Source: a virus | DNA length: 64,000 nt | IMG/VR virus record: IMGVR_UViG_3300032242_001752 | Span: 24,563 to 88,562 of that record | Direction: 5' to 3' (one strand) | Shown: positions 1 through 64,000 of the stretch, piece by piece | How positions within the stretch are numbered: position 1 is the stretch's first letter | Layout: the number at the start of each line of letters is the position of its first letter | Program-made: the position numbers and the translations under genes | The notes under the pieces: model-generated | Told to the model about the DNA's origin: nothing | The model's input: the letters and a program-made list of their open reading frames with translations, nothing else | Database searches by the model: none

Positions 1-306
1 AAAACACCTGCTTGGGAGCGTAAAGAAGGCAAGAACCCTAATGGCGGATTAAACGCCAAGGGCCGTGCTTCTGCTAAAGCTCAGGGCCACAATCTAAAGG
101 CCCCAGTAAAATCTGGCGATAATCCTCGTCGCGCATCTTTCCTTGCTCGTATGGCTGGTAATCCAGGCCCAGAGCGTAAGCCTAATGGCGAACCTACAAG
201 ACTTCTACTTAGTCTACAGGCATGGGGAGCTTCCTCAAAAGCTGACGCTAAGAAGAAAGCAGCAGCTATGTCAAAACGACTAGATGCTAAAAAGAAAAAG
301 AAGTAA
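1..306 (+). CDS. Small lysine-rich phage protein, C-terminal part (start outside window)
   Basis: The frame is open from the first base and stops at 304-306, giving 101 residues. Visible motifs are WERKEGKNPNGGLN near the start, then a RRASFLARMAGNPGP stretch and a run of lysines at the end. This pattern matches a short basic protein family common in environmental phages (I believe DUF6321), whose function is unknown. High charge suggests nucleic-acid or virion association, but that is inference. It is the first of four tiny lysine-rich genes that end at one terminator. Confidence 0.75.
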   Translation, partial: KTPAWERKEGKNPNGGLNAKGRASAKAQGHNLKAPVKSGDNPRRASFLARMAGNPGPERKPNGEPTRLLLSLQAWGASSKADAKKKAAAMSKRLDAKKKKK

Positions 307-314
307 GGAGCATT

Positions 315-371
315 ATGCCAGAGTGTAAATGCGATAATTGTAAATGTCGAAAGGACCAGCCAAATGGCTAA
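315..371 (+). CDS. 18-residue cysteine-rich peptide
   Basis: ATG at 315 follows AAGGAG with good spacing. The product MPECKCDNCKCRKDQPNG has four cysteines in two CxC/CxxCxC groups, which could bind a metal. The stop overlaps the ATG of the next gene (364), so the two are likely translationally coupled. Function unknown. The clear ribosome binding site and the coupling are the only reasons to accept such a short gene. Confidence 0.5.
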   Translation: MPECKCDNCKCRKDQPNG

Positions 372-612
372 AGAAAAGATTTGTAGTTGCGGTAAGTGTT
401 CCGCATGTAAGGCTAAGGCTAAGAAGAAAGCTCCTAAGAAAGCTCCTCTAGGCCAGGGCGGTAGATTTAAGGCTATTGAAAAAGAAGCCGCCAAATCTGG
501 CGCAAAAAACCCAGCCGCTGTTGCCGCAGCTGCCGGCATGAAAAAGTACGGCAAAAAGAAAATGGTAAAGCTTGAACAAAAAGGCAAGCGCGACGCTAAG
601 AAAGGCAAATAA
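364..612 (+). CDS. Lysine/alanine-rich protein with N-terminal cysteine cluster
   Basis: 82 residues. ATG at 364 is preceded by AAAGGA (350-355). An N-terminal CSCGKCSACK cluster resembles the CKCDNCKC of the preceding 18-residue peptide, then the protein becomes almost pure K/A/G with a QGGRFKAIE segment. It is strongly basic and probably disordered, compatible with DNA condensation or a head-internal role, which is inference. Overlaps the previous gene by 8 bases. Confidence 0.65.
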   Translation: MAKEKICSCGKCSACKAKAKKKAPKKAPLGQGGRFKAIEKEAAKSGAKNPAAVAAAAGMKKYGKKKMVKLEQKGKRDAKKGK

Positions 613-614
613 CC

Positions 615-854
615 ATGGCAATGCACTCAAAGAAGAACGCAGCTAATAAAGGCAAGAACCCTTGGACCGGCTCAAAGGCTGATGAAAAAGCCGATAAGAA
701 AGAAATGCAGGGCATGAGCCCTAAGCAGAAGGCTGCCTTTAAGAAGGGCGACAAGAAGATGGATGCTAAGAACCCATCTAAAAAGGCTGACATGAAGATG
801 GATGCTGCTTTGGCTAAGAAGGTCAAGAAGACTGTTCCTGCTAAAAAGAAGTAA
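615..854 (+). CDS. Lysine-rich basic protein
   Basis: 79 residues, two bases after the previous stop. Composition is dominated by K, A, D and M, with the repeated element KKMDAKNPSKKADMKMDAA. Probably disordered and basic. No family recognised. It is the last gene before the terminator at 867-890. Confidence 0.6.
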   Translation: MAMHSKKNAANKGKNPWTGSKADEKADKKEMQGMSPKQKAAFKKGDKKMDAKNPSKKADMKMDAALAKKVKKTVPAKKK

Positions 855-866
855 ATAAAAAAGTTT

Positions 867-890
867 AGCCCCCTAACTGGGGGCTTTTCT
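867..890 (+). terminator. Intrinsic terminator after the basic-protein cluster
   Basis: AGCCCCC, a short TAACT loop and GGGGGCT form a GC-rich hairpin followed by TTTTCTTTT. A second weaker ACCCC/GGGGT hairpin follows at 906-920. Together they separate the basic genes from the tail module. Confidence 0.85.
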
Positions 891-965
891 TTTATCCTAT
901 AAGTGACCCCATGCGGGGGTTGATTCAAACTTGCGTTTTACTTTGCGACTCCAATGGAGATTACT

Positions 966-998
966 ATGTCATATCTTGAAAGCCCGAGGGCTCGATAA
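966..998 (+). CDS. Possible 10-residue leader peptide upstream of the neck gene
   Basis: ATG at 966 sits 6 bases after GGAG (956-959) and is read for ten codons to a TAA whose last A is the first base of the next ATG (998). The next gene has no ribosome binding site of its own outside this mini-ORF, so coupling through the leader is plausible. It could equally be a chance short frame. Confidence 0.3.
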   Translation: MSYLESPRAR

Positions 999-1324
999 TG
1001 ACCGCTAAGTTTATAAACGCCTCTGTAACTTCCCTAAAGGGCCTAGACAAGTCCCTTACTACAGAGCTACGCGCCGATGCTGTTAAAGCTGGTTGGCCTG
1101 CAAAAGTAGCTAAAAACCTAACTGTAACTGTAGATAAACTGTCTATTCTTATTAAGTACCCTGACGAGTATAACCAGCAGGTAGACGATTTAGAATACGG
1201 TACAGAGGATCTTACCCCTAAGCCTATATTTCGCACTTTCTTAAACAAGCACTCTGATTTAATAGATAATCAGGTTTCTGAGTGGTCATTAGACTATTTA
1301 ATTAATGGAGATATTATCCCATGA
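998..1324 (+). CDS. Probable neck or head-tail connector protein
   Basis: 108 residues, mixed alpha/beta, no sequence family recognised with confidence. It lies directly before the putative tail terminator and sheath genes, the position of neck or tail-completion proteins in contractile phages. It ends four bases into the next gene (ATGA-type overlap). Role is inferred from position only. Confidence 0.5.
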   Translation: MTAKFINASVTSLKGLDKSLTTELRADAVKAGWPAKVAKNLTVTVDKLSILIKYPDEYNQQVDDLEYGTEDLTPKPIFRTFLNKHSDLIDNQVSEWSLDYLINGDIIP

Positions 1325-1932
1325 GTTTTATCTTAAGTGAGGACCTAGCTCTTAAAACGCTACTTACAGGAATTACTGTAACAGACGACAAGAACGCTAG
1401 CCGTGCTGTGGGAGTTTGGTTTGCTAACCCTGACGTGGAATCTCGTAGCCAAAGCTACCCATACATTACTATTGAGCTACTAGATTTTGACCCAGCCGGC
1501 TACCGTCAGCATTCTGGTATTTTCGTAGATAATGACCTTCAGGGTACAATAACCCCAGCGTCAGGCACAGACTACATCTATGAGATTCCTATTGCCTGGG
1601 ACTTAATGTACCAGATTACTACCTATTCTCGTCATCCTAGGCATGACAGAACCATTATTGCTTACCTTTTAAATAAGGTATTTGTATCAAAACGCGGCTA
1701 TTTGACCGTCCCTAACGACCTGGGAACTGAGTCATCTTATCGCCATTTGATATTAGAAGAGTTCACAAAACGTGATACCATTGAAGATAACCGCAGGTTA
1801 TATAGAAATGTATTCACTGTAACTGTGAGTAGCGAAGGTACTGTCGCGTCGTACACATCGACTAAGGAAGTATCTACAGTTAAAATTAACGCTGAAATAA
1901 ACGACATCCCATCTGGCAAACAACCTATCTAA
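1321..1932 (+). CDS. Probable tail terminator / tail completion protein
   Basis: 203 residues. No enzyme motif seen. Beta-rich N-terminal half (YPYITIELLDFDPAGYR) and a helical DRTIIAYLLNKVF segment. Immediate position upstream of the sheath gene is where tail terminator proteins (T4 gp15-like role) sit. Assignment rests on gene order and size, so moderate confidence only. Confidence 0.5.
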   Translation: MSFILSEDLALKTLLTGITVTDDKNASRAVGVWFANPDVESRSQSYPYITIELLDFDPAGYRQHSGIFVDNDLQGTITPASGTDYIYEIPIAWDLMYQITTYSRHPRHDRTIIAYLLNKVFVSKRGYLTVPNDLGTESSYRHLILEEFTKRDTIEDNRRLYRNVFTVTVSSEGTVASYTSTKEVSTVKINAEINDIPSGKQPI

Positions 1933-1971
1933 TATTTGATAACCCCCTAACTATTATCAAGGAGAAATCTA

Positions 1972-4698
1972 ATGGCGACATATAACCGCCCTGGAGTGTA
2001 CATCGAAGAAGTCGCAACCACTCCACCAGTACCAGGCACATCTACTGCCTCTGTAGCTACCTTTATGGGCGCGCTAGTTAAAGGCCCACTAGACGCTACT
2101 TTGGTAACATCATGGGTACAGTTTACTTCACTGTACGGTGATGTTACAGCTAACTCAGTTGACCCAGATGTCCCAACTGCAGTTTACCTATTTTTTGCAA
2201 ATGGTGGAAGCCAGTGCTACATTCAGCGTGTAGTTGTAACCATGGCTGCTGTACAGTCTGGTGCAACAACTACTGCTAGCAAGACACTTAACGTAGGTGC
2301 TGTATCTAGCCTACTTACTTCTGACGGTGGTGCTTCTGGTTCTATATCTGTAGGTATGTTTATTACCGGTACAGGTATCCCAGCTGGAACTACTGTTACT
2401 GCAATTAACTCTCTTGCTCTTACCCTAAGCCAGAACGCCACTGTTCCTGCTAATACTACTTTGACTATTGGTACTCCAATATCATCTTCTGCGATTATTT
2501 ACGGAAGCACAACTTCTGGAACCACAGCGACACTTGCTATTCAGACCCCTGTTACAAGCACAACTATTGGTACCCAGTCTGTAGTTGGTAGCGCAACAAT
2601 TGCTACTCAGACACCTACTGGTACTACTAACATCACTATTGCTACCGGTACTCAAGCATTTACTTCAGGTCAATCTGTAACTATTTCAGGTGTTACGCCT
2701 GCAGGATACAACGGAACTTGGGTTGTTCAGGCTGGTACAACATCTACAAGCCTTATTGTTGCAATCGGTTCTAACCCAGGAGCTATTACAGTTGCTGGTT
2801 CAGTAGCTCCTGCACAAGCTAATATTACTACTGGAACTCAATCATTTACTGCTGGTCAGTTTGTTACTATTGCAGGTGTTACTCCAGCTGGTTACAATGG
2901 TACTTGGACTGTGCAAACTGGTACTACTGCAACTAACCTTATTATTAACACTACCTCTAACCCAGGAGCTATTACAGTTGCTGGTGCGGTAGCCCCCGCT
3001 GGTCAGACTCTTACTACGTACACTACTAGCTCAGCTCACAATCTAAAGGTTGGTCAGACTGTAGTTATCGGAGGAACTAACCTTGCTCCAACTATTCACG
3101 CAGGTAATTTCGTAGTCACTGCTGTCCCATCTGCAACCACTTTCTCTGTAGTAAACCCATTGGCACCTATTGCTCCTATTACAGCTGCAGGTACAGTTAC
3201 AGTTCCAAACAACTCGGTAACTACTGGAGAACTTGTACTTACCGCTAAGAATCCTGGTGTATGGAGTAACGGTCTATACTACGAAATCTCTAGCTCAACC
3301 ACTAGCGGAACATACCCAGGTAAGTACTTTAACTTGGCTATCTACTCTGGTGGAACAAGCTCAGGATTTATTGTAGAACGCTTTAGCGACCTTACAATGT
3401 TGACTACAGACTCTTCATATGCGCCTACTATTATTAACGCATCATCTTCATACATAATTGCCACAGACCCTAACTCTGCAAACCACGGTTCTGATAAGTT
3501 TACCGCCGCAAATAATCCATTATCAGTTGCTTTAACAGCTGTTTCTGGTATTAACTCTGCGACAGTAACTTCAAGCACAACTGTAATTCTTACATCAGAC
3601 CCTGGTGTAAGCACTGGTATGTATGTTTATGGTAGCGGTATTACTAACGGAACTACAGTATCTACTTACGTACCATCTACTAAGACCGTTACATTAAGCG
3701 CTGCTATGTCAATTTCAGCTGGAGCGGTTATCACATTTGTAAATACTCCGCTTACAGGTGGTAGCGATGGAACGACTGTAAACAATACAGCTATTGCTGC
3801 TACTGCTTCTTTGGCAAAGTTGGACGTTCTTGCATCTCCACTATTGCTGAACGCTCCTGGTGTTACTGAAGTAACTAACGTAAACAACATGCTTAACTAC
3901 GCTTATAACCGTAGTGACTGCTTTGTTATCATCGACCCTACTCAGACCACTACTGATAGCGTAAGCCAGCTAGCGCTTGCAAATAACTATACAGGTGGTT
4001 CAGGAGGTTCTGCAGCTCTTGGTTTTGGAGCAGTTTACTATCCCAACTTAACAATCCCAAGCCTTACTTCAACAGCTCCTGGAGCAACTTCTACGGCTTA
4101 TCCAGGTGGTGCAGTTGCAGCTAAGTACGTCACAACTGATGCATCTCGCGGTGTGTTTAAGTCACCTGCTGGTCTAGAAGCTAGATTGGCTGGAGTAGTA
4201 TCAGTAGCTAAGCTAACTAACACAGAACTGGACTACCTAAACAACGGTAGCAGCAGCACTACGTTTGCTAACGCAACTCCAGTTAATGCTATTCGTTACA
4301 TTCCAGGCTCTGGAATTGTAGTTATGGGAGCTCGTACTCTTAGCACCTCATATAACAATAAGTATGTTTCAGTTCGTCGTAGCTTGATTCAGCTACGTAG
4401 ACAACTTACTGATGCTACAGCTTTTGCTGTATTTGAGCCAAATGACCAGCGTCTATGGAACCGCATTAAGACCACATGTGAAGTTAACCTAATTGGCTTC
4501 TGGCAGTCAGGTGGTTTGCGTGGAAGTACTCCATCAGATGCGTTCTATGTAAAGTGTGACAGCACCATTAACACTGTATCAAGCATTGCTGCTGGTGAAG
4601 TTCACGTTGAAGTCGGTGTGGCTCTACAGCGCCCTGCTGAATTCATTGTAATCCGTATTAGCCAGTACGACAGTGGTTCTGTTGTCACAGTCCTTTAG
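1972..4698 (+). CDS. Tail sheath protein with large inserted beta domains
   Basis: 908 residues, ATG after AAGGAG. The N-terminus (YNRPGVYIEEV, then ATFMGALVKGP) and C-terminus (YVSVRRSLIQLRRQLTDATAFAVFEPND, then AAGEVHVEVGVALQRPAEFIVIRI) are classic contractile sheath motifs; the C-terminal part forms the sheath core. Between about residues 95 and 600 lie several Thr/Ser/Gly-rich beta modules, including a tandem pair at about 219-345, which make it longer than typical sheaths (roughly 400-660 residues). The inserts are probably exposed on the tail surface. Contraction of this protein drives the tube through the host wall. Confidence 0.93.
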   Translation: MATYNRPGVYIEEVATTPPVPGTSTASVATFMGALVKGPLDATLVTSWVQFTSLYGDVTANSVDPDVPTAVYLFFANGGSQCYIQRVVVTMAAVQSGATTTASKTLNVGAVSSLLTSDGGASGSISVGMFITGTGIPAGTTVTAINSLALTLSQNATVPANTTLTIGTPISSSAIIYGSTTSGTTATLAIQTPVTSTTIGTQSVVGSATIATQTPTGTTNITIATGTQAFTSGQSVTISGVTPAGYNGTWVVQAGTTSTSLIVAIGSNPGAITVAGSVAPAQANITTGTQSFTAGQFVTIAGVTPAGYNGTWTVQTGTTATNLIINTTSNPGAITVAGAVAPAGQTLTTYTTSSAHNLKVGQTVVIGGTNLAPTIHAGNFVVTAVPSATTFSVVNPLAPIAPITAAGTVTVPNNSVTTGELVLTAKNPGVWSNGLYYEISSSTTSGTYPGKYFNLAIYSGGTSSGFIVERFSDLTMLTTDSSYAPTIINASSSYIIATDPNSANHGSDKFTAANNPLSVALTAVSGINSATVTSSTTVILTSDPGVSTGMYVYGSGITNGTTVSTYVPSTKTVTLSAAMSISAGAVITFVNTPLTGGSDGTTVNNTAIAATASLAKLDVLASPLLLNAPGVTEVTNVNNMLNYAYNRSDCFVIIDPTQTTTDSVSQLALANNYTGGSGGSAALGFGAVYYPNLTIPSLTSTAPGATSTAYPGGAVAAKYVTTDASRGVFKSPAGLEARLAGVVSVAKLTNTELDYLNNGSSSTTFANATPVNAIRYIPGSGIVVMGARTLSTSYNNKYVSVRRSLIQLRRQLTDATAFAVFEPNDQRLWNRIKTTCEVNLIGFWQSGGLRGSTPSDAFYVKCDSTINTVSSIAAGEVHVEVGVALQRPAEFIVIRISQYDSGSVVTVL
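2629..3003 (+). repeat. Tandem internal repeat in the sheath gene
   Basis: Two successive units of about 64 codons (from 2629 and 2821) encode near-identical protein: GTQxFTxGQxVTIxGVTP, then AGYNGTWxVQ, then SNPGAITVAG. Nucleotide similarity is high, indicating recent duplication. Related single units occur in the baseplate J and gpI-like genes. Confidence 0.85.
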
Positions 4699-4710
4699 GA
4701 GGAAAAATAA

Positions 4711-5340
4711 ATGGCACAAAGCGCAATTTCACGCTTTTCTAAACTAGCGACTGACCCGTTAAGAAATTTCAGGTTCGTTGTTGATTTTCGCGTAACTGGT
4801 GACACAGGTGTACCTGGGTCAGCTCAACCGGGAACTAGCAGCTTCTTGAACTTCAAGGGTGGGTTTACATCAATCGATGGTCTAAACATCAGCACTCAGA
4901 GCATCAGCTACCGTGAGGGCGGTATGAACACTACCCTTCACCAAGTTCCTGGTATGACTTCATTCTCACAGATTACTCTTAACCGTGGTGTTATTTTGGG
5001 TCAGTCTGAAGGAATCAACTGGATGAAGCAGCTATTTGCAGCTTCAGCTGGTGAAGGTATCCCGGGTGTTGATGGCTCTAGCTTCCGTTGCGACCTAGAC
5101 ATCTACGTACTAGACCACCCAATTACAGGTTCTCCGCTAATTGCTGCTGGAGATATCGTAAGCACCTCAGCCTACAAGATGAAGTTTATTGTGCACAATG
5201 CGTTCATCGTAAACCTATCTTACTCAAACCTGAATGCTACAGATAACCAGTTGATGTACGAAACTCTATCTCTAGTACACGAAGGTCTATCAGTGCAGCT
5301 AGCTAACTTCGGTTCTAGCGTCTCAGCTACACTGACATAA
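4711..5340 (+). CDS. Tail tube protein (T4 gp19-like)
   Basis: 209 residues; RBS AGGAGG just before. The FRFVVDF start, FLNFKGGFTSIDGLN, YREGGMNTTLHQVPG and ITLNRGVI..SEGINWMKQLF segments are typical of the gp19-type tube family. It stacks as hexameric rings inside the sheath and forms the channel for DNA. Adjacent position after the sheath gene supports this. Followed by an AT-rich gap containing a possible promoter. Confidence 0.9.
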   Translation: MAQSAISRFSKLATDPLRNFRFVVDFRVTGDTGVPGSAQPGTSSFLNFKGGFTSIDGLNISTQSISYREGGMNTTLHQVPGMTSFSQITLNRGVILGQSEGINWMKQLFAASAGEGIPGVDGSSFRCDLDIYVLDHPITGSPLIAAGDIVSTSAYKMKFIVHNAFIVNLSYSNLNATDNQLMYETLSLVHEGLSVQLANFGSSVSATLT

Positions 5341-5356
5341 TTTAATAATTAAAATC

Positions 5357-5365
5357 TGGTAAAAT
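5357..5365 (+). promoter_or_regulatory. Possible extended -10 promoter (TGGTAAAAT)
   Basis: TGGTAAAAT fits an extended -10 (TGnTAnnnT) 26 bases before the chaperone ATG. The same TGGTAAAAT occurs in two other gaps (29629-29637, 30670-30678). No clear -35 box. Confidence 0.4.
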
Positions 5366-5390
5366 ATCTATATCTAATTAGGAGTATAAA

Positions 5391-6191
5391 ATGGCAGACA
5401 ATTTGACTAACGACCCAGCCGTGTTAGCGGAAGCGGTAAAAGAACTAAATAGTACAGATGATACAAAGATAACTACTTTGTCTCCTTCTAACTCTGATGT
5501 TATTTTGCCGGGTGGGTTTATCGCCAAAGATGGTTCTGTAATTAAGTTTGCCGAAGTGCGTGAGCTAAACGGCATTGATGAAGAAGCAATCTCTAAGGCA
5601 GGTTCTGTAGGCCGCGCCCTTGCTGCAATGTTGCAGCGAGGCGTGGTATCTATTGGAGCTAATCCAGCAGATAAGAATGACATTGATGGTTTGCTTAGCG
5701 GAGACCGTGACGCACTACTACTAGGTATTAGAAGGGTAACTTTCGGAGATACCGTAGAGTTTGAGTTTCCATGTCCTCACTGTAAGACAGACCTAGATGT
5801 AATAGTAGACCTGGGTAAGGATATTCCAGTTGTAGAATTGGATGACCCTATTCAAGGCAGAACTTTTACCTATGTTTCAAAAAAGCATGGAGCAATTGTA
5901 GTAGGTCTGCCTACAGGTAACGTTCAGAAGAAGCTAGTAGAGAACTCTGACAAGACTGTTTCTGAATTAAATACTATTCTTTTGGCTGGCTGTATTAAAA
6001 CCATTAATGGTTCTGCATCATTAGGTGCTACCTCAGCTCTAGCACTTGGCATGGTTGACCGCGAGGCAATCGTTGCTGAGATTGTAAAGAACAACCCGGG
6101 CCCACGCCTCGGGGAGGTGAAGACGACTTGCGAGGCTTGTGGCGAGGATATTCCTATGCCACTGTCGTTAGCTGACTTGTTTCGTCTATAA
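5391..6191 (+). CDS. Tail assembly chaperone, short form
   Basis: 266 residues with start ATG after TTAGGAG. N-terminal part FAEVRELNGIDEEAI, a CPHCKTDLDV zinc pair near residue 128 and a second CEACGEDIPM pair near the C-terminus, ending LADLFRL. This layout resembles the T4-type baseplate hub assembly / tail assembly chaperone proteins (PF12322-like) found just before tape measure genes. It would bind the tape measure during tail assembly. The frame ends at UAA 6189-6191 while a second frame continues (see next entry), as in G/GT chaperone pairs. Confidence 0.7.
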   Translation: MADNLTNDPAVLAEAVKELNSTDDTKITTLSPSNSDVILPGGFIAKDGSVIKFAEVRELNGIDEEAISKAGSVGRALAAMLQRGVVSIGANPADKNDIDGLLSGDRDALLLGIRRVTFGDTVEFEFPCPHCKTDLDVIVDLGKDIPVVELDDPIQGRTFTYVSKKHGAIVVGLPTGNVQKKLVENSDKTVSELNTILLAGCIKTINGSASLGATSALALGMVDREAIVAEIVKNNPGPRLGEVKTTCEACGEDIPMPLSLADLFRL

Positions 6192-6330
6192 AGAAAAAGA
6201 TTACGAACAACTACTCGACCAATACGAAGTACTATCTCGATCATTTCCTGGCTGGACCCTGTCTGACATAAGAGAGTTGTCCGTAAGAGAACGTAAGAAC
6301 TGGCTGTCTAGGGCAGCCCGAGGTAAGTAA
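6172..6330 (+). CDS. +1-frame extension of the tail assembly chaperone (GT-like part)
   Basis: In the +1 frame the sequence is open from just after a TAG at 6169-6171 to TAA at 6328-6330, and from 6187 encodes 47 residues beginning YKEKDYEQLLDQYEVL, followed by FPGWTLSDIRELSVRERKNWL. That ending is typical of the second chaperone domain in tailed phages. There is no start codon with ribosome binding site, so it is most likely made by frameshifting in 6172-6189. A UUU-C site (6180-6183), where tRNA-Phe can move +1 to UUC, sits three codons before the stop. The fused product would be about 311-313 residues. Confidence 0.65.
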   Translation: MTCFVYKEKDYEQLLDQYEVLSRSFPGWTLSDIRELSVRERKNWLSRAARGK

Positions 6331-6339
6331 GGCGAGTAC

Positions 6340-8430
6340 ATGGCTGACGTAAAATCCAGTATGAATTTAGGTAGCACAGGTTCTACCTCTAAGTCGTCGC
6401 GCCTAGTCGCTGACCTTAAAGATAATTATGTAAAGCTAGACCAAGTTCTTGCTGGCATTGAAAAAAAGTCTAAATCAATTGCGGAAAATCTAAAGAGCGC
6501 ATTCCCTGGAGGTATGGGCGGAGGCTCAGGCCCAGGTGCTGGAAGTTCTATGAACTTCGTTGATGGCGGAACAGTGCCGGTAGGCGGACGCTCTAATAGC
6601 GGATTTGTTCAACAGGCTACCGGAGGTAAGTTTGACTGGAAGGGCGCAGCCGGAACTATGGCTGCCGCTGCTTTTTCTGGAGCCTCAAAGCTAGTTGTTC
6701 CTGGCGACTATATAACCAATGACATAGCTAAAAATAGATATTCATTCTTTAATAGCGGTGCTCCAGGAACTAACTCTAGTGCATTTACAGGAATGATGAA
6801 TGCCGGAACACCTATTAGCAATATGGATGCTACAAATGCTATTATGGCTGGTTCTAGCATGGGATTCATGCCGGGACTAAAAAATTATAGTACTATCAGC
6901 AATAGCGCAGCTGGGATATCTAACCTGGTACCTGGTGTAGGTCTTGAAGCTGGTATGAATGCTACTGCAGCACTTAACCAAGGCTCAAGCGTTAATAAGC
7001 TTCGTATGATTGGTATTCAAGTCCGTGACAATAACGGATTTATGCGCGGTGTTGAAGACATTGCTAAAGATTTATGGAATACCTTAAATAGAAATAAGAC
7101 TAGCGGTGGCGGCACTCGTAGCGGCAAAATTACTCAAGAGGACCTGTCTTACTCTTTACAGCCTGGTATGTCTTTGGATATGCTATTAAACCAATATTTT
7201 GGTAGCGATGCTGTTTTACGTCAAAGCGTTATTTCATACCTATATCAGTTTGCTTCTCAGGGAACAGGGGCAGTTACTAAAGATACGCTTCAGGCTAGTG
7301 GTGCAATGCCTGGAATTTCTGCAAGTATGGGTGCTAGAGAAGCAGCTTCTTATAAGTTTACGGACACCTATACCGACTCCGGTATTCAAGGCATTATGTC
7401 GGCTAATGGTGTTATTACGGGAGCAGCTAATTTTCTATCAGATAGTGCAACCGCATTAGGTAAACCTGCAGTCACTGCTGCAACATTTTTAGAGACTATG
7501 GGTGGTGCCGGTAATGGCGCTGGAGCTGATATTTTTGGTGGTTTTGGTAAGCTAATACAGGGTAGGAGTTTAAGCACAGCGCTTGAAAAAGCTGGTGGTG
7601 CGATTGCATCACGTGCTTTAGAAACATCAGTAGGACTTGCTTATGTGGGAATTACCGCTGCAGCTTTATCTATAATTAATGACGCTATGACAAGCGTTAC
7701 TGCAGATAAACTTACTCCTTTTCAAAAAGTAGCTTTTGGAGTTAACGTTGCCACCCAAGGTTCCCCTAAAAATGGTGGATTTGGTACCGGTGTTGCCCTT
7801 TCTAATTCTGACCTAGGTATTGGTTCTGGTTCCGTAGTGACTATGGACCCATGGAATGATAAGTACGGTGTTACAAGCGGATGGCATGAACACCGTACGT
7901 ATAAAATAGGAAATAGAAGCATTACTGATATTCACGACGGTGTTGACTACGGTGCTCCTGGAGGAACTCCAATTAATCCAGTAGCTGATGGAATGGTTGT
8001 AGCTAATAAATGGGAGCCAGGCGGTAAAGGTAATTACTTAGTAGTTGCACACCGAAATGGTTATCAAACTATCTATGGCCACATGAAAGATAAAAGTGCT
8101 TTGCCTACAGGTATGCACGTATCTACTGATACTGTACTAGGTCAAGTAGGTAAAACCGGAGCTGCTACTGGAAATCACTTGCACCTTGGTGTTCAAGATA
8201 GTCACGGAAAATTATATAACCCTAATGACTTTTTAAATAATAAACTTCCGGCTATTGGCGGCGGAAGTGGTATGGGTGTAGCTACCTCTGATTACACCAA
8301 TAATTACGGCGGAGTAACTGTCAACATTAACATGCCTGCTAATGCTGCTATTAATGAAAATACTTTAGCTCAGGAAATTAAACGCGTACTTACTCAAGAC
8401 GCTAGAATCAAAGAGGCGGTAAGAGCTTAA
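6340..8430 (+). CDS. Tape measure protein with C-terminal M23 peptidase domain
   Basis: 696 residues. The N-terminus is helical and Gly/Ala/Ser-rich with hydrophobic stretches. About residues 515-630 form an M23 LytM-type metallopeptidase: HDGVDYGAPGG carries the first zinc ligands (H..D) and GNHLHLGV the HxH motif. The last 45 residues end in a helix. The position between chaperone and baseplate genes fits a tape measure, which sets tail length and is ejected into the cell; the peptidase would cut peptidoglycan during entry. It is short for this role, predicting a short tail. A dedicated baseplate lysin is the alternative. Confidence 0.75.
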   Translation: MADVKSSMNLGSTGSTSKSSRLVADLKDNYVKLDQVLAGIEKKSKSIAENLKSAFPGGMGGGSGPGAGSSMNFVDGGTVPVGGRSNSGFVQQATGGKFDWKGAAGTMAAAAFSGASKLVVPGDYITNDIAKNRYSFFNSGAPGTNSSAFTGMMNAGTPISNMDATNAIMAGSSMGFMPGLKNYSTISNSAAGISNLVPGVGLEAGMNATAALNQGSSVNKLRMIGIQVRDNNGFMRGVEDIAKDLWNTLNRNKTSGGGTRSGKITQEDLSYSLQPGMSLDMLLNQYFGSDAVLRQSVISYLYQFASQGTGAVTKDTLQASGAMPGISASMGAREAASYKFTDTYTDSGIQGIMSANGVITGAANFLSDSATALGKPAVTAATFLETMGGAGNGAGADIFGGFGKLIQGRSLSTALEKAGGAIASRALETSVGLAYVGITAAALSIINDAMTSVTADKLTPFQKVAFGVNVATQGSPKNGGFGTGVALSNSDLGIGSGSVVTMDPWNDKYGVTSGWHEHRTYKIGNRSITDIHDGVDYGAPGGTPINPVADGMVVANKWEPGGKGNYLVVAHRNGYQTIYGHMKDKSALPTGMHVSTDTVLGQVGKTGAATGNHLHLGVQDSHGKLYNPNDFLNNKLPAIGGGSGMGVATSDYTNNYGGVTVNINMPANAAINENTLAQEIKRVLTQDARIKEAVRA

Positions 8431-9761
8431 TGGGAAATACTAGTAGCAGTCCTAGCAATAGAGGCGGAGCGGCTTGGAGTACTCCTGCAACTTACGCTTA
8501 CACATTGGGTAATGCTTACAACTATCCTGACTTTAATATCTCCTCAAGTAACCCGTTGAACTTTGAAGTCCAACCATTTTTATTTGACTTGATAAAAAGA
8601 AATGAAGATGTTGTACAACTTTATAAAGCCCCGTACGCTGACGCAAATGGGGACCAGAAAATATATTCTTCTGAGCTTGAAGCCAGCGTAGCTGCCTCTC
8701 CTACTCTTTACCACAAAGTAGGAACTCCTGTACACCTTACAAAAAGGGGTACAAATGAAACTTTAGATTTGGCTTATTACTATGTACCTGGCCCTGAAGC
8801 TATTAAAAAAACTCCTGAGATTAATAGCGCTCCGGCAGAGGACATCATAATTCCTGCCGGTCCACAAGACCCAAATCAGTATCAATGGAACTTGCCGCCT
8901 CACAAGTGGAGCTTGCCGTTTACTCCAGGAACTGATTTGAATAACATGCCTACTGGTCACAGAAAATCTCCGTCTGATGACAGATATCGTAGAGGACGTA
9001 TTTGGTGGAGAGCTACTGATACCACAATTACTACTACAGATGGCACAGGAAAATCCGTTCCTATTGATAACTCTGATAGAAAATACGGATTCCAATTCCT
9101 ATGGAATCCTGAAAGTTTTAGCACCGCTGTGTCTGTTCAAATGGACGCAACCCCTCAGGTACAAGATAGATTTGCCTCTACTGTAGGAGCGTTCCCTGCT
9201 ACTGAGACTATTAGTTTTACTTTAAGAATTGATAGAACAAACGACTTTGCCGCTGCTAATGCGTACTTTAAGAGACCTACTAATATTATTCAGGACACCA
9301 CTAATAATGGCGCTAATAACTTTATTAGCAATAAAGATACTGCTCGTTTTATTAAGTACTACCAAAACTCTGGAAGTTTTAATAGCGCTTTAATAAAAGA
9401 TGGTAAAACAATCACAGTTGAGCAGAAGCTGGTTGACTTATTTCAGCGCGGTACCTTAGCCGATATCGAGTACTTGTATAAGGCAATTAACGGTGCTGGC
9501 CCAGGCGGAGGCTCTTCTATTGCGGACCGTTGGAAAAATGGTCGTGGAATAGTTACAGCTGATATTGGTTGGCTAATGCCTACCCTATTAAATATTGATA
9601 TTGGTCCATTAGCCTATGTAGGATATGTGACCGGTATGAGTGTTACCCATATTGGATTCACTCCCGACATGATTCCTATTAGAAGCGATGTGACAGTATC
9701 GTTCAACTTGCTTGCGACTGCTGGACTTAACACCACTTCTAATACCGGAGGTACTAAGTAA
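8430..9761 (+). CDS. Baseplate tube-initiator protein (CIS-tube-like)
   Basis: 443 residues; ATG overlaps the previous stop by one base. The central and C-terminal part carries the pattern YGFQFLWNPESF, ETISFTLRIDRTND, PLAYVGYVTGMSVTHIGFTPDMIPIRSDVTVSF, which is the contractile injection system tube/initiator pattern (PF19266-like). The first 200 residues are specific to this phage. It probably forms the first ring of the tube on the baseplate hub. Its partner is the LysM-like protein encoded next, with one-base overlap. Confidence 0.65.
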   Translation: MGNTSSSPSNRGGAAWSTPATYAYTLGNAYNYPDFNISSSNPLNFEVQPFLFDLIKRNEDVVQLYKAPYADANGDQKIYSSELEASVAASPTLYHKVGTPVHLTKRGTNETLDLAYYYVPGPEAIKKTPEINSAPAEDIIIPAGPQDPNQYQWNLPPHKWSLPFTPGTDLNNMPTGHRKSPSDDRYRRGRIWWRATDTTITTTDGTGKSVPIDNSDRKYGFQFLWNPESFSTAVSVQMDATPQVQDRFASTVGAFPATETISFTLRIDRTNDFAAANAYFKRPTNIIQDTTNNGANNFISNKDTARFIKYYQNSGSFNSALIKDGKTITVEQKLVDLFQRGTLADIEYLYKAINGAGPGGGSSIADRWKNGRGIVTADIGWLMPTLLNIDIGPLAYVGYVTGMSVTHIGFTPDMIPIRSDVTVSFNLLATAGLNTTSNTGGTK

Positions 9762-10048
9762 TGCCTATTTATCTTGGCTCTAGATATGAAAAAATGCCAG
9801 TTAAGTTCTTTACGTTTAATCCCAATAGAGACCCTGGACCTGTAGTTTACTACGAATTTTCTTCAGTACCTACATCTAAAATGAACTACTCCGTATATCA
9901 GTGGAAGACCGGTGACCGCATAGAATCTTTGGCTGCCCAGTTTTATTCTTACCCTACTAAATGGTGGATTATTGCTGACCATAACCCGCAGATTTCTGAC
10001 TGGTTAAACGTTCCTATTGGCACAGAGATTAGGATTCCGCGTGCCTAG
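9761..10048 (+). CDS. LysM-like baseplate protein (gp53-type)
   Basis: 95 residues. The segment YQWKTGDRIESLAAQFY..WWIIADHNPQI..IGTEIRIP is a LysM-like fold as used in T4 gp53 and in contractile injection systems between tube and spike. It glues tube initiator, hub and wedge together rather than binding peptidoglycan. Gene order supports this strongly. Confidence 0.75.
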   Translation: MPIYLGSRYEKMPVKFFTFNPNRDPGPVVYYEFSSVPTSKMNYSVYQWKTGDRIESLAAQFYSYPTKWWIIADHNPQISDWLNVPIGTEIRIPRA

Positions 10049-11387
10049 TACAGTTAGTCTACTAGCAGATAACGGCGCAGTTACCTCTGGTTATGCGTCT
10101 GTTTATTTTCCTGAAAGCCCTAATGCTCCTAGAAGGGTATATAAAGTTACCCTTCGGCAAGAAGTATTTTCGCATGACTATGCTGATATTTATTTCAGGG
10201 ACTGGAAAGTAAATCCTTCTACTATTAAACCAATGACTAAAATAGTATTAACTATTAGAAATAAGAAATACCACGGATTTGTTCATAATGTTGAGAATGT
10301 TCAGGAGTCCGCTAAGAACTTTACAAAGATTGGTTTCATAGGTGCTTCACACGTATTTAGGCAGTCTAGCCAAAAGATTTATCGTGATGTAACTGCTAGC
10401 CAGGTGATTGTTGAGTTGGCAAAGAAGTATAACTTTGCATATAAAGTTACCCCACATAAGAGAGTCTATTCTTCTATTGTTCAAGGTGGCCGAACTGATT
10501 GGCAGCTAATGGTAGATTTAGCTAATGAATGTGGTTACTTCTTACGAGCAGAAAACACCGAGATTTACTTTCACCCATTAATGGAAGACTTTAACTACTA
10601 TATAAATGAAGCTGTAATTTTTGATAAGGGCGACGCTGGATTTAAAGGCAGAAGACCAATCTATAATTTTAGTCCGGTAATTAGCGAAACCATGACCCAC
10701 TTTGGTTTTAAAAAAGCCGCTACTTCTATTGCTGGTGTTAACCCTATTGACGGAACTACCTTTAAAATTACTAATCAAGACCCGTTTACCCCTAACCGTG
10801 TAAGCTCAAACCCTGAATCTTTTGACGACCATGATACTACTGCTGTAGCAAATGACTATACTACTGCATCACTTTTGGCTAAAAGTTCAGATGACTATAG
10901 TAGCTTTCCATACATTGCGGATGTAGACACCATCGGTATTGAAAAAGTACGCCCATGCCTTCCCGTATACCTAAATAACGTAGGTGACCAATACTCAGGA
11001 TACTGGACGGTCTTAAGTATTAGGCATGAAGTAATTGAGGCTCAGTTAAATCAGCCGCTATACACATGTTCCATGACCGTAGCCACTGACTCTTTAGGGC
11101 AAATATCTGATCCTAATAAGCCTGTTATTCCACCAACTAATCCAGTTAGAACTATTATTCCTAATGTAGATAATACGGTTATTGTTCCACAAACTGTTAT
11201 TAATAGTCCTGGTTTATCTATTATTCCAATTCCACAATACGAAATTGTTGATAGAATTAACCGTCCAGGTATTGATGTTCAGCTAGCTTCTGTGTCTAAG
11301 TGGGCATCTACTCACGGCGACCTTAATTACAGATATAGTGAAAATAACATGCCGCCTATTGTCCGTGCAAAGGTGATTACGATATGA
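10041..11387 (+). CDS. Baseplate hub protein (gp27 / late control D-like)
   Basis: 448 residues from GTG 10041, chosen because AGGA (10031-10034) lies six bases upstream; an upstream in-frame TTG (10017) has no ribosome binding site. Early beta-rich part (YKVTLRQEVFSHDYADIYFRDW), a TASQVIVELAKKY helix, and GRTDWQLMVDLANECGYFLRAENTEIYFHPL are typical of the hub domain in gp27/gpD proteins. It forms the trimeric hub holding the spike. Overlaps the LysM gene by 8 bases and the spike gene by 4. Confidence 0.75.
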   Translation: MPSTVSLLADNGAVTSGYASVYFPESPNAPRRVYKVTLRQEVFSHDYADIYFRDWKVNPSTIKPMTKIVLTIRNKKYHGFVHNVENVQESAKNFTKIGFIGASHVFRQSSQKIYRDVTASQVIVELAKKYNFAYKVTPHKRVYSSIVQGGRTDWQLMVDLANECGYFLRAENTEIYFHPLMEDFNYYINEAVIFDKGDAGFKGRRPIYNFSPVISETMTHFGFKKAATSIAGVNPIDGTTFKITNQDPFTPNRVSSNPESFDDHDTTAVANDYTTASLLAKSSDDYSSFPYIADVDTIGIEKVRPCLPVYLNNVGDQYSGYWTVLSIRHEVIEAQLNQPLYTCSMTVATDSLGQISDPNKPVIPPTNPVRTIIPNVDNTVIVPQTVINSPGLSIIPIPQYEIVDRINRPGIDVQLASVSKWASTHGDLNYRYSENNMPPIVRAKVITI

Positions 11388-12112
11388 GTCGCGTAGGTCA
11401 GTATTTTGGTATTTATAGAGGAGTAGTTGTTGCTACTAACGACCCTCTTAATAAAAATAGAGTCATGCTTAAGGTTCCACAGGTTTCGGGAGAAGAAGTC
11501 ACTAACTGGGCCTGGCCTATTATCGGCGCATCTGCAAATAAAAAAACACCGTACGGTTCTTGGATTAGCACAGCCACGCAAACAACTGCAGATAGTACTA
11601 TAAATAACATAATTGCTTTGGACACTGTAGAAGGAAGCTACGGCATAGATTTAATTAACCCTAGTACTACGACCCCGGCCACTTCTGCAATTAAGTTTAG
11701 CTATGCTGGCACGTACAATATTCAGATATCTGCTCAGTTATACACCACTATCGGTGGAAATGGTTTTTTAAACGCGGATATGTGGATGAGACAGAATGGT
11801 ATAGATGTGCCAAATTCTGTGGGTTCTATATCTGTCGGTTCTAAAAACCCTTATACAGTTGCTAGCTGGAATTACATAATAGATATTTCTGCTGGTGATA
11901 CTTTACAGTGGATTTGGCACGTAAATACCTCTACGTCCACCTCTTTGCTTGCCACCTCTGCACAAGCTGGTCCGCCTGCTCAACCTGAAACTCCTTCATT
12001 TACCGTGTCTGCTACGCATGTGAGTGGCTATTTACCTAGTCCTGGAAATCCTTGCTGGGTTATGTTTGAGGGCGGAAACCCTAATTTTCCACTATGGTTA
12101 GGAACATTCTAA
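11384..12112 (+). CDS. Baseplate spike protein: split OB fold with inserted jelly-roll-like domain
   Basis: 242 residues. Residues 1-50 (YFGIYRGVVVATNDPLNKNRVMLKVPQV..WAWP) and the end (YLPSPGNPCWVMFEGGNPNFPLWLGTF) together make the gp5/gpV OB fold. Between them about residues 65-205 look like a TNF/C1q-type beta sandwich: FSYAGTYNIQISAQL, then ADMWMRQNG, then AGDTLQWIWH. Such domains often bind ligands or trimerise. It sits at the tip of the hub and precedes gp25. The insertion is inferred from sequence pattern. Confidence 0.75.
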   Translation: MSRVGQYFGIYRGVVVATNDPLNKNRVMLKVPQVSGEEVTNWAWPIIGASANKKTPYGSWISTATQTTADSTINNIIALDTVEGSYGIDLINPSTTTPATSAIKFSYAGTYNIQISAQLYTTIGGNGFLNADMWMRQNGIDVPNSVGSISVGSKNPYTVASWNYIIDISAGDTLQWIWHVNTSTSTSLLATSAQAGPPAQPETPSFTVSATHVSGYLPSPGNPCWVMFEGGNPNFPLWLGTF

Positions 12113-12538
12113 ATGAGTGAAATGCAATTAAATTATCCATTTGCTTTTGGTAAAAGCGGAGATAGCGCTTATATTACTGGAGTATCTGATACTAACGACT
12201 ATAGGATTATTTGGCAAAATAGAATCCTTCTTACGCTTGGAACTAGGCCCGGAGAACGGGTTATGCGACCAGATTTTGGCAGCAACCTATATAGCGCATT
12301 ATACGAAAATGAATCTACGGCTGCTGAAATAGCCCATGACAGCATTGTTCAAGCATTTAGCAAGTGGCTATCTGACCTAGAACTTAAGACCATAACTCCG
12401 TTATTTGACGCAAATACCGGGTTAATGACTGTGACAATTGTCTACGGACTGCCAAATGGTGAAGTAGATAGTGTTACAATTAATACAGGTATTTTTAACC
12501 GAGCTGGCGAGCTTATTCAGGAGATAAAGAATGTCTAG
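12113..12538 (+). CDS. gp25-like baseplate wedge protein
   Basis: 141 residues with the GPW/gp25 pattern: NRILLTLGTRPGERVMRPDFGSNL near residue 38 and late beta strands. The conserved EPR-like core appears as RPGERVMRPDFG. It connects the sheath to the inner baseplate and is one of the most conserved contractile proteins. Overlaps the next gene by 8 bases. Confidence 0.92.
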   Translation: MSEMQLNYPFAFGKSGDSAYITGVSDTNDYRIIWQNRILLTLGTRPGERVMRPDFGSNLYSALYENESTAAEIAHDSIVQAFSKWLSDLELKTITPLFDANTGLMTVTIVYGLPNGEVDSVTINTGIFNRAGELIQEIKNV

Positions 12539-14699
12539 TACAGTAACCTCTACTGTAACTTATATCCCGCAAATTGATTACACTTCTAGGGATTATGTTT
12601 CCATAGTCAACGATTTGACTACTATTGCCCAGCAGTTCAACCCTACCTGGAGTGCTAGCGATCCTACGGATATCGGTGTTACTCTAATTGAGCTATTTGC
12701 CTATTTAGGTGACCTATTAAATTATTATGCAGACCGTTCTGCATCAGAAGGGTTCCTAGCTACAGCTAGTCAGAGACAAAGCATTTTGCAATTAGCAGCT
12801 ATGTTTGGATATACCGTTACTACTAATCAACCAGCGGTTGCAACAATTACGCTTGCAAATACTTCTGGAAGCTCTGTCACTGTGCCTGCATTAACCCAAT
12901 TAAAATCTACCCAGGTAGTTAACGGACAAAATACAGATGTTACTTTTGAACTAGATGCTGATACTACTATTTCAGCAAACAGTTCTGTTACCACTACGGC
13001 TACTCAGGGCATTACATATTCGAATGTTACTCTAGGAACTTCCACAGGCGCGCCTAATCAAGTATTTAAAATTAATGCTATTGGCGTAATAGTTAATGGC
13101 GTAGGAGCTACTGCAAGCCTTAAAGTGTATGTCGGTACTACACAGTACACTTATGTGTCTTCTCTAATTGACAGCGCTTCTTATGACTCTACATTTACTA
13201 CATCAATTGATGCTGATGGTTACACCTACATCATTTTTGGAGATGGAGTAGCTGGCCGTATTCCACCAGCATCTTTGACTGTAAGCGCTACTTATAGACT
13301 TGGAGTAGGTTCTCAAGGAAACGTCCCCGCAGGTACTATTCTAAGCCTAGCTACTAATAACGTATCTAACGTTACCGTTACTCAACCTTCTGCTGCCACT
13401 GGCGGAGCTGATATAGAAAGCAGCGACTCAATTAGAGTTAATGCTCCAAGAGCGTTAAGAACTTTGCGCAGAGCAGTTTCATTAAAAGATTATGCTTACA
13501 TGGCTTTACAAGTAGCCGGTGTAGCAAAAGCTATTGCAGACTCATCTGTATGGACCACAGTTAACTTATATATTGGACCTTACAGCACTGCCGCTACAAG
13601 TACATATGGGCCTTACACCGGTGTTACTGCCATTGCTGCCACTGCATCAGACAGTACTACCGGAAGCGGTTATCTAACCTACACTTGTGCAAACTCCGGA
13701 TTAGCTGTTGGTCAATATGTAACAGTTACAGGTATGGCACCTGTTAACTATAATATTTACACTCCCGCATTAATAACATACGCAGATACTACGAAGTTTA
13801 CTGTTGCGGGTAGCATAGCAGGAACATTTAATCAGTCGTTATCTGCTACAGCCCAAGTAACATCTACAGGCTCTAACTCATCTGATTTTAATACTTTAGC
13901 TAGCACAGTTCTTACCTACTTCACTGATAAGGTAGCTCCAAACGTTACGCTTAACGTACTTCCTCCTACATATGTGCAACTTAACTTAGATATGACTGTT
14001 CAAGTTTTAAAACAGTATCAGCAATCAGCTGTTTTGGCTCAAGTAAATAACGTTTTATCAAATCTATTTGATTATACAAACGCATTCTTTGCTGATAAAG
14101 TTCCGCAGCAGTATATTCTTCAGGCTTTAAGTAATATTGATGGTGTAGACATCACTACAAAAGTAACTCATCTTCGCAAAAATAAAGATGAAAAAATCTT
14201 TAGCGTGGCTAGCTGGACAGCTACTACCTCAGCAGTTACTCTAACAACTACTGCTGCGCACACAATAACTGTGGGCTCTACGATTAGGGTTTATAACGTA
14301 GACCCTACTATTGATGGCTCATATACAGTAACCTCTGTGGGAAGCACGACAGTTACGTTTAACCTAACTGGAACTGCTACTCCTACAGGTATTACGGCAT
14401 CTGCATGGACTACTGCGTCTACACAGTTAACTGGTTTATCAAGCGTTGCAGGTATTACTGTCGGTATGAACGTTACTGGAACTAACTTAGTAAGCACTGT
14501 AAAATCGGTTGGTACTACAACTATTGACCTTGTTACTAAGCCAACGGGCTCTGGTTCAGGAGCGCTTACGTTTACTAAGCCATATACAGCTGCAGATAAC
14601 TACGTTAAAGTAGTTGCTGTAGATGACATTGTATGTGCTACAAATGAAATTCCTATTCAAGGCATATTTAATATTACCGCTGTTGGCGGACTTTCTTAA
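12531..14699 (+). CDS. Baseplate J / gp6-like wedge protein with inserted beta modules
   Basis: 722 residues. The N-terminal part (PQIDYTSRDYVSIVNDL, DPTDIGVTLIELFAYLGDLLNYYADR) and ESSDSIRVNAPRALRTLRRAVSLKDYAYMALQVAGVAKA are baseplate J hallmarks. Modules around residues 380-440 (VGQYVTVTGMAP) and 550-650 (HTITVGSTIRVYNVDP) are related to those in the sheath and gpI-like proteins. The wedge protein polymerises around the hub and triggers contraction. Confidence 0.9.
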   Translation: MSSTVTSTVTYIPQIDYTSRDYVSIVNDLTTIAQQFNPTWSASDPTDIGVTLIELFAYLGDLLNYYADRSASEGFLATASQRQSILQLAAMFGYTVTTNQPAVATITLANTSGSSVTVPALTQLKSTQVVNGQNTDVTFELDADTTISANSSVTTTATQGITYSNVTLGTSTGAPNQVFKINAIGVIVNGVGATASLKVYVGTTQYTYVSSLIDSASYDSTFTTSIDADGYTYIIFGDGVAGRIPPASLTVSATYRLGVGSQGNVPAGTILSLATNNVSNVTVTQPSAATGGADIESSDSIRVNAPRALRTLRRAVSLKDYAYMALQVAGVAKAIADSSVWTTVNLYIGPYSTAATSTYGPYTGVTAIAATASDSTTGSGYLTYTCANSGLAVGQYVTVTGMAPVNYNIYTPALITYADTTKFTVAGSIAGTFNQSLSATAQVTSTGSNSSDFNTLASTVLTYFTDKVAPNVTLNVLPPTYVQLNLDMTVQVLKQYQQSAVLAQVNNVLSNLFDYTNAFFADKVPQQYILQALSNIDGVDITTKVTHLRKNKDEKIFSVASWTATTSAVTLTTTAAHTITVGSTIRVYNVDPTIDGSYTVTSVGSTTVTFNLTGTATPTGITASAWTTASTQLTGLSSVAGITVGMNVTGTNLVSTVKSVGTTTIDLVTKPTGSGSGALTFTKPYTAADNYVKVVAVDDIVCATNEIPIQGIFNITAVGGLS

Positions 14700-14710
14700 G
14701 GAGAAAATAA

Positions 14711-15421
14711 ATGGCAAGCTATCCAAGTAACGTTAAATCGTTTACAACTAAGGTTGACGGAGTCACTACAGTCGCCGCCGCTGACATTAATGACGTTCAA
14801 AGTGAAATTGTAGCTGTTGAGACAGCTCTGGGCACTAACCCTGCTACTTCTGTGCTAGGTTCTGGCTCTATTGGCTCATACACAGCTGCTCCGGGCACAC
14901 TAACTAACGTGAGTGCCAGGCTTCAAAATATTGAGGCCGGACTTAGTGCCAGCTCTACAGACGGTTCTCGCATTGGATACACTCAATTAGCCACTGGTTC
15001 TGTTGGTACATCTACTTCTATCACGGTTGCTGGTGCTAGCTATGTAAAACTTGTTGTAGTAATAAATATTACTACTATTGGTTCTGGTACAGCTATTACT
15101 ATGGGCGCAAACAGTGCCACCTCATCTAAATACGGTCACTTTAGCTTTGCCGCTACTCCAGCAGGTTTGGGTAGCGCAGCTGGTTCTGGTGGTATTCCGG
15201 TGTCTAGCGCACAGGTTCCTGCAAGCGGTGACACTATCACAGTTGAATTCTACAACGTTGCTGGTGCTGGAGTTAAGCCTGTTAGCTTTATTAACGCGTA
15301 TGGTTGGGGTACCGGCGCTTTGATTTCTGGTGGAACAGTTACCTCTGCTATTACTACAATTACTATAACCTGTAGCACAGCTCCAACTACATCTACTTAC
15401 ACAGTTTACGGCGTTAAGTAA
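14711..15421 (+). CDS. Minor tail / short fibre protein
   Basis: 236 residues; RBS AAGGAG before ATG. The N-terminal segment YPSNVKSFTTKVDGVTTV, then AADINDVQSEIVAVETALGT, is a common attachment module in tail fibres of phages of Gram-positives. The C-terminal 140 residues are beta-rich, Ser/Thr/Gly-rich and could be a small receptor-binding head. Position between gpJ and gpI fits a baseplate-attached fibre. Confidence 0.6.
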   Translation: MASYPSNVKSFTTKVDGVTTVAAADINDVQSEIVAVETALGTNPATSVLGSGSIGSYTAAPGTLTNVSARLQNIEAGLSASSTDGSRIGYTQLATGSVGTSTSITVAGASYVKLVVVINITTIGSGTAITMGANSATSSKYGHFSFAATPAGLGSAAGSGGIPVSSAQVPASGDTITVEFYNVAGAGVKPVSFINAYGWGTGALISGGTVTSAITTITITCSTAPTTSTYTVYGVK

Positions 15422-15432
15422 CAGGAAAATAA

Positions 15433-18400
15433 ATGACAATCTATGGTTCTAAACCCTATTACTCTTTTACATACGGTTCTCCGGCTGTATTAGACTTTAG
15501 CATATCTCCGTTTAAAGCGATTGCTACGGACTATGGAACTATATCTTTGTCTTGGTATATGCCTGGTTATGATGCTACTTTCTCAAAGTTAATCGTATTA
15601 AGAAGCGCACTAGGATTTCCTACAACTGCTGACGAAGGCGATTTAATTTATTCCACGACTAAGGTTGCTTTGTCTGTTGGAGGAAGCGGAACCCCAGTTA
15701 CTTTAACTGGAGTAACATCATCCGGAACTAAATTTACAGTGTCTAGCACTACTGGTTTATCTGTAGGACAAACTATTACAGTGACTTCAGGTACGGGTAC
15801 TTTATCCACTTCCGATATTACATATATTTCACAAATACTTAGTTCTACAACTTTTTCAGTTAATCTGGCACCTAGCGTTGCGCTCTCTGGAGCTACCATA
15901 ACTGCAACTAATTCTTTGTTAAATAAGAAGTTTACCTATGTAGATAGTGGTGCGTATATCGACCAGCTAACTGGCTCTACAACTCCTACATACACTGCAA
16001 CTACAGCGTTAGCTGTAAATAATGACACTCGCGTTACGCTAAAAGCAAGCAATTCAAACATTGCTGTTAAACAGTCAGTTACATATAAATCCAGCGGAAA
16101 AACTACAGGTCCTAACTCCGGTAGCGGTATCGTTGGTGGAACTACTGTTGCATCTATCAACGGAACTTCTTTAGTTCTTAGCGACTACGCTAATATCCCA
16201 TCTGATACCGTACTAACATTTTCCCCTGTTTCTTTAGATACAGGGCAGACTTATTACTACTCTATCTTTGTATATTCAAATAACTATTGGCAAAGAGTAG
16301 GTAAGCCTGCTGCCGGAGTTTCTATTAAAAATTATAATACCGCAACAACGATGTATGAACATTTGCCAGAGGTGTATCGTTCTCCTGCCGCGCTATCGTC
16401 ATTCTCCACTGCTACTCAAAACGTAGATCTGTATAACTTTTTACGAGTATTTGCTGTTCAGTACGATCTTACAAAGACTATGATTGATAACGCTAAGAAT
16501 AGATATGATGTTAAAAATCTTGATGGTCGTATGATTCCCGCTATGCTGGCGAGTTTTGGATTTAACTATGAAAGTGTTTTAGGGCTTCAGCAAGCTAGAA
16601 GGCTGCTTCAATACGCATCCTTTATTTATTTGAATAAAGGCTCTGTAAAAGGGCTTAAAGAGTTTATTGCAGCATTTGCGGGTTATAACGTGACTATTGG
16701 TAGCATAAAAAATCTTCTGCTTACACTAGACTGCTCTTCTTTTGAAAACGGAACTGGTTTTTGGGATATTACTTCCGGTACAGCCACTATAACTAATACC
16801 AACTCAACAACAGAAGGCGGAAGTCCGGCCCCTTATTTAGAGGCTAATTCTCCAGTGGGTTACTTAAATAAACAGGCTGGTTATCTAAAAGTATCTGCAA
16901 CCTCCGGCGCGTCTGCTGTAACTATCAGCTACGGAAACTCATTAGATGATTATGCAATTAGCACAACGGTTACTACAACCACTACGGGTTATGTAACCTT
17001 AACTACTGATAAATCTAACCCATTTACTGTAGGTCAATCGGTAAATATTAAAGGCCTTTCCCCAGCATCTGTAAACGGTGTTTATAAAATAGTTAGCGTA
17101 AGTTCCTCCAGAGTATTTACTTTAGCTAATGCCGCTGTTTCATCAGGAACTGCTATTTCGGGGTCAGGTTTTGCATCCGTATTTGATCCTACTTTGTATG
17201 GAGTACCTGTAACTGCCGGTAACTACTATAAATTAGGTATTTATAGCCAACCAAAAACTGGAAGCAGTTGCAGTATTACAGTTGGTATTAACTGGTATGA
17301 CCAATTTGGGTCATACTTAAGCACTGTATTTGATGGCCCTTACGGTGCAACTACCCCTGGTTCTTGGACTCAAACTATAAATACTGCCCAGCTTGCTCCG
17401 GCAAGAGCCGCATACGCTGTTCCTTACTTTACCCTAGATACATTTACTGGTACTCCGGACGTAGAATACTTTGATGCAGCGCAGTTTGAACAAGCCTATA
17501 GTACGGCATATAATCCGCTTCCATACACAGACGCTAGACGTTTAGATTTGTATTTAACTCCTACCAGAGCTAATGAAATTATTAATCCTGGTTTTGAAAC
17601 ATCTGTAGCTAACTGGTCAGTTACTAATGGAAGCATTGCTCTAGAAACTGGGGCATCTAATATTTATCCAACCGCTAGCATTGGCGCAGGTACTTCTGTA
17701 AGTGCTGGATCAGCTAAGATTACGGCAACAGGTTCGATTACCACACTTACTCAACTACTTTCAATATCTAACGTGTCCGTAGCCACTAGCGGAAGGTTAC
17801 TTATTGGAACAGGGTATAGCACTTATGGAACCAATAATTTATCCCTAGGCCAAACTATAACTAAAATATCTGGAACGGGTACTTTAGCAGCTAGTACCTT
17901 GATATCGTCTATTCAATCTTCTTCAAGATTTACAGTTAGCCCTAACCCAACTGGTAGTGGAAATATGACTATTGGTGTATCTGGCACTAAAATACTTCCA
18001 AATTTATCTTATGCACTTAGTATGTACGTAAGCGGAACAGCCGGAGCAACAATAACTCCTACAGTTGTTTGGAAAAATTCTTCTGGAACTACTGTTCAAA
18101 CAGATACTGGCTCAGCTACTACGCTAACTTCTTCGTTCCAGAGAGTATCTTTACTGCCATCTTCTATTTTTGGAACGGTATCTACTTCTTCATTATTTAG
18201 CACATCATTAGTTTTAACAACTGACATTTCTGCAGTCACTGGTCAATCGGTAAGCGGTGCAGGCATTTTAGCCGGAACTACCGTATCTTCTTACAATAGT
18301 AGTACTAAAACTATTACGCTTAGCCAAGCCGCAACTGTAACTGCTGGAACAACTATTACCATAAGCCAAATGGTATCTCCGGCAACGGCATCTATTGCAG

Positions 18401-18678
18401 TAATTAACTTTGTATTTAATGGAGCTAACGGAAACGTGTACTATGTAGACTCCGTGCTTTTTGAGCTTGCAGCCAGTGCCTTGCCGTACTTTGATGGAGG
18501 AACTGGCTATAGGATGACTGACGACCTTATCTGGGAAAGTAATTCTGTTACAGATGGTAGAGGATTGTACTACAAAAATAGGTCTGCGGCTATTGCTAGA
18601 CTTAATACAGAGTTAACTGAGTATATTCCTATGGGAGCTACTTTTGCCTTAATCACAGGCCGCTCAGCATTGTATTGA
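15433..18678 (+). CDS. gpI-like baseplate protein fused to large fibre / adhesin modules
   Basis: 1081 residues. About residues 310-430 match P2 gpI-type wedge proteins: MYEHLPEVYRSPA, then DLYNFLRVFAVQYDLTKTMID, then LDGRMIPAMLASFGFNY and YLNKGSVKGLKEFIAAFAGY. N-terminal 300 residues include fibronectin-like and VGQ-type beta modules. After the gpI core come carbohydrate-binding-like sandwiches (SFENGTGFWDI; NPGFETSVANWSV) and more repeats. It probably links baseplate to fibres and may bind the host. Its TGA stop lies within the -35 box of the next promoter. Confidence 0.8.
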   Translation: MTIYGSKPYYSFTYGSPAVLDFSISPFKAIATDYGTISLSWYMPGYDATFSKLIVLRSALGFPTTADEGDLIYSTTKVALSVGGSGTPVTLTGVTSSGTKFTVSSTTGLSVGQTITVTSGTGTLSTSDITYISQILSSTTFSVNLAPSVALSGATITATNSLLNKKFTYVDSGAYIDQLTGSTTPTYTATTALAVNNDTRVTLKASNSNIAVKQSVTYKSSGKTTGPNSGSGIVGGTTVASINGTSLVLSDYANIPSDTVLTFSPVSLDTGQTYYYSIFVYSNNYWQRVGKPAAGVSIKNYNTATTMYEHLPEVYRSPAALSSFSTATQNVDLYNFLRVFAVQYDLTKTMIDNAKNRYDVKNLDGRMIPAMLASFGFNYESVLGLQQARRLLQYASFIYLNKGSVKGLKEFIAAFAGYNVTIGSIKNLLLTLDCSSFENGTGFWDITSGTATITNTNSTTEGGSPAPYLEANSPVGYLNKQAGYLKVSATSGASAVTISYGNSLDDYAISTTVTTTTTGYVTLTTDKSNPFTVGQSVNIKGLSPASVNGVYKIVSVSSSRVFTLANAAVSSGTAISGSGFASVFDPTLYGVPVTAGNYYKLGIYSQPKTGSSCSITVGINWYDQFGSYLSTVFDGPYGATTPGSWTQTINTAQLAPARAAYAVPYFTLDTFTGTPDVEYFDAAQFEQAYSTAYNPLPYTDARRLDLYLTPTRANEIINPGFETSVANWSVTNGSIALETGASNIYPTASIGAGTSVSAGSAKITATGSITTLTQLLSISNVSVATSGRLLIGTGYSTYGTNNLSLGQTITKISGTGTLAASTLISSIQSSSRFTVSPNPTGSGNMTIGVSGTKILPNLSYALSMYVSGTAGATITPTVVWKNSSGTTVQTDTGSATTLTSSFQRVSLLPSSIFGTVSTSSLFSTSLVLTTDISAVTGQSVSGAGILAGTTVSSYNSSTKTITLSQAATVTAGTTITISQMVSPATASIAVINFVFNGANGNVYYVDSVLFELAASALPYFDGGTGYRMTDDLIWESNSVTDGRGLYYKNRSAAIARLNTELTEYIPMGATFALITGRSALY

Positions 18679-18702
18679 CGTTTTATATTTTTTGTGTATA
18701 CT
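18675..18702 (+). promoter_or_regulatory. Sigma70-like promoter for the replication operon
   Basis: TTGACG (18675-18680), a 16-base spacer and TATACT (18697-18702) match the housekeeping consensus closely. It overlaps the stop of the tail operon and is followed by AGGAGGT (18718-18724) and ATG 18729. This marks the switch from structural to replication genes. Confidence 0.8.
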
Positions 18703-18728
18703 GATACTTCCGTTCATAGGAGGTAAAT

Positions 18729-19349
18729 ATGAGACGAGTAACCATCGCGGTTATAGGTAACGCAAAAACAACCAGGGCTAACGTAGAGGCCCTAATTAGT
18801 GATGTAGTGGATTCGGTTGACGAAGCTGCTATTGCCACAGTATATGATGAGACCCCATCTGAGGGCATTGTCTGGGCTCAACAGTGGGCTGCCGATAAAG
18901 GCATCAAGTTAAATAATTATCCGAGCAATAACTACACTCAGTTATTTGAAGATTACAAGGCTGAAGACGTAAAGTTCTTCATGCTTTGGTCTGATGAAGA
19001 TACCGAGTGTCAACTAGCGGCCTCAAAGGCTCAGGAAGCCCGTGTAATGGCTTATGACCTTACAGACGGACTTATACACATACCGCTCAATTCTAACCCC
19101 ATCTTGCGCCCACAGGAGCCCAAAATACCGGTAGCTGAAACTGTTACGGTAGTTACACCAGAGCCAGCTGTGGAAATTAAAGCAACTCCTGATATTGAAG
19201 TGGCCGAGGAAGATGAAGAAATCATCGACAATGTTGATTACGATAGTGAGTATGACCTAGAGGAAACTCTAACTGTGCTAGTATCTGAACTTGGTAAAAT
19301 CTTTGCGCGTTCATTCGCCAAAGAGTTTAAAAAAATTATCAAGGACTAG
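18729..19349 (+). CDS. Possible SLOG/YspA-like Rossmann-fold protein with acidic C-terminus
   Basis: 206 residues, first gene after a strong promoter with near-perfect ribosome binding site. Residues 1-130 alternate beta and alpha (VTIAVIGNAKTT; IVWAQQWAADKGIKLNNYP; VKFFMLWSDEDTEC), similar to YspA/SLOG-type nucleotide-binding proteins. Residues 135-185 are acidic and proline-rich, then an amphipathic C-terminal helix. The SLOG call is tentative; being first in the replication operon it could be a regulator of early infection. Confidence 0.45.
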   Translation: MRRVTIAVIGNAKTTRANVEALISDVVDSVDEAAIATVYDETPSEGIVWAQQWAADKGIKLNNYPSNNYTQLFEDYKAEDVKFFMLWSDEDTECQLAASKAQEARVMAYDLTDGLIHIPLNSNPILRPQEPKIPVAETVTVVTPEPAVEIKATPDIEVAEEDEEIIDNVDYDSEYDLEETLTVLVSELGKIFARSFAKEFKKIIKD

Positions 19350-19350
19350 T

Positions 19351-20223
19351 ATGCCAATTGAACTAAGTAGGCAAGCGCAGGATTGCCTAGCATTCCTGTA
19401 CCTAAATCCTACACTTACAATTAATCACCGTACCCTGATGGAGCACAAGGGCTTAAGCAGACGAAAGAGCCTATCTGTCCTACAGGAGCTACGAGACGCA
19501 AACTGCCTCAAAATGACTAGACTAGTCGGAGGCGGAACTAAAACTAAAGTGGTAATGTCAGACGTGACCAAATCGGTATTGTCTGGTTATCGCCATATAG
19601 CAGTACAGCTAGTAAGCAGTATTTACAATAGCTATACAGCTAGTACTACTAATATAGCTACAAATAAATTCCTCGACGAGGTCGAGGGGAAGGAAAAGCA
19701 AGTGGGTTATGATTTCTTTGAAAAGACTTCGTCTCCGGATGATGAGACTCTGGTGGAGCGTGCAAAGCACATGGCTGCTAAGAAAGCTGAGTACGCGGAG
19801 GTTCGCGAGGCTAAGGCGCAAAAACACAAGGACCAACACCGCTCTAAGATCGCACCGGTACACTGGACCTGCAAGGATGTCGCGTACGAGTTTGCCGATA
19901 GGATGGCAGACATATGGACTATCAAACCATTCAATGTCACGCAGTCAAGATTCGTACAGGCCCTTTCCGTATTCCGGAAACAGCAGGATACGAATGGAGA
20001 GTTGGAGCTTAAGCTCATCGAACTATTCTTCAGCACCATCAAGCATGACAAATACACAGATGGCAACCATCTCTGGAGAGCCTTCCTCTACAAAGCCCCC
20101 AGTTTGCTAACGCAGGCTCGAGAGAGTATTATCACCGTAGAGCAGATGGAAACGAATATTATTCGGGACCAAGAATTAACTAACCGTAAGCTTGCTCTGC
20201 TAGACGAGGATGACGATGTATAA
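19351..20223 (+). CDS. Winged-helix replication protein (possible initiator or loader partner)
   Basis: 290 residues from ATG 19351, with AAGGA upstream. The first 70 residues look like a winged helix (INHRTLMEHKGLSRRKSLSVLQELRDANCLKM, then a GGGTKT wing). A charged coiled linker follows (ERAKHMAAKKAEYAEVREAKAQKHK), then a helical C-terminal domain. The gene overlaps the DnaC-like ATPase gene by 14 bases, a frequent arrangement of phage replication O/P-type pairs, so it may bind the origin and recruit the helicase loader. Confidence 0.55.
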   Translation: MPIELSRQAQDCLAFLYLNPTLTINHRTLMEHKGLSRRKSLSVLQELRDANCLKMTRLVGGGTKTKVVMSDVTKSVLSGYRHIAVQLVSSIYNSYTASTTNIATNKFLDEVEGKEKQVGYDFFEKTSSPDDETLVERAKHMAAKKAEYAEVREAKAQKHKDQHRSKIAPVHWTCKDVAYEFADRMADIWTIKPFNVTQSRFVQALSVFRKQQDTNGELELKLIELFFSTIKHDKYTDGNHLWRAFLYKAPSLLTQARESIITVEQMETNIIRDQELTNRKLALLDEDDDV

Positions 20224-20902
20224 GCCAGATGAACTACCTGCCCGTAGACGCACTTGGGTAAAGATTGCAAGTATTCCACCAGCCAAACTAGGTTGGACCC
20301 TAGAGGATTGCACAGCGGTTCCTAGTGATGTTATGACAGCAGTTACCAAGTGGACTTCGGCGATTACATCAAACAAAGTAATTCGCGCTGAGGGTAAAGC
20401 AACCTGTGGACTTGGTCTGATGCTATATGGACTACCTGGTCGTGGTAAAACCACAATGGCAAATACTTTGCTACAAGAAGTTTTACGAACCGCTGCCCCT
20501 GAAGTTCTAGGCATGACACCGGGTAAGATTGTTTCTAGACCTGCCTACTTTATTACCTACAACGCTCTTCTTGACCTTAAGGGCGCAATCATGGAAGACC
20601 ATGACAATGATGACGAGCTGCTTTATAACGGCATCCTTGGCGAAGCGTATGATGACGCTTACAATGTTCGAGTATTAGTCCTAGACGATGTAGGCAAGGA
20701 ACACGCAAGCGCTTCGGGGTGGCAAAAGAATATGCTGCACCATGTGCTTCGTACGCGGTTTAATAATGGACTGCCAACTATCGTTACGACTAATCTAAAG
20801 ATTGATGACTGGGAGGCTCACTACGGGTCTGCTACGCAGTCGTTCGTACACGAATCGTTTATATATGTAAACATGGATTCGATTTCAGATTTGAGAAAAT
20901 AA
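20210..20902 (+). CDS. DnaC-like AAA+ helicase loader
   Basis: 230 residues. Walker A GLPGRGKT at 74-81, Walker B VLVLDDVGKE at about 156-165, and a sensor-1 TIVTTNL. Size and motifs match DnaC/DnaI loaders. It would load the DnaB-like helicase encoded four genes downstream. Its start overlaps the winged-helix gene. Confidence 0.85.
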   Translation: MTMYKPDELPARRRTWVKIASIPPAKLGWTLEDCTAVPSDVMTAVTKWTSAITSNKVIRAEGKATCGLGLMLYGLPGRGKTTMANTLLQEVLRTAAPEVLGMTPGKIVSRPAYFITYNALLDLKGAIMEDHDNDDELLYNGILGEAYDDAYNVRVLVLDDVGKEHASASGWQKNMLHHVLRTRFNNGLPTIVTTNLKIDDWEAHYGSATQSFVHESFIYVNMDSISDLRK

Positions 20903-20903
20903 C

Positions 20904-21203
20904 ATGGCAGGTAAGCGATTACTACAGGTCTTTTTAAGTCCTACTTCAGATAATCCAGGCCCAGGAATTTTTGAGGTAAACACAGATGCTTTTAAGCACC
21001 TAACTTGCAACTGTCCAGGATTTATAGCAAAAAATACTTGCAAGCATACGTCATTAATTGAGCGCAGGATAGAAGAGAACAATGGCCTATATCCATTTGA
21101 TTTTGCAGAGAAAGTTACAAATACTGAAATAATTGAGGCCATGAGTAGTGAACAAAACTTTAGAGAATTTGTAATTAAATACGCTAAAGTAGAAATTTAC
21201 TGA
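20904..21203 (+). CDS. SWIM-type zinc-finger small protein
   Basis: 99 residues. CNCPGFIAKNTCKH (residues 34-47) is a CxCx(n)CxH SWIM finger, used for DNA or protein binding in recombination factors. No other domain. Located between loader and helicase genes and overlapping the next gene by one base, so probably part of the replication operon. Confidence 0.65.
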   Translation: MAGKRLLQVFLSPTSDNPGPGIFEVNTDAFKHLTCNCPGFIAKNTCKHTSLIERRIEENNGLYPFDFAEKVTNTEIIEAMSSEQNFREFVIKYAKVEIY

Positions 21204-21610
21204 TGCAAGGTAATGATATTAGCAATTCCTTACCTCAGCGGATTATAGTAACCGCAGAGGTAATTACAGACGTGAGTGAAGAAACTACAAAAGTTTTAGG
21301 ATTCGTGCCTGTAAAAAGAAGGCGCAAAGAGTACAACCGATTGGTGCTTAGTCACCTATACATGGTAACTTTAAAGCGTGGTATTACAATGGAGCTGGTC
21401 AGCTTTACACATTCAGATGATGACATGGTAGAGTTGATGCTTCATCTAGATAAGGTCGGAACGAATCCGTTTCGTTACGGCACATCTTACAAGTCGGTTG
21501 ATAAGTTAGTTTCAGAACTTCCTTACCGACCAGAAGTCATCGGCGTAATTGATATTCCATCGCGACTACTTAGGTACGGTCGATGGGGAATGGACTTTCC
21601 TAGTTTATGA
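21203..21610 (+). CDS. Conserved phage protein of unknown function in the replication operon
   Basis: 135 residues; ATG overlaps the previous stop. A basic VKRRRKEYNRL segment and the C-terminal LPYRPEVIGVIDIPSRLLRYGRWGMDF are distinctive but I do not recognise a named family. Overlaps the helicase start by four bases, implying coupled expression. Confidence 0.6.
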   Translation: MQGNDISNSLPQRIIVTAEVITDVSEETTKVLGFVPVKRRRKEYNRLVLSHLYMVTLKRGITMELVSFTHSDDDMVELMLHLDKVGTNPFRYGTSYKSVDKLVSELPYRPEVIGVIDIPSRLLRYGRWGMDFPSL

Positions 21611-22833
21611 GTACAGAAACAAAACTAATTGGAGCGGCTATCCGTGTCCGAGATTTAGCACCGCTATTTGAGCGCGGAGTATCCGACAACTGGTTTTCTA
21701 ATGAAGATGACAAGCGTGTCTGGTCATTTATGCGAACTCACTTTGCTAAGTATGGTGAAAGCCCTAGCGAAGAAGTAGTAGCTGCTAACTTTCCGACCTA
21801 TCGAATCGCAGAACTAACTGACTCGATGGATTTCCTACTAGACGACCTAGTAGATAAACGTCGCAAACTTTCTATTAGCAATACTCTACGCTCTGCTGTA
21901 GAGGCTATTCAAACGGATAAAGACCATGAGTCAGCTTTGCTTATTATGCAAAGTGGGTTGGTCAAGCTTGAGGAAGAGGGACTGAACAAGACCTCAGATA
22001 TCAACTTGATTACCACAACAGAATCTCGCTGGGAAGACTATCTGTTCCGTAAGAATAATCCTGGCCTACTAGGTGTTGCCACCGGTTTTCCTACAATTGA
22101 CGCTGTCACTAACGGCCTACAGAATGGTCAGTTAATCGTTATCGTGGCTACGCCTAAGACAGGTAAGTCAACGCTTGCTTTGCAGATTGCTAATAATATT
22201 CACAAGCAAGATATGTCGCCTATGTTCCAGTCATTTGAGATGACTAACCGCGAACAGCAAAACCGATATGACTCAATGCGAGCTTTGGTTTCGCACAACA
22301 GACTTATCTCAGGTACTCTTAACAAAGATGAAGAAAAGCGCTTTCAAGATTCCCTAACTGCAATGGCTGATGACCCTACAAATTTCTGGCTTGTAGATGC
22401 GGCCCACGGAATTACCGTGTCAGCTATCCAGAGTAAGATTCAAACCCTAAACCCAGACGTTGTATTCATCGATGGTGTTTATCTGATGATGGACGAGCAG
22501 ACTGGTGAGTCAAACACGCCACAGGCTTTGACAGGCATTACTCGTTCACTAAAGCGCTTGGCTCAAAGAACTAATAAGCCTATCGTGATTACCACTCAGG
22601 CCCTTAACTGGAAAACTAAAAAGGGTAAAGTATCCACAGACTCTATCGGTTACTCATCATCATTCCTACAGGATGCTGACGTAGTATTCGGACTTGAACG
22701 TGAGGACGAGAACGTAGATGACACCAGAACGCTAAAGGTTATGGCTGCTCGTAACAGCGGTAACGTAGAGGCCTCTCTGATGTGGGACTGGGCCAGTGGT
22801 CTATTCCGTGAGATGACTGGAGATGACGTATGA
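21607..22833 (+). CDS. dnaB: Replicative DNA helicase (DnaB-like)
   Basis: 408 residues. N-terminal helical domain, then the RecA-type core: GVATGFPTIDAVTNGLQNGQLIVIVATPKTGKST (Walker A near residue 182), FSFEMT-like FQSFEMTNREQQNRY, and Walker B VVFIDGVYLM. Slightly shorter than bacterial DnaB (about 470), as usual in phages. Unwinds the fork together with the primase encoded next (four-base overlap) and is loaded by the DnaC-like ATPase. Confidence 0.9.
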   Translation: MSTETKLIGAAIRVRDLAPLFERGVSDNWFSNEDDKRVWSFMRTHFAKYGESPSEEVVAANFPTYRIAELTDSMDFLLDDLVDKRRKLSISNTLRSAVEAIQTDKDHESALLIMQSGLVKLEEEGLNKTSDINLITTTESRWEDYLFRKNNPGLLGVATGFPTIDAVTNGLQNGQLIVIVATPKTGKSTLALQIANNIHKQDMSPMFQSFEMTNREQQNRYDSMRALVSHNRLISGTLNKDEEKRFQDSLTAMADDPTNFWLVDAAHGITVSAIQSKIQTLNPDVVFIDGVYLMMDEQTGESNTPQALTGITRSLKRLAQRTNKPIVITTQALNWKTKKGKVSTDSIGYSSSFLQDADVVFGLEREDENVDDTRTLKVMAARNSGNVEASLMWDWASGLFREMTGDDV

Positions 22834-23780
22834 GACTAGAAGAAATGGAAAAAGTCCTAGAAAGGCTTAGCATTGAGCCAATAAATTCTAGAGGCTCAGA
22901 AATTCTTGCACTATGCCCAGGCCACAAAGAGCTAACAGGCAAGGAAGATAGAAACCCATCTTGGTGGATTAACTCAGAGACCGGTGCGCACATCTGTTTT
23001 TCTTGCGGGTTTAAAGGCAATATCTGGTCTTTGATTGCTACCGTACAAGGGTATAAAGACGCAAATGGTTTTCTAGATTATGCAGACGCTAAAGACTGGT
23101 TGTATTTATCATTTGACAATATACAGCTCGGTCCTGCAGAAGAAGACCAAGAGCAAGAGTCTATTTTTAAAGAAGTAACTAATATTACAGAATCAAGACT
23201 TGCTCTATTTACCTTGCCGCCTGCTCATGCTTTGGCTGCCAGGGGACTCACACTTCAAGCAGCTGAGCAATACCAGCTACTATGGGACACAGCTCATTCA
23301 AACTGGATTACGGTAATTAGAGATCCGTATTCAAATAAATTATTAGGATGGCAGGAGAAAGGCTATTCCCGTCGTTATTTCAGGAATTACCCACAAGGCG
23401 TAGAAAAGTCTACGACCCTGTTCGGATATAAGCAATACACGGGAGGACGCATGATTGTGGTAGAATCTCCTTTAGACGTAGTTAGGCTAGCATCTGTGGG
23501 AATTCAAGGTGGCGTATCTACTTACGGGTCTATCATCTCTAATACTCAACTAGAGCTAATTAAAGATGCAGATGAAATCGTATTTGCTTTAGATAATGAT
23601 GAGTCAGGAATGAACTCTACGAAAAAGATGCTCGAACAAAATTTCGAAGCATGGTACTTCAACTATTCGAACACAGATATGAAAGATATAGGCGCTATGA
23701 GCAAGGCTGAAATCCTTAATGGATTATCTACAGCTAAACACTCTGTGCACGGATTAGGGGCACTTACATGGGATTTGTAG
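22830..23780 (+). CDS. dnaG: DnaG-type DNA primase
   Basis: 316 residues. CHC2-type zinc ribbon with C29, H32, C56, C59 (ALCPGHKE, ICFSCGFKG), then a Toprim domain with VVESPLDVVRLAS and VFALDNDESG holding the metal-binding acidic residues. Lacks a C-terminal helicase-binding domain of bacterial DnaG, so it is a compact phage version. Overlaps helicase and SNF2 genes. Confidence 0.88.
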   Translation: MRLEEMEKVLERLSIEPINSRGSEILALCPGHKELTGKEDRNPSWWINSETGAHICFSCGFKGNIWSLIATVQGYKDANGFLDYADAKDWLYLSFDNIQLGPAEEDQEQESIFKEVTNITESRLALFTLPPAHALAARGLTLQAAEQYQLLWDTAHSNWITVIRDPYSNKLLGWQEKGYSRRYFRNYPQGVEKSTTLFGYKQYTGGRMIVVESPLDVVRLASVGIQGGVSTYGSIISNTQLELIKDADEIVFALDNDESGMNSTKKMLEQNFEAWYFNYSNTDMKDIGAMSKAEILNGLSTAKHSVHGLGALTWDL

Positions 23781-25351
23781 GAACACTTCTTCCTTATCAG
23801 CCAGAGGCTGTAGATAAGATGACCGAACGCGGAAAAATGCTTGTTGCATACGATTTAGGATTAGGTAAAACAGTTCTAACTATTGCCGCAGTAGAAAAAC
23901 TTATGGATGACCAAAAGATTACTGAGCCAGGATTAATTATCTGTTTATCCAGCCTGAAGTATCAATGGGAATCATCTATTACAAAATTTACTAACGGCTC
24001 AAAAGCTATTGTAATTGATGGCTCACCTGAGCAAAGAAAAAAGCAATATGAAAGAGCTATGCGCTGGCGACTATCTGGAATTGACTATATCATCATGAAC
24101 TATGAGCAAGTAGTTAATGACTGGGCATATGTAAGTAAATTGCCTAGAGGTTTTATTGTGTTGGACGAAGCCACTGCAATTAAATCTTTTAAATCAAAAC
24201 GCGCTAAAGCAGTTAAGCGATTGGCTACTTGTGACTATCGATTTGCGCTTACAGGAACCCCTATCGAAAACGGTAAACCAGAAGAACTATTCAGCATCAT
24301 GCAGTTTGTAGATGACAGTGTTCTTGGTCGATTCGACAAGTTTGATATGACCTTTATCGTTCGTAATGGCTGGGGTGGAGTAGACCGCTATCGCAACTTA
24401 CCTACCTTACATGAGAGGATGAAAGAAGCATCTGTTCGTAAAGCACAAAAAGACCCAGATGTAGCACCTTTCTTGCCCGCCACTATTCACAAAGACCCTG
24501 TATACGTAACTATGGACAGAAAGACATCTAAACTATATAAACGTATTTCAGATGATTTACTTATGGACCTAGATAATGCTCAAACACTATTTGGTAGTTC
24601 ATTTAATATAATGTCGCATTATGGGTTTGAAAAATCATGGGGAGGCCCTGCAGACGAGCTCCGGGGACAAGTTATGTCTAAAATAGGCGCTCTAAAAATG
24701 CTGACATGCTCCCCAGATTTGCTAAAAACAAGTGCTAAAAAGTTCAGGGACGGCAATGGTGAAGGGTCTGCTTATGCGGATATTTTAGATCAAGAGGGTT
24801 TACTAGACAGTATGCCAAATACAAAACTAGATTCCTTTATCGCCTATGCCAAAGATTTCCTAGAGCAAGATGAAAAAAATAAGCTAGTTGTATTTTGCTC
24901 TTATGTAGATATGGTTGATATAATTGCAGATAGGATTGGCCGAGACATTAGCGTTACTTATACCGGTCAACTAGATGCTAAGACTAAGGAGAATCATAAA
25001 AATGCGCTTAACAATGACCCTAATATTCGTGTGTTCATTAGTTCTGATGCCGGCGGTTATGGCGTTGACCTTCCGGCTGCGAACATGCTCATTAACTATG
25101 ATTTACCTTGGTCTTCTGGTCTGGCTACTCAGCGTAACGGGCGCATTCGTAGAGCTTCTTCTGAGTGGAAAACCATAGTTATTCAAGACTTTTTAGTTTC
25201 TGGCTCAGTAGAAGTTAGGCAATACGCAGCTCTTCAACAAAAAAATGCAGTAGCTTCGGCCGTTATTGATGGCGAAGGAATTAATGATAAAGGAGGGGTG
25301 GACTTTACCATCGGAACTCTTCGCGGGTTCTTATTGGATACGTCTGTATAA
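23768..25351 (+). CDS. SNF2-family DNA helicase / translocase
   Basis: 527 residues. Motif I DLGLGKT (29-35), motif II LDEAT (132-136), motif III ALTGTPIENG, and motif VI QRNGRIRRASS. Motif V region ISSDAGGYGVDLPAANMLINYDLPW. Typical of SNF2-type translocases in phages, which remodel forks or promote branch migration like T4 UvsW. It follows the primase with 13 bases overlap. Confidence 0.88.
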   Translation: MGFVGTLLPYQPEAVDKMTERGKMLVAYDLGLGKTVLTIAAVEKLMDDQKITEPGLIICLSSLKYQWESSITKFTNGSKAIVIDGSPEQRKKQYERAMRWRLSGIDYIIMNYEQVVNDWAYVSKLPRGFIVLDEATAIKSFKSKRAKAVKRLATCDYRFALTGTPIENGKPEELFSIMQFVDDSVLGRFDKFDMTFIVRNGWGGVDRYRNLPTLHERMKEASVRKAQKDPDVAPFLPATIHKDPVYVTMDRKTSKLYKRISDDLLMDLDNAQTLFGSSFNIMSHYGFEKSWGGPADELRGQVMSKIGALKMLTCSPDLLKTSAKKFRDGNGEGSAYADILDQEGLLDSMPNTKLDSFIAYAKDFLEQDEKNKLVVFCSYVDMVDIIADRIGRDISVTYTGQLDAKTKENHKNALNNDPNIRVFISSDAGGYGVDLPAANMLINYDLPWSSGLATQRNGRIRRASSEWKTIVIQDFLVSGSVEVRQYAALQQKNAVASAVIDGEGINDKGGVDFTIGTLRGFLLDTSV

Positions 25352-25352
25352 T

Positions 25353-25529
25353 ATGCCTAGTTATAGTTTTAAATGCCCAAACTGTGAAGCAACAGCTACG
25401 GTTACTCAAGATGTAAGCGATAATCCAAAAACTCCTGAGTGTCTTAGCTGTGAAACAGATATGATTAGAGTATACGGAGGCCTTTCTGTACAATTCAGAG
25501 GCGGCGGATGGGGAAGTAGTCGCGGATGA
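25353..25529 (+). CDS. FmdB-like zinc ribbon protein
   Basis: 58 residues from ATG 25353, one base after the SNF2 stop. YSFKCPNCEA and PECLSCETDMIRVYGG are two CxxC zinc knuckles followed by a GGGWG tail, matching the FmdB-type regulatory-protein zinc ribbon. An upstream start within the SNF2 gene is unlikely because the ribbon begins right at MPSYSFKC. Confidence 0.75.
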   Translation: MPSYSFKCPNCEATATVTQDVSDNPKTPECLSCETDMIRVYGGLSVQFRGGGWGSSRG

Positions 25530-25762
25530 CATTTGAAGAATGGTTGCAGTACGGCCTTACACAGGGTTGGTGTGGCCCATCTATTTGCGAAATACATGAT
25601 GGCTTACCGATGAGTGTTGAGGAAGAAATAGCTTATGAAAATGGAGAAGACCCGTGCATCCATATCATAAGACTTTACGAAACTCAGCTAGACAAAGCTG
25701 AGGTGGAAAAAAATCACGCCCCAAGCATCTGGAGAGCAACAAACTCTGGATATGAGCTATAA
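25526..25762 (+). CDS. Conserved small actinophage protein
   Basis: 78 residues with the pattern QGWCGPSICEIHDGLPMS, then EEEIAYENGEDPCIHIIRLY. This WCGP..C..HDG / GEDPC..H..RLY arrangement recurs in actinobacteriophages as an uncharacterised protein. Conserved Cys and His suggest a metal site. Overlaps the previous gene by four bases. Confidence 0.7.
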   Translation: MTFEEWLQYGLTQGWCGPSICEIHDGLPMSVEEEIAYENGEDPCIHIIRLYETQLDKAEVEKNHAPSIWRATNSGYEL

Positions 25763-25771
25763 GGAGATAAA

Positions 25772-25903
25772 ATGGCAAAAGGAAAGCCAGCACCAGCAGC
25801 GCCTGTTAAATCAGGCAGCGGTCGTAACAACGGTAAAGCGTTTAAAAAGCGTCCTAAAGTTTGGGATGCAATTAAGCGTAAGTTAGTCACTAAAAAAGAC
25901 TAA
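25772..25903 (+). CDS. 43-residue basic protein
   Basis: ATG 25772 follows AAGGAG with ideal spacing. The product is rich in K, R, A and P, with GRNNGKAFKKRPKVWD. It ends just before the terminator at 25908. No family recognised; the ribosome binding site and position make it credible. Confidence 0.6.
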   Translation: MAKGKPAPAAPVKSGSGRNNGKAFKKRPKVWDAIKRKLVTKKD

Positions 25904-25907
25904 AATA

Positions 25908-25941
25908 AAATCCCCCTGCCAAATAAGCAGGGGGATTTTTA
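25908..25941. terminator. Bidirectional terminator between convergent operons
   Basis: AAATCCCCCTGC and GCAGGGGGATTT pair perfectly over 12 bp around a 7-base loop, flanked by A-rich sequence on the left and TTTTT on the right. It serves both the rightward replication operon and the leftward lysis operon. Confidence 0.92.
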
Positions 25942-25949
25942 TTTACAGA

Positions 25950-26342
25950 CTAGGCTGTTGGTGGAGTTTCTTCTGCAGGTTCTTCTGCAGGAGCATCTAC
26001 ATGGTCTTCTAGTTCAGACAAGTCACCAAAGTCAGATAGCTGAGGTGTTTCAGCTGCTGATTCTTCAAGCGCCTTTTTGATTTCAGGGTCATTAGCCGAC
26101 TGCTTTGCGACAGCCGCACGGAATCCTTTTTCAATGTCTTCGTCAGAGATGCTAGCATCCCAAGCAAGTTGAACACCAAAATAAATGATGATAGAAGCAA
26201 ATACGGTCATAACACCGTTTATAGCTCCTAGAAGTGGGCCAATACCGCTAGCGGAACCTGTGGCCATACCCGGAATAGCTGCAAAGAAAATTACACCTAC
26301 TGAACGGACAATTAAATTCTTTAATTTATTTAGCAATTGCAA
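25950..26342 (-). CDS. Holin-like membrane protein with acidic tail
   Basis: 130 residues. Two hydrophobic segments at about 10-32 (IVRSVGVIFFAAIPGMATG) and 36-60 (LLGAINGVMTVFASIIIYFGVQLAW), then a strongly acidic Glu/Pro/Ala tail. Two membrane helices and position after the endolysin gene fit a holin. The long acidic tail is unusual but holins often carry charged ends. Overlaps the endolysin gene by 17 bases. Confidence 0.7.
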   Translation of the reverse strand: MQLLNKLKNLIVRSVGVIFFAAIPGMATGSASGIGPLLGAINGVMTVFASIIIYFGVQLAWDASISDEDIEKGFRAAVAKQSANDPEIKKALEESAAETPQLSDFGDLSELEDHVDAPAEEPAEETPPTA

Positions 26343-26877
26343 TCTCCTGTTTACAAGTTGGGCAAACCTTTACGTCTGCGTGAACGGGTGCAGCGACTGG
26401 TGCAGCGGGAGCAGCAGGTGCAACAGCTGGCTTTGCAGCCTTCTGTTTTGCAATCTGGCCTTTAATGTAATCGTGAGCGTTAAATACTTTACCGCCAAAC
26501 ACGCCTTCTACAGTTGTGCTTAGAGTAAAGTGAAGGTGGCAACCAAAGCTCGCTGAGCCTGTGTTACCTGCTTTACCAACTACGTCTCCTGACTTCACGA
26601 CTGTTCCAACCGGTAGCGGCGATGGTTCATTCATGTGGCAGTAACCAAAGTAGTGATTATTGTCGGTTTTTAGTACAACAACGTTACCAAGAACGGTGCT
26701 TTGTGCTAGAGGTCTGTTAAGTACGATTGTTCCATCGTTTACAGCGAGCAAAGGCTCGCCAACTGCAAAACCGTTATAGTCGGTTCCACGGTGACCAGGA
26801 GCTTTGTGCCACTGGTCTACTGCGCCAAATAGTGATCCGAGTTTGACCTTCTTTACTGGGAAAATCCAGTTACCCAT
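26326..26877 (-). CDS. M23 metallopeptidase endolysin
   Basis: 183 residues from ATG 26877, with AAAGGA eight bases upstream; a GTG at 26910 lacks one. M23 core: HRGTDYNGF (H29, D33), YFGYCHMNEP and CHLHFTLS (HxH). After the catalytic part comes an Ala/Pro linker and a C-terminal CPTCKQE zinc knuckle. No signal peptide, so release needs the neighbouring holin. Probably cleaves peptide bridges of the host wall. Confidence 0.82.
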   Translation of the reverse strand: MGNWIFPVKKVKLGSLFGAVDQWHKAPGHRGTDYNGFAVGEPLLAVNDGTIVLNRPLAQSTVLGNVVVLKTDNNHYFGYCHMNEPSPLPVGTVVKSGDVVGKAGNTGSASFGCHLHFTLSTTVEGVFGGKVFNAHDYIKGQIAKQKAAKPAVAPAAPAAPVAAPVHADVKVCPTCKQEIAIAK

Positions 26878-26925
26878 AGTGGGATTCCTTTCGAAGGGTT
26901 GGAGGGACACTTCTATTGTCGCTTA

Positions 26926-27087
26926 TTAATCCCTATTTCGCAGTGGATACGTGGCTATCCAGATGACTAGCGAGCCGATAATACACCAGCCAACTACGAC
27001 TTTAGCAGACCCTTCTAGGACTACCCAGGCCACAAACATGCCCAAAAGCGTCCATAATTGGCCTAGGAGGTCATTTAAGAACTTCAT
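26926..27087 (-). CDS. 53-residue membrane protein, second holin candidate
   Basis: ATG at 27087 has GAAGGA upstream. Two hydrophobic segments, LWTLLGMFVAWVVLEG and VVVGWCIIGSLVIWIATYP, flank a short basic turn, and the end is RNRD. Size and topology are those of small class II holins. It lies directly upstream of the endolysin gene in the same leftward operon. Overlaps the preceding frame by four bases. Confidence 0.65.
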   Translation of the reverse strand: MKFLNDLLGQLWTLLGMFVAWVVLEGSAKVVVGWCIIGSLVIWIATYPLRNRD

Positions 27088-27377
27088 TTAACTTTCCTTC
27101 GATTAGAACCAGATGAGCCGGAAGACGCGCCTCCAGCGGCATTAGCTGCGGCACTAGCAGCGCTTTGAGCTGCCATTAGCCCGGCTTGGGTTGCTACTTG
27201 CGTAACGATAATTGCCGAAATAACCACCTTCTGTGCCTTTTTACGGACAGCAGGTGGCAAATCAGCACCGATGTTGTTCAAAGCATTGGCAACATCAGTA
27301 AACCCTTGAAATACTGCCCCCAGTACCGGAACTGCTGCAATAGGGTTATTATTGCTATAGTCCTTTGGGGGTATTAT
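27084..27377 (-). CDS. -1 frameshift extension of the PA14 protein: C-terminal membrane anchor
   Basis: The frame is open from the slippery site (27377) to the stop at 27084, 97 residues, with no ATG or GTG near a ribosome binding site; a TTG at 27281 is internal. It starts IIPPKDYSNNNPIAAVPVLGA, contains a predicted membrane helix (KVVISAIIVTQVATQAGLMA), an Ala/Gly/Ser region and a basic end NRRKVK. This looks like a surface-protein anchor. Read through the frameshift it would extend the PA14 protein to about 584 residues. Independent initiation at TTG 27281 cannot be excluded. Confidence 0.6.
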   Translation of the reverse strand: MIPPKDYSNNNPIAAVPVLGAVFQGFTDVANALNNIGADLPPAVRKKAQKVVISAIIVTQVATQAGLMAAQSAASAAANAAGGASSGSSGSNRRKVK

Positions 27378-27383
27378 TTTAAA
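27317..27383 (-). promoter_or_regulatory. Probable programmed -1 frameshift signal
   Basis: In the leftward sense: slippery heptamer T TTA AAA (27383-27377), in frame with the upstream gene and directly before its TAA; a five-base spacer; then CCCCCA (27371-27366), which pairs with TGGGGG (27322-27317) to close a long-loop stem, with ATA/TAT pairs beyond a small bulge. Heptamer, phase, spacing and structure all fit canonical -1 frameshifting. Confidence 0.7.
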
Positions 27384-28837
27384 ACTAAAACAAACTGCTG
27401 TCTAGAAAGGTACGCACCGTCAGCGTAATATTTAGGATTACTTTTCTTTGGCCGTCTTTTGTCAGCGGCAGTTGGTTTAGGAATATTTGCTAAGTCAATC
27501 TTGGCCTGAGCAAGTTGCGCCTCTAAACTGTCTACCTTTTGAGCGGCATTGTCAATTCCAGAGAAAGTAACGCTGTATTGATTCTTTAAGTCCCTTAAAT
27601 TAGCATCGGCTACTGCTTTAGTATCACTACTAGTTTGCCAAGTATTTTCCGCAGATTGTACGTCTGAATTCTTTTGGTTTAAAACAGCCCGTTTTCCGGA
27701 TAACGTGGCACCGGCATATCCATAAGCAGTTACCTTACCGTCATAGGCATCGCAAGCATTTTGGTAAACAACATTTGCCTGCTCTTCAGCAGCCACTGCT
27801 TGAACATAATCGTTTGTCTTTTGGTCCAAGATAGTCTTTAGGGCTGGGTCTTTAACCATAGTTACTACTGCATCTTGGGTAAAGAAGGATGCTGGAGCTA
27901 CTGCATAAGCGCTACCATTTAAAGGCTTGTAGTTCAAGGTAGAACAAGCACCACCAGTCCACTCGTAGAACCAAGCATCTACAGCGTAAGATTTACCACC
28001 AGTAAAGCTAAACAGGCCAGTTGAGTTTGCTCCACAGCCTTTTAGTGACCAGTCATTGATTACCTGAGTACCGTTGATAGACATGTAGAAACCGTCATCA
28101 GCAGGGGCCTGGAAGTAAACTTTAGTGGTAGTTGGATATGTAATGTAACCACGGTAGTGAAGCATAATGTAATCAGAGCCACAGCCAAGAATATCTCCAT
28201 TACCCCAGTTAGCGTTAATCTGCGTAACTGTAGTTGTCTTACACTTTGTGTAGGCAGTATCTGACTTCTGTGGGGGATTACCGTTACGGCTAATTCCTGT
28301 ATAGACATCTACTTTCAAACCAGGTGTACTACCAGAACCGCCAGCGTTAATCAACTTAGTGTCGTAATCATTTTGTGCTTGGTTCATGGCTGCCTGAGCA
28401 TTATCGCTATTTTGCTGGGCGGTTACATAATTTGCGTATGTGCTATCTACAAGGTCACTAGCTGCATTGACTGCATCTACGGCTTTAGAAACAGCCGCTT
28501 CCGCAGCTTGCTCATCAGCAAATGCTGCATCGTAGCTTGCTCTTTTATCTGTGTAGTCAGCTTGAGCAGCGTCTAGGGCATCTTGCGCCTGAGTAACAGC
28601 TGTTTGGGCATCATTAATTTGATTTGCCTGGTCATTAGAAGAGTTAGTCCAGCTGTCTAATTCAGCTTGGGCGCTATTTAGCTGAGATTGTAAATCAGCA
28701 ATTTTAGCTTGGGCAGCTGCAACTTGATTATTGTAATCAGTGGTGCTGTCAGCAGAGGCAGGGCTTGATAAAAAGAATACGAACAGTAGTGCGAGAGGGG
28801 TTACGAATAGTGCTGCGAACTTACGCAGTCTAGACAC
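27374..28837 (-). CDS. Secreted PA14-domain surface protein with coiled coil
   Basis: 487 residues from GTG 28837, chosen because AAAAGGA lies just upstream; a TTG at 28852 does not have one. Signal peptide: SRLRKF then a long hydrophobic core ending SSPASA|D. Residues 30-160 are Ala/Gln/Asp-rich coiled coil. The middle (LKVDVYTG..TVTQINANWGNGDILGCGSDYIMLHYRGYI..TKVYFQAPADDGFYMSINGTQVINDW) is a PA14-type carbohydrate-binding domain with paired cysteines. A second coiled coil follows. First gene of the lysis operon; may act on the host surface, e.g. in adhesion, superinfection exclusion or release. The 3' end carries a frameshift signal. Confidence 0.75.
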   Translation of the reverse strand: MSRLRKFAALFVTPLALLFVFFLSSPASADSTTDYNNQVAAAQAKIADLQSQLNSAQAELDSWTNSSNDQANQINDAQTAVTQAQDALDAAQADYTDKRASYDAAFADEQAAEAAVSKAVDAVNAASDLVDSTYANYVTAQQNSDNAQAAMNQAQNDYDTKLINAGGSGSTPGLKVDVYTGISRNGNPPQKSDTAYTKCKTTTVTQINANWGNGDILGCGSDYIMLHYRGYITYPTTTKVYFQAPADDGFYMSINGTQVINDWSLKGCGANSTGLFSFTGGKSYAVDAWFYEWTGGACSTLNYKPLNGSAYAVAPASFFTQDAVVTMVKDPALKTILDQKTNDYVQAVAAEEQANVVYQNACDAYDGKVTAYGYAGATLSGKRAVLNQKNSDVQSAENTWQTSSDTKAVADANLRDLKNQYSVTFSGIDNAAQKVDSLEAQLAQAKIDLANIPKPTAADKRRPKKSNPKYYADGAYLSRQQFVLVLK

Positions 28838-28905
28838 TTGGTTCCTTTTCAAAAATAGGGGATAATTTATTGTCCCTCATAAGGGTGTATTTTTTCTGCT
28901 TAAAC

Positions 28906-28936
28906 TTGACAAAGCCCCTAAAACCTGTGCTATGGT
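28906..28936 (+). promoter_or_regulatory. Probable promoter for the NlpC/P60 gene
   Basis: TTGACA (28906-28911) with a 19-base spacer to TATGGT (28931-28936), which is preceded by TG as an extended -10. The gap 28838-29014 separates divergent operons, so a leftward promoter must also be here, but I see no convincing one. Confidence 0.55.
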
Positions 28937-29014
28937 TTTACCCATAACTGAATATAGTGTCACTTCGACAATAAACGACCCCAGCACTAAAGCAATGAAA
29001 GGTAAGGTCGCCAA

Positions 29015-29539
29015 ATGAAAAAGTACGTAATAATCGCCAGCGTAATGTTAACTCTCGCTGGTTGTTCTGCTTCTGCAGCAACTGCTGTAGTTACAGATTT
29101 ACAAAAAACAAATACACAGGTTTCACATGTGTCTTTTAACCAAGCTTTAACATCTAAAGCTAATGGTAAAAAAATGATTCGCACTGTGAACTACCTAATA
29201 TCACGCGTAGGAAGAACCTCTTACGTATTCTCAGGAGAAACCCCATATGGTTGGGATTGCTCCGGTATGGTCCGTTGGACATACAAACAATTTGGTATCA
29301 CGCTCCCTCACTCTGCTAATAAACAGGGTCATTTGGGAGCCCGTGTAAACAAACCTAAAATAGGCGACATAGTTGTTTTTGCCTATAAGGGACGCACGGA
29401 TTTCTACCACGCCGCCATCTACATTGGTAAAGGCAAAGTAATCAACGCTAACTACGGCTCAGGCACCACTATAATCGAGCCATTATCGGACTACAAAGGT
29501 AGCGAAATTCGGTTTATCCGAGTGTTACCTACGATATAA
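29015..29539 (+). CDS. NlpC/P60 cell-wall peptidase, predicted lipoprotein
   Basis: 174 residues. Signal sequence MKKYVIIASVML with lipobox LAGC (Cys17), so it is probably lipid-anchored outside the membrane. The NlpC/P60 core has the catalytic cysteine in WDCSGMVRW, LPHSANKQ, and the catalytic histidine in FYHAAIYIGKGKVINA. It cleaves peptide stems in peptidoglycan. Independently transcribed and divergent from the lysis cassette, it may help lysis or remodel the wall. Upstream a 7-codon frame (28994-29017) overlaps its start. Confidence 0.85.
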   Translation: MKKYVIIASVMLTLAGCSASAATAVVTDLQKTNTQVSHVSFNQALTSKANGKKMIRTVNYLISRVGRTSYVFSGETPYGWDCSGMVRWTYKQFGITLPHSANKQGHLGARVNKPKIGDIVVFAYKGRTDFYHAAIYIGKGKVINANYGSGTTIIEPLSDYKGSEIRFIRVLPTI

Positions 29540-29540
29540 T
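29535..29540 (+). promoter_or_regulatory. -10 box in front of tRNA-Thr
   Basis: TATAAT overlaps the stop of the NlpC/P60 gene and lies nine bases before the tRNA 5' end, so transcription would start almost at the tRNA itself. The -35 region (TTTATC, 29513-29518) is weak. Confidence 0.5.
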
Positions 29541-29549
29541 GTAACGGTC

Positions 29550-29622
29550 GCCTCAATAGCTCAGTTGGTAGAGCGCAATACTTGTAATATTGATGTCGCG
29601 GGTTCGATTCCTGCTTGAGGCT
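29550..29622 (+). tRNA. tRNA-Thr (anticodon TGT)
   Basis: 73 bases with full cloverleaf: acceptor GCCTCAA/TTGAGGC, D arm GCTC..GAGC, anticodon stem CAATA/TATTG with loop CTTGTAA (anticodon TGT, codon ACA), and T arm GCGGG TTCGATT CCTGC. CCA is not encoded. ACA codons are frequent in the Thr-rich tail genes here, so a supply role is plausible. Confidence 0.95.
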
Positions 29623-29626
29623 CTTT

Positions 29627-29637
29627 TATGGTAAAAT
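29627..29637 (+). promoter_or_regulatory. Possible extended -10 promoter (TATGGTAAAAT) after tRNA-Thr
   Basis: TATGGTAAAAT is repeated exactly after tRNA-Asn (30668-30678) and partly at 5357-5365. It lies about 90 bases before the Hsp20 start. Could be a promoter or a processing site. No -35 match. Confidence 0.4.
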
Positions 29638-29672
29638 CTTCTTAGACACGCCAATCGGGTGTCATAAATAAT

Positions 29673-29728
29673 ACTGTGCTACGGGCAGTAAAAGTACCAA
29701 GGCACAGTTGTCGTCTAAAGGAGACAAC
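29673..29728 (+). promoter_or_regulatory. Folded leader that encloses the Hsp20 ribosome binding site
   Basis: Helix 1 pairs ACTGTGC (29673-29679) with GCACAGT (29702-29708). Helix 2 pairs GTTGTC (29707-29712) with GACAAC (29723-29728) directly before the ATG, putting AAAGGAG (29717-29723) in its loop and stem. The helices share two bases. A small hairpin GACAC/GTGTC precedes at 29645-29663. Such an arrangement could control translation, possibly by temperature. Confidence 0.5.
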
Positions 29729-30283
29729 ATGAACATATTAAGTGATGAGTTCCCAGACCCATGGGATAAGCACAGAAATCCATATGACCCATATGGTAAA
29801 GCAATTCCAAATCCGCATGACCCTGCGGATGTTTATAAAAAGTGGCAAAAACCTGCCGCCCCTAAAGTCATTACTATTAATGACTTGTTTCCCAGCTTAG
29901 ACCGCTGGGCTATTGGCTATTCGTCAATCCTAGAACAACTTAAGGAAATGTCTGCTGTAAAGGCGAGCTACCCTCCTTATGACATTATTGACCAAAACCC
30001 ATTTTCCACCCTTATCAACGTCGCTGTGGCTGGTTTCACTAAAAAGGACCTTACAATCACAGTCGAAGAAAGGACGTTGAAAATTGAAGGAACAAAAGAA
30101 GAAAAAGAATCAGAAGGAACGCTCGTTCACAACGGCATTGCTGGACGCGATTTTAAACTCACCTTTGCCTTGGCTGAGTTTTATGAAGTAGAGTCAGCTG
30201 CTGTTAAAGACGGTATCCTAACGGTCAAGCTCATTAAAAATATTCCTGATGAAAAAAAGCCAAAGGTTATTGACATCAAGTAA
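29729..30283 (+). CDS. Small heat shock protein (Hsp20 / alpha-crystallin)
   Basis: 184 residues from ATG 29729; a TTG at 29708 is less likely because AAAGGAG fits the ATG. Residues 85-184 form the alpha-crystallin domain: LINVAVAGFTKKDLTITVEERTLKIEG, then GRDFKLTFALAEFYEVESA and DGILTVKLIKNIP. A Pro/Asn/Asp-rich N-terminal arm precedes. Hsp20 proteins are common in phages of aquatic bacteria and may help capsid folding. Its leader is highly structured. Confidence 0.9.
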   Translation: MNILSDEFPDPWDKHRNPYDPYGKAIPNPHDPADVYKKWQKPAAPKVITINDLFPSLDRWAIGYSSILEQLKEMSAVKASYPPYDIIDQNPFSTLINVAVAGFTKKDLTITVEERTLKIEGTKEEKESEGTLVHNGIAGRDFKLTFALAEFYEVESAAVKDGILTVKLIKNIPDEKKPKVIDIK

Positions 30284-30302
30284 TTTTGATGTAAACTAAA
30301 AG

Positions 30303-30339
30303 TCCTCCCGGCAAGCTTTCGACGTGTTTGCCGGGGGGA
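30303..30339 (+). other. Strong hairpin after Hsp20 and before the tRNA-like RNA
   Basis: Bases 30303-30314 and 30328-30339 pair over 12 bp (one G-U), loop of 13 bases. There is no U-run, so it is a poor terminator; it ends five bases before the tRNA-like domain and could be a processing or stability element. Confidence 0.7.
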
Positions 30340-30343
30340 GCTA

Positions 30344-30423
30344 GGGCCTGAAATGGTGTCGATTGCAGAACAAAGCCTCCAGTAGGAATCTGTAAGACCA
30401 CAGTTCAATTCTGTGCAGGTCCA
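30344..30423 (+). ncRNA. tmRNA-like tRNA domain lacking the mRNA part
   Basis: 80 bases fold as a tmRNA tRNA-like domain: acceptor GGGCCTG/CAGGTCC with a G3-U70 wobble (the alanine identity pair) and discriminator A; no U8; a D-loop region GGTGTCGA similar to the GGxTTCGA of tmRNA; a seven-base-pair stem TTGCAGA/TCTGTAA in the place of tmRNA P2, closed by a 19-base loop instead of an mRNA-like region; then a perfect T arm CACAG TTCAATT CTGTG. No 5-bp anticodon stem with 7-base loop can be drawn. It is therefore not an ordinary tRNA. The 3' end reads ACGA, one base from ACCA. Confidence 0.7.
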
Positions 30424-30592
30424 CGATGCACGCATGTCCAGCGGCATTGGGGTCACGTACCTCACCTTAGTCGCGAGGCTAGGCGTTTAAGGCTCTTTAC
30501 TGCTGAGTCCACAAAACCAACCAGCAGAGCGAAAGCTTGAGACGACTCGCAAGAGTGGGAACGCCCGAAAGGGTCAGTACTAGGTTTTCCAA
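30424..30592 (+). ncRNA. Structured RNA candidate with three GNRA hairpins
   Basis: No convincing reading frame. A stem CTGCTG/CAGCAG (30500-30505 with 30522-30527) is followed by three hairpins with GNRA tetraloops: GAGC-GAAA-GCTT (30527-30538), ACTC-GCAA-GAGT (30545-30556) and GCCC-GAAA-GGGT (30563-30574). Further left CCTC/GAGG pairing is possible around 30455-30477. Three GNRA loops in 50 bases are unlikely by chance and typical of compact structured RNAs. Could be part of one transcript with the tRNA-like domain and tRNA-Asn. Confidence 0.5.
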
Positions 30593-30664
30593 TGACCATT
30601 AGCTCAATGGCAGAGCAGAGAGCTGTTAACTCTAAGGTTCCTGGTTCGAGTCCAGGATGGTCAG
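30593..30664 (+). tRNA. tRNA-Asn (anticodon GTT)
   Basis: 72 bases: acceptor TGACCAT/ATGGTCA, D arm GCTC..GAGC, anticodon loop CTGTTAA (GTT), T arm CCTGG TTCGAGT CCAGG. The anticodon stem GAGAG/CTCTA has one mismatch at its base. CCA not encoded. Confidence 0.93.
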
Positions 30665-30667
30665 CTT

Positions 30668-30678
30668 TATGGTAAAAT
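30668..30678 (+). promoter_or_regulatory. Extended -10 promoter giving a leaderless mRNA
   Basis: TATGGTAAAAT, with TAAAAT ending six bases before ATG 30685. The same ATAGGTATGCC context occurs at 43946-43956. Transcription would start at or next to the A of the ATG, as in actinobacterial leaderless genes. Confidence 0.5.
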
Positions 30679-30684
30679 ATAGGT

Positions 30685-30849
30685 ATGCCAAACGCACCTA
30701 AGACCCCGACGCGCACCGTAAGAGTGCCTGATGATCTGTGGCTTGCCGCTCAAAAAGAAGCCGCCAAGCAGGGAATCACCGTAACCAGCGTCCTTCTAGA
30801 AGCTCTAGAAAAATTTATTTCTGAGGGACTTGACAAAGTCTCAGAGTAA
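30685..30849 (+). CDS. Ribbon-helix-helix DNA-binding protein
   Basis: 54 residues: a beta strand TRTVRVPDDLWLAAQKEA, a GITVTSVLLEALEKFI helix, typical of Arc/CopG-type repressors, which dimerise and insert the strand into the major groove. No ribosome binding site; probably leaderless (see promoter at 30668). Likely a regulator of nearby genes. Confidence 0.75.
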   Translation: MPNAPKTPTRTVRVPDDLWLAAQKEAAKQGITVTSVLLEALEKFISEGLDKVSE

Positions 30850-30852
30850 GTG

Positions 30853-30893
30853 TTAGCGTTGTACCGCTAAGACATAGCATCCCCTACGGGGGT
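30853..30893 (+). other. Two hairpins in the leader of the next gene
   Basis: TTAGCG/CGCTAA (30853-30858 with 30865-30870) and CCCC-tac-GGGG (30881-30891) lie between the repressor stop and ATG 30912. Neither is followed by a U-run. May be an attenuator or stability element. Confidence 0.4.
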
Positions 30894-30911
30894 TAGACTA
30901 CAGAGGTACAA

Positions 30912-31346
30912 ATGCCAATTAATCAAGAAACACCAAGCCCGGATATTGAACGTGTCCGCAAAGAAGTTCAGCAATACGTCTTTCTAAAAGACGAAGTATC
31001 TGGAATTGAAACTAGAGTAGGCGAGCTAAGAAAGCGTATTCTATCCCTAGTTGAAGAACTGGGCGAAACTAACGACAAGGGAAGCATTGTACTTCCTATT
31101 TCCGATTCTGTCAGCAACACAGCTAGCGTGGTAAAGCAGCGCCGTGTGTCTAAAGTATTCGACGAAGACAAAGCCCACAACCTATTAGCAGAAAAAGGTT
31201 TAACTGAGTTTTGCACAAAAACCATTGTGGTACTTGACCAAGATGCTGTCATGGCTGCATACTATGATGGTAAGTTAACCGATGCAGACATCGAAACAAT
31301 GTTCCCTGAGAAAGTTTCATGGGCACTAATTTTGGAGAAGAACTAA
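30912..31346 (+). CDS. Conserved coiled-coil phage protein
   Basis: 144 residues. A heptad-rich N-terminal helix (RVRKEVQQYVFLKDEVSGIETRV, then GELRKRILSLVEELGE), a beta part, and the C-terminal EKVSWALILEKN. RBS AGAGGT upstream. Similar proteins occur in many actinophages without known role. First gene of the DNA-metabolism operon running to 38981. Confidence 0.6.
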   Translation: MPINQETPSPDIERVRKEVQQYVFLKDEVSGIETRVGELRKRILSLVEELGETNDKGSIVLPISDSVSNTASVVKQRRVSKVFDEDKAHNLLAEKGLTEFCTKTIVVLDQDAVMAAYYDGKLTDADIETMFPEKVSWALILEKN

Positions 31347-31579
31347 TGGCTAAGATGGCAGAACTACACGCAGAACTAACTGAACTACCTGACTCAGAAA
31401 AGTCATATATGGAAGGCTTTTTTAGAGGCCGCGCCGAAGGACTTGCTATCGGTCAAGAAGAGGGCGAATTCACAGAACGTGAACGCATTATCAAGCTGCT
31501 AGAAACTAATTTGCCTTTGGTATTTACTGAAACAGTTGCTCAAGTAACCGTAGCTTTAATTAAAGTAGAAGATAAATGA
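31346..31579 (+). CDS. Small acidic helical protein
   Basis: 77 residues from ATG 31346 that overlaps the previous stop; GGAG is within the preceding gene. Sequence includes SYMEGFFRGRAEGLAIGQEEGEF, an amphipathic helix. No family recognised. Confidence 0.6.
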   Translation: MAKMAELHAELTELPDSEKSYMEGFFRGRAEGLAIGQEEGEFTERERIIKLLETNLPLVFTETVAQVTVALIKVEDK

Positions 31580-31644
31580 GTTTCCTTATCGGATGCTTCA
31601 TTGTTCTAGTCGTATTTGGAATTATAAGTTTTTTTAACGCATGA
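31576..31644 (+). CDS. 22-residue membrane peptide
   Basis: ATGA overlaps the previous stop and its own TGA overlaps the ATG of the methyltransferase gene. Product SFLIGCFIVLVVFGIISFF is one hydrophobic helix. Coupling on both sides suggests it is translated, though so short a frame remains uncertain. Confidence 0.45.
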   Translation: MSFLIGCFIVLVVFGIISFFNA

Positions 31645-32078
31645 CCCAAATAAACCCAGGGCTATACTCCAGTGCTACTGATGACTGGGGTACGCCTAAA
31701 CCATTATTTGATGAACTAGACTCTGAGTTTAGTTTTACCCTAGATGCCTGTGCTAGTGCTCATAACTTCAAAGTAAACAAGTATTTTACTAAAGAAGACA
31801 ACGCGCTAGTGCAGGACTGGGTAGGGATTGTCTGGATGAATCCGCCTTATGGACGTACTATTGGTCAGTGGATGAAAAAGGCATTTGACGAATCTCAAAA
31901 AGGTGCTACAGTAGTCTGTCTAGTACCTGCTAGAACTGATACCGCGTGGTGGCACGATTACGCTATGAAAGGCGAAATTCGTTTTCTACGTGGTAGAGTA
32001 AAGTTTCAACAACCGGGTAAGAGCGGAAAAGACTCCGCTCCATTCCCGAGTGCTATAGTAATTTTTAGGAGCAACTAA
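31641..32078 (+). CDS. DNA N6-adenine methyltransferase (phage Dam-like)
   Basis: 145 residues. Starts YSSATDDWGTPKPLFDELD, then FTLDACASAHNFKVNKYFT, catalytic NPPYGRTIGQWMKKA near residue 73 and VCLVPARTDTAWWHD. This is the short phage N6-adenine methyltransferase family (PF05869). It uses SAM to methylate adenine, probably to protect phage DNA from restriction. Overlaps neighbours by one to four bases. Confidence 0.9.
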   Translation: MTQINPGLYSSATDDWGTPKPLFDELDSEFSFTLDACASAHNFKVNKYFTKEDNALVQDWVGIVWMNPPYGRTIGQWMKKAFDESQKGATVVCLVPARTDTAWWHDYAMKGEIRFLRGRVKFQQPGKSGKDSAPFPSAIVIFRSN

Positions 32079-32569
32079 TGCAAACATTTCTGCCGTATAA
32101 AAACTTTGCCGAATCGGCCAGCGCTTTAGATAATAAGCGTTTAAACAAACAAATACTTGAAGGCTATCAAATCCTCAAGGTACTTAATAATGATGACCCT
32201 AAAGCTGGTTGGAGAAATCACCCAGCTGTAAAAATGTGGAAAGGCCACGAAGGACAGCTTTGGCTATACATCATGAACATGGTAGATGAAGCCAATAAGC
32301 GTGGAATTAAGACCGAAAACAACATGGACAACCTCCGTGTACTAAAAAAATACACCTCAAGAAATTGGGGATGGGCTTTACCTAAGTGGTATACAGACCC
32401 CTTCACAATGCGTAGAGTCCTTGCTACCCATAAAGCTAACCTTTTCCGTAAAGACCCTGTATACTATTTTGAGTTTGCCTCGTCAGTTACCGATAAAGCA
32501 AATACACCATGTTGCGAAAAATGCAACTATTACTGGGTAACCCATAAGGAGAAATCTAATGAAAGTTAA
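32078..32569 (+). CDS. Pyrimidine dimer DNA glycosylase (endonuclease V-like)
   Basis: 163 residues. MQTFLPYKNFAESASALDNKRL, then NKQILEGYQILKVL, and GWRNHPAVKMWKGHEGQLWLYI are hallmarks of the family annotated as pyrimidine dimer glycosylase / MSMEG_6728-like. C-terminal CCEKCNYY adds a possible metal site. Repairs UV damage, which suits a phage of surface waters (inference). Confidence 0.75.
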   Translation: MQTFLPYKNFAESASALDNKRLNKQILEGYQILKVLNNDDPKAGWRNHPAVKMWKGHEGQLWLYIMNMVDEANKRGIKTENNMDNLRVLKKYTSRNWGWALPKWYTDPFTMRRVLATHKANLFRKDPVYYFEFASSVTDKANTPCCEKCNYYWVTHKEKSNES

Positions 32570-32807
32570 AGTTTATACAAATCCAAACTGTGTACAGTGC
32601 GATGCAACGAAGCGTTGGCTAACCGCAAACAAAATTAACTTTGAAACCAAGCTAATTTCAGAAAGCCCTGAAATTGAGGACCTTATCAAAGAAAAAGGGT
32701 TTGTTGCTGCCCCAGTTGTGACCGCAGATGAAATGTCATGGTCAGGGTTTAGACTAGAAAAGCTTAAAACAATCAACAATATAATTTTTTCTGAGGAACA
32801 CAAGTGA
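32559..32807 (+). CDS. nrdH: NrdH-type glutaredoxin-like protein
   Basis: 82 residues: MKVKVYTNPNCVQCDATKRWL with the redox CVQC motif at 11-14, and the WSGFRLEKL motif near residue 65, diagnostic for NrdH redoxins. It supplies electrons to ribonucleotide reductase, here presumably of the host since no nrd genes are in this window. Overlaps the preceding gene by 11 bases. Confidence 0.85.
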   Translation: MKVKVYTNPNCVQCDATKRWLTANKINFETKLISESPEIEDLIKEKGFVAAPVVTADEMSWSGFRLEKLKTINNIIFSEEHK

Positions 32808-32986
32808 GCGATAAAATAACTCTTACCAAAAAAGATGTTTTTGGATTTGCGTTAATTATAGTACTTATGCTAGGCTCTTTGGTCTATGGATTTTTTCTAT
32901 TAAAAAACAAGACCCCAGAAAACTGTTGGGGTCAGTATACGACAGAAGATGCAGCTATTTATAACTGCGAAAAACATCATGGCTGA
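32804..32986 (+). CDS. Single-pass membrane protein
   Basis: 60 residues with one hydrophobic helix (FGFALIIVLMLGSLVYGFFLL, about 14-34) and a short outer part with two cysteines (ENCWGQY, YNCEKHHG). GTG start overlapping the previous stop. Function unknown. Confidence 0.6.
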   Translation: MSDKITLTKKDVFGFALIIVLMLGSLVYGFFLLKNKTPENCWGQYTTEDAAIYNCEKHHG

Positions 32987-33449
32987 AAAAGATTTTATTG
33001 ACGACATGTTCGGAGAACTTGATGTTTACTACCCAGGTAGTAAACGTAAAAGACTTCAACCTGTAGAAAAGCCTGCTCTGGACACAGACTGGCAAAAAGA
33101 TTCATATAAAAAAACTTTGCCAAATGGTAGAGAAATTGAAGTTTATACGCTAGGCTCATTAGCTAAAGCACTAAACCGAACAATTCCAACGCTAAGGCAA
33201 TGGATGCAAAGAGGAAAACTTCCTCAAGCTCCGTACCGTTTACCAGCTAAAGCTGATAAAAACGGTAAGGTGTTTGAAGGCAGGCGACTCTACAGTAAGG
33301 AAATGGTAGAAGTTACAGTAAATTTGTTTCTAAAGGCTGGACTTTTAGACACAGATCGTATAGACTGGAACATACACCGGAATCTTACTAGTAGGATTGC
33401 CGAGGCGTGGGAAACAATCCGCGCAGAAGAAAACAAAACAATCGATTAA
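32979..33449 (+). CDS. MerR-like helix-turn-helix protein
   Basis: 156 residues from ATG 32979, overlapping the previous gene by 8 bases. Residues 60-110 (YTLGSLAKALNRTIPTLRQWMQRGKLPQAPYR, then FEGRRLYSKEMVEV) form a MerR-type winged HTH. Upstream part is acidic, downstream helical. Probably a DNA-binding regulator or excision-type factor. No separate ribosome binding site. Confidence 0.65.
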   Translation: MAEKDFIDDMFGELDVYYPGSKRKRLQPVEKPALDTDWQKDSYKKTLPNGREIEVYTLGSLAKALNRTIPTLRQWMQRGKLPQAPYRLPAKADKNGKVFEGRRLYSKEMVEVTVNLFLKAGLLDTDRIDWNIHRNLTSRIAEAWETIRAEENKTID

Positions 33450-33458
33450 GGAAAATAA

Positions 33459-34115
33459 ATGCCAATCAACAATGCCCCAGATGCCGCTAGCTACCTTGCC
33501 GACGACATCGATGCCCGTCCATCACAGGCCACCGCAACATCCACATCAGTTCAGTCTGGTTGGGATGCAGCAGGTAGCCTAAGCACCTCAAGTGACTTCC
33601 CAACAGAAGTTAAGTTTGAGGAAAACAAGCACCAGGTCTTCAAGTTTCTTGACGAGAATGGCCCATTTGCTATTTACAAGCAGCACTTTCTAAAGCAGAA
33701 GACAAGCGGTAAGCGCTCGTATGTCTGCATCGGTGCTAACTGCCCACTCTGTGTCAAGCTTGAAGACAGACCAGAGAACAAGCGCGCATTTACAGTTGTA
33801 ACCCTAAACTCACCAGAGAGTATGCAGCGTCAGATGCTCATTTCAGGTGCACGCCTATATCAGGCCTTGCATGCCGCACACTACTCACCACAGGGTCCTT
33901 TGACTAAGGGATACTGGGCTGTCGTGCGTATCGGTAAGGGTCCACAGACCAATTACACAGTAACTCCAATTAAGGAACGCGACCTAGGCGAAGACTGGAA
34001 CCTAGATGCAGATGCAGCCGCTAAGGTTGTAGAGGCATCAGACGTTTACACCCGTAGCCTAATCAAAGAGCACTCATTTGAAGAGCTTGACGAAATCGCA
34101 GATTCTTTAATCTAG
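33459..34115 (+). CDS. ssb: Phage single-stranded DNA-binding protein
   Basis: 218 residues. After a Ser/Ala-rich N-terminus comes FPTEVKFEENKHQVFKFLDENGPFAIYKQHFL and YVCIGANCPLCVKLEDRPENKRAFTVV, with a Cys cluster for zinc, as in phage SSB proteins of the gp32-like OB type. The C-terminus is acidic (SFEELDEIADSLI), typical for partner binding. Located directly before the DNA polymerase gene. Confidence 0.7.
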   Translation: MPINNAPDAASYLADDIDARPSQATATSTSVQSGWDAAGSLSTSSDFPTEVKFEENKHQVFKFLDENGPFAIYKQHFLKQKTSGKRSYVCIGANCPLCVKLEDRPENKRAFTVVTLNSPESMQRQMLISGARLYQALHAAHYSPQGPLTKGYWAVVRIGKGPQTNYTVTPIKERDLGEDWNLDADAAAKVVEASDVYTRSLIKEHSFEELDEIADSLI

Positions 34116-34129
34116 ATTCGATAGTAGTG

Positions 34130-34152
34130 GGCGGGGATTTGACATCCCCGCC
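34130..34152 (+). other. GC-rich hairpin between ssb and the polymerase gene
   Basis: GGCGGGGAT and ATCCCCGCC pair over 9 bp around TTGAC, with partial extension outward. No U-run follows, so it is more likely an attenuator or mRNA-stability element than a full terminator. Confidence 0.6.
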
Positions 34153-34175
34153 TATTACGCTATTGTGGAGATACT

Positions 34176-36158
34176 ATGAATATTATTACTACTGCCGAAC
34201 AACTTTCCGAAATGGTAGATTACTACCTAACTCAAAATGCCTTTGCCTTTGACGTTGAAACCGTAGGCCCTCGTAGAGGTATGACCCCCGTAAATGAAGT
34301 CCTGTGGATTACATTTGCAACTAATGGTCGCTGCGATGTTATTCCTATGGGACATCCAAATGGCGACTTTATCGAAGAAGTTTTCCCACTGACCGGTCAG
34401 GGAGAAATTCGTAAGGAAAAGGGATTACCCCTTAGACCTAGCGACTACAGCCGTGACTCAAAGAAAGCAACCAAGGTCTTTGGACCTGCACCAGAACAGC
34501 TATATCCAGCTGAGGTGTTCAAGGCCCTAGAGCCACTTATGTTTTCTGAAACTATCCTAACTATTGGTCATAATTTAGTATTTGACTTGACATCAGTAGC
34601 TAAGTACTACGGTGGTCGAGTTCCTACTGGTCCATACTTTGACACGATGATTGCATCGTTTATCTCAGACAACCGTAATAAGAATAAGTGCGGTCTTGCT
34701 GACTGCCTTAAGCGCGAGTTTGGGTATGAAATGGAAAAAGGCGTGGGTAAAGAGGTTGAGGTTTATGACTTTAACACCGTAGCCAAGTACGCCTATCTGG
34801 ACTCAAAGTACACTTTCTTATTGTGGAAGTCACTTGTACCAAAGCTAGAGGATGCCGACCTTAACCGCGTTATGTCCTTAGAAATGGACGTGCTTGCTGT
34901 TCTATGCGACATGAAATTAACCGGTGCAACTATTGATACCGAATCACTTAAAAACCTTAAGTTTGAGTTAGAACTAAAGGTAGATGAGACTCGTGCAAGA
35001 ATTTATTTAATTGCAGGTCGAGAGTTTAATATTAATTCCAACCAAGAAAAGCAGGCACTTCTATACGGGTCTAAAGAAGAAGGCGGTAGAGGCTTAAAAG
35101 CTAAAGTGCTTACCACAAAAGGTAATGAAAAGGATAAAGCCGGAACTTCATTATCTGAATCAGATTACTCAGTATCTGCAGAGGCGCTAGAGCCTTACAG
35201 AGATAAGGATGATTTAGTAACAGCTTTGCTAGAGTATGCAGATTATAATAAGCTACTTTCAACCTATGTAATTCCATATCTTGGAGGAGAAGTTGAGCGC
35301 ACAACCGCTGGAAAGACTCGCACAGAGACCAAAGATACGCTGCTAATTGACGGCAGACTTCACGGAGACTTTGTGCAACACGGTGCTGAAACCGGTCGTT
35401 TCTCTAGCCGCAACCCTAACTTGCAAAATGTTCCGGCACCTAGCACTATTCATGGTAAGGCCATTCGTAATCTATTTGTGGCTCCGCCAGGACATAAGTT
35501 AGTTGTAGCTGACTACTCACAGATTGAACCTAGAGTCATTGCCTCATTCTCGGAAGATCCGATTATGATGGATAACTATTTGACCGGCCAAGATATATAT
35601 ACAACCATTGGTAACACAATGAATGTAGGGCGTAAAGCAGGTAAGGTACTTGTTCTAGCCATGGCGTACGGAGTAGGTCCTGACAAGATTGCTAGCCAGA
35701 TTGGCTGTACCAAGACTGAGGCTAAAAATCTATTAGATAGGTTTGCCAGAGAGTTCCCAGCCATTTCTGCTTACCGTTCTAAAGTAATCGGTGCAACTCG
35801 AGCAGGTAAACCTGTTCCTCACATCAAGACCCTTACAGGTCGTCGTCGCTATCTTCCAGAGATTATGTCAAGAGATAACGGGCTACGAGCAGGTGCTGAG
35901 CGTCAAGCGTTTAATACTAAAATCCAAGGCAGTGCCGCAGATATTATTAAGATTGCTATGGTTCGCGCCTGGAACATGATTCCAAAAGAAGCAAAGATTA
36001 TACTCACAGTTCACGATGAACTAGTATTAACTACACCAGCAGAACTTGCTGATGAAACTGCAGAAAAACTGCGCCAAGCGATGGAAGAGATTGAGGTTTT
36101 AAAAGTGCCTTTAATTGCTGACATCACAATAGTAGATAGGTGGGGTGAGGCAAAGTGA
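34176..36158 (+). CDS. polA: Family A DNA polymerase with 3'-5' exonuclease
   Basis: 660 residues, RBS TGGAG. Exonuclease domain: FAFDVETVG (Exo I, near 22), IGHNLVFDL (Exo II) and YAYLDSKYTF (Exo III). Polymerase: motif A DYSQIEPRV (about 446), motif B GRKAGKVLVLAMAYG (485-499) and motif C VHDELV. The residue equivalent to E. coli F762 is Leu494. No 5'-3' exonuclease domain. It is the phage replicative polymerase, working with helicase, primase and SSB of this window. Confidence 0.95.
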   Translation: MNIITTAEQLSEMVDYYLTQNAFAFDVETVGPRRGMTPVNEVLWITFATNGRCDVIPMGHPNGDFIEEVFPLTGQGEIRKEKGLPLRPSDYSRDSKKATKVFGPAPEQLYPAEVFKALEPLMFSETILTIGHNLVFDLTSVAKYYGGRVPTGPYFDTMIASFISDNRNKNKCGLADCLKREFGYEMEKGVGKEVEVYDFNTVAKYAYLDSKYTFLLWKSLVPKLEDADLNRVMSLEMDVLAVLCDMKLTGATIDTESLKNLKFELELKVDETRARIYLIAGREFNINSNQEKQALLYGSKEEGGRGLKAKVLTTKGNEKDKAGTSLSESDYSVSAEALEPYRDKDDLVTALLEYADYNKLLSTYVIPYLGGEVERTTAGKTRTETKDTLLIDGRLHGDFVQHGAETGRFSSRNPNLQNVPAPSTIHGKAIRNLFVAPPGHKLVVADYSQIEPRVIASFSEDPIMMDNYLTGQDIYTTIGNTMNVGRKAGKVLVLAMAYGVGPDKIASQIGCTKTEAKNLLDRFAREFPAISAYRSKVIGATRAGKPVPHIKTLTGRRRYLPEIMSRDNGLRAGAERQAFNTKIQGSAADIIKIAMVRAWNMIPKEAKIILTVHDELVLTTPAELADETAEKLRQAMEEIEVLKVPLIADITIVDRWGEAK

Positions 36159-36613
36159 CCTCTTGGCCATTTGTAAATCCAGATGAGGATGGGGACATCC
36201 ACAAAATACCAGTTAGTACATTATATAGATGGTACCTGTACGATACCCTAGGCGATGAAGCTAATCAATATATTGATGTGTTTAACTTATCACCTGTCAG
36301 TGAAGAGGGCGATGAAAAAGAGATTGAAGAGTCGGAACGCAGACTAGGCGTAATAGATTCACTACTTCCATTTATTTCGCTATATGCAACTATGACGGCG
36401 CAATGCTCGTTCGAAGCACACCGCAAGGAGATGTTAAAAATTCCGGGTGTTACTGAAAGTGTGTTAGAATCTAGTGCAGATACTTTAAAAGAGTTTTATA
36501 GCGCATTAACTTTTAATGGTCTAGTGTCAGCTTTTGCAGCTGCTGTTGACCTTAAATTAGTTACATTACCAGGATTTAGAACAGGAATCCAAAAGGAGAA
36601 AAATGAACAGTAG
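36155..36613 (+). CDS. Unknown helical protein after the polymerase gene
   Basis: 152 residues, GTG start overlapping the polymerase stop (GTGA). Acidic and helical; features VSTLYRWYLYDTLGDEANQYIDVFNL. Conserved position behind polA in related phages is plausible but not verified. No family recognised. Confidence 0.6.
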   Translation: MTSWPFVNPDEDGDIHKIPVSTLYRWYLYDTLGDEANQYIDVFNLSPVSEEGDEKEIEESERRLGVIDSLLPFISLYATMTAQCSFEAHRKEMLKIPGVTESVLESSADTLKEFYSALTFNGLVSAFAAAVDLKLVTLPGFRTGIQKEKNEQ

Positions 36614-37031
36614 TTCATGGTGGGCAGATAAGCTCGGTACACCAAGACAATCGCAACCACAACCTAGATTACCGGAGCAACAGGTTCCGGTAGTAAACCC
36701 AGGAGTAACCCCACAGTACCCAGGGTATACGCCTAATCAAGGATATCCACCGGTAACTCAGCAACCTGTATATAACCCAGAGCTAGAGGGACACAGATTG
36801 CCAGCTAGCGCAATGACACCAAGTCGTTGTCCAAACTGTTCCAGCGGTAACTATGGCAAGATGACCCCAGAGACAGCCCCACGTTGCTATGACTGCGGAT
36901 ATCCAATTCAACAGTCAGGCTCAGGTATGCCAGGAGTTAGAATTCCTACAAACGGAAATACTGAAGCTGCTAAGCAAATCAGTACCCAAAATAATTTTAA
37001 TCCAAATACGATCATCGATAGGATTGGCTAA
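36603..37031 (+). CDS. Pro/Gln-rich protein with zinc ribbon
   Basis: 142 residues. N-terminal 60 residues are P/Q/Y-rich and disordered (PQYPGYTPNQGYPPVTQQP), followed by RCPNCSSGNYGKM and RCYDCGYPI, two CxxC knuckles. Immediately upstream of recA with one-base overlap, suggesting a link to recombination. No function known. Confidence 0.65.
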   Translation: MNSSSWWADKLGTPRQSQPQPRLPEQQVPVVNPGVTPQYPGYTPNQGYPPVTQQPVYNPELEGHRLPASAMTPSRCPNCSSGNYGKMTPETAPRCYDCGYPIQQSGSGMPGVRIPTNGNTEAAKQISTQNNFNPNTIIDRIG

Positions 37032-38047
37032 TGTCACTTCAAAAAGTTCTAGCACAAATTAATAAAAAGTATGGCGAAAACACCGTTGTACTAGCATCAG
37101 ACGTAGCTGCACCAACTCGTTTTACATCAGGTTCATTGTCGCTAGATATGATTTTGGGTGGAGGTTGGCCAACCAACCAGTGGCATGAAATTATCGGTGA
37201 GGCAAGCAATGGTAAGACTGCTTTGGCACTTAAGACCATTGCCGCTAACCAAAAGCGTGACCCTAACTTTACAACTATTTGGATTGCTGCTGAGCAGTGG
37301 GTACCAGAGTACGCAGAGATGTGTGGCGTAGACCAAACTCGCGTTCACGTATTTACCAGCAATGTCATGGAAACAGCCCTTACAGCGGTCCTAGAGTTCA
37401 TTGAAACCAAAGAAGTAGACTGTGTGGTAATTGACTCACTTCCAGCCCTCGTGCCTTCAGCAGAAGACGAGAAAGAGATGGATGAGTTTACCGTTGGCCG
37501 TGGAGCTATGCTTATGGGCAAGTTTTTCCGCAAGATGGAAAAGGCGGGTAAACGTGACCTACTAGGTGGCGAACGTCCTTTCATCGGTCTAATCATCAAC
37601 CAGTTCCGTATGAAGATTGGTGTCATGTATGGTGACCCTCGTACCACTCCAGGCGGAGAGGCTAAAAACTATTTCTTCTTTACTCGTATTGACGTTAAGC
37701 GTGACGAGTGGATTGAGATTGGCACAGGCCAGGAAAAGCGTAAAGTTGGTCAGACTATTAAGTTCCAAACTAGAAAGAACAAGTCAGCTCCTCCGGGACA
37801 AACTGCCTTTGTAGATTTCTACTTCGACGACGGCTCAGGCATCGACAAGGGCGAGTATGACTTTGCTAAAGAAATCGTATCGCTAGCAATCATTAATAAA
37901 ATTGTTACACGCGCTGGCGCGTATTACCGTTATTCAGAACGTCAGTGGCAGGGTGCAGATGCGTTGCTTAATTCAATTCGTGAAGAAGTTGATTTGCAAG
38001 AGCAGTTGACTAAGGACGTGATGAGCACCCTAAAGGGAGTGCTATAA
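37031..38047 (+). CDS. recA: RecA-type recombinase
   Basis: 338 residues. RecA core: SGSLSLDMILGGGWPTNQWHEIIGEASNGKT (Walker A 56-63), catalytic Glu region AEQW, Walker B VDCVVIDSLPALVP and INQFRMKIG with L2-like loop. Lacks part of the bacterial C-terminal domain. Catalyses strand exchange in phage recombination-dependent replication. Confidence 0.92.
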   Translation: MSLQKVLAQINKKYGENTVVLASDVAAPTRFTSGSLSLDMILGGGWPTNQWHEIIGEASNGKTALALKTIAANQKRDPNFTTIWIAAEQWVPEYAEMCGVDQTRVHVFTSNVMETALTAVLEFIETKEVDCVVIDSLPALVPSAEDEKEMDEFTVGRGAMLMGKFFRKMEKAGKRDLLGGERPFIGLIINQFRMKIGVMYGDPRTTPGGEAKNYFFFTRIDVKRDEWIEIGTGQEKRKVGQTIKFQTRKNKSAPPGQTAFVDFYFDDGSGIDKGEYDFAKEIVSLAIINKIVTRAGAYYRYSERQWQGADALLNSIREEVDLQEQLTKDVMSTLKGVL

Positions 38048-38250
38048 TGCCTAGAGTTAAGTTTATTAGAGCCTGCTCCATTATCGACTGTGCTGTAGAC
38101 CATTATGCTAAAGGATTTTGTAAACAGCATTACATGGCTGCAAACAGGGAAAAGTTTAATCCTAGTAAAAATCCAAATAAGCCAGCGGCACCAGAGTTTG
38201 ACTATGAAGACTTTTGGCAATTTGTGAAGAAAGAATTAAAAATTGGCTAA
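38047..38250 (+). CDS. Small zinc-binding protein
   Basis: 67 residues. RACSIIDCAVDHYAKGFCKQHY is a C..C..H..GxCxxHY metal-binding signature widespread in phage HNH-associated zinc proteins. The rest is charged. Starts on the recA stop and overlaps the nuclease gene by 8 bases. Confidence 0.65.
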   Translation: MPRVKFIRACSIIDCAVDHYAKGFCKQHYMAANREKFNPSKNPNKPAAPEFDYEDFWQFVKKELKIG

Positions 38251-38587
38251 ATCAGAGGGTCAAAAGCAATCCCTTAAACACGAGAAGCGTCTTGCCAAAG
38301 CTGTCGGAGGTCAACGTAATGTTGCCTCCGGCGCTTTTTGGTTTCGTAAAGGTGATGTCAGGTCTCAAGACCTTCTAATTGAGCATAAATGGACCGGTAA
38401 AAAGTCATTTACCCTTAAGTCAGATATCCTAGAGAAGATTACCACTGAAGCCCTCCTAGACAGTCGTACGCCTGTTTTAGGCATAAGCCTAAATGACGTT
38501 AATTATGTAGTCATGGACGAAAATGACTTTTTAACTATGCGCGAGTTTCTGATACAATGTATAGAGGAGCACACGGAAGAGAAGTGA
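38243..38587 (+). CDS. Holliday junction resolvase-like PD-(D/E)XK nuclease
   Basis: 114 residues from TTG 38243. GGQRNVASGAFWFRKGDVRSQDLLIEHKWTGKKSF contains the active site pattern GD..(x6)..E-H-K, followed by VLGISLNDVNYVVMDENDFL. This matches the resolvase family near recA in actinophages. It would cut branched DNA before packaging. The TTG start lacks an obvious ribosome binding site and depends on coupling. Confidence 0.75.
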   Translation: MAKSEGQKQSLKHEKRLAKAVGGQRNVASGAFWFRKGDVRSQDLLIEHKWTGKKSFTLKSDILEKITTEALLDSRTPVLGISLNDVNYVVMDENDFLTMREFLIQCIEEHTEEK

Positions 38588-38606
38588 CCCTACCATCGGA
38601 GTTCAT

Positions 38607-38981
38607 TTGTCCAACCCCTTTATTAGCCTATTTTCTGAGCCGGAAGAGTGGCAAAATCAAGCCAAGTGTGGCACTAGAGACTATAATGAAATCACTAAAG
38701 AATATACGTCTGTGTATGACCCAGACTTGTGGTTTCCGCCTCGTGATAAAGATTTATATAAACCAATAGCAGATAGAGCTAAATCAATTTGTTTTGGTAG
38801 AGATGGTCGCGGAGAATGCCCTGTAAGACTACAGTGTTTAATGTTCGCAGATAAGACCGAAGAGGTGCACGGAATCTGGGGCGGAATGAGCCACAGAGAA
38901 AGAAATGCACTAAAGCGTAAAGCAGAAAAACAAGGAACCACTCTAGAAGAACTTGCAAAAAAATCTAGTAGACAAACTTAA
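38607..38981 (+). CDS. WhiB-like transcription factor with altered cysteine spacing
   Basis: 124 residues from TTG 38607, with GGAG upstream. Cysteines 21, 62, 71 and 77 bind the 4Fe-4S cluster; GIWGGMSHRER is the WhiB glycine-rich turn, followed by a basic C-terminal helix (KRKAEKQ). The usual C-x2-C-x5-C is here C-x8-C-x5-C (SICFGRDGRGECPVRLQC). WhiB proteins occur only in Actinobacteria and their phages and interact with the host sigma factor. Confidence 0.9.
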   Translation: MSNPFISLFSEPEEWQNQAKCGTRDYNEITKEYTSVYDPDLWFPPRDKDLYKPIADRAKSICFGRDGRGECPVRLQCLMFADKTEEVHGIWGGMSHRERNALKRKAEKQGTTLEELAKKSSRQT

Positions 38982-39018
38982 AAAAGTATGCTAGGTTCTT
39001 CAGTGGAGGAAATAAAAT

Positions 39019-39894
39019 ATGCCAGATAAAAAACTGAAAAAGATACCTGCCGGTGCACTGAAGAACTTTGTAGATGCGGGTAAAGCAACAACTAGAGTGA
39101 TTAGCAAAGTTGAACGCTTTGTATTATCACAGCCAATTGATAACTCGCGTGCATTTAACGGGCTACATCCATCAGCCATGGTAAGCGAATACTGGTGCCA
39201 TCGTGCATCCTATTTCCACTTAAAAGGAAATATTCCAGCCCCACAAGACCGTAACTTTAAACGCGAATTAATTTTTGCGCAGGGTCATGGAATCCACAAT
39301 ACGTGGCAGAACTGGCTACGCGACATGGGTAAGCTGTATGGCGTTTGGAAATGCCTTAACTGTGACGCACACTTCTGGGATACTAGCCCAGTAAACTGTG
39401 ATGCCTGCCAAACAAATGGTCCATTGGTATATAAAGAAGTTCCAGTAGAACACAAGCCACTAATGATTACCGGCCACTCAGATGGTTGGTTAAAAGGGTT
39501 CGGCGATGACCTAATGCTTGAAATTAAGTCAGTAGGTGCCGGTACATTTATGTGGTACGACCGTTCAGCCTGGTTTGCAGGCGATCAGAATTTTGATTCG
39601 GCCTGGAAAAATCTTAAAGCCCCATTCTCAGCCCACATTGCCCAGGTACAGTTGTACATGAAAGTATTAGAACTATCTGGTCGTACAGATGTTCCACAGG
39701 AGGCTGTGCTTATTTATGAGGCAAAGCCTACGCAAGATGTAAAAGAGTTTGTAGTTCGTAAGGATGATTGGGCAATTCAAACGATTATCGATGGCGCGCA
39801 ACTTGTGGTAGACTCACTAGATAAGAATGTTGCACCAGATTGTAATATCGGTGGTGCGCTAAAGTGCAAGCAATGCGGAGGGTTCAATGAGTAA
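39019..39894 (+). CDS. Cas4/RecB-like nuclease
   Basis: 291 residues; RBS GGAGG. HPSAMVSEYWCHRASYFHL near residue 51 with an early cysteine, an internal zinc-knuckle pair (KCLNCDAHFW, NCDACQ), the PD-(D/E)XK core GHSDGWLKGFGDDLMLEIKSVG (D..ExK), and C-terminal KCKQCGG. This is the Cas4-type exonuclease found in many phages, possibly with an iron-sulphur cluster. Probably processes DNA ends for RecA-dependent recombination. No Cas genes nearby. Confidence 0.82.
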   Translation: MPDKKLKKIPAGALKNFVDAGKATTRVISKVERFVLSQPIDNSRAFNGLHPSAMVSEYWCHRASYFHLKGNIPAPQDRNFKRELIFAQGHGIHNTWQNWLRDMGKLYGVWKCLNCDAHFWDTSPVNCDACQTNGPLVYKEVPVEHKPLMITGHSDGWLKGFGDDLMLEIKSVGAGTFMWYDRSAWFAGDQNFDSAWKNLKAPFSAHIAQVQLYMKVLELSGRTDVPQEAVLIYEAKPTQDVKEFVVRKDDWAIQTIIDGAQLVVDSLDKNVAPDCNIGGALKCKQCGGFNE

Positions 39895-40390
39895 GACAAC
39901 TTTAATTACAAACGACACTAGCAAGTATATCTTGGATATGCTTGATGAGCAAGGTCTATCAGTAGACCGTGAAACATATATGCCGCGTCCACAGCTACCT
40001 GCTGATATTACAGAGCTAGATGATGAAGACCTAATGCGTTTGTATACCCATCTGTCGGCATATAGCGAGTTCTTAGGAACTCAGCTAGCCTGCGCAATCA
40101 TTGATGAAAAAGACGCAGAGCGCAATAGAGATTACGCTGAGTCAGAGGCAATGCTACGTCACCAGACAAACAATGCCAAGACCACAGTGACTATTATCAA
40201 GGCCCTAGTTGATGGCGACCCTACACTTGCAGAAGTTCGTCAAGAGGCCCTGGTTAAGTATTCGTACCGTAAGATGCTAGAAACCATGGTAAACAACTAT
40301 GAGCGTAGCACTGCCGTATGTAGTCGTGAACTAACTCGTAGAACATCTAGCGATAACTTTAAGACTAGAAGTCGTAAGTTTACCGCATAA
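39887..40390 (+). CDS. Unknown helical protein between nuclease and resolvase
   Basis: 167 residues, overlapping the Cas4-like gene by 8 bases. Long helices (LMRLYTHLSAYSEFLGTQLACAII, RNRDYAESEAMLRHQTNNAKTT) and a basic end. Size and context would fit a recombination mediator, but there is no recognised motif, so function is left open. Confidence 0.6.
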   Translation: MSKTTLITNDTSKYILDMLDEQGLSVDRETYMPRPQLPADITELDDEDLMRLYTHLSAYSEFLGTQLACAIIDEKDAERNRDYAESEAMLRHQTNNAKTTVTIIKALVDGDPTLAEVRQEALVKYSYRKMLETMVNNYERSTAVCSRELTRRTSSDNFKTRSRKFTA

Positions 40391-40980
40391 TGGCAAAAGA
40401 TAAAGTATTTGGACCAGGCTTGGGGTTAGATGTAAATAACATCGCTATCGGCATAGACCAATCTTATTCAGGATTCGGAATAACTGTACTCGATGTAGAT
40501 GATGTATCTGACTATAAAACTACTGTATTTAAAGCAGAAGGACTACACGTTGACCGTTTAGTCTGGATTCAAGAAAAACTTACAGAAGTGATGGACTACT
40601 ATACTTATTATAATAGGCCTTCGTCAATCACCGTAGCTATGGAAGGTTATGCCTTTGGTACCACAATGGCCCATATGCTAGGTGAGTTAGGTGCCATAGT
40701 AAAATTGGTGTGCTATAACGAGCTGGATGGGTTTGAGGGAAAATATCCATACATTATTCCGCCAACTACTTTAAAGAAGTACATAACTGGAAAAGGCACA
40801 GGGGTACAGAAAAACCAAATCCTTTTAAATGTGTACAAGAAATGGGGCGTAGAGTTTAATGATGACAACGCCGCAGACTCGTATGCCCTAGCTATGCTAG
40901 CTGCAGGTAAAGGTTCCCTGGCCTACGAGCTAGAAATCCTGGAAAAGATTAAGGGACCTAACTTTAGGGAAAAGCCATAA
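40390..40980 (+). CDS. RuvC-like Holliday junction resolvase (RNase H fold)
   Basis: 196 residues. Metal-binding residues fit RuvC: D23 in IGIDQSYSGFGI, E in VAMEGYAFG near 84, and D in NAADSYALAMLA near 158. YIIPPTTLKKYITGKGT resembles the RuvC P.TVKKxVTG motif. Cuts four-way junctions; a second resolvase candidate besides 38243-38587. Confidence 0.85.
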   Translation: MAKDKVFGPGLGLDVNNIAIGIDQSYSGFGITVLDVDDVSDYKTTVFKAEGLHVDRLVWIQEKLTEVMDYYTYYNRPSSITVAMEGYAFGTTMAHMLGELGAIVKLVCYNELDGFEGKYPYIIPPTTLKKYITGKGTGVQKNQILLNVYKKWGVEFNDDNAADSYALAMLAAGKGSLAYELEILEKIKGPNFREKP

Positions 40981-41129
40981 TGTGGTCCGCATTCAGTAAT
41001 GGTGTAAAAAAACGATTATTTGTAATTCGAATATTTGCATATTTAATAGCCAGAAGTTATTTAACTATTGATAAACAAAATGCAAGAATAAGAGAATTAG
41101 AAAAAGAATTAAAAAGTAGGAGAAGGTAA
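40980..41129 (+). CDS. 49-residue basic, partly hydrophobic protein
   Basis: ATG overlaps the preceding stop. A hydrophobic stretch (LFVIRIFAYLIA) is followed by a charged helix rich in K, R and E. No family recognised. Its TAA abuts the next ATG, so it is likely part of the operon. Confidence 0.5.
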   Translation: MWSAFSNGVKKRLFVIRIFAYLIARSYLTIDKQNARIRELEKELKSRRR

Positions 41130-41270
41130 ATGTTAGAAACAATTGCAGCAGTCGTGCTTGCCATAGCAGTATTAGTTTTAAGTATTATTTTATTAGCCGC
41201 AGTGATGACGTTCCTAGGCGTAGTAAAAGGCGTAGACCTAGAGCACCTGCACGACGATGACCTCGAATAA
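41130..41270 (+). CDS. 46-residue membrane protein
   Basis: RBS GGAGAAGG just upstream of ATG 41130. One long hydrophobic helix (IAAVVLAIAVLVLSIILLAA) and an acidic, His-containing end LEHLHDDDLE. Resembles other small phage membrane proteins; function unknown. Confidence 0.6.
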   Translation: MLETIAAVVLAIAVLVLSIILLAAVMTFLGVVKGVDLEHLHDDDLE

Positions 41271-41409
41271 AAATTTAAAGGGCACAGGACTAACAGGCTG
41301 GTGCATAACCGGCCATCACACTACCTGCCCAGTAGTGATAAAATTTACTACAGGAACAATAGATGAAAAAGTGTGTAGCTGCGAATGCCACACAGAACAA
41401 GGAGAATAA
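41257..41409 (+). CDS. 50-residue cysteine/histidine-rich protein
   Basis: ATG 41257 overlaps the previous gene by 14 bases. Contains GWCITGHHTTCP and VCSCECH, a C..HH..C..CxCxCH arrangement that is likely metal-binding and recurs in actinophage small proteins. Function unknown. Confidence 0.55.
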   Translation: MTSNKNLKGTGLTGWCITGHHTTCPVVIKFTTGTIDEKVCSCECHTEQGE

Positions 41410-41410
41410 C

Positions 41411-41860
41411 ATGCCCATGCCCGTAGATGTACCAACAAATATCCTAGGACCATTTAGAGACCTAGATGAAGCACAGCAGGAATTTATCCGTAAATCCGGA
41501 CCTACAACTCAAGAGCTAAGGGAACAACTTATTCAAGATAATTTTGAAAAAGCGCTAGCAGCTAAGTTTTTAGAGGCTGAAGAATTATTAATTAAAAAGC
41601 ACAAAGACTATGGGCCAAAGAACATTAGCCAAAGTCCTGGTGGACCATTGAACGGCCTTAGAGTACGTATGCACGATAAGCTGGCCAGAATCAATCACCT
41701 ATACGATAGCGGAGCTGAGCCTGAAAATGAAAGCCTGCGCGATAGCTTCATAGATTTGGCGAATTATGCAATTATTGCCCTTATGGTTCTAGACGGTGAC
41801 TGGGATAATAGAACTATTGAGCCTCAGCCCGACCTTAGAGAAAATTTGGATTGGGCCTAA
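41411..41860 (+). CDS. Nucleotide modification-associated protein (DUF1599-like)
   Basis: 149 residues from ATG 41411 with AAGGAG upstream. LIKKHKDYGPKNI, then GLRVRMHDKLARINHL and ESLRDSFIDLANYAIIALMVL match the DUF1599 / Nmad1 domain linked with phage nucleotide or DNA modification. Together with the methyltransferase at 31641 it hints at modified phage DNA; the chemistry is unknown. Confidence 0.75.
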   Translation: MPMPVDVPTNILGPFRDLDEAQQEFIRKSGPTTQELREQLIQDNFEKALAAKFLEAEELLIKKHKDYGPKNISQSPGGPLNGLRVRMHDKLARINHLYDSGAEPENESLRDSFIDLANYAIIALMVLDGDWDNRTIEPQPDLRENLDWA

Positions 41861-41921
41861 ATTAGCCTATTTTACCCTTATAGTAGTAAATACGGGAGTA
41901 CTAACTACTTAAAGGAATAAT

Positions 41922-42203
41922 ATGTCTGAATCACAAGATGAAGCAGTACTGCGCGTAAGCGCATCTAGCAGCCCGCAGTCAGTAGCCTCAGCAATTGCCC
42001 ACGCTATTTATGAAAAAGGAACTTGTAAACTCCGTGCCGTAGGTGCGGGACCAGTTAACCAAGCCGTAAAAGCGATTGCTATTGCCAGTGGGTACACAGC
42101 ACCCCGAGGAATCAGCCTGGTTTGTATTCCAGGTTTCCAATCCGTTGAAATTAACGGAGAAAACATCAGCGCTATAGTGTTTAAAGTAAATTCGGTTAAT
42201 TAA
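41922..42203 (+). CDS. SpoVS-like protein
   Basis: 93 residues, RBS AAAGGA. LRVSASSSPQSVASAIAHAI, then KLRAVGAGPVNQAVKAIAIA and GISLVCIPGFQSVEINGE follow the stage V sporulation protein S pattern almost throughout. SpoVS proteins are Alba-like nucleic-acid binders that influence sporulation and cell division in Firmicutes and related bacteria. In a phage it may alter the host cell programme. Confidence 0.9.
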   Translation: MSESQDEAVLRVSASSSPQSVASAIAHAIYEKGTCKLRAVGAGPVNQAVKAIAIASGYTAPRGISLVCIPGFQSVEINGENISAIVFKVNSVN

Positions 42204-42208
42204 GCATA

Positions 42209-42236
42209 TTTAACTAATTTACTGTACCGTTATAGT
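42209..42236 (+). promoter_or_regulatory. Possible sigma70-like promoter
   Basis: TTTAAC (42209-42214), 16-base spacer, TATAGT (42231-42236), 31 bases before ATG 42267. The -35 is a weak match, the -10 good. Confidence 0.5.
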
Positions 42237-42266
42237 ATCAACCATCTTAGGCCAAAGAGGTAAACT

Positions 42267-42575
42267 ATGGACCAACCAAACAGCAAGTTCAAGACTATGG
42301 GAACTAGCAATGTTCACGCTAATAACGTATCAGGAGCCCCTGAAAGAGGGAAACTGGTAAAAAAGAAGAACACAGCAGCCGGCAATAACTGGGGTAAAAC
42401 CGGTGTTAAGCCACGTGTTAAGGTTACAAGCAGAAGTGAACACGGAATTCCTGCTAAGATGCCAGCTTGGAAAGACCCACAGATTGGTCCTACCCAGGGC
42501 TCTGGTCGTCTATTCAAAGCAGCAATTAACCGTACTGCCCCTAACTTTACTGATGGCATGTCTGACCACAACTAA
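42267..42575 (+). CDS. Basic unknown protein
   Basis: 102 residues, K/G/N-rich, with AAGNNWGKTGVKPRVKVTSRSEHG and PQIGPTQGSGRLFK. Little predicted order. Own promoter and terminator make it a single-gene unit, which suggests a highly expressed product, maybe a virion or DNA-coating protein (inference). Confidence 0.6.
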   Translation: MDQPNSKFKTMGTSNVHANNVSGAPERGKLVKKKNTAAGNNWGKTGVKPRVKVTSRSEHGIPAKMPAWKDPQIGPTQGSGRLFKAAINRTAPNFTDGMSDHN

Positions 42576-42589
42576 GTTAGCCCCCAGAG

Positions 42590-42613
42590 AACCCGCCGAA
42601 AGGCGGGTTTTTT
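42590..42613 (+). terminator. Intrinsic terminator
   Basis: AACCCGCC-GAAA-GGCGGGTT with perfect 8-bp stem and TTTT tail. Confidence 0.93.
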
Positions 42614-42620
42614 ATTGCCC

Positions 42621-42649
42621 TTGACAAATCAAAAATTATCAGCGATAAT
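42621..42649 (+). promoter_or_regulatory. Strong sigma70-like promoter
   Basis: TTGACA (42621-42626), 17-base spacer, GATAAT (42644-42649). Directly after a terminator and 15 bases before ATG 42665, so the leader is very short. Confidence 0.85.
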
Positions 42650-42664
42650 CAGTGTAGGTCACAA

Positions 42665-42937
42665 ATGAGTGTGACTACAGCCGAGAGAAGGTTTATGTTA
42701 ATCGATGAGTTAAAAGCACTATCCGCTAAATCCGATATGGTCGGTTGTATAGTTGGCGTTTGGGTAGTTGAACAAGACAAAGAGTTTCAAGAAGTATTTG
42801 GCACCCTTATAGGTAAGCCTAACTTGAACATGTCAGAGGCATTTAAATTAATTAAAAAATACTATCCAGATGTGCCGTTTAAACAAACGTCATTTAATTA
42901 CCACATCCGAGGAGTCTGCACTTGTCTGACAGCTTAG
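42665..42937 (+). CDS. Small protein of unknown function, possible HTH
   Basis: 90 residues. Helices around NMSEAFKLIKKYYPDV and PFKQTSFNYHIRGVC could form a helix-turn-helix; this is tentative. First gene of a unit that includes the phosphoesterase, which it overlaps by 16 bases. Confidence 0.5.
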   Translation: MSVTTAERRFMLIDELKALSAKSDMVGCIVGVWVVEQDKEFQEVFGTLIGKPNLNMSEAFKLIKKYYPDVPFKQTSFNYHIRGVCTCLTA

Positions 42938-43932
42938 CCAAAGAACTAGCGAAACTTTTAAGGGAAGACCCAGTAAAAGAATTTCCAATCCTACAGGCAC
43001 AAAAAATGACAATTAAACCGTCAACTATTATTAAGCCAAAAAAGGGAAAGAACGAGTGGAAGTTAGCTGCTTTGCTACCGGACACCCAAATCGGTTATCG
43101 TGTATATGAAGACGGTACAGTAATCGAATTCCATTCCGAAAAAGCAATTGATATTGCCCTACAAATCCTAAACTATGCGCACCAACAGTTTGGCGTTGAC
43201 ACAGTAGTTAATCTAGGCGATACCCTAGACCTACCCGCACAGAGCCGTCACCACCAAGAGATTGCGTTCCAGAACTCGACTAACCTAGCCATCCAGCGCG
43301 GTTACGAGTACCTAGCCGCCCAGCGTGCCACTGTACCGGATGCGGAAATTGTATTCCTAGAAGGTAACCACGACTGCCGTATATATAAGTATTTGGCAGA
43401 AAACGCGCCAGCGGTGTCAAATATGCGCCAGGCTGGAACTACCCCAAGTGATTGGCCAGTAAACAGCCTGCCACATCTGTTGCGTATGGATGAACTTGGA
43501 ATCAAGTATGCCAGCGGATATCCGGCAGGAGAGTACTGGCTAAACGAGAACTTGCGCTGTATCCACGGTGACAGAGTTAATTCAAGCGGTAGCACTGCAA
43601 TGAAATATATTAATTCAAACCACCATGTTTCCGTAATTTATGGGCACATCCATCGCATTGAAATGCTGTACCACACGAACCATACAAGCACTGGCCCAGG
43701 CCGTAACGCTGCGTTTAGCCCTGGATGCCTATGTCGCGTAGACGGGTCTGTACCGAGCGTTAAAGGCGGAATTACCCCTAATGAGAAGCCAGTTAAATAC
43801 TGGGAGAACTGGCAACAGGGCGTTGGATTTGCGTGGTACAAAGATACGGGTGAGTTTACCTTGCTATCAGTACCTATCCTAGATGACTGGGCAGTATTTA
43901 TGGGCCAAGAGTTTAGAACACATATTCAATAA
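42922..43932 (+). CDS. Calcineurin-like metallophosphoesterase
   Basis: 336 residues from TTG 42922, with GAGGAG upstream. Motifs in order: PDTQIG (the usual DxH site, here D-T-Q), NLGDTLD, EGNHDCR, CIHGDRV and YGHIHRIE. Typical of phage metallophosphoesterases acting on nucleic acids or nucleotides. The Q in place of the first-motif His is a common variant. N-terminal 45 residues are basic. Confidence 0.88.
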   Translation: MSDSLAKELAKLLREDPVKEFPILQAQKMTIKPSTIIKPKKGKNEWKLAALLPDTQIGYRVYEDGTVIEFHSEKAIDIALQILNYAHQQFGVDTVVNLGDTLDLPAQSRHHQEIAFQNSTNLAIQRGYEYLAAQRATVPDAEIVFLEGNHDCRIYKYLAENAPAVSNMRQAGTTPSDWPVNSLPHLLRMDELGIKYASGYPAGEYWLNENLRCIHGDRVNSSGSTAMKYINSNHHVSVIYGHIHRIEMLYHTNHTSTGPGRNAAFSPGCLCRVDGSVPSVKGGITPNEKPVKYWENWQQGVGFAWYKDTGEFTLLSVPILDDWAVFMGQEFRTHIQ

Positions 43933-43940
43933 ATAGCGCC

Positions 43941-43952
43941 TAAACTATAGGT
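43941..43952 (+). promoter_or_regulatory. -10 box for a leaderless gene
   Basis: TAAACT followed by ATAGGT and then the ATG of the next gene. The same spacing and ATAGGTATGCC context occur at 30673-30689. No -35 seen. Confidence 0.4.
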
Positions 43953-44474
43953 ATGCCGAGTCAAAACGTCCAAAGCCTCGGTGCCAATGGTTTATATGGC
44001 ACCTATACCACCTACGGAGGTGGAGGCGTACCTGTCGCTCGTTCAGAGCTTGACTACTTACGCATGGGTGTTGGTCGTGAGCCGTCTGCGGAATATCCAG
44101 ATGGTTATTTAGGCACAATCAGAACTCGCCGCGATGATCGTGGTCGCCCTAATAGCGTATCTGAGCAGGTCCTTGATGGACTAAAAGTACGCCAAACGCA
44201 ACGTGGTTATCAGCGCGGCGTTCATCGCGGCGAGCGTATTGACCCGAGTGATTACTACTTGCCGCCCCAGTTCGCAGAGAACCGTGGAATTATGAGACAA
44301 ATGGCTGCCGCTAAAAAGGGTAAGCCAACACCACGTTTTGCACCAGCCTTCTCACTAGCCCCAGCCCCTCACCTTGTAAATGATGGTAAGGCAAATACCC
44401 GTTCCCACGCCCCGCTAGAAATGAACGAAGTCCGAAAGACCCAGTTGCGCGGCCTAAGCCCACAGTGGAGATAA
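43953..44474 (+). CDS. Unknown basic protein, first of a run of small genes
   Basis: 173 residues, Gly/Tyr-rich start (GLYGTYTTYGGGGVPV), then charged segment with RTRRDDRGRPNSVSEQVLDGL and QFAENRGIMRQMAAAKKGKP. Likely disordered and basic. No ribosome binding site; -10 box at 43941 suggests a leaderless mRNA. Could be a virion-associated protein. Confidence 0.6.
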   Translation: MPSQNVQSLGANGLYGTYTTYGGGGVPVARSELDYLRMGVGREPSAEYPDGYLGTIRTRRDDRGRPNSVSEQVLDGLKVRQTQRGYQRGVHRGERIDPSDYYLPPQFAENRGIMRQMAAAKKGKPTPRFAPAFSLAPAPHLVNDGKANTRSHAPLEMNEVRKTQLRGLSPQWR

Positions 44475-44475
44475 T

Positions 44476-44718
44476 ATGGCATTTTTAGCAGCATTTGGTG
44501 AATTAGGTGCAGCGGCTGAAGGCGCAGCTGCAGCTGAGGGCGCAGCTGGTGCAGCCGAAGGTGCAGTTAGCAAAGGTAATGCACTAAATAAGCCTGGTAT
44601 GCAGCAACTTAGCAGTTCAAATGGTAAAGAGAAAAAAGAATTACCGAAAGAGACATTGAACGATGAAGCAGCTGCCGCAAGTAGAGTAGCTAATTTTGAA
44701 ATAGGAAAGTCTGCATAA
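44476..44718 (+). CDS. Ala/Glu-rich small protein
   Basis: 80 residues with an AAEGAAAAEGAAGAAEGA repeat in the first 35. GGAG precedes the ATG. Low complexity; function unknown. Confidence 0.5.
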   Translation: MAFLAAFGELGAAAEGAAAAEGAAGAAEGAVSKGNALNKPGMQQLSSSNGKEKKELPKETLNDEAAAASRVANFEIGKSA

Positions 44719-44864
44719 TGGATACCCCACAAACAGGAACTATGACCGATAGGTCAGTAGATAAAGAAGCTGAAAAGTCTGATGGTGCTGTCGTAGCCAT
44801 GCCAAGCGAAAGCCGTAAAGAGGCCTTTAGCACTGGCATGGGAAATAGTAATTACGGAGTTTAA
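44718..44864 (+). CDS. 48-residue unknown protein
   Basis: ATG overlaps the previous stop; the stop abuts the next ATG. Sequence MDTPQTGTMTDRSVDKEAEK continues with SRKEAFSTGMGNSNYGV. Accepted because of the tight coupling on both sides. Confidence 0.5.
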   Translation: MDTPQTGTMTDRSVDKEAEKSDGAVVAMPSESRKEAFSTGMGNSNYGV

Positions 44865-45221
44865 ATGCCTAATACCCCAGATGGTAAATATGGATATAGG
44901 GCATGGGATAAGCCTGTAGGTGTACCAAAAGAAGCTGCAATGCCTCCACAAGAGTACATTGGCCCTTTTGCAAGTAACAGTGAGAGATTGGTCACACAAG
45001 CCCTTAAAGTCGGTAATTTGACTGGCCAAGAGATACAGCAGTATGTCCGTCCGCCACTACCACAGGTGCAGTTATTCCCACAGCGTTTTGGATACGAAGT
45101 TAGCGAATACGGTATCAGAGACATCGTAGAACTTACAGGACGACCACAGACTCGCGTAGATTACTCACAGCAGCCTACAACCACAGAATCCACAAGCACA
45201 AACGCGTTAGGAAATACTTAA
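44865..45221 (+). CDS. Unknown protein in the small-gene run
   Basis: 118 residues, Pro/Gln-rich, with KYGYRAWDKPVGVPKEAAMP and YVRPPLPQVQLFPQRFGYEV. No family recognised. It may belong to virion accessory proteins like its neighbours. Confidence 0.55.
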   Translation: MPNTPDGKYGYRAWDKPVGVPKEAAMPPQEYIGPFASNSERLVTQALKVGNLTGQEIQQYVRPPLPQVQLFPQRFGYEVSEYGIRDIVELTGRPQTRVDYSQQPTTTESTSTNALGNT

Positions 45222-45222
45222 T

Positions 45223-45432
45223 ATGGATTTACGCATGATTGACCCAACAGGTGAAGGCACATCATTTCCTTCACCATACCCAGCAGACGCAGGCCGCACA
45301 AGTTATAATGGGGATAGTAACTGTAAAAGCTGTGGACTTATTCTAAACCCAGTTCAGTCACTTAACTCGGACCTTTGCCCGTCTTGCTCAAGACGTACCG
45401 CAATAAATCGCGTTAAAAATAAGATGGTCTAA
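45223..45432 (+). CDS. Small zinc-ribbon protein
   Basis: 69 residues; CKSCGLILNP and LCPSCSRRTA form a four-cysteine zinc ribbon in the C-terminal half. N-terminal half is polar. Function unknown. Confidence 0.6.
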   Translation: MDLRMIDPTGEGTSFPSPYPADAGRTSYNGDSNCKSCGLILNPVQSLNSDLCPSCSRRTAINRVKNKMV

Positions 45433-45442
45433 GGAGACAATC

Positions 45443-45649
45443 ATGGCAGTAAATAAATCACGTTCAGAGAACGAGAGCCTAAAAGAAGGCGCGACTGACG
45501 GTAAGTACCGTAAGCGTCGCCCTAACACAACCGTAGCTCCAGGACAGGGTGATCAGACTGTTGCGCAAAACCGCGCAGGTCTACACCCATACATGAATTA
45601 CGGTTTTATCAACAGTGAAGACCCTAACAAAGTAAATCCAGGAAAGTAG
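45443..45649 (+). CDS. Small basic unknown protein
   Basis: 68 residues, RBS AAGGAG. Polar with GKYRKRRPNTTVAPGQG and a HPYMNYGFINSED end. No family recognised. Confidence 0.55.
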   Translation: MAVNKSRSENESLKEGATDGKYRKRRPNTTVAPGQGDQTVAQNRAGLHPYMNYGFINSEDPNKVNPGK

Positions 45650-45654
45650 ACAAA

Positions 45655-45879
45655 ATGCCAGAATTTCATGACCGCCGTACAGGTGAAACCCACCAACTTG
45701 GAGTAAGTATTGAGGGCGTTCACTACCCAAGTTCTAGAGATGCAGTTAATGGGCCAGAGGCCACTAAACAACTTAATGAAAAGTACAAAGGTAAGCCTAT
45801 TAGAAAAGCCCTAGCAAAAACCGCATTAAAGGTACTAGCAGCAGGAATGGATTTTGCTGATAAAAAAGCAAATAAATAA
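45655..45879 (+). CDS. Small unknown protein
   Basis: 74 residues, MPEFHDRRTGETHQLGVSIE at the start and a basic helical C-terminus (RKALAKTALKVLAAGMDFAD). No family recognised. Confidence 0.55.
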   Translation: MPEFHDRRTGETHQLGVSIEGVHYPSSRDAVNGPEATKQLNEKYKGKPIRKALAKTALKVLAAGMDFADKKANK

Positions 45880-45909
45880 TCCTTAAAAAGACACAGGAAA
45901 TTAACTATT

Positions 45910-46755
45910 ATGCCTAGAAGACCTAATCCAGCGACAATTATTACTGCCAGTAATAAAGAAATTAAACGCGGAAAAGAAATCGCAGCGTCTGGTGGAGACC
46001 AGGTTAGCGATGCGCCATTAAAAGCATCCGAAGCTGGCTTAAATGTAGTAAATAAAAAAACAAATTTAAGCCCAGCTGCACAAGCTAGATTAGACGCAAA
46101 AGGCACAGACTTAGACTTCAATGTTAATGCTCTAGCGCGTAAAGGCGCACAAAAGTTAATGAAGCCTAAAAAAGCAAGAGTTAATATAGGTGCAATATCT
46201 GGGGAAACTAGGTTTGGGTCATCCGCTAGAAAAATAATGAGCCCAGAAACCACCAGTAAATTTGAAGAATTAGTTGCCAATTACCACAATAGAACAGCTG
46301 GCTCTGCACCGGCTGAGGGCCACAAAAGAACAATTCATTCGATGCTAAGAACAGAAGGTGCGCCAGACATCAGGGGAGCAATGAAGATACCTTGTTCTGT
46401 AGTAGGATGTAAAGGCACAACAACTATTGGAAGTAATTTAGGTTCAGGGCTTACTCATAAAGAGTTAAGCGAAGGAAAAAATGCTCCTAAAGTTCCTCAC
46501 AAATTTATGAAAGCGGAACTTGCTGCGACAGGTCAAGAAGAAGGCGGACAAAGCGAAGGCTATAGATGTGTAGGCTGTACTACTGCGCCTAAACAAGGCT
46601 CTGTTGATTTATGGGAGTCTATGGGAGATACTGAAAAAACAAGAGAAGTCGCAAAAACTAAAGTTAGAAAAGATAGAAAAGCTGCTAATAAGCGTACTGC
46701 TTTCAGTAAAGTTGAAACTAGAAATTTGAATGACAAAAAACCAAAAAACAAGTAA
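45910..46755 (+). CDS. Basic protein with CxxxxC / CxxC cysteine pairs
   Basis: 281 residues, strongly basic with disordered ends. PCSVVGCKG and YRCVGCTT form a possible zinc site near residues 160-220, around a His-containing segment. No family recognised. Basic tail KNDRKAANK-type composition suggests nucleic-acid contact (inference). Confidence 0.6.
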   Translation: MPRRPNPATIITASNKEIKRGKEIAASGGDQVSDAPLKASEAGLNVVNKKTNLSPAAQARLDAKGTDLDFNVNALARKGAQKLMKPKKARVNIGAISGETRFGSSARKIMSPETTSKFEELVANYHNRTAGSAPAEGHKRTIHSMLRTEGAPDIRGAMKIPCSVVGCKGTTTIGSNLGSGLTHKELSEGKNAPKVPHKFMKAELAATGQEEGGQSEGYRCVGCTTAPKQGSVDLWESMGDTEKTREVAKTKVRKDRKAANKRTAFSKVETRNLNDKKPKNK

Positions 46756-46805
46756 CCACTAGTATAGTATGATAGGCTAAATACCTATTCTAACAGGAGC
46801 ATTAT

Positions 46806-47303
46806 ATGTCTAAAAAAGAAGAGCAAGAGCCCTATTTCCGCCTATTGGTCTGTAAGAACTGTCGTACCATTGACGAATTACCCTCAGCCGAGGAAGACCC
46901 AGGCGATACCCTTTTAAACATTACGGTAGAGCGCCACGGTGATATGCACTATGGCCGTCTATGGAACGTGCCTAAAGCCGTTTGGATGACACCAGCCCTT
47001 AAAGAAGATGTTATTAAGCAACTGTCTGGTGGCGAAGGTGATGGTCTAGGTCTGCCTTTCTATAATACTCGTATGCAGTTTGCGGAAGACGCTATGACCT
47101 GCTACAGTATTCATAACCGCCCAAAGGGTCAGTGCCCTGATTATAAGTCAGACAAAAAGAAACTTTCGGCAGGCACTGAACAAATGCGTAAGGCTGAAAA
47201 CCTAAATAAGTACGCGGGACCTACAGTGTATCTATGCGACTTCTGCCCAGTTAAATCATTCAATATGGTAAAAACCCACGATAAAATCAAAGCATTCGAC
47301 TAA
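46806..47303 (+). CDS. Conserved phage protein with three cysteine pairs
   Basis: 165 residues, RBS AGGAG. LVCKNCRTIDELP at the N-terminus, CYSIHNRPKGQCPDY in the middle and LCDFCPVKSF at the end suggest one or two metal sites. Similar proteins are frequent in actinophages; no function known. Confidence 0.65.
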   Translation: MSKKEEQEPYFRLLVCKNCRTIDELPSAEEDPGDTLLNITVERHGDMHYGRLWNVPKAVWMTPALKEDVIKQLSGGEGDGLGLPFYNTRMQFAEDAMTCYSIHNRPKGQCPDYKSDKKKLSAGTEQMRKAENLNKYAGPTVYLCDFCPVKSFNMVKTHDKIKAFD

Positions 47304-47315
47304 AAGGAATATAAA

Positions 47316-47576
47316 ATGTCAGAAGAAACACAGAACAAAACCACCGCTCCAGAGGTACCTACCTTTGAAACAGGCTTTTTAGTGGTTAAGGCTAAGACAG
47401 GCGCTTGGCATGTACTTACAGACCTATCCGCTCCCCTTTCTATAGAGCGTGAAACTACCCTTAATGAGGTCCGCGTAGGCTCCTCAGAGGTCGCTTATTC
47501 ACTAGGCCAACAGCAACTGGCTGCTTTGATTATAACCGCCCTAGCACCCCAGCCCGAAGGTACAATAGAAGAGTAA
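47316..47576 (+). CDS. Small unknown protein
   Basis: 86 residues, beta-rich centre (FLVVKAKTGAWHVLTDL) and C-terminal helix (EVAYSLGQQQLAALIITAL). RBS AAGGA. No family recognised. Confidence 0.6.
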   Translation: MSEETQNKTTAPEVPTFETGFLVVKAKTGAWHVLTDLSAPLSIERETTLNEVRVGSSEVAYSLGQQQLAALIITALAPQPEGTIEE

Positions 47577-47597
47577 ACTTACTTCTAGGAGAACCTT

Positions 47598-47807
47598 ATG
47601 TTTATCGAAATGTCCTGTAAATGCGGCGCGATGATTCAAATTGACGGGTTCAATGAAAGCTTTACTCAATTTACCACAGTCCGATTTCTAGAGGCCCATA
47701 CTGGCTGCGGTTTTGTAACCCCAGTAAAGCATGAAATGCCTGAACGAACAGTCAGAAAAGAAATGGACATTAGGCAAATTGTGCCTCTAGACGATGACGA
47801 GGATTAA
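47598..47807 (+). CDS. Small CxC protein
   Basis: 69 residues; MSCKCGAMIQIDG start and a later HTGCG, giving a possible zinc site, and an acidic end DDDED. RBS AGGAGAA. Ends directly at the nucleotidyltransferase start. Confidence 0.6.
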   Translation: MFIEMSCKCGAMIQIDGFNESFTQFTTVRFLEAHTGCGFVTPVKHEMPERTVRKEMDIRQIVPLDDDED

Positions 47808-48701
47808 ATGCTAAACCCAAAAAACACATCTTATTTCAGTGAACCATCTGCTGTACTAGACCCGCGACTATTTAAAAGCGATAAGGTACAGCCTTCAGTT
47901 CGCTCTGCTGTTTTACAATTACTATTTAACCATTTAGACAAATACTATACAAGTAGTAATGCCTGGGCACATGTCTGGCTAGCTGGTTCAGGCGTATCCT
48001 ATAACTGGGCTGCGCATAGAGACCCAGGTGACTTAGACTGTTTAATTGGAATTGACTATAAGCGATTTAGAGAAGCAAATAACCAATTTACAGGACTAAG
48101 CGATAAAGAAATCGCATCAACTCTTAACGAGGGCTTCCGAGCCGAACTGCACCCAATTACAAATGAGTTTCTGGGTTCTTTTGAACTAACTTTTTATGTA
48201 AATGTTCATAGCAACATTGTGGATATTAAACCTTATGCCGCCTACTCTTTGACCGATGACGATTGGACTGTTGCTCCAGCACCATTAAAAGTTGAAGCTA
48301 GCTCTGCTTGGAAGAACGCCACAGAGAACGATAGGATTCAAGCAATTGATATCCTAACTAAATATCAAAATGCTAAAACTAAATATGAGCAAGTAAATAA
48401 CGAAGCTCTAAAAGCAAACGCCAGATCCGAAATGCGAATTGCTATGGCTCAAGGTATCGCTCTATACGATAGTGTTCACCAAGGGCGTTCTTCAGCCTTT
48501 AGTCCATCTGGCGAAGGCTATTCAGATTTTGCTAATTACCGCTGGCAAGCAGGTAAGCAGTCTGGAGTAATCCAAGCCTTACGTTCACTAAAAGATGAGA
48601 TGGACACCCAAGACGCAGCACTAAATCAGTCACTATACGGAGTAGATTTGCCAGACGCGAGTACGCTTATTCGCCGCGCTGCAACTCGTCGTACTATCTA
48701 A
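47808..48701 (+). CDS. Pol-beta-type nucleotidyltransferase
   Basis: 297 residues. WLAGSGVSYNWAAHRDPGDLDCLIGID near residues 55-80 holds the GS and DxD catalytic signature; a third acidic residue (NIVDIKPY) follows at about 145. The C-terminal half is helical. Likely transfers nucleotides to an RNA, nucleotide or protein; substrate unknown. Abuts the next genes in the same operon. Confidence 0.75.
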   Translation: MLNPKNTSYFSEPSAVLDPRLFKSDKVQPSVRSAVLQLLFNHLDKYYTSSNAWAHVWLAGSGVSYNWAAHRDPGDLDCLIGIDYKRFREANNQFTGLSDKEIASTLNEGFRAELHPITNEFLGSFELTFYVNVHSNIVDIKPYAAYSLTDDDWTVAPAPLKVEASSAWKNATENDRIQAIDILTKYQNAKTKYEQVNNEALKANARSEMRIAMAQGIALYDSVHQGRSSAFSPSGEGYSDFANYRWQAGKQSGVIQALRSLKDEMDTQDAALNQSLYGVDLPDASTLIRRAATRRTI

Positions 48702-48709
48702 GGATTAAA

Positions 48710-49165
48710 TTGGCAATTGTTTTATTCATGGATGGCGTATTGCGGTCTGACTCTAAAGTCCCTATTTATGAGGGTATTTCTCTATATAAATCTTTAAATG
48801 TAAATGGTACTGTAATGCTTGCGTGCGCTGACCAGGACGAAGCTGCGCGTTGGTGTAAGGAACATAAACTTACAGATATAGACGGATTTATCTCTAATAA
48901 GACTGTTGGGGAATATGAGGACAAAGACTTTCTCAAGATTAAACACCAGCAAGCTTCCGGCCCGCTGCATCTGGTCGTAGTAGCAGACATAGAATTAGCA
49001 AAAACCTGTTTACAAAATGGTATAAAGACATTACTTTGGTTACATCCAGTATATTTAAGCCCTAAATTTAGGCCAGATGGAAGAGTAGGCCGCAAGAGTT
49101 GGGATGACCTTGTAGGCGAACTAGACAGACAAGTAGAACTAATGGCAGAGGATAACCGACTATGA
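48710..49165 (+). CDS. HAD-like phosphatase-fold protein
   Basis: 151 residues from TTG 48710, with AAGGA upstream. LFMDGVLRSD fits HAD motif I with D8 (the second Asp replaced, so catalysis is uncertain), ACADQDEAARW motif II-like, and VVVADIELAKTCLQNGIKTL a motif IV-like region. Possibly a nucleotide-binding but inactive HAD protein. Overlaps the next gene by four bases. Confidence 0.6.
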   Translation: MAIVLFMDGVLRSDSKVPIYEGISLYKSLNVNGTVMLACADQDEAARWCKEHKLTDIDGFISNKTVGEYEDKDFLKIKHQQASGPLHLVVVADIELAKTCLQNGIKTLLWLHPVYLSPKFRPDGRVGRKSWDDLVGELDRQVELMAEDNRL

Positions 49166-50607
49166 ATATCGTATATTTAGGGGCAGAAGTTCCTAGCAAC
49201 AGAAGCATTCTTGACCACTCAAACGCTAAAAAGGTTGGGGTAAGTTACTGGGGCGTTGTTCGTAGAGGACTACCTAAGACAAAGAAGTATTTACTAGAAA
49301 ACTATTTTAAAGACGATGTAGAACTCTATGTTTTCCCTGGGATACCTGCTTCTACCACGCTTACAGAAGAAGAATTATTGGATTTTTCGGCCGATTATGA
49401 GGAATTTATTGCCGATAATTTACACCGAATTACCCTATTTTCGGAAATAAACCACCCTTCAGCCAGCCAAGAGTTCGTCGTACAGCAACGGGTAGCTGCT
49501 TGGAACGAAGTAGATGATGATAAGTTCGGTGTCGTCTATACATCAGGAAGCCTAGAGGACTTAGCAACTAGATATTTAAATATCTTTATTTCTGGAGATG
49601 TCGCTGAGGCATTGGAGCCTATTTGTAGAAAGTTCTCCTCTCAACATGGAACTAAGTTCCATATCTTAGGCTCTATCAAGCCTGATAAGTTCCGTAACTC
49701 CCCTTTTGAGACAACCAGCACTCTCGCTTGGCTTTCGCCTATGATGAGGGGCGAAACTATTGTATGGTTCGGTAATCAACTACACCGATACCCTAAGCGT
49801 ATGAAAGAACAGGCTCGCTCTCGTTACAAGGCTGCTTACGAGGCTGCTAACTTAGACTTTGATAAAATACTTGCCGATGACGCTGTGGAAATCTCTAAAT
49901 TGGCTGTATGGTCTTACCAACAGTTAGAACTTTGGGCAAATAACTCCTCTCATATATCAGATACAAGTGACTCAAACTTACCTGCCAATTTCTCTCAAAC
50001 ACCCCCCTCTAATGCTGATATATCAGGTACGGAATCAAACAAACTTATCACAAGAAATCCTGCTGAAATTCGCCCTCTCCCTGTGCTTGGAGTGGAAGTT
50101 TCTAGGGTAATTGAACAAGATGAAACTGGTCGTGATGTAATCAAAGAGGTTCCAGTTATTCGCTCTAACAGCACCAGTTTAAGACAATGTAACACTTGTT
50201 TTGTAAAGGATAACTGTCCTGCTTTTAAGCCTGATAACGCTTGTGCGTTTAACCTGCCAGTAGAGGTAAAAACCAAGGAACAACTTAAGGGCTTAATCAA
50301 CTCTCTCCTTGAAATACAAGGGCAACGAGTGGCATTTGCCAAGTTTGCCGAGGACTTAAATGGTGGATACCCTGACCCAAATACAGGCCTAGAAATGGAT
50401 AGATTCTTTAAAATGTTAAAAACAATTAAGGAATTAGACGAGAGCAAAGAAATTATGAGAGTGACTATGGAACGTGGAAGTTCTGCTGGAGTTCTCTCAA
50501 GTTTATTCGGTGAAAGGGCTCAAAAATTGACCGAATTGCCTAACAATGGCCTCAATGAAGAACAGACAAACGAGATAATTAAGAAGATAAATCCAACCGA
50601 TATATAG
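49162..50607 (+). CDS. Large two-domain protein with C-terminal cysteine cluster
   Basis: 481 residues. N-terminal 240 residues look alpha/beta (NIVYLGAEVPSN, then KVGVSYWGVVRRGLP) with a TSGSLEDLATRY segment. A Ser/Asn-rich linker (about 255-300) follows. The C-terminal domain has CNTCFVKDNCPAFKPDNAC, likely a zinc or iron-sulphur site, and long helices. It ends the rightward gene block. A DNA-packaging or tRNA-modifying role can be imagined but nothing in the sequence proves it. Confidence 0.55.
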   Translation: MNIVYLGAEVPSNRSILDHSNAKKVGVSYWGVVRRGLPKTKKYLLENYFKDDVELYVFPGIPASTTLTEEELLDFSADYEEFIADNLHRITLFSEINHPSASQEFVVQQRVAAWNEVDDDKFGVVYTSGSLEDLATRYLNIFISGDVAEALEPICRKFSSQHGTKFHILGSIKPDKFRNSPFETTSTLAWLSPMMRGETIVWFGNQLHRYPKRMKEQARSRYKAAYEAANLDFDKILADDAVEISKLAVWSYQQLELWANNSSHISDTSDSNLPANFSQTPPSNADISGTESNKLITRNPAEIRPLPVLGVEVSRVIEQDETGRDVIKEVPVIRSNSTSLRQCNTCFVKDNCPAFKPDNACAFNLPVEVKTKEQLKGLINSLLEIQGQRVAFAKFAEDLNGGYPDPNTGLEMDRFFKMLKTIKELDESKEIMRVTMERGSSAGVLSSLFGERAQKLTELPNNGLNEEQTNEIIKKINPTDI

Positions 50608-50656
50608 TTGATATATGTGCCTATTTTTAGCGTCAATGGCACTTCCCAGAAAATCG

Positions 50657-50668
50657 CCAACTCAACAA
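50657..50668. repeat. Solitary copy of the 12-mer CCAACTCAACAA
   Basis: Exact copy of the 12-mer that flanks the long palindromes at 57591-64000, here without partner arm. It lies in the 250-base gap between the convergent rightward and leftward gene blocks; the rest of the gap (50608-50813) shows no gene. Confidence 0.8.
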
Positions 50669-50813
50669 CAATGACGGCTGCGTAAAACGATCCGGAAGTC
50701 CAACGCACAGACTAAAAACCGTATAATTTATTGCTATTATCCATTTGTTTAATTCCCTTTTAGAAAAAATCTCTCTCTATTATTTCGCTCAGCTCATCAG
50801 AACTTCCAGGCAA

Positions 50814-50841
50814 AGAAAAAAGCCCCTATTGCTAGGGGCTT
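50814..50841 (-). terminator. Terminator of the leftward operon (works in both directions)
   Basis: AAGCCCCTA-TTGC-TAGGGGCTT with a perfect 9-bp stem, followed in the leftward sense by TTTTTTCTTTG. In the rightward sense only TTAAAT follows, so it mainly serves the leftward genes. Confidence 0.85.
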
Positions 50842-50855
50842 AAATCTCTCTCTCT

Positions 50856-51341
50856 TTATCTCAATAGGGCATACGCCATATTTATAGCGAAGGATAATAG
50901 GATATACGGACCTAGGGGAACAGTCTTGTATCTATTTATTACAATAACGCCCAGATTATCCAGCAACAGTAGAAAGCCAATGCCTACGATTACCAGTAGA
51001 AACAGGGTGGCTGGAAACATAAGACCTGCCATAGCCGAGAACCAGCCAACGATTAGGGTCAGGGCTGTTGCGTATTTAACATCGCCCATGCCTACATAGT
51101 CTATAAAGTTTAGGCATAGCCCTAGGATAAAGACACCGAAAGCCAGTGCGAAAGCCAGCCCCAGTTCTGCCCACTTGCCCTGCCATATTGCTAGGGTCAG
51201 CCAAGACGCTAGGGTCAGTAGGATTAGAGGCGCGACTATTTTATTAGGTAGCCTTTGCTCTTTGAGGTCTATGACTATGAGGGGAATCGCTGTTACTACC
51301 ACATAAATTACAGGTAATAGGCTTATTATTTGAGTTATCAT
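50856..51341 (-). CDS. Type IV prepilin peptidase-like membrane protease (A24)
   Basis: 161 residues with several hydrophobic helices. The two catalytic aspartates lie in VIDLKEQRLPNKIV (D25) and YVGMGDVKYATAL (GxGD, D87), the exact signature of A24 prepilin peptidases. No N-terminal methylase domain, as in archaeal-type or Tad-type short enzymes. It would cleave prepilin leader peptides. Last gene of the long leftward operon; unusual in a phage. Confidence 0.88.
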   Translation of the reverse strand: MITQIISLLPVIYVVVTAIPLIVIDLKEQRLPNKIVAPLILLTLASWLTLAIWQGKWAELGLAFALAFGVFILGLCLNFIDYVGMGDVKYATALTLIVGWFSAMAGLMFPATLFLLVIVGIGFLLLLDNLGVIVINRYKTVPLGPYILLSFAINMAYALLR

Positions 51342-51448
51342 TTGTTTATCTTTCTTGCTCTTTTAGCAGTTTCATACTCTCTCTTGCGAGCAAGTATCTT
51401 ATCTAATTTGATTTGCTTTGCTAGGGTTAAAATCTCTTGCTCGGTCAT
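51338..51448 (-). CDS. 36-residue basic peptide
   Basis: MTEQEILTLAKQIKLDKILA, then a K/R-rich end; one amphipathic helix. Its TGA overlaps the ATG of the prepilin peptidase gene, and its start is close to the preceding stop, so it is probably translated as part of the operon. Confidence 0.5.
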   Translation of the reverse strand: MTEQEILTLAKQIKLDKILARKREYETAKRARKINK

Positions 51449-51688
51449 TTAGTAATCTTCATCTCTCTCTGGCATATTATCTAAATAGTCCTGTCGGTGT
51501 TCGCCCTCGCTGGCTTGCTCTGCGTAGTAATAGCCAGCACCCTCGCACTCGGGGCAAGTAACTCCGTCTAACTCTCCTAGCGTGTCGCACTCTTTACAGC
51601 CACGCCAGCATAGCGAGCAATAGTCCTCTGAACAGTCACGCTCGGGGTCTGTGTAAGGACCCTCTAGCCATGCGTCATAACTACTCAT
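51449..51688 (-). CDS. Small DnaJ-like zinc finger protein
   Basis: 79 residues from ATG 51688 with AGAGGAAACAAATG context. CSEDYCSLCWRGCKECDTLG and CPECEGAGYYY give repeated CxxC pairs like the DnaJ cysteine-rich domain. Acidic elsewhere. Function unknown. Confidence 0.65.
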   Translation of the reverse strand: MSSYDAWLEGPYTDPERDCSEDYCSLCWRGCKECDTLGELDGVTCPECEGAGYYYAEQASEGEHRQDYLDNMPERDEDY

Positions 51689-51869
51689 TTGTTTCCTCTC
51701 CCTCAATGTCTATAACATCTACATCTTGACTAAATAGGGTTACTGCGTCTATCTCAACGCCCTCTGACCACCATTTCTTTTGCGATAGGTCTAGGACTTC
51801 GCCCCAGTCCTCTCCCTCTTTGGTAGTAATCTCCCAGATTTGTCTTACCTCAACTGTATATTTAGGCAT
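51681..51869 (-). CDS. Small acidic protein
   Basis: 62 residues from ATG 51869, which overlaps the upstream stop; GAGAGGAAA precedes. Predicted beta strands then acidic tail (DVDVIDIEGEETNE). No family recognised. Confidence 0.55.
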   Translation of the reverse strand: MPKYTVEVRQIWEITTKEGEDWGEVLDLSQKKWWSEGVEIDAVTLFSQDVDVIDIEGEETNE

Positions 51870-52192
51870 TAGTTTTCCTCTCTTAACTGGTGGCAACTGT
51901 CGCATAATCCGTCATTACCAGCCCTCTCTAAACTAGATAAAGGCTCGTCACAGTCCTCGCACATGAACTCTCTCATATGTTCATAGACTTCATCACTTAT
52001 AACCTCGCTGACTTCGCTGAACAGGTCATAGCCCTCTAATATCGTAACAACCTTGCCAAACACTTCTGGCGTAGGGCTAGGCGTTCCGTCAGCGAACTCC
52101 AAAGTTTCGGCAAGCCAATAGGCACATATAATAGGCTGGTCTTGGTTCTCAATAGCCGAAAGTTGTTCTACAACATCTTTAACTGTAATCAT
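51869..52192 (-). CDS. Small protein with C-terminal zinc finger
   Basis: 107 residues. Helical, acidic N-terminal part and FMCEDCDEPLSSLERAGND, then LCDSCHQL, forming a four-cysteine finger. No family recognised. Confidence 0.6.
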   Translation of the reverse strand: MITVKDVVEQLSAIENQDQPIICAYWLAETLEFADGTPSPTPEVFGKVVTILEGYDLFSEVSEVISDEVYEHMREFMCEDCDEPLSSLERAGNDGLCDSCHQLREEN

Positions 52193-52428
52193 TATCTATC
52201 TCCATTTATGATGTCTAGTTCCTCTTGCGTAAAGATTTCTCTCTCGCTTTCCTCTAAATCTACAACCTCTACTAGACTTACCCAACCCTGATTTATAAAG
52301 TTATGCTGGTTGTTCTTAATAAACTTATGTAGTTCAGCCATAAAGTTTTCGGCTGTATCGGTTGCGTCATCTAAATCGGTAGCGTCAGTTTCTACTGTTA
52401 TCGCTATCTCTATTTCGTATTTAGCCAT
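52192..52428 (-). CDS. Small acidic protein
   Basis: 78 residues from ATG 52428 (context GAGAATCAAATG). Beta strand YEIEIAITVETDATDLDDAT and helix, ferredoxin-like in pattern, acidic throughout. No family recognised. Confidence 0.6.
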   Translation of the reverse strand: MAKYEIEIAITVETDATDLDDATDTAENFMAELHKFIKNNQHNFINQGWVSLVEVVDLEESEREIFTQEELDIINGDR

Positions 52429-52663
52429 TTGATTCTCTTTCACTCTCGTAATCGCTTTCCCAGTAGGTCAAGTCCTCGCCAGCCAAAATAGCCTGAACAT
52501 ACTCATACTTATCGCTATCGGCTAGGCAGTCAAGCACGAACCAATGGAACCTACTAAGTTTATTAGGGTCAAACAGGATAATACCACCCTCGCCATACGA
52601 GCCGTCAGCAGTTACCCAACCTGCGTAATAATTATCTTGCCAGTTGTCTTTTCCCATAGCCAT
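52421..52663 (-). CDS. Small unknown protein
   Basis: 80 residues. WQDNYYAGWVTADGSYGEGGIILF and HWFVLDCLADSDKYEYVQAI; many aromatic and acidic residues. No family recognised. Overlaps both neighbours. Confidence 0.55.
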   Translation of the reverse strand: MAMGKDNWQDNYYAGWVTADGSYGEGGIILFDPNKLSRFHWFVLDCLADSDKYEYVQAILAGEDLTYWESDYESERESNG

Positions 52664-52905
52664 TAGTTACGCCACTCCTCGCCAATAACTTTCATTAGAG
52701 CATTAGGGCTTACCTTTAGAACAGAGCATAGGGCAGACATAGTGCCACTAGGAATCTCTCGCTGTAAGTGAAAGTATCTTGATAGGCTTGATTTCTGGAA
52801 TCCAGTAGCGTTAGCAAACTGATTAAGCGACTTGTATCCAAGTTTTTTATAGCGTGCTACGAACCATACCCAAGCAATATCGGCTTGCTTTTTAGTTTTT
52901 ACCAT
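52663..52905 (-). CDS. Cro/C1-type helix-turn-helix protein
   Basis: 80 residues, ATG 52905 with GGAGAAACAAATG. HTH: KSLNQFANATGFQKSSLSRYF, followed by SALCSVLKVSPNALMKVI, a XRE-type domain. Similar in layout to the protein at 57783-58127 (shared LGYKSL / IGYKSL and KVxPNxLM/LLF ends), so they are likely paralogues. A candidate repressor of the leftward units. Confidence 0.75.
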   Translation of the reverse strand: MVKTKKQADIAWVWFVARYKKLGYKSLNQFANATGFQKSSLSRYFHLQREIPSGTMSALCSVLKVSPNALMKVIGEEWRN

Positions 52906-53092
52906 TTGTTTCTCCTGTTTTCTTATTTGTAATGGTGACTTCTACATTTACTTCATAGAATCTCTCAACCAGTTCCCTTGCTGTTTCCCAAGTTCCTAGG
53001 TCAATGTAGGTTCCGTTGTGTAGTTCAGCCAGTTCGTCAGCCAAGCGTTCAGCCAACTCCCCTAGCGTTAGGTGCTTTACATATTTAGCCAT
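52892..53092 (-). CDS. Small unknown protein
   Basis: 66 residues, helical with GELAERLADELAELHNGT; context GGAAATCAAATG at the start. No family recognised. Confidence 0.55.
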   Translation of the reverse strand: MAKYVKHLTLGELAERLADELAELHNGTYIDLGTWETARELVERFYEVNVEVTITNKKTGETNGKN

Positions 53093-53465
53093 TTGATTTC
53101 CTTATTTCCTCAATTAAGTCAGGGTCACCAAACTCCTTGATGAACTCCTCAACTGTATAAACTCCACCACGATAAGCGACCATGCCTGTATCAAGACCGA
53201 CTACGATAGGTGGATTATCGTCAGAATTGCTTAGGCTGTCCACAGAGCCAATACCAAAGCCAGTAGAGCCTTTATAGCCCCCCTGAACGATAGCGAACTC
53301 ATAGAACAGTTGTGCTGTTAGATACATAGGGTCGTTCAGCCTATCGGTCATGCTAAGAACATTTACTACTGCCGACAGGTTATCCTCACCTGCCCAATGT
53401 CCGTAAAGATGTATCGGGCTTGTTAAGCCCTCGCTTGTAATGTAGATAGAACTTCTATCGCCCAT
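53085..53465 (-). CDS. Unknown phage protein starting MGDRSSIYI
   Basis: 126 residues, alpha/beta, with YGHWAGEDNLSAVVNVL and a glycine-rich GGYKGSTGFGIGS. Proteins starting MGDRxxI are known in phages and plasmids but without function. Overlaps neighbours on both sides. Confidence 0.6.
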   Translation of the reverse strand: MGDRSSIYITSEGLTSPIHLYGHWAGEDNLSAVVNVLSMTDRLNDPMYLTAQLFYEFAIVQGGYKGSTGFGIGSVDSLSNSDDNPPIVVGLDTGMVAYRGGVYTVEEFIKEFGDPDLIEEIRKSNG

Positions 53466-53601
53466 TTTTCTTGCCTTTCTTGTTGCGTTGGTTTTTAGGT
53501 GCGGGTTCAGTTGTGAAATGTAGCCAGATAAATCCTATGGCTAGGGATAGCAAGTATACACCCACTACCCCTGCCACAGCAAGACACGCTATCTGATTCA
53601 T
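53455..53601 (-). CDS. 48-residue membrane protein
   Basis: One hydrophobic helix (CLAVAGVVGVYLLSLAIGFIW) and a basic C-terminal tail KNQRNKKGKKNGR. Start three bases after the VWA gene stop. Function unknown. Confidence 0.5.
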   Translation of the reverse strand: MNQIACLAVAGVVGVYLLSLAIGFIWLHFTTEPAPKNQRNKKGKKNGR

Positions 53602-53604
53602 AGT

Positions 53605-55755
53605 CTAGTGCTTATCCAAAGTGGTCTTGATAACGCCCTTGACCACGCCTTTAGCGACCTTGACTAAATCATCAGGGTCGGTAACCATTTGGAACAGGTC
53701 TGCCCCATGAGCCATACGAGTAAAGTAATCCTCGCCATAGTAGGTAGCCCAGTAGTAGTTAGGGTCGCTTGTATCTGTAATAGGATTATTAGCATATTCG
53801 TTTATGTGCCTTAGCGTGTGTTCATCAGCGATATAAACGACAACAACATAACAGCCTTGTTCTTGTAATCTAGCGATTACTTTTTCGCACTTGTCGGTGT
53901 TAGAGAACTCCCCGTCTGTAAGGATAAATACTAATTTGGTATTAGCATTTGATAATTCCATAATCCTATTTGTTTCTACCAAAGCAGAATAAGGGTCGGT
54001 GCCACCAGTAGTATCAGGAATACGAACCACATTTGCCTTAGCCTTTTCATCTCGGCTAGATAGGGTCTTGCCGATATCACTAAAGGTTAGCAACGATACT
54101 TTTCCGTCAATTTTCTCAATAGCACGCTTAATAATCCAGCCAGAACGACTAGCAGAACCGATTTGGCTATACATAGAACCAGACCTATCAACAAGAACAC
54201 TAGCCTCAATTTGATAATCGTCAGAACCCTCACGCCACCTATCAAACAGTTTATTTATGTCGTTGATATCAGCGTTCATGGCACGCTTAACATTTAACTT
54301 GCCACTAGGCACCTGTCTAATCCAAGCAGGGTCACACTCAATTCTCAAGCGTTCTAGTTCACTAGCAAAACGCCTAGCAGTATTGACTTCCTTAATAGTA
54401 GGCTCGTCAGAACTAGCACGACCTTTAGGCAGAATAGACTTAACACTTCTATCCTTGATAATAGCGTTCATGGTGTCCTTGACCTTTTTAGTCAGACCCT
54501 TATCAGCCTTGGCTCGTTCTACTTCAGCCTTAATAAGTTCAGTTAGTTCATCAGAGATGATATTAAAGTCAGACTTATCAGGCTTGTTATCACTATCCTC
54601 GGTTTCACCAGTATTGCCTTTACCAGCCTTGCCCTTGGTATCATCATCAGATTCAGGGCTTTTGCCACTAAAATCTAAATCAGCCTTATCACCTTTATCG
54701 CCACTAAGTCCGTCTTGTTCTTTCTCACCGACAGGTCTGCCATTTTTTAGAGGGTCACGACCAGAGCAAGACCAGCCTTGACAGGTAGAGCCATAGTTCT
54801 CGGGTAGCATTTCGGCTAGTTGGTTGATTAGTTCTATGCCCCTATCGTATTGGCGAGGATAGACCAGACTTCTATATTCATTTACGATATTAAATATAGT
54901 TTTAGTCTTTTCTGCCCCATATTTAGCCATATGAGCATTTGCCGATAGTTGTCTAACCTCTTGTGAGAAATACCTACGACCAGCCAGCAGAACAAAGTTG
55001 TCGGCAAGGTTAATAGGATTATCAAGCAAGTATTCGCCTACTGTCGCAATAAGGAAAGGTCTAACGCTTGGATATTTAGCAACGAGCATAGTTTCAGCAC
55101 GATTATCCTCAAGCATATTAAATGCTATTTTCCTATTTGGATATTCGGTAATAACATCTCGTTCCCATACCCACTCGTCAGGAGTTCCAGCGTTCATAAC
55201 TTCTTTAGTGACTGTATGTTTCTGTTCCATGACCCACTTACCAAGTTTATTATTTGCTCTTGGTGTGTATAGCAGGTGAGATAGTTCGTGATAGTTCAGA
55301 CCATTAAAGGTAAGCACCAGTTTTTCATCTAATAGGTTTATTAACTTAGCGTTAAAGGTAATGTCCTTACCATTACTGTAAGCAGGTGTATCACCAGTTT
55401 CAGTAAATAAGACATTTACGCCTAGACCAGTCAAAATCCTATCGGCACGCTGGAATATGCTCGCCATGCTGTCTATGGTGTTATTACGCTGTAATAGGGC
55501 TTGCGTAATCTTTTCACCATTTTCATCTAGCCAGTCACGATATTCCTTGCGTAAATCGTTGTCGGCTCGCATACGACCTTTCCACAAGTTATCCTCGTCT
55601 ACACCAGAGGTCTTGGCTATGTGCTGGACTTCTGCCCAGTTATAACTAGCCAGTTTTACTTTTTCAGTATCTACATGGTCGTTTAGGAACATTTGGTAGG
55701 CACCCCAGTAGTTATCCTCTAGGCTCATAATCCTAGTCATTTGTGGCTTGCTCAT
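53605..55755 (-). CDS. VWA-domain protein with HExxH motif (CobT/ViaA-like partner of the AAA+ gene)
   Basis: 716 residues, RBS GAGGAG. A helical N-terminal part contains LNYHELSHLLYTP, a HExxH metallopeptidase-like motif near residue 155. An acidic/Gly/Lys linker (about 345-400) follows. The C-terminal VWA domain has the MIDAS motif ASVLVDRSGSMYS near 516, and later GGTDPYSAL and FILTDGEFSN. Such proteins pair with MoxR-type AAA+ ATPases (CobST, RavA-ViaA) to remodel or insert metal into targets. The partner gene lies directly upstream. Confidence 0.85.
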   Translation of the reverse strand: MSKPQMTRIMSLEDNYWGAYQMFLNDHVDTEKVKLASYNWAEVQHIAKTSGVDEDNLWKGRMRADNDLRKEYRDWLDENGEKITQALLQRNNTIDSMASIFQRADRILTGLGVNVLFTETGDTPAYSNGKDITFNAKLINLLDEKLVLTFNGLNYHELSHLLYTPRANNKLGKWVMEQKHTVTKEVMNAGTPDEWVWERDVITEYPNRKIAFNMLEDNRAETMLVAKYPSVRPFLIATVGEYLLDNPINLADNFVLLAGRRYFSQEVRQLSANAHMAKYGAEKTKTIFNIVNEYRSLVYPRQYDRGIELINQLAEMLPENYGSTCQGWSCSGRDPLKNGRPVGEKEQDGLSGDKGDKADLDFSGKSPESDDDTKGKAGKGNTGETEDSDNKPDKSDFNIISDELTELIKAEVERAKADKGLTKKVKDTMNAIIKDRSVKSILPKGRASSDEPTIKEVNTARRFASELERLRIECDPAWIRQVPSGKLNVKRAMNADINDINKLFDRWREGSDDYQIEASVLVDRSGSMYSQIGSASRSGWIIKRAIEKIDGKVSLLTFSDIGKTLSSRDEKAKANVVRIPDTTGGTDPYSALVETNRIMELSNANTKLVFILTDGEFSNTDKCEKVIARLQEQGCYVVVVYIADEHTLRHINEYANNPITDTSDPNYYWATYYGEDYFTRMAHGADLFQMVTDPDDLVKVAKGVVKGVIKTTLDKH

Positions 55756-55757
55756 AG

Positions 55758-57119
55758 TTACTCCTCGTCACTTTCCTTGGCGACCTTGATAGTGATTCCA
55801 AAGTCTTTAGCAATACCGACCTTAGCAGTTGAGAACACCAGTTCAACAGCCTCTCGTTCATCATCAGAGAATCCGTTGATATAGGTTCCGATAGCGTAGT
55901 CCAAGCCTACATTAGAAATGTTCTTGGTAAGCATTTCTAGCCCTCGGGTAGATACAGGTGTTTCTATCTCGCCCTTGTCGTAGGTATCTCTAAGTTTTTG
56001 AGCCACATCTAGCAACGCAACAGACTTGATAAGTTTTTTCTCAATAGCCTTATCATAAGCAAACTCCCACTTGTGAGCAAACCTGTCTTTCCATGCTTGG
56101 TTCATAGGGCGAGAGCCACGATACATAGGGTTATGGTCACCGATAATAACTAGGTCAGGGTGAGCCTTGATAACCTCGCCACCATTTTCTAGCAACTGGA
56201 TTTCTCGTCTATCGTCTAGCAAGCCAAACAAAACTGTTGTGATTCGTTCAGGGATAAAGTCAATTTCGTTCAGTAGTAGAACTCCACCATTTCTTACCAA
56301 GTCTGTTACAGGTCCGTCTTGCCACTTATACTTACCAGCAGTTTCAGTTGGAATCCATGACCCGAATAGGTGGCTAGGTTCCAAGCCCACATTGGCAGAA
56401 ATGTTGTAGTAGCGATAATCCCTAGAACTTGCCCAAGCAAGAACACACATGGTCTTACCAGAGCCAGCGTGACCACGAATCAAAAGGTTCTGGTTGTTCG
56501 CCTTGACAATGTCCAACATCTCAAAGTCAGTCATACCAGACTTGCCGACATTTTTTCGGTTGATATAGCGTTCAGCCCACTTCTTATCTGGCACGCTTGC
56601 CAGTTCAGACATAACAGGCTTGTTAGATACAGGCAGACCTAGGAAAGTCTGGTCAGGCTCGGCAGTCGCAACAGAGTTGATAGCGACAAAAGCAGGTGCC
56701 ATTTCCATAATAGGCTTGAGAGATACGCCAGACTTTCTGCGATTATCTCTAAGATACTGGTTCAGGGAATCATCACCAGCGATTAGTTTTGCCTTTAGGT
56801 CACCGACCATAATGTCGTGAGCCAAGCCCTCGGTGACTGGAATAGAACCAGCAGACATAAGACGACTTGCTAAGGCTGTTATGTTTCCTGTTTCTGCGAA
56901 CTGGATATCGCTGTCGCTAAGAACGACTGCGTTAGGTTCAGATGTGATAGGGGAAATCTCTAGGGCAGGGATAAGTTCTCTAACTTGCCATGCCTGACCA
57001 CGACCACGACCACCAGTAGATAGTCGGGTAAAGGTTAGAACTTCCGTTGCTGTTGGAACTAGAACTGTCTGGTAATTACCAGTAGTAGTAATGCTCTCTA
57101 CGAATAATGCGATACTCAT
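55758..57119 (-). CDS. MoxR/CobS-type AAA+ ATPase
   Basis: 453 residues. Walker A GHAGSGKT (216-223), Walker B GVLLLNEID (279-287), sensor 1 IIGDHNP and sensor 2 region STRGLEML. The 210-residue N-terminal extension is unusual and probably a binding domain. Two bases separate it from the VWA gene, so they form a pair. First gene of the longest leftward operon, preceded by a 470-base regulatory gap. Confidence 0.88.
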   Translation of the reverse strand: MSIALFVESITTTGNYQTVLVPTATEVLTFTRLSTGGRGRGQAWQVRELIPALEISPITSEPNAVVLSDSDIQFAETGNITALASRLMSAGSIPVTEGLAHDIMVGDLKAKLIAGDDSLNQYLRDNRRKSGVSLKPIMEMAPAFVAINSVATAEPDQTFLGLPVSNKPVMSELASVPDKKWAERYINRKNVGKSGMTDFEMLDIVKANNQNLLIRGHAGSGKTMCVLAWASSRDYRYYNISANVGLEPSHLFGSWIPTETAGKYKWQDGPVTDLVRNGGVLLLNEIDFIPERITTVLFGLLDDRREIQLLENGGEVIKAHPDLVIIGDHNPMYRGSRPMNQAWKDRFAHKWEFAYDKAIEKKLIKSVALLDVAQKLRDTYDKGEIETPVSTRGLEMLTKNISNVGLDYAIGTYINGFSDDEREAVELVFSTAKVGIAKDFGITIKVAKESDEE

Positions 57120-57590
57120 TTGATACTTTCTGATTTAGTGAAACATAGCCAGCACTTCTGGCTACCCCCTAAGTCTATGCTAGGGGTAGGACATTTTGCT
57201 ATTTGATTTTGGCTATCGTTATCAAACCTTAATAATAGGAAAAATAGGGGGCTTTGCTATTTATTCTTGTTTTTACCTATATAAGTAATAGAGGAATAGA
57301 GAGAGGGATATCTCTACGCTTGGCTATGCCCCCGATAGCCTATCCAGCCTGTTATATATAGCAGATACAGAAATCCCCTAAATAGCGTGTAGGTCTGGGC
57401 TTATCCCTAGGCACTTACTAGGCTTATTAGGCAGTAGCCTAAATGGTGGGCGTAGCCTACACTATTCTCTCTCTATAAGTCAATAGGCGTTATCAAATCG
57501 TTATACTCTCTCTCTATTAGCACATAGCATAGTTCTCTCTATAAGTCAATAGGCGATTATTACATTTTGATAACGATTTACCTAATAGGC
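57120..57590. promoter_or_regulatory. Long gene-free region: promoters and possible origin
   Basis: No frame is convincing. It holds two hairpins near the AAA+ start (AGCCAG/CTGGCT at 57147-57163; CTACCCC/GGGGTAG at 57162-57190), two leftward copies of the promoter-like core (57217-57235 and 57488-57505), one inverted copy (57565-57575), and a 22-base direct repeat beginning TCTCTCTATAAGTCAATAG (57468-57489 and 57534-57555). A+T-rich with many TAGGC words. May combine promoter, operator and replication origin. Confidence 0.5.
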
Positions 57591-57672
57591 TTGTTGAGTT
57601 GGAAGCCTTTAGCCATAAAAAGCGGTTTTCCCTCCTCCGGCAGGCTATGGCTAAAGGCTTCCAACTCAACAA
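57591..57672. repeat. Palindrome A of the TTGTTGAGTTGG family
   Basis: Arms of 27 bases (57591-57617 and 57646-57672) pair without mismatch: outer TTGTTGAGTTGG/CCAACTCAACAA, inner AAGCCTTTAGCCATA and its complement, loop of 28 bases. Lies between the terminator of the 57783 gene and the regulatory gap of the AAA+ operon. Confidence 0.97.
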
Positions 57673-57681
57673 ACTTGGTAA

Positions 57682-57722
57682 GAAAATGCCCCCCAAGCCA
57701 AGAGAGAAGTGGCTTGAGGGGC
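57682..57722 (-). terminator. Terminator after the 57783-58127 gene
   Basis: Leftward sense GCCCCTCAAGCCA, loop, TGGCTTGGGGGGC, then TTTTCTT; 12 pairs with one mismatch. A second hairpin TTAGTAGGC/GCCTACTAA (57760-57785) overlaps the gene's stop codon. Confidence 0.8.
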
Positions 57723-57782
57723 TGGCGAGGCACAGAAAGGGGTGAAATAAGCCTCGCCTGTTAGTAGGCTGGACAGTGCCTA

Positions 57783-58127
57783 CTAATCCTGTTTAGTCTG
57801 GTCTGTATCTTGTGGTGTATAGTAACCAAGATAGAACAGTAAGGTATTAGGTGTTACCTTTAGAGCATAGCATAGTTTAGGCACAAACCACAAAGGCATA
57901 GGGGCATTTCCTTTTATGTAGTTACCTACAGTTCCAGCAGTCACACCAAACTTGTTTAGTCTTACAAACTCGGCTAAGGACTTGTAGCCAATGCTGGTAT
58001 AACGATTCTTTATCCAGTTATAGCCAGCCTCGTTACGCTGTCGTTGTGTTTCCCAGTAGTTATGGTATTGAGCCATAATGGTATCTCGGTCACCACTACT
58101 TCTATCTATTTCTATTGGTTCAGACAT
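57783..58127 (-). CDS. XRE-type helix-turn-helix protein
   Basis: 114 residues, RBS AAGGAG. HTH in YKSLAEFVRLNKFGVTAGTVGNYIKG; conserved LCYALKVTPNTLLFYLG end. Likely paralogue of 52663-52905. Polar N-terminal extension of about 30 residues. Candidate regulator; last gene of its unit. Confidence 0.7.
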   Translation of the reverse strand: MSEPIEIDRSSGDRDTIMAQYHNYWETQRQRNEAGYNWIKNRYTSIGYKSLAEFVRLNKFGVTAGTVGNYIKGNAPMPLWFVPKLCYALKVTPNTLLFYLGYYTPQDTDQTKQD

Positions 58128-58207
58128 TTCTATTTCTCCTTGTAATAAGTTTGGCTTGTAATACGGATAGTTGGATAATGATAAGGCTTAGTAGTTTTAT
58201 TAGGCTA

Positions 58208-58897
58208 TTATTCATCATAGTTGCTACAGCACTCCAATAAACAGTAGCCACGCAGTTCCATACCGAGTTCGTGGGTGATTTCTACATCTTGCTCGTAGAT
58301 GTTGTTTCCGTCTTGCCAGAACGCAGACATAGCGAAACAGTCGTTTTCGTCAATACTAGATAGGCTTATCTTGATAGTAGGGTATTGCTCGGCAAGACTA
58401 TTTAGAGCCTCTACTGGTGGTGACCACGCACTATACATAGCATAGACCAGTTCTAGTGAGTTCTCAACAGGCTTATCATCAAAAGATAGTTCACCCATTA
58501 CTTCTAGGTCTAGGGTCGCCTTATCACCGATTTCCCACTTAGTTCCCCAGTTGCGACAGTTCCACTCATACCACTCGTCACCAGTCGCTAAGTCATGTAG
58601 TATCTTAGGCAAAAAGTTATCTAGGTTTTCATCTAGGTCGTCAGATAACTCAACAGGTTTATTTAGTTCTGCTAGGTCAGGGTCAGCGTTGATAATGTTG
58701 GTGAACTCTGCTTGTTCCTTACCAAGATACGCACTAAGGTTATTAGGCTTTATAATGTTCCATAGCAAGAATACGCCCTCAACCTTTTCCTCTGGATTAT
58801 GAGGATTAGCATAAGGCTTAGCAAGCCTATTCTTGATTTCAGTAACTATCTCTTGTTCACCAGTAATGGTGACTATACTACTCGCCCAGTTCGGCAT
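58208..58897 (-). CDS. YubB-like ferredoxin-fold protein (Api92-like)
   Basis: 229 residues. Begins MPNWASSIVTITGEQEIV, then WYEWNCRNWGTKWEIGD and YSAWSPPVEALNSLAEQYPTIKI, the pattern of the plasmid/phage YubB ferredoxin-like family (DUF1281). Acidic. Function unknown; common on plasmids and phages as an accessory protein. Confidence 0.8.
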   Translation of the reverse strand: MPNWASSIVTITGEQEIVTEIKNRLAKPYANPHNPEEKVEGVFLLWNIIKPNNLSAYLGKEQAEFTNIINADPDLAELNKPVELSDDLDENLDNFLPKILHDLATGDEWYEWNCRNWGTKWEIGDKATLDLEVMGELSFDDKPVENSLELVYAMYSAWSPPVEALNSLAEQYPTIKISLSSIDENDCFAMSAFWQDGNNIYEQDVEITHELGMELRGYCLLECCSNYDE

Positions 58898-59004
58898 TAG
58901 TCGTTCTCCTCAATACAAGTGTGGTTATTCCAATCTTGCTCGGCTGTTTCAGAATAGTTATCCACTATAAATCCACAATGATTACATTTAGTCCAGCGTG
59001 CCAT
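58897..59004 (-). CDS. 35-residue zinc-finger peptide
   Basis: MARWTKCNHCGFIVDNY start, and NNHTCIEEND end: CxxC..HxC zinc site. Overlaps the stop of the upstream gene and the start of the downstream gene (TAATG type), so translation is likely coupled. Confidence 0.55.
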   Translation of the reverse strand: MARWTKCNHCGFIVDNYSETAEQDWNNHTCIEEND

Positions 59005-59252
59005 TAGTTTTCCTCTTTCTCTTTGATTAGTTCTGCTAGGTCATCAGCCAGTTCGTAACCAGTCTGAGTGAACTCTATGTGACCAGTTAGGGTGTCTTGT
59101 CCGTCTGCGACAAACTCAGCCCAAACTTGTTCTACTTTATCTCTTTCCAAGCCACTATCTACAAAATAGTTCTTGTCGTAATACTCTACAATGATTTCAT
59201 CATCTAGCGTATTGTCCTGTAATAGCATCTCTATTAGTTTTCTGACTTTCAT
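59004..59252 (-). CDS. Small acidic protein
   Basis: 82 residues, first gene of its unit, with AGGAAATGAGAG upstream. Helix MKVRKLIEMLLQDNTLDDEIIVEYYD and acidic C-terminus. No family recognised. Confidence 0.6.
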   Translation of the reverse strand: MKVRKLIEMLLQDNTLDDEIIVEYYDKNYFVDSGLERDKVEQVWAEFVADGQDTLTGHIEFTQTGYELADDLAELIKEKEEN

Positions 59253-59286
59253 CTCTCATTTCCTTTCTGTGAAATGTAATACGATT

Positions 59287-59347
59287 CTATACCCCAACTC
59301 TCTCTCTTTACTACCCTGTGCGACATAGTGTTATCAAATCTTTATAA
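59287..59347 (-). promoter_or_regulatory. Promoter-like element B (divergent copy)
   Basis: Leftward sense TTATAAAGATTTGATAACA (59347-59329), then GGGGTATAG further downstream; here the distance between the two parts is longer than in the other copies. Confidence 0.5.
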
Positions 59348-59360
59348 AAGCCTAACTAAC

Positions 59361-59442
59361 TTGTTGAGTTGGTAGCCATTTAGCCATAGCCCGTCGTCGG
59401 GTAAAAGAGCTGTTTATGGCTAAATGGCTACCAACTCAACAA
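59361..59442. repeat. Palindrome B of the TTGTTGAGTTGG family
   Basis: Arms of 28 bases (59361-59388, 59415-59442): outer TTGTTGAGTTGG, inner TAGCCATTTAGCCATA and exact complements; loop of 26 bases. Confidence 0.97.
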
Positions 59443-59446
59443 AATA

Positions 59447-59493
59447 GATAAGCCCCACCAGCAAAACTAAGGAAAATGCTGGTGAGGCTTATC
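59447..59493 (-). terminator. Terminator after the 59561-60112 gene
   Basis: GATAAGCC-CACCAGCA pairs with its complement over 16 bp (one mismatch), then TATTTT in the leftward sense. Confidence 0.75.
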
Positions 59494-59560
59494 GCCAGAG
59501 AACCAGTCTGGCAAGGTTGGTAGGCTAGCCCCCGCAAAGAAACTAGCCCACCAAGTTTAT

Positions 59561-60112
59561 TTAGTATTCAGTAATCTCGGTGTCGTCATGACTAAATCCG
59601 TAACCACTGACCTCAAGGTCACTGTTGCTGATTTCAACATCTACGCAAGGGTTTAGGTCCTCTTCAATGTTTTCCCAGTCGTAACCTCTTGGTGCTGTAA
59701 TGTCTATGGTTCCCTTGACCATAATGCTAATAGTCTTGGTAACCTCTTGGTCAAGCCCGAAAATGTCGCACAACTTATCACGAACTTCCTCGTCAATGCT
59801 GTCCCACTCCTCGTTTAGCCACTCGTCAAGTTGCTCTACCTTACGCTTGTATTCGTTGATAGTCGCATACTTTTCGTTGTTGCTGGCTTCTTTTTCCTTG
59901 ATAACCTTGTTTAGTGCTACGAGTTCTTGCTGTAAGGTTGTATCAGGGTTGTTGCTAAACCAGACATTACCTACATACCCATAAAACTTTAGGTCATAGC
60001 CTAAAATCTCAACTAGGGGCTTGATAGGTGTTGTTGCTAGTTCTGTTAGACCTGCCTGTGCGATTTTCTCGTCTAGGGTCAGTTCTGGCTTTGGTTCTTG
60101 GTTCTCTAACAT
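59561..60112 (-). CDS. Acidic coiled-coil protein
   Basis: 183 residues from ATG 60112. Middle part is helical coiled coil (LVALNKVIKEKEASNNEKYA, then INEYKRKVEQLDEWL); C-terminal third has beta strands and acidic residues (DVEISNSDLEVSGYGF). Start context AGAGAGATGATTACTATG is shared with the DUF932 gene. No family recognised. Confidence 0.6.
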   Translation of the reverse strand: MLENQEPKPELTLDEKIAQAGLTELATTPIKPLVEILGYDLKFYGYVGNVWFSNNPDTTLQQELVALNKVIKEKEASNNEKYATINEYKRKVEQLDEWLNEEWDSIDEEVRDKLCDIFGLDQEVTKTISIMVKGTIDITAPRGYDWENIEEDLNPCVDVEISNSDLEVSGYGFSHDDTEITEY

Positions 60113-60178
60113 AGTAATCATCTCTCTTTCTTGGTTGTCGGGATTTCTATGTATCTTTATTATGCCTGATAATCTCTC

Positions 60179-60209
60179 TTACCCCACCGGTCGTTATCAA
60201 ACTGTTACA
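60179..60209 (-). promoter_or_regulatory. Promoter-like element C
   Basis: Leftward sense TGTAACAGTTTGATAACGAC, six bases, GGGGTAA. TTGATA and TAAGAG are 13 bases apart, as in the other copies. Confidence 0.6.
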
Positions 60210-60227
60210 TTTCAGATCACAATAAAC

Positions 60228-60310
60228 TTGTTGAGTTGGTTGCCTATTTGCCTATAAAGCCGTTTTATGCGCGCAAGCGAGCATAGGCAAATAGGCAACC
60301 AACTCAACAA
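60228..60310. repeat. Palindrome C of the TTGTTGAGTTGG family
   Basis: Arms of 28 bases (60228-60255, 60283-60310): outer TTGTTGAGTTGG, inner TTGCCTATTTGCCTAT and exact complements. The loop can form a further small hairpin. Confidence 0.97.
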
Positions 60311-60314
60311 AGCC

Positions 60315-60351
60315 GATAAGACCCCCCTGCCATTTGGCAGAGGGGCTTATC
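60315..60351 (-). terminator. Terminator after the DUF932 gene
   Basis: GATAAG..CCCC-CTGCCA pairs with TGGCAG-GGGG-CTTATC; the U-run is poor. It sits eight bases past the DUF932 stop. Confidence 0.7.
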
Positions 60352-60358
60352 TGGCTTG

Positions 60359-61366
60359 TTAGGCGTTGGCGAACTCTAAGACAGTTCCTAGAATACGAGC
60401 CTTTTCGGCATTTACTACTGGGTCAAAACCAGAGGCGGCTCCAATTAGAGCCTCGCCACCCTTGCGACCAGTTCTAAAGTAGTCAATGCGTTCCGTCAAG
60501 GTGTTCAAGGCTCCCCATGCGGTTCCCTTGATGTTCTCGTTGGTAGGGCTGACTGACCAGAGGTCATGTAGCAAATCAACCTTTTCGTTCCAACGAGTAG
60601 TTGCTACCTTTGGACCAGTCACATCTGGCTCCTCGTAAATGGATTTTACGAGGGTATCAAACTGCGAATCGGTCATGGCGGTTTCAAACAACTTTTTAGC
60701 CATGAGTTCAAAGTTGTCCATGTGGTCAAAGGTAAGACCTAGAACTCTGCGAGCCTCCTCAATTCTGCCACCGACAGTTGCGGTGTGGCGAATCTTGAAA
60801 GACTGCTTAGAACCCTTGATAGCCATGTTTAGCGTGTTCTGGCAGACTACACGAACAGGGGTAATGTTCGCTTGAACTGCGGTAGACCCGTCATGCGAGG
60901 TGTGAACGAGCAAGTAAGTTGTGGTCTTGTCGTTAGCACCATTAGGGTCAAGAACGAACTCTCGGGGAACTACAAGCGAGCCGAACACGACACGCCCTCC
61001 CTTGATAGAGCCTGCTGATTCCCAAGTTGCTCCTCCGTCTAGGATTCCGTCACCAAAAGCGAACAGTTCCTCGTTTTGAACAACCTTGTATCTGTCACCG
61101 ACAACAGATAGAACCTCTGGTGTCTGGTCAAACGGATTATCACGAACTACTAACTGATTAGCGGTAGTGTTGCGGTAACCCTCTGGGATAGCCAAATCCT
61201 CTAACCGAACGTTCCAGTTATTTAGTTTGGCAGATTCTAGCATTTCGCTAGTTGTTACATGTTGGTCTTTATCAAACAATACATTTGCTAGACCATGCCA
61301 AGCGGGTTCACCTCTAAGGGCAAAAGCAACCTGACCATTTGAACCGATTTCTAAGGCGTGAGCCAT
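60359..61366 (-). CDS. DUF932 phage/plasmid-like protein
   Basis: 335 residues from ATG 61366. GEPAWHGLANVLFDKDQHVTTSEML at the start, VVQNEELFAFGDGIL, then VRVVCQNTLNMA and a DNFELMAKKLFE helix. This is the DUF932 family (TIGR03299) found in phages and plasmids; molecular role unknown, some copies are linked to recombination. It forms a single-gene unit with own promoter element and terminator, suggesting high expression. Confidence 0.9.
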   Translation of the reverse strand: MAHALEIGSNGQVAFALRGEPAWHGLANVLFDKDQHVTTSEMLESAKLNNWNVRLEDLAIPEGYRNTTANQLVVRDNPFDQTPEVLSVVGDRYKVVQNEELFAFGDGILDGGATWESAGSIKGGRVVFGSLVVPREFVLDPNGANDKTTTYLLVHTSHDGSTAVQANITPVRVVCQNTLNMAIKGSKQSFKIRHTATVGGRIEEARRVLGLTFDHMDNFELMAKKLFETAMTDSQFDTLVKSIYEEPDVTGPKVATTRWNEKVDLLHDLWSVSPTNENIKGTAWGALNTLTERIDYFRTGRKGGEALIGAASGFDPVVNAEKARILGTVLEFANA

Positions 61367-61434
61367 AGTAATCACTCTCTTTCGTGTTTAGTGTTAGCGT
61401 TGTTGCCAACAAGATAAGACTATTAGTTCTCTCA

Positions 61435-61467
61435 CATACCCCATCTGTCGTTATCAAATCGTAATAA
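61435..61467 (-). promoter_or_regulatory. Promoter-like element D
   Basis: Leftward sense TTATTACGATTTGATAACGA, then GGGGTATG with TTGATA and TATGTG separated by 13 bases. Lies 69 bases before the DUF932 ATG. Confidence 0.65.
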
Positions 61468-61469
61468 AC

Positions 61470-61551
61470 TTGTTGAGTTGGTTGCTTTGTTGCTTTACAG
61501 CCTTTATGTCGTCCCGATAGACGACAAGCAACAAAGCAACCAACTCAACAA
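61470..61551. repeat. Palindrome D of the TTGTTGAGTTGG family
   Basis: Arms of 26 bases (61470-61495, 61526-61551): outer TTGTTGAGTTGG, inner TTGCTTTGTTGCTT and exact complements. The loop holds a 7-bp hairpin TGTCGTC/GACGACA. Confidence 0.97.
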
Positions 61552-61592
61552 AAAAAAGCCCCTCAGCGAGCATTTGTTCTCGCTGAGGGGCT
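61550..61592 (-). terminator. Intrinsic terminator after the DUF3846 gene
   Basis: Leftward sense AGCCCCTCAGCGAG, loop, CTCGCTGAGGGGCT (14 bp perfect) and seven T. Textbook structure. Confidence 0.95.
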
Positions 61593-61631
61593 GGGGTTGG
61601 CGAGCCAAGACCAAAAGTCTCGCCAAGTTTA

Positions 61632-61976
61632 TTAGATTCGTTCTATGGTTCTTGTGTAATCCATAAGAGCCGAAATCTGCGTGTCGGCTAGTCCAACGGT
61701 TTCACCGTTTTCGTTATAGCCACCAGTAATAATCACATCTCCAACGATGTAATCGGTAAGTCCATAGTCCTCACTCCAAAGGGCAGTTGCGATAGGATTT
61801 TGGTCTAATCCGTTCAACTTGCCCTCCTCGTTTAGATAGAGGTCAATGTCCTTAGTAGGCAGGGGAACAACTTGTATCCACCCTCCTACTGCTTTCTGGG
61901 CAATGTTGAGGAAAGTGCCCTCCTCAAAATCAACCAGTTCCTTATTTCCGTCAGTGCGAATAATGAGTGCTTTCAT
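61632..61976 (-). CDS. DUF3846-like protein
   Basis: 114 residues. KALIIRTDGNKELVDFEEGTFLNIAQKAVGGWIQVVPL, then DLYLNEEGKLNGLDQNPIAT and DYIVGDVIITGG match DUF3846, a common accessory protein of phages and mobile elements of Actinobacteria and Firmicutes; role unknown. Start overlaps the preceding stop. Confidence 0.8.
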   Translation of the reverse strand: MKALIIRTDGNKELVDFEEGTFLNIAQKAVGGWIQVVPLPTKDIDLYLNEEGKLNGLDQNPIATALWSEDYGLTDYIVGDVIITGGYNENGETVGLADTQISALMDYTRTIERI

Positions 61977-62197
61977 TAGTCCTCCTCCTCCTCATCATCA
62001 ACATCACAAGAGAAACAAGAACCGTCTAGGTCTAGTTCTCGTTCACAACCACCACACACAGCCTCAAACTCAATGCTTTCGGTTCCTGAGTAGTGTGAGT
62101 TTAGGTCAGCCAAGAAAGCCTTTTCGGCTTGTTCTTGGGTTTCACCCTCTACTACACCCTCGTATTCATAGAGGGCTTTGATTCTGTAAAATGCCAT
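61976..62197 (-). CDS. Small acidic protein with zinc knuckles
   Basis: 73 residues, GGAGAGAACCAAATG at the start. Strand-helix-strand (YRIKALYEYEGVVEGETQEQ) then CGGCERELDLDGSCFSC and a run of acidic residues. No family recognised. Confidence 0.65.
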   Translation of the reverse strand: MAFYRIKALYEYEGVVEGETQEQAEKAFLADLNSHYSGTESIEFEAVCGGCERELDLDGSCFSCDVDDEEEED

Positions 62198-62263
62198 TTG
62201 GTTCTCTCCTAATCGTTTTGTGTAGCCTCTGCTGACTACTCATTTAGTATGGCAGTTTCTCTA

Positions 62264-62296
62264 CATACCCTACCCACCGTTATCATTTCGTTATAA
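62264..62296 (-). promoter_or_regulatory. Promoter-like element E
   Basis: Leftward sense TTATAACGAAATGATAACGG, then GGGTATG at the standard distance, 67 bases before the ATG at 62197. Confidence 0.65.
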
Positions 62297-62303
62297 AGCT
62301 GGT

Positions 62304-62371
62304 CCAACTCAACAAAGCCCAAAGCCCGATCTTTTATTAGGGGCTTCGGGCTTTGGGCTTTGTTGAGTTGG
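62304..62371. repeat. Palindrome E (reversed orientation of the 12-mer)
   Basis: Arms of 26 bases (62304-62329, 62346-62371) start with CCAACTCAACAA on the left and end with TTGTTGAGTTGG on the right, inner AGCCCAAAGCCCGA and exact complements; loop of 16 bases. The 12-mer is in opposite orientation compared with A-D. Confidence 0.97.
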
Positions 62372-62373
62372 GC

Positions 62374-62415
62374 AAAAAAAAGCCCCCTAGCACTCTGGGA
62401 AAGTGCTAGGGGGCT
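62374..62415 (-). terminator. Intrinsic terminator after the 62460 gene
   Basis: Leftward sense AGCCCCCTAGCACT, loop, AGTGCTAGGGGGCT (14 bp perfect) then eight T including the last stem base region. Confidence 0.95.
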
Positions 62416-62459
62416 GGTTGGTAGGGCGAAACGAAAGAAAAATCCCCTACCAAGTTTGT

Positions 62460-62666
62460 TTAGACATCAGGAATAGTTCCCTCGTTCTCGTCTGTATCCT
62501 GCCACCAGAATACATCTTGGAACTCGGTTGTATCTAAGACCTGCCACCAATCTAAGTCAAGATTGGTTTCGGGGTTTTGGATTTTTTCTATCGCCTGTTC
62601 TGGTGAATCTGCCTCAATTTTGGTTTCATACCAGATAGTCGCTTTTTGCTGAACTCTGTATTCCAT
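62460..62666 (-). CDS. Small acidic Trp-rich protein
   Basis: 68 residues from ATG 62666, with GGAGGAG inside the upstream gene. EYRVQQKATIWYETKIEADS resembles a small strand-rich fold; W-rich (LDWWQVL, VFWWQDTDEN). No family recognised. Confidence 0.6.
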   Translation of the reverse strand: MEYRVQQKATIWYETKIEADSPEQAIEKIQNPETNLDLDWWQVLDTTEFQDVFWWQDTDENEGTIPDV

Positions 62667-62667
62667 T

Positions 62668-62814
62668 TTACTCCTCCCCTGCCAACGGAACATCTCCGTC
62701 ATTGTTCAGGACTAGTTCAAGGTCGTATAGTGCCTCATCAGCACTCGTAGCCCCTGCGTGGTAGTCGCTATAAATAGCCTTTATAGCGTTTAGTTGCTGG
62801 TTGCTTAGTTCCAT
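62668..62814 (-). CDS. 48-residue acidic helical protein
   Basis: MELSNQQLNAIKAIYSDYHA continues to an acidic end. ATG overlaps the stop of the gene before it, and its stop is one base from the next start, so it is coupled on both sides. No family recognised. Confidence 0.55.
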   Translation of the reverse strand: MELSNQQLNAIKAIYSDYHAGATSADEALYDLELVLNNDGDVPLAGEE

Positions 62815-63047
62815 TAGTTATCCCCCTCAACTTCGTCATCACAATTACAATCAGGGTCATCACAGCCACCTAGTTCTAGGTGAGCCTTGCGAGCCTCCTC
62901 TATCATTGCGAATACATCATTTAGGGCAGAGCCTAATAGGACTGGTTTGCGTTCTGGCTCAATAGGTTCTAGACCCTTGTATTCATCACAGATAAAACAG
63001 ACCTTAGTATCTACTGGAAAAACACTTCCACAAAATACACATTTCAT
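62814..63047 (-). CDS. Small zinc-ribbon protein
   Basis: 77 residues from ATG 63047 (GAGAGAACCAAAAATG). MKCVFCGSVFPVDTKVCFIC forms a rubredoxin-like knuckle pair; C-terminal GGCDDPDCNCDDE is a second cysteine group. Acidic. First gene of its unit. Confidence 0.65.
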   Translation of the reverse strand: MKCVFCGSVFPVDTKVCFICDEYKGLEPIEPERKPVLLGSALNDVFAMIEEARKAHLELGGCDDPDCNCDDEVEGDN

Positions 63048-63118
63048 TTTTGGTTCTCTCAACTTTCGTTTGTTGTTGTAGCCTTGTTGCTACAAGAAAA
63101 AGAATAACAACTCTCACG

Positions 63119-63151
63119 CATACCCTACTGGTCGTTATCATTTCGTTATAA
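63119..63151 (-). promoter_or_regulatory. Promoter-like element F
   Basis: Leftward sense TTATAACGAAATGATAACGA, six bases, GGGTATG; 13 bases between ATGATA and TATGCG. Confidence 0.65.
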
Positions 63152-63157
63152 TAGCCC

Positions 63158-63232
63158 CCAACTCAACAAAGCCACATAGCCAAACACTTTTTATCTAATG
63201 GAGTGTTTGGCTATGTGGCTTTGTTGAGTTGG
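63158..63232. repeat. Palindrome F (reversed orientation of the 12-mer)
   Basis: Arms of 31 bases (63158-63188, 63202-63232): CCAACTCAACAA then AGCCACATAGCCAAACACT and exact complements; loop of 13 bases. Longest perfect arms of the family. Confidence 0.97.
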
Positions 63233-63233
63233 C

Positions 63234-63271
63234 AAAAAAAAAGCCCCCTGCCGAGAGAGTGGCAGGGGGCT
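63234..63271 (-). terminator. Intrinsic terminator after the 63279 gene
   Basis: Leftward sense AGCCCCCTGCC, loop, GGCAGGGGGCT (11 bp perfect) then a long T run. Confidence 0.95.
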
Positions 63272-63278
63272 GGCTTAT

Positions 63279-63386
63279 TTAGTCATCTTCCCCGAAATAC
63301 TGCTCAGGGTCATACTCGGGTGGTTCTTCTGGTGAATACCAGTTTTTTTCGCAGGAGCAACAAGGTCGGTCTTCGCACTCACACAT
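63279..63386 (-). CDS. 35-residue cysteine-rich peptide
   Basis: MCECEDRPCCSCEKNWYSPE with six cys in the first 12 residues region, then acidic. Its ATG overlaps the stop of the upstream gene. Likely metal-binding; no family recognised. Confidence 0.55.
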   Translation of the reverse strand: MCECEDRPCCSCEKNWYSPEEPPEYDPEQYFGEDD

Positions 63387-63543
63387 TAGATTTCTCCTCG
63401 TATTGAGCCTCGACAAAACACTCCCAGTCGTGTGAAGGGTCGTTTATCCACTCCTCGGCTTCGGCTTTGCTGGAAAAGGTGGGTGCCCAAGAAATAGGCA
63501 CCCAACCATAACCCTCGCCATAATCAGCGTAAACTCGCCACAT
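63379..63543 (-). CDS. 54-residue unknown protein
   Basis: MWRVYADYGEGYGWVPISWA, then FSSKAEAEEWINDPSHDWEC and acidic end. ATG overlaps the upstream stop. The S-KAEAEEWI helix resembles small phage proteins of the same size; function unknown. Confidence 0.6.
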   Translation of the reverse strand: MWRVYADYGEGYGWVPISWAPTFSSKAEAEEWINDPSHDWECFVEAQYEEKSNV

Positions 63544-63881
63544 TAGTCTTGCTCCTCTGGCTCGTTCCAGTCGGTTCCGTCAAAGATTTTACCGTTTACC
63601 AGTTCACCAATCGCCCCAGAGTAGAGGTCAAAGTAATAAAGGTAAAGGTCGGTTTTTTGAAGGTCCTCAATAGATTCGGGTTTTTCAATCCCCATCTCTT
63701 TCCACCGATTCTGGTTTTCAAAGTCTAACTCTGTCCAGTCCAGTTGGATGTTGGCAGTATAAATTGGCACTGTGCTGTCTGCGTATTCACCTGCCGAGTC
63801 TTCTGGGTATCTCTGCGAGAGGATAAAGGCTCGGTCGTTCCAAATCTCCTCGTTTATTGCTTGTTGTGTGTAAAGGGACAT
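63543..63881 (-). CDS. Small acidic protein
   Basis: 112 residues from ATG 63881; a TTG nine bases upstream is possible. INEEIWNDRAFILSQRYPED and a TANIQLDWTELDFENQNRW core; acidic. First gene of its unit, after promoter-like element G. No family recognised. Confidence 0.6.
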   Translation of the reverse strand: MSLYTQQAINEEIWNDRAFILSQRYPEDSAGEYADSTVPIYTANIQLDWTELDFENQNRWKEMGIEKPESIEDLQKTDLYLYYFDLYSGAIGELVNGKIFDGTDWNEPEEQD

Positions 63882-63947
63882 TTCTCTCAACTTTCGTTTA
63901 GTGTAATAGCCTTGCTTGGCTACTTGTTTAGTATTTCAGGTTTAGCA

Positions 63948-63980
63948 CATACCCCAGTTGGCGTTATCAAACTGTTATAA
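63948..63980 (-). promoter_or_regulatory. Promoter-like element G
   Basis: Leftward sense TTATAACAGTTTGATAACGC, then GGGGTATG with 13 bases between TTGATA and TATGTG. Confidence 0.65.
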
Positions 63981-63987
63981 AGCGATC

Positions 63988-64000
63988 CCAACTCAACAAA
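63988..64000. repeat. Left arm of a further palindrome, cut by the window end
   Basis: CCAACTCAACAA at 63988-63999 in the same place relative to element G as in palindromes E and F; the rest lies outside the window. Confidence 0.8.

What the first reader, a model, noticed from the sequence alone, without database searches (positions are those of the whole stretch)
50856..51341. Prepilin peptidase encoded by a phage
Both catalytic aspartate motifs (IDLKEQRLPN and GMGDVK) are intact. Such enzymes belong to type IV or Tad pilus systems and are rare in phages. It might process a phage protein, or change host pili and so block superinfection or affect surface attachment. No prepilin-like substrate was recognised in this window.
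Basis: partly seen in the sequence, partly recalled or inferred. Interest (0 to 1): 0.7.

Follow-up and report, generated by a model that had tools for sequence, protein, structure and literature searches.

The report
Prepilin-cutting enzyme carried by lake phages
Several unrelated viruses of tiny lake bacteria carry the same captured bacterial enzyme, which normally trims the building blocks of surface hairs (Tad pili), although no such building block or other pilus gene was found in the viruses searched, so it most likely acts on the infected cell's own pili.

Summary
Confirmed and extended. The ORF (window 50856-51341, minus strand, 161 aa) is a true A24 prepilin peptidase: PF01478 at 41 bits (cut-off 26.5), both aspartate motifs, a confident six-helix model. 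It is the last gene of an apparent operon headed by AAA and vWA genes, followed by a terminator-like hairpin. It is not a chimera: 25 other viral contigs carry it, at least eight in the same place, others in different phage genomes, including 113-137 kb contigs, one with siphophage-type genes. All 20 phage sequences checked keep both catalytic aspartates; dN/dS is about 0.2-0.4. The phage enzymes form one clade nested among those of small-genome aquatic Microbacteriaceae, which have their own unlinked peptidase and Tad pilus genes. A scan that recovers those bacteria's pilins finds none in the 88.5 kb phage record; TadE and pilus ATPases are absent from the phages searched. Most likely reading: a host-derived TadV-type enzyme that processes the host's Tad prepilins during infection. 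Whether it sustains or disrupts piliation is open. I found no earlier report of a phage-borne orphan prepilin peptidase in the sources held.

The parts
50856..51341 (-). A24 (TadV-type) prepilin peptidase, 161 aa, six predicted helices
   Evidence: PF01478 41.4 bits; AlphaFold2 mean pLDDT 93.3; relatives in 25 other viral contigs
51243..51269 (-). first aspartate motif DLKEQRLPN (D25-N33)
   Evidence: D25 and N33 invariant in 26 relatives
51081..51092 (-). second aspartate motif GMGD (D87)
   Evidence: invariant in 26 relatives
50907..50918 (-). C-terminal PLGP motif, kept here
   Evidence: present in 57 of 60 cellular and 12 of 20 phage sequences
50820..50841 (-). terminator-like hairpin with T tail just after the peptidase gene
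   Evidence: pattern scan; region folds at -22.3 kcal/mol, z -3.4
51449..53601 (-). small genes between the vWA gene and the peptidase (Cys-rich 85 aa, HTH 80 aa, others)
   Evidence: ORFs, several overlapping; HTH_3/HTH_26; shared with relatives
53605..55755 (-). vWA-domain protein, 716 aa
   Evidence: PF05762 and PF00092; conserved neighbour
55758..57119 (-). AAA_5 ATPase, 453 aa, first gene of the run
   Evidence: PF07728 66.5 bits; conserved neighbour
49162..50607 (+). convergent 481-aa gene used as synteny anchor (g481)
   Evidence: found in over 80 viral contigs

Best explanation
A TadV-type prepilin peptidase was captured, probably once, from a small-genome aquatic Microbacteriaceae host and is kept by several tailed-phage lineages. 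In the infected cell it sits in the membrane and cleaves the class III leaders of the host's own Tad prepilins (Flp, TadE/F), adding to the host's single unlinked TadV. Shown: enzyme family, catalytic motifs, conserved place, purifying selection, nested phylogeny, no phage pilin found, Tad genes in the nearest cellular relatives. Inferred: host identity, activity, host prepilins as substrate, and a net effect of keeping pilin maturation (hence Tad pili or DNA uptake) going during infection.
For: PF01478 match and both Asp motifs; six-helix model without extra domain; 20 phage sequences one clade, 97/85, sister to cellular L188/L095/L096; dN/dS about 0.2-0.43; nearest cellular genomes have one A24 gene, T2SSE pilus ATPases and, where read, Tad loci with class III pilins; phages lack TadE and T2SSE above cut-off and pilin-like leaders. 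In Micrococcus luteus tadV is likewise unlinked from two tad loci and needed for surface Flp complexes (PMC4322843).
Against: No activity, expression or host data. A sublineage (L015-L018, L020, L022) has lost the PLGP motif and two members read SN for PN, which may mean a changed substrate. The host already has its own peptidase, so the benefit of a second one is unclear. Five of 15 cellular genomes gave no TadE match.
Confidence: 0.55

Rival explanations
1. Superinfection exclusion: the phage peptidase processes host prepilins at the wrong time or rate, or competes with the host enzyme, so that functional Tad pili are lost or altered and pilus-dependent phages are kept out.
For: Phages do disable type IV pili: D3112 Gp05 and Aqs1 act on PilB (PMC11436027) and PfsE on PilC (PMC8764522). 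Tad pili serve as phage receptors in Caulobacter (PMC11067988).
Against: Those factors are inhibitors, whereas here both catalytic motifs are kept in all 20 sequences. Nothing shows that these phages or their rivals use Tad pili.
Confidence: 0.2
2. The enzyme has a different substrate: a phage or host membrane protein that is not a pilin, for example in lysis or signalling.
For: No phage pilin is found, secondary motifs have drifted in part of the clade, and the gene is kept in very different genome settings.
Against: The window enzyme keeps all three motifs of pilin-processing relatives, and no partner gene specific to the peptidase was seen next to it in all contexts.
Confidence: 0.18
3. Passenger gene: a captured host gene without selected function.
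For: More distant members of the same phage group do without it.
Against: Catalytic motifs kept across the clade and dN/dS about 0.2-0.43.
Confidence: 0.05
4. Contig chimerism or host contamination.
Against: Same position in at least eight other contigs, 25 other viral contigs in all, and a clade apart from cellular sequences.
Confidence: 0.01

Closest known systems
TadV / actinobacterial Flp prepilin peptidase (Pfam PF01478), e.g. Mlut_05160 of Micrococcus luteus
   Same: Two conserved aspartates, about 160 aa, membrane helices only, no N-terminal methyltransferase domain, gene not linked to a tad locus
   Different: Carried by tailed phages without any pilus gene; forms its own clade; part of the clade lost the PLGP motif
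Pilus-blocking phage proteins (D3112 Gp05, Aqs1, PfsE)
   Same: Phage genes aimed at a host type IV filament system, as proposed here
   Different: Those bind and inhibit assembly proteins PilB or PilC; this is an enzyme with an intact active site
Prepilin peptidases of thaumarchaeal integrative-conjugative elements
   Same: A prepilin peptidase on a mobile element (PMC6563490)
   Different: There it comes with pilins and ATPases of a conjugation apparatus; here it is alone

Membership tests
Peptidase A24 / TadV-type prepilin peptidase | Sequence match to PF01478 above the curated cut-off | tested here: met
   41.4 bits against 26.5; all 19 peptidase-bearing phage records searched exceed it
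Peptidase A24 / TadV-type prepilin peptidase | Two catalytic aspartates, the second in GxGD | tested here: met
   D25 and GMGD87, invariant in 26 relatives
Peptidase A24 / TadV-type prepilin peptidase | Membrane-only architecture without N-terminal methyltransferase domain | tested here: met
   161 aa, six helices, PF01478 as only domain
Peptidase A24 / TadV-type prepilin peptidase | Fold matches a solved A24 structure | tested here: inconclusive
   No significant Foldseek match; best second look is presenilin at Z 6.2
Peptidase A24 / TadV-type prepilin peptidase | Cleaves class III leaders of prepilins | not testable with these tools
   No prepilin in the phage; candidate substrates in related cellular genomes
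Host-derived phage auxiliary gene | Phage copy nested in the tree of host homologues | tested here: met
   20 phage rows, one clade 97/85 beside L188/L095/L096
Host-derived phage auxiliary gene | Kept under selection in phage genomes | tested here: met
   dN/dS about 0.2-0.43; conserved place
Host-derived phage auxiliary gene | Expressed and beneficial during infection | not testable with these tools
   Only gene order and a downstream hairpin are known
Superinfection exclusion factor | Expression reduces pilus function and phage adsorption | not testable with these tools
   Needs an experiment

The most novel reading that the evidence does not exclude
Phages of streamlined lake actinobacteria carry their own pilin-maturing enzyme to keep the host's Tad pilus and competence machinery running after takeover, so that the infected cell keeps taking up DNA (nucleotides, phosphorus) for phage replication: a phage support gene acting on a surface machine.
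Probability: 0.15. Interest if true: 0.85.

Novelty: new variant of a known kind. Interest (0 to 1): 0.6.

Why it matters
An orphan prepilin peptidase kept by several unrelated tailed phages implies that phage success depends on pilin maturation, or a related membrane cleavage, in the infected cell. It points to Tad pili as a target in abundant freshwater bacteria. It is testable: Rhodoluna lacicola is naturally transformable and can be edited (PMC11577799), and a tadV mutant with a clear phenotype exists in Micrococcus luteus (PMC4322843).

Tried and rejected
Chimerism: rejected by synteny in at least eight other contigs. Phage-encoded substrate: a leader scan with the E5 rule gave 3 hits, shuffled controls 1-2, none plausible; a broader scan recovers the host Tad pilins but nothing in the phage; a looser G/A/S version gives only noise. 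tblastn against INPHARED phages: nothing for the window protein or L002; the cellular L095 protein hits two UNVERIFIED faecal scaffolds, of which MT835706 carries a bacterial Tad locus and MT837871 is a 6 kb fragment with a PilD-like ORF. PHROGs and NCBIfam have no family for it. PDB sequence search: nothing; Foldseek PDB: nothing significant. BFVD lists one unnamed viral protein, A0A5Q2W8A6, of probably similar fold (E 0.03, probability 1.00) that I could not identify, so a distant A24-like protein in another virus is not excluded. Related isolate phages (Gordonia GMA6 and Gray, Brevibacterium Cantare) lack PF01478. The first genome-contig scan with the single sequence found nothing.

Full report
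What is there. Window 50856-51341 (minus strand) encodes 161 aa matching PF01478 Peptidase_A24 at 41.4 bits against a cut-off of 26.5. It is the only such gene in its 88,562 bp virus record. Both aspartate motifs are present (D25 in DLKEQRLPN, D87 in GMGD), as is a C-terminal PLGP. AlphaFold2 on an alignment of window and fetched sequences gives six helices at mean pLDDT 93.3. The PDB fold search was not decisive: Foldseek found nothing significant, and the second look put presenilin, which is also a GxGD protease (general knowledge), first at only Z 6.2.

Setting. The gene is the last of a run of minus-strand genes that starts with an AAA_5 ATPase (55758-57119) and a vWA protein (53605-55755). 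A terminator-like hairpin follows at 50841-50820. The run converges with a plus-strand block ending in a 481-aa gene (49162-50607). The contig has tail sheath and baseplate wedge genes, so it is a contractile-tailed phage, and it encodes a WhiB-like protein, a family typical of actinobacteria and their phages (general knowledge).

Not a chimera. Scans of viral contigs found relatives in 25 further contigs. In close relatives the order AAA, vWA, small genes, peptidase, then RNR and/or the 481-aa gene is kept (L003, L015-L020, L022), and L002 shows the same without the 481-aa gene on its short contig. More distant members of the same phage group that span the region (for example L028, L030-L033, L051, L055) lack the peptidase. 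Other contigs carry it elsewhere: the 113-137 kb contigs (L113, L114, L117) have it among small genes, and G024 among these has terminase, portal, tape measure and major tail genes, a siphophage-like plan. L314 and L317 show further contexts.

Selection. Both aspartate motifs are kept in all 20 phage sequences compared. D25, N33 and GMGD are invariant in the 26-row alignment. Pairwise dN/dS is 0.19-0.43 in pairs that are neither saturated nor nearly identical. The PLGP motif, present in 57 of 60 cellular sequences, is present in 12 of 20 phage ones including this one (in loose form, such as PLYP, in some). It is gone in L015-L018, L020 and L022 and reads PLGL in L126 and L127; L015 and L016 also read SN for PN. 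So part of the phage clade has drifted at secondary motifs while the catalytic residues are kept.

Origin. A profile of the phage enzymes finds as nearest cellular relatives the enzymes of small-genome aquatic Microbacteriaceae (Rhodoluna, Aquiluna and unnamed Micrococcales). The phage sequences form one clade (20 rows, 97/85) beside L188, L095 and L096 (96/89 for the joint group); an earlier tree with 17 phage rows agrees (100/99). G+C is 43.6% in the phage record and 44.2% in the L095 contig. The simplest story, which is inference, is one capture from such a host, then descent and exchange among phages that share hosts. The host itself is not proven.

What it could act on. The 12 cellular genomes reached by the phage profile have one A24 match each. 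All 15 cellular genomes searched have pilus ATPase (T2SSE) matches over the cut-off. Ten have TadE-like matches at E 0.1, eight of them over the cut-off, and five have none. The Tad loci read in G288, G001 and G002 hold ATPase, TadB/C-like and pilin genes with leaders ending in G before DVPGWVLV, SVTAEF, SAPIEF, NALLEG or ASTAEY. The 15 phage records searched have no TadE match and no T2SSE match over the cut-off. The scan that recovers those cellular pilins returns nothing in the 88.5 kb record, and six other peptidase-bearing phage contigs give only implausible hits. Several records may be incomplete, so absence is not final. As far as can be seen the enzyme is an orphan in the phage. In Micrococcus luteus the arrangement resembles that of these cells: tadV is not linked to the two tad loci, and its deletion abolishes surface Flp complexes (PMC4322843).

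Mechanism. Best supported is processing of host Tad prepilins in the infected cell. The direction is not shown. An intact active site argues for sustaining maturation, perhaps to keep pili or DNA uptake running, rather than the blocking used by known Pseudomonas phage proteins, but misprocessing that excludes other phages is possible. A new substrate cannot be excluded, above all for the drifted sublineage.

Novelty. No PHROGs family matches these proteins. No isolate phage gave a credible match, and related Gordonia and Brevibacterium phages lack the gene. The held literature has no report of a phage-borne orphan prepilin peptidase, but most subscription papers and all preprints lie outside that library. 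One unnamed viral protein in BFVD may share the fold. I rate it a new variant of a known kind: a known enzyme family and a known strategy (host-derived phage gene) in a combination not seen before in what I could search.

Noticed in passing
window 52663-52905 and 53085-53465; L113, L114, L117, L126: An 80-aa HTH gene and a 126-aa gene beginning MGDRSS are shared (63% and about 50% identical) between the myophages and the otherwise different 113-137 kb peptidase-bearing phages, and were not found in the peptidase-less relatives: a possible shared host-specific gene pool.
   Followed up: partly
window 25950-29014: A minus-strand island inside the plus-strand block encodes an M23 peptidase, short membrane proteins (holin-like) and a 492-aa protein with a signal-like N-terminus, coiled coil and PA14 domain.
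   Followed up: partly
window 29015-29539; L113 16157-16732; L114 15017-15592: An NlpC/P60 lipoprotein-like gene has look-alikes, with the same lipoprotein start and SRVGRTSYVFSG stretch, in the other peptidase-bearing phages.
   Followed up: no
window 50607-50856; L018 11595-13628: Most relatives have a ribonucleotide-reductase-like gene (677-696 aa, named from sequence resemblance only) between the 481-aa gene and the peptidase; this phage and L020 lack it there.
   Followed up: no
window 49162-50607: The 481-aa gene matches PHROG 887, named queuine tRNA-ribosyltransferase, but no Pfam family; the name may not hold.
   Followed up: no
L305 (MT835706.1) and L304 (MT837871.1): Two UNVERIFIED 'Bacteriophage sp.' records contain A24 genes; the first carries a bacterial Tad locus and looks like mislabelled bacterial DNA.
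   Followed up: yes

What the first reader, a model, noticed from the sequence alone, without database searches (positions are those of the whole stretch)
57591..64000. Family of long perfect palindromes with a constant 12-mer and copy-specific, self-complementary arms
Six complete palindromes and one cut by the window end occur at every boundary between leftward mini-operons (57591, 59361, 60228, 61470, 62304, 63158, 63988). Each has arms of 26-31 bases with no mismatch. The 12-mer TTGTTGAGTTGG is constant, but the rest of the arm differs in every copy while its partner arm changes to match. That is the covariation expected if the paired structure, not the sequence, is kept. Each has a normal intrinsic terminator beside it, so termination alone does not explain them. 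Inner arms follow a loose GCC(N4)GCC rhythm. Possible roles: cruciform sites for recombination or module exchange, processing or stability of RNA ends, replication pausing, or a protein target. I know of start-associated inverted repeats in cluster K mycobacteriophages as a distant analogy, but not this family.
Basis: seen in the sequence. Interest (0 to 1): 0.9.

Follow-up and report, generated by a model that had tools for sequence, protein, structure and literature searches.

The report
Exchangeable DNA hairpins at phage gene boundaries
A lineage of uncultured phages of (probably) Actinobacteria carries a perfectly matched DNA hairpin at nearly every gene-block boundary of one early region; every hairpin has the same 12-letter base but its own arm, and the evidence suggests the arms are kept matched by DNA copying rather than by RNA folding, so these look like swappable boundary pieces.

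Summary
Seven palindromes lie at the stated places (six complete; arms 27, 28, 28, 26, 26, 31). Three more lie at the contig's other end. Relatives in IMG/VR bring the total to 76 distinct copies, confined to one early leftward array of one actinophage lineage. The constant end word differs between phages and occurs in either orientation. Homologous junctions covary strongly.

Covariation alone does not show selection for pairing. Inner arms are 1120/1120 Watson-Crick with no G-U; the terminators beside them have 3.5% G-U. Mismatches occur only in the outer 12-mers, and loops are sometimes inverted in place. That is the published signature of replication template switching between arms, and it points to a DNA-level element. 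Whole hairpins also move between junctions: one is 67/68 identical in two phages with unrelated flanks.

Each sits in a composite cassette: terminator, hairpin, 11-bp direct repeats (response-regulator-box-like), gene. Best reading: a DNA boundary and exchange joint resembling T4-type PeSLs in use. Membership in PeSL, ESAS, attC, REPIN or Rfam families is not met or not shown. The function is inferred. Unexpectedly, GATC is avoided genome-wide but retained at the hairpins in two relatives.

The parts
57591..57672 (-). type A palindrome, arms 27, loop 28; boundary before the AAA-ATPase gene (55758-57119)
   Evidence: covariation with 12 other phages
59361..59442 (-). type A palindrome, arms 28, loop 26; loop inverted relative to L012:4572-4653
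60228..60310 (-). type A palindrome, arms 28, loop 27
61470..61551 (-). type A palindrome, arms 26, loop 30, with a mini-hairpin in the loop; before the DUF932 gene
62304..62371 (-). type B palindrome, arms 26, loop 16; GATC at the loop/stem border; 67/68 identical to a hairpin at a different junction in G001
63158..63232 (-). type B palindrome, arms 31, loop 13
63987..64000 (-). start of a type B palindrome cut by the window and contig end
57688..57722 (-). terminator-like hairpin upstream (sense) of the 57591 palindrome
59447..59493 (-). terminator-like hairpin upstream of the 59361 palindrome
60315..60351 (-). terminator-like hairpin upstream of the 60228 palindrome
61557..61592 (-). intrinsic terminator, U-run abutting the palindrome
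62381..62415 (-). intrinsic terminator abutting the palindrome
63242..63271 (-). intrinsic terminator abutting the palindrome
59329..59347 (-). 11-bp-period box (variant)
60192..60210 (-). 11-bp-period box (variant)
61449..61467 (-). 11-bp-period direct-repeat box (TTATTACGATTTGATAACG)
62278..62296 (-). 11-bp-period box TTATAACGAAATGATAACG
63133..63151 (-). 11-bp-period box TTATAACGAAATGATAACG
63962..63980 (-). 11-bp-period box TTATAACAGTTTGATAACG
37031..38047 (+). RecA (possible recombination partner)
   Evidence: PF00154, E 1.3e-49
38243..38587 (+). Holliday-junction-resolvase-like protein (phrog_2002)
   Evidence: E 8e-25; no Pfam match
40390..40980 (+). RuvC-like Holliday-junction resolvase (phrog_159)
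   Evidence: E 3e-28; weak match to solved RuvC
31641..32078 (+). Dam-type N6-adenine methylase (GATC specificity assumed from the family)
   Evidence: PF05869, E 6e-33

Best explanation
Each palindrome is the middle piece of a composite boundary cassette at a transcription-unit junction: terminator of the upstream unit, then a 62-106 nt hairpin unit, then 11-bp direct-repeat (response-regulator-like) boxes and the promoter region of the next unit. The hairpin acts as DNA, not as mRNA. Its arms are kept perfectly matched because one arm is recopied from the other by template switching in replication; the same process inverts loops. Its constant 12-bp ends let whole units replace one another, in either loop orientation. 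The most likely role is an extrudable DNA joint that separates neighbouring units and at which units are exchanged among related phages, probably with help from the phage's RecA and two Holliday-junction-resolvase-like proteins. Shown: anatomy, placement, covariation without wobble, loop inversion, unit transfer, lineage restriction. Inferred: the template-switch cause, cruciform formation, the exchange function, the enzymes.
For: (1) Seventy-six distinct palindromes: inner arms 1120 Watson-Crick, 0 G-U, 0 mismatch; outer 12-mers 902 / 1 / 9 (Fisher P 3e-4 between the two). Adjacent terminators: 595 / 22 / 11 (P 1e-15). Selection on RNA pairing should tolerate G-U; arm recopying should not. 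(2) Covariation at homologous junctions: 10/26, 15/27 and 12/26 pairs changed on both sides; scores 0.344, 0.457, 0.283 against at most 0.110 when slid. (3) In-place loop inversion: G000 59361 vs L012 4572, loop identity 0.86 inverted vs 0.31 direct, flanks alignable. Arm homogenisation plus spacer inversion is the described template-switch outcome. (4) Unit transfer: G000 62304 and a hairpin at another junction of G001 are 67/68 identical with unrelated flanks and different downstream genes. Type A and B swap at the same junction between G000 and G001/G004. (5) Placement: a terminator-like hairpin directly upstream for 49 of 63 copies with enough upstream sequence; 11-bp-period boxes directly downstream in all phage groups (z 5.6-12.2). 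The window genome and every relative searched over essentially its whole length have no hairpin of this kind outside the array. (6) RecA and two resolvase-like genes are conserved in the lineage.
Against: No experiment shows cruciforms, exchange or insulation. At several homologous junctions arms and loops are recognisably inherited in place, so exchange is not constant. Single 12-mers or bare inverted pairs in G016 and G015/G017 fit a protein-binding site as well as an exchange handle. No gene was found that tracks the perfect palindromes. Terminator detection fails for 14 of 63 copies. Loop features (mini-hairpin, A-run, GCWGTT) are usually kept in one orientation, which a strand-symmetric element would not require.
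Confidence: 0.42

Rival explanations
1. The constant 12-mer is the functional part: a binding site, usually in inverted pairs, for a phage or host DNA-binding protein (operator, stoperator-like or architectural). The perfect inner arms are a by-product of template switching seeded by the inverted pair.
For: The end word is nearly constant within a genome but differs between phages, as operators coevolving with a repressor do. It persists as bare inverted pairs in G015/G017 and as single copies in G016, where inner arms are absent. Orientation is free (types A and B). A HTH-like gene (57783-58127) lies in the array.
Against: The HTH gene is not found in G008, which has the hairpins, nor in G015 or G016. 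Total lengths, and so the spacing between the paired sites, are spread over many values without evident helical phasing. Isolated 12-mers outside arrays are mostly in coding sequence and partly explained by conserved protein. Stem length is narrow (23-31) and loops keep structure, which a bare binding pair would not need.
Confidence: 0.27
2. RNA-level insulator: read-through transcripts fold the hairpin, which is cut by RNase III or acts as a backup terminator, separating neighbouring mRNAs.
For: Position between terminator and next promoter-like boxes; 23-31 bp perfect stems are good double-stranded RNA; sequence is free while pairing is kept; no palindrome is seen where no co-directional unit lies upstream (first boxes of the array).
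Against: Zero G-U in 1120 inner pairs versus 22/628 in the neighbouring terminators. The hairpin is followed by no U-run. Strong terminators precede it in many cases, so little RNA should reach it. Loop inversion would replace the loop RNA by its complement.
Confidence: 0.17
3. Selfish or neutral palindromes: short inverted repeats that grow, perfect themselves and spread by replication errors, with no benefit to the phage.
For: Template-switch signature, unit copying between junctions and three-way forms are all expected of self-propagating inverted repeats.
Against: Strict confinement to early-array junctions, about one per junction, conserved geometry, narrow stem length, conserved end core (GTTGG) and loop features across phages about 50% identical in core proteins, and GATC retention against genome-wide avoidance.
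Confidence: 0.12

Closest known systems
PeSLs (promoter-early stem-loops) of T4-type phages
   Same: Composite stem-loop plus promoter cassettes at gene boundaries in a variable early region, proposed to mediate modular shuffling (known to me from memory and as cited in PMC4503421; the original papers are not held)
   Different: There the stem-loop is the terminator. Here a separate perfect palindrome lies between a terminator and regulator-type boxes, with constant ends, copy-specific arms and no wobble
ESAS of cluster K mycobacteriophages (PMC3203893, PMC11373665)
   Same: Inverted repeats at intergenic sites upstream of early genes; repeat consensus differs between subclusters; role unknown
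   Different: ESAS are imperfect 15-17 bp repeats with short spacers that contain a SigA-like promoter and are tied to a start-associated 13-mer; here the arms are perfect, 23-31 bp, with no promoter inside and no SAS consensus
Intergenic inverted repeats of cluster O mycobacteriophages and cluster EG Microbacterium phages (PMC4351075, PMC7302621)
   Same: Many copies in leftward right-end genes of actinophages; recombination between copies suggested in cluster O
   Different: Those are invariant short dyads; here only the outer 12 bp are constant and the inner arms are copy-specific
Quasipalindrome correction / template-switch hairpins (PMC8604942, PMC8794818)
   Same: Arm homogenisation and spacer inversion
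   Different: That is a mutational process seen at scattered sites; here an organised family with constant ends at one site class
Integron attC sites
   Same: Structure kept while sequence varies, at cassette boundaries; the 12-mer of some phages fits GTTRRRY
   Different: No tyrosine integrase; the R-box fit fails in other phages of the family; main arms have no extrahelical bases

Membership tests
PeSL | Stem-loop that is itself an effective terminator plus an early sigma-70-like promoter in one cassette | tested here: not met
   The palindrome has no following U-run; the terminator is a separate hairpin; promoter-like sites are not above chance in the region
PeSL | Recombination between copies shuffles modules | tested here: inconclusive
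   Hairpin unit identical at different junctions with unrelated flanks; modules differ between hairpins; no direct recombinant or mini-circle seen
Cluster K ESAS/SAS | SAS 13-mer GGGATAGGAGCCC at start codons | tested here: not met
   One 2-mismatch hit, chance level
Cluster K ESAS/SAS | Imperfect 15-17 bp inverted repeat containing SigA promoter hexamers | tested here: not met
   Arms are perfect, 23-31 bp; regulator boxes lie outside
Integron attC | R boxes RYYYAAC/GTTRRRY | tested here: not met
   Fits TTGTTGAGTTGG and TTGTTAGGTTGG but not TTGTTACGTTGG or TGTTTGGGTTGG (read from the words listed; consensus from memory)
Integron attC | Tyrosine integrase in the genome | tested here: not met
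   PF00589 absent in G000, G001, G002, G008; positive in all 14 controls
REPIN/RAYT | Y1 (RAYT) transposase | tested here: not met
   PF01797 absent in G000, G001, G002; sub-threshold hit in G008. A transposase supplied by the host cannot be excluded
Invertible segment with serine recombinase | Resolvase/invertase domain | tested here: not met
   PF00239 absent
Intrinsic terminator | Stem followed by U-run | tested here: not met
   Flanks read
Rfam RNA families | Match at gathering score | tested here: not met
   Only tRNAs; sub-threshold generic microRNA-precursor hits
Template-switch hairpins | Arm homogenisation without wobble intermediates, spacer inversion | tested here: met
   criteria from PMC8604942 and PMC8794818
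Cluster A stoperators | Asymmetric sites in fixed orientation to transcription, bound by the repressor | tested here: not met
   Sites are inverted pairs and types A and B occur in both orientations; repressor binding not testable

The most novel reading that the evidence does not exclude
The phages use a set of interchangeable DNA hairpins with constant ends as joints for swapping gene modules without a site-specific recombinase: the hairpins extrude, are cut by the phage's Holliday-junction resolvases and rejoined with RecA, with Dam methylation of loop or flank GATC sites as a switch; a recombinase-free analogue of a cassette system.
Probability: 0.13. Interest if true: 0.86.

Novelty: new variant of a known kind. 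Interest (0 to 1): 0.6.

Why it matters
It is an unusually clean natural set in which perfect stem covariation can be read as a copying process rather than as selection on RNA, a warning for covariation-based RNA discovery in phage and metagenome data. If the exchange reading holds, it shows how phages shuffle early gene modules in hypervariable regions without a dedicated recombinase. The same hairpins coincide with contig ends (8 of 29 loci examined begin inside a 12-mer), so they probably break up metagenome assemblies and hide these regions.

Tried and rejected
RNA family membership (Rfam at gathering score, only tRNAs; relaxed search gives generic microRNA-like hits). Integron, RAYT and invertase readings (no enzyme; controls positive for integrase and resolvase). 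Single 12-mers as a genome-wide binding site: four unpaired exact copies in G000 against about 0.01 expected looked striking, but three are in coding sequence, one conserved at protein level (RAIQLNKRR) in phages with another 12-mer; left unproven. HTH protein 57783-58127 as the binder: recognition-helix differences parallel the end word in three phages, but the gene is missing from G008. Search of isolated phages with one junction: no match. Streptomyces phage EGole, which shares the DUF932 gene, has no such hairpins in its first 14 kb. An early GU count was spoiled by alignment rows overwriting loci and was redone.
Full report
Observation. The window is bases 24563-88562 of an 88,562-base virus record. 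Within the window no other perfect arm of this length exists; folding as DNA gives z-scores of -11 to -14. The 12-mer occurs in two orientations (types A and B). Three more copies lie at the contig's left end (L009); two of those are three-way junctions in which the 12-mer stem carries two complete hairpins, a form also present in G001 and G003. The contig starts and ends inside a palindrome with a 14-base shared end that is only the family word, so it does not prove circularity.

Relatives. Searching with the DUF932 protein next to the hairpins, with the end words, and with the adjacent ATPase gave many contigs of the same phage lineage. Core proteins of G001 and G002 are about 80-97% identical to the window's, those of G008, G015 and G016 about 40-70%. 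Perfect hairpins are confined to the leftward array. The end word is TTGTTGAGTTGG in 41 of 76 distinct copies, otherwise TTGTTAGGTTGG, TTGTTACGTTGG, TTGTTGGGTTGG, TGTTTGGGTTGG, TGTTTGTGTTGG and rare variants. It is usually one per genome, but mixed in L013, and in G003 the single hairpins use TTGTTACGTTGG while the double hairpins use TTGTTGAGTTGG. G015 and G017 have inverted 11-mers without inner arms, G016 single words. Unrelated phages that share only DUF932 have none.

Artefact check. Copies recur in independent samples, some identically. Eight of 29 contigs examined begin inside an end word, as expected if real palindromes break assemblies. Fine-scale perfection should still be checked in reads.

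Covariation and its cause. Three alignments of homologous junctions show strong compensatory change far above slid controls. But nearly all changes are Watson-Crick to Watson-Crick. Over 76 palindromes the inner arms have no wobble and no mismatch in 1120 pairs, the outer 12-mers have one wobble and nine mismatches, while the adjacent terminators have 22 wobbles and 11 mismatches in 628 pairs. Note that copies were included only if at least 18 pairs formed, and mismatches followed by fewer than four pairs were trimmed, so the claim is about the hairpin class, not about degenerate forms. Loops are inverted in place at least once between close homologues. Compensatory changes are usually thought to pass through G-U, and template switching makes perfect arms and inverted loops directly (PMC8794818, PMC8604942). 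I therefore read the matched arms as mainly a copying effect at DNA level. That weakens the inference of selection for pairing; it does not remove it, because placement, stem length, end words and loop features are conserved.

Anatomy. In the transcribed direction the order is stop codon, terminator-like hairpin, palindrome, then 11-bp-period direct repeats, then the gene. The repeats differ between phages that share the same end word: ATAACG-N5-ATAACG in the window phage and L012, GTTCACCT-type in G001, G004 and L013. These resemble MtrA and PHO boxes respectively (two 5-6 nt repeats separated by 5 nt, PMC5650626; 11-nt direct repeat units, PMC7866108). The resemblance is by eye; no binding was tested. 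Promoter hexamers were not above chance, so promoter positions are inferred.

Mobility. The hairpin at 62304 is 67/68 identical to one upstream of a different gene family in G001, with unrelated flanks. The same junction can carry type A in one phage and type B in another, and gene modules between hairpins differ. This is what replacement of units through their constant ends would give. No integrase, serine recombinase or Y1 transposase was found; RecA and two Holliday-junction-resolvase-like proteins are present and conserved.

GATC. GATC is depleted about six-fold in G000, G001 and G002, which encode a Dam-type methylase, and absent from G015. Yet in G001 9 of 31 sites lie in or within 8 nt of hairpins (expected 0.26, P 1e-11), in the G004 locus 5 of 8, in G000 3 of 37 (P 0.006); G003 and L015 have none. 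Copies are not fully independent, so P values are optimistic. This fits a DNA-level role in some members but is not a general feature.

Verdict. A real, lineage-wide family; a new variant of phage boundary elements. Mechanism: DNA-level boundary and exchange joint, 0.42; binding-site reading 0.27; RNA insulator 0.17; neutral or selfish 0.12. Host: an actinobacterium is inferred from WhiB, from DNA polymerase relatives in Streptomyces phages and from CobT-like/VWA relatives in Gordonia and Brevibacterium phages; no host was demonstrated.

Noticed in passing
whole record G000; relatives G001, G002, G008, G015: Strong restriction-site avoidance: GATC obs/exp 0.14-0.18 in three phages with a Dam-type gene, zero GATC and zero CCGG in about 95 kb of G015, zero CCGG in G008. 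In G001 about 29% of the remaining GATC sites are at the hairpins.
   Followed up: partly
window 59329-59347, 60192-60210, 61449-61467, 62278-62296, 63133-63151, 63962-63980; L350; L013; L027: Homologous operons of close relatives carry different 11-bp-period regulator boxes (MtrA-like, PHO-like, or DnaA-box-like TTATCCACA in G015 and G008), as if phages rewired the same early genes to different host regulators.
   Followed up: partly
L009:1008-1099, L009:2143-2248; L350; L355; L364; L365: Double-hairpin (three-way junction) versions on the same 12-mer stem, with single bulged bases in the window phage's copies.
   Followed up: partly
L015:389-528: 140-bp palindrome with 64-bp perfect arms that includes the regulator boxes as well as the end word.
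   Followed up: no
window 38607-38981, 41922-42203, 49162-50607, 32078-32569: Phage-encoded WhiB, SpoVS-like protein, queuine tRNA-ribosyltransferase-like protein and pyrimidine-dimer glycosylase.
   Followed up: no
window 53605-57119: MoxR-like AAA ATPase next to a VWA/CoxE-type protein, beside the array in several phages of the lineage.
   Followed up: no
window 10408-10419, 16799-16810, 50657-50668; contig 12590: Four unpaired exact copies of the 12-mer against about 0.01 expected; mostly coding, significance unclear.
   Followed up: partly
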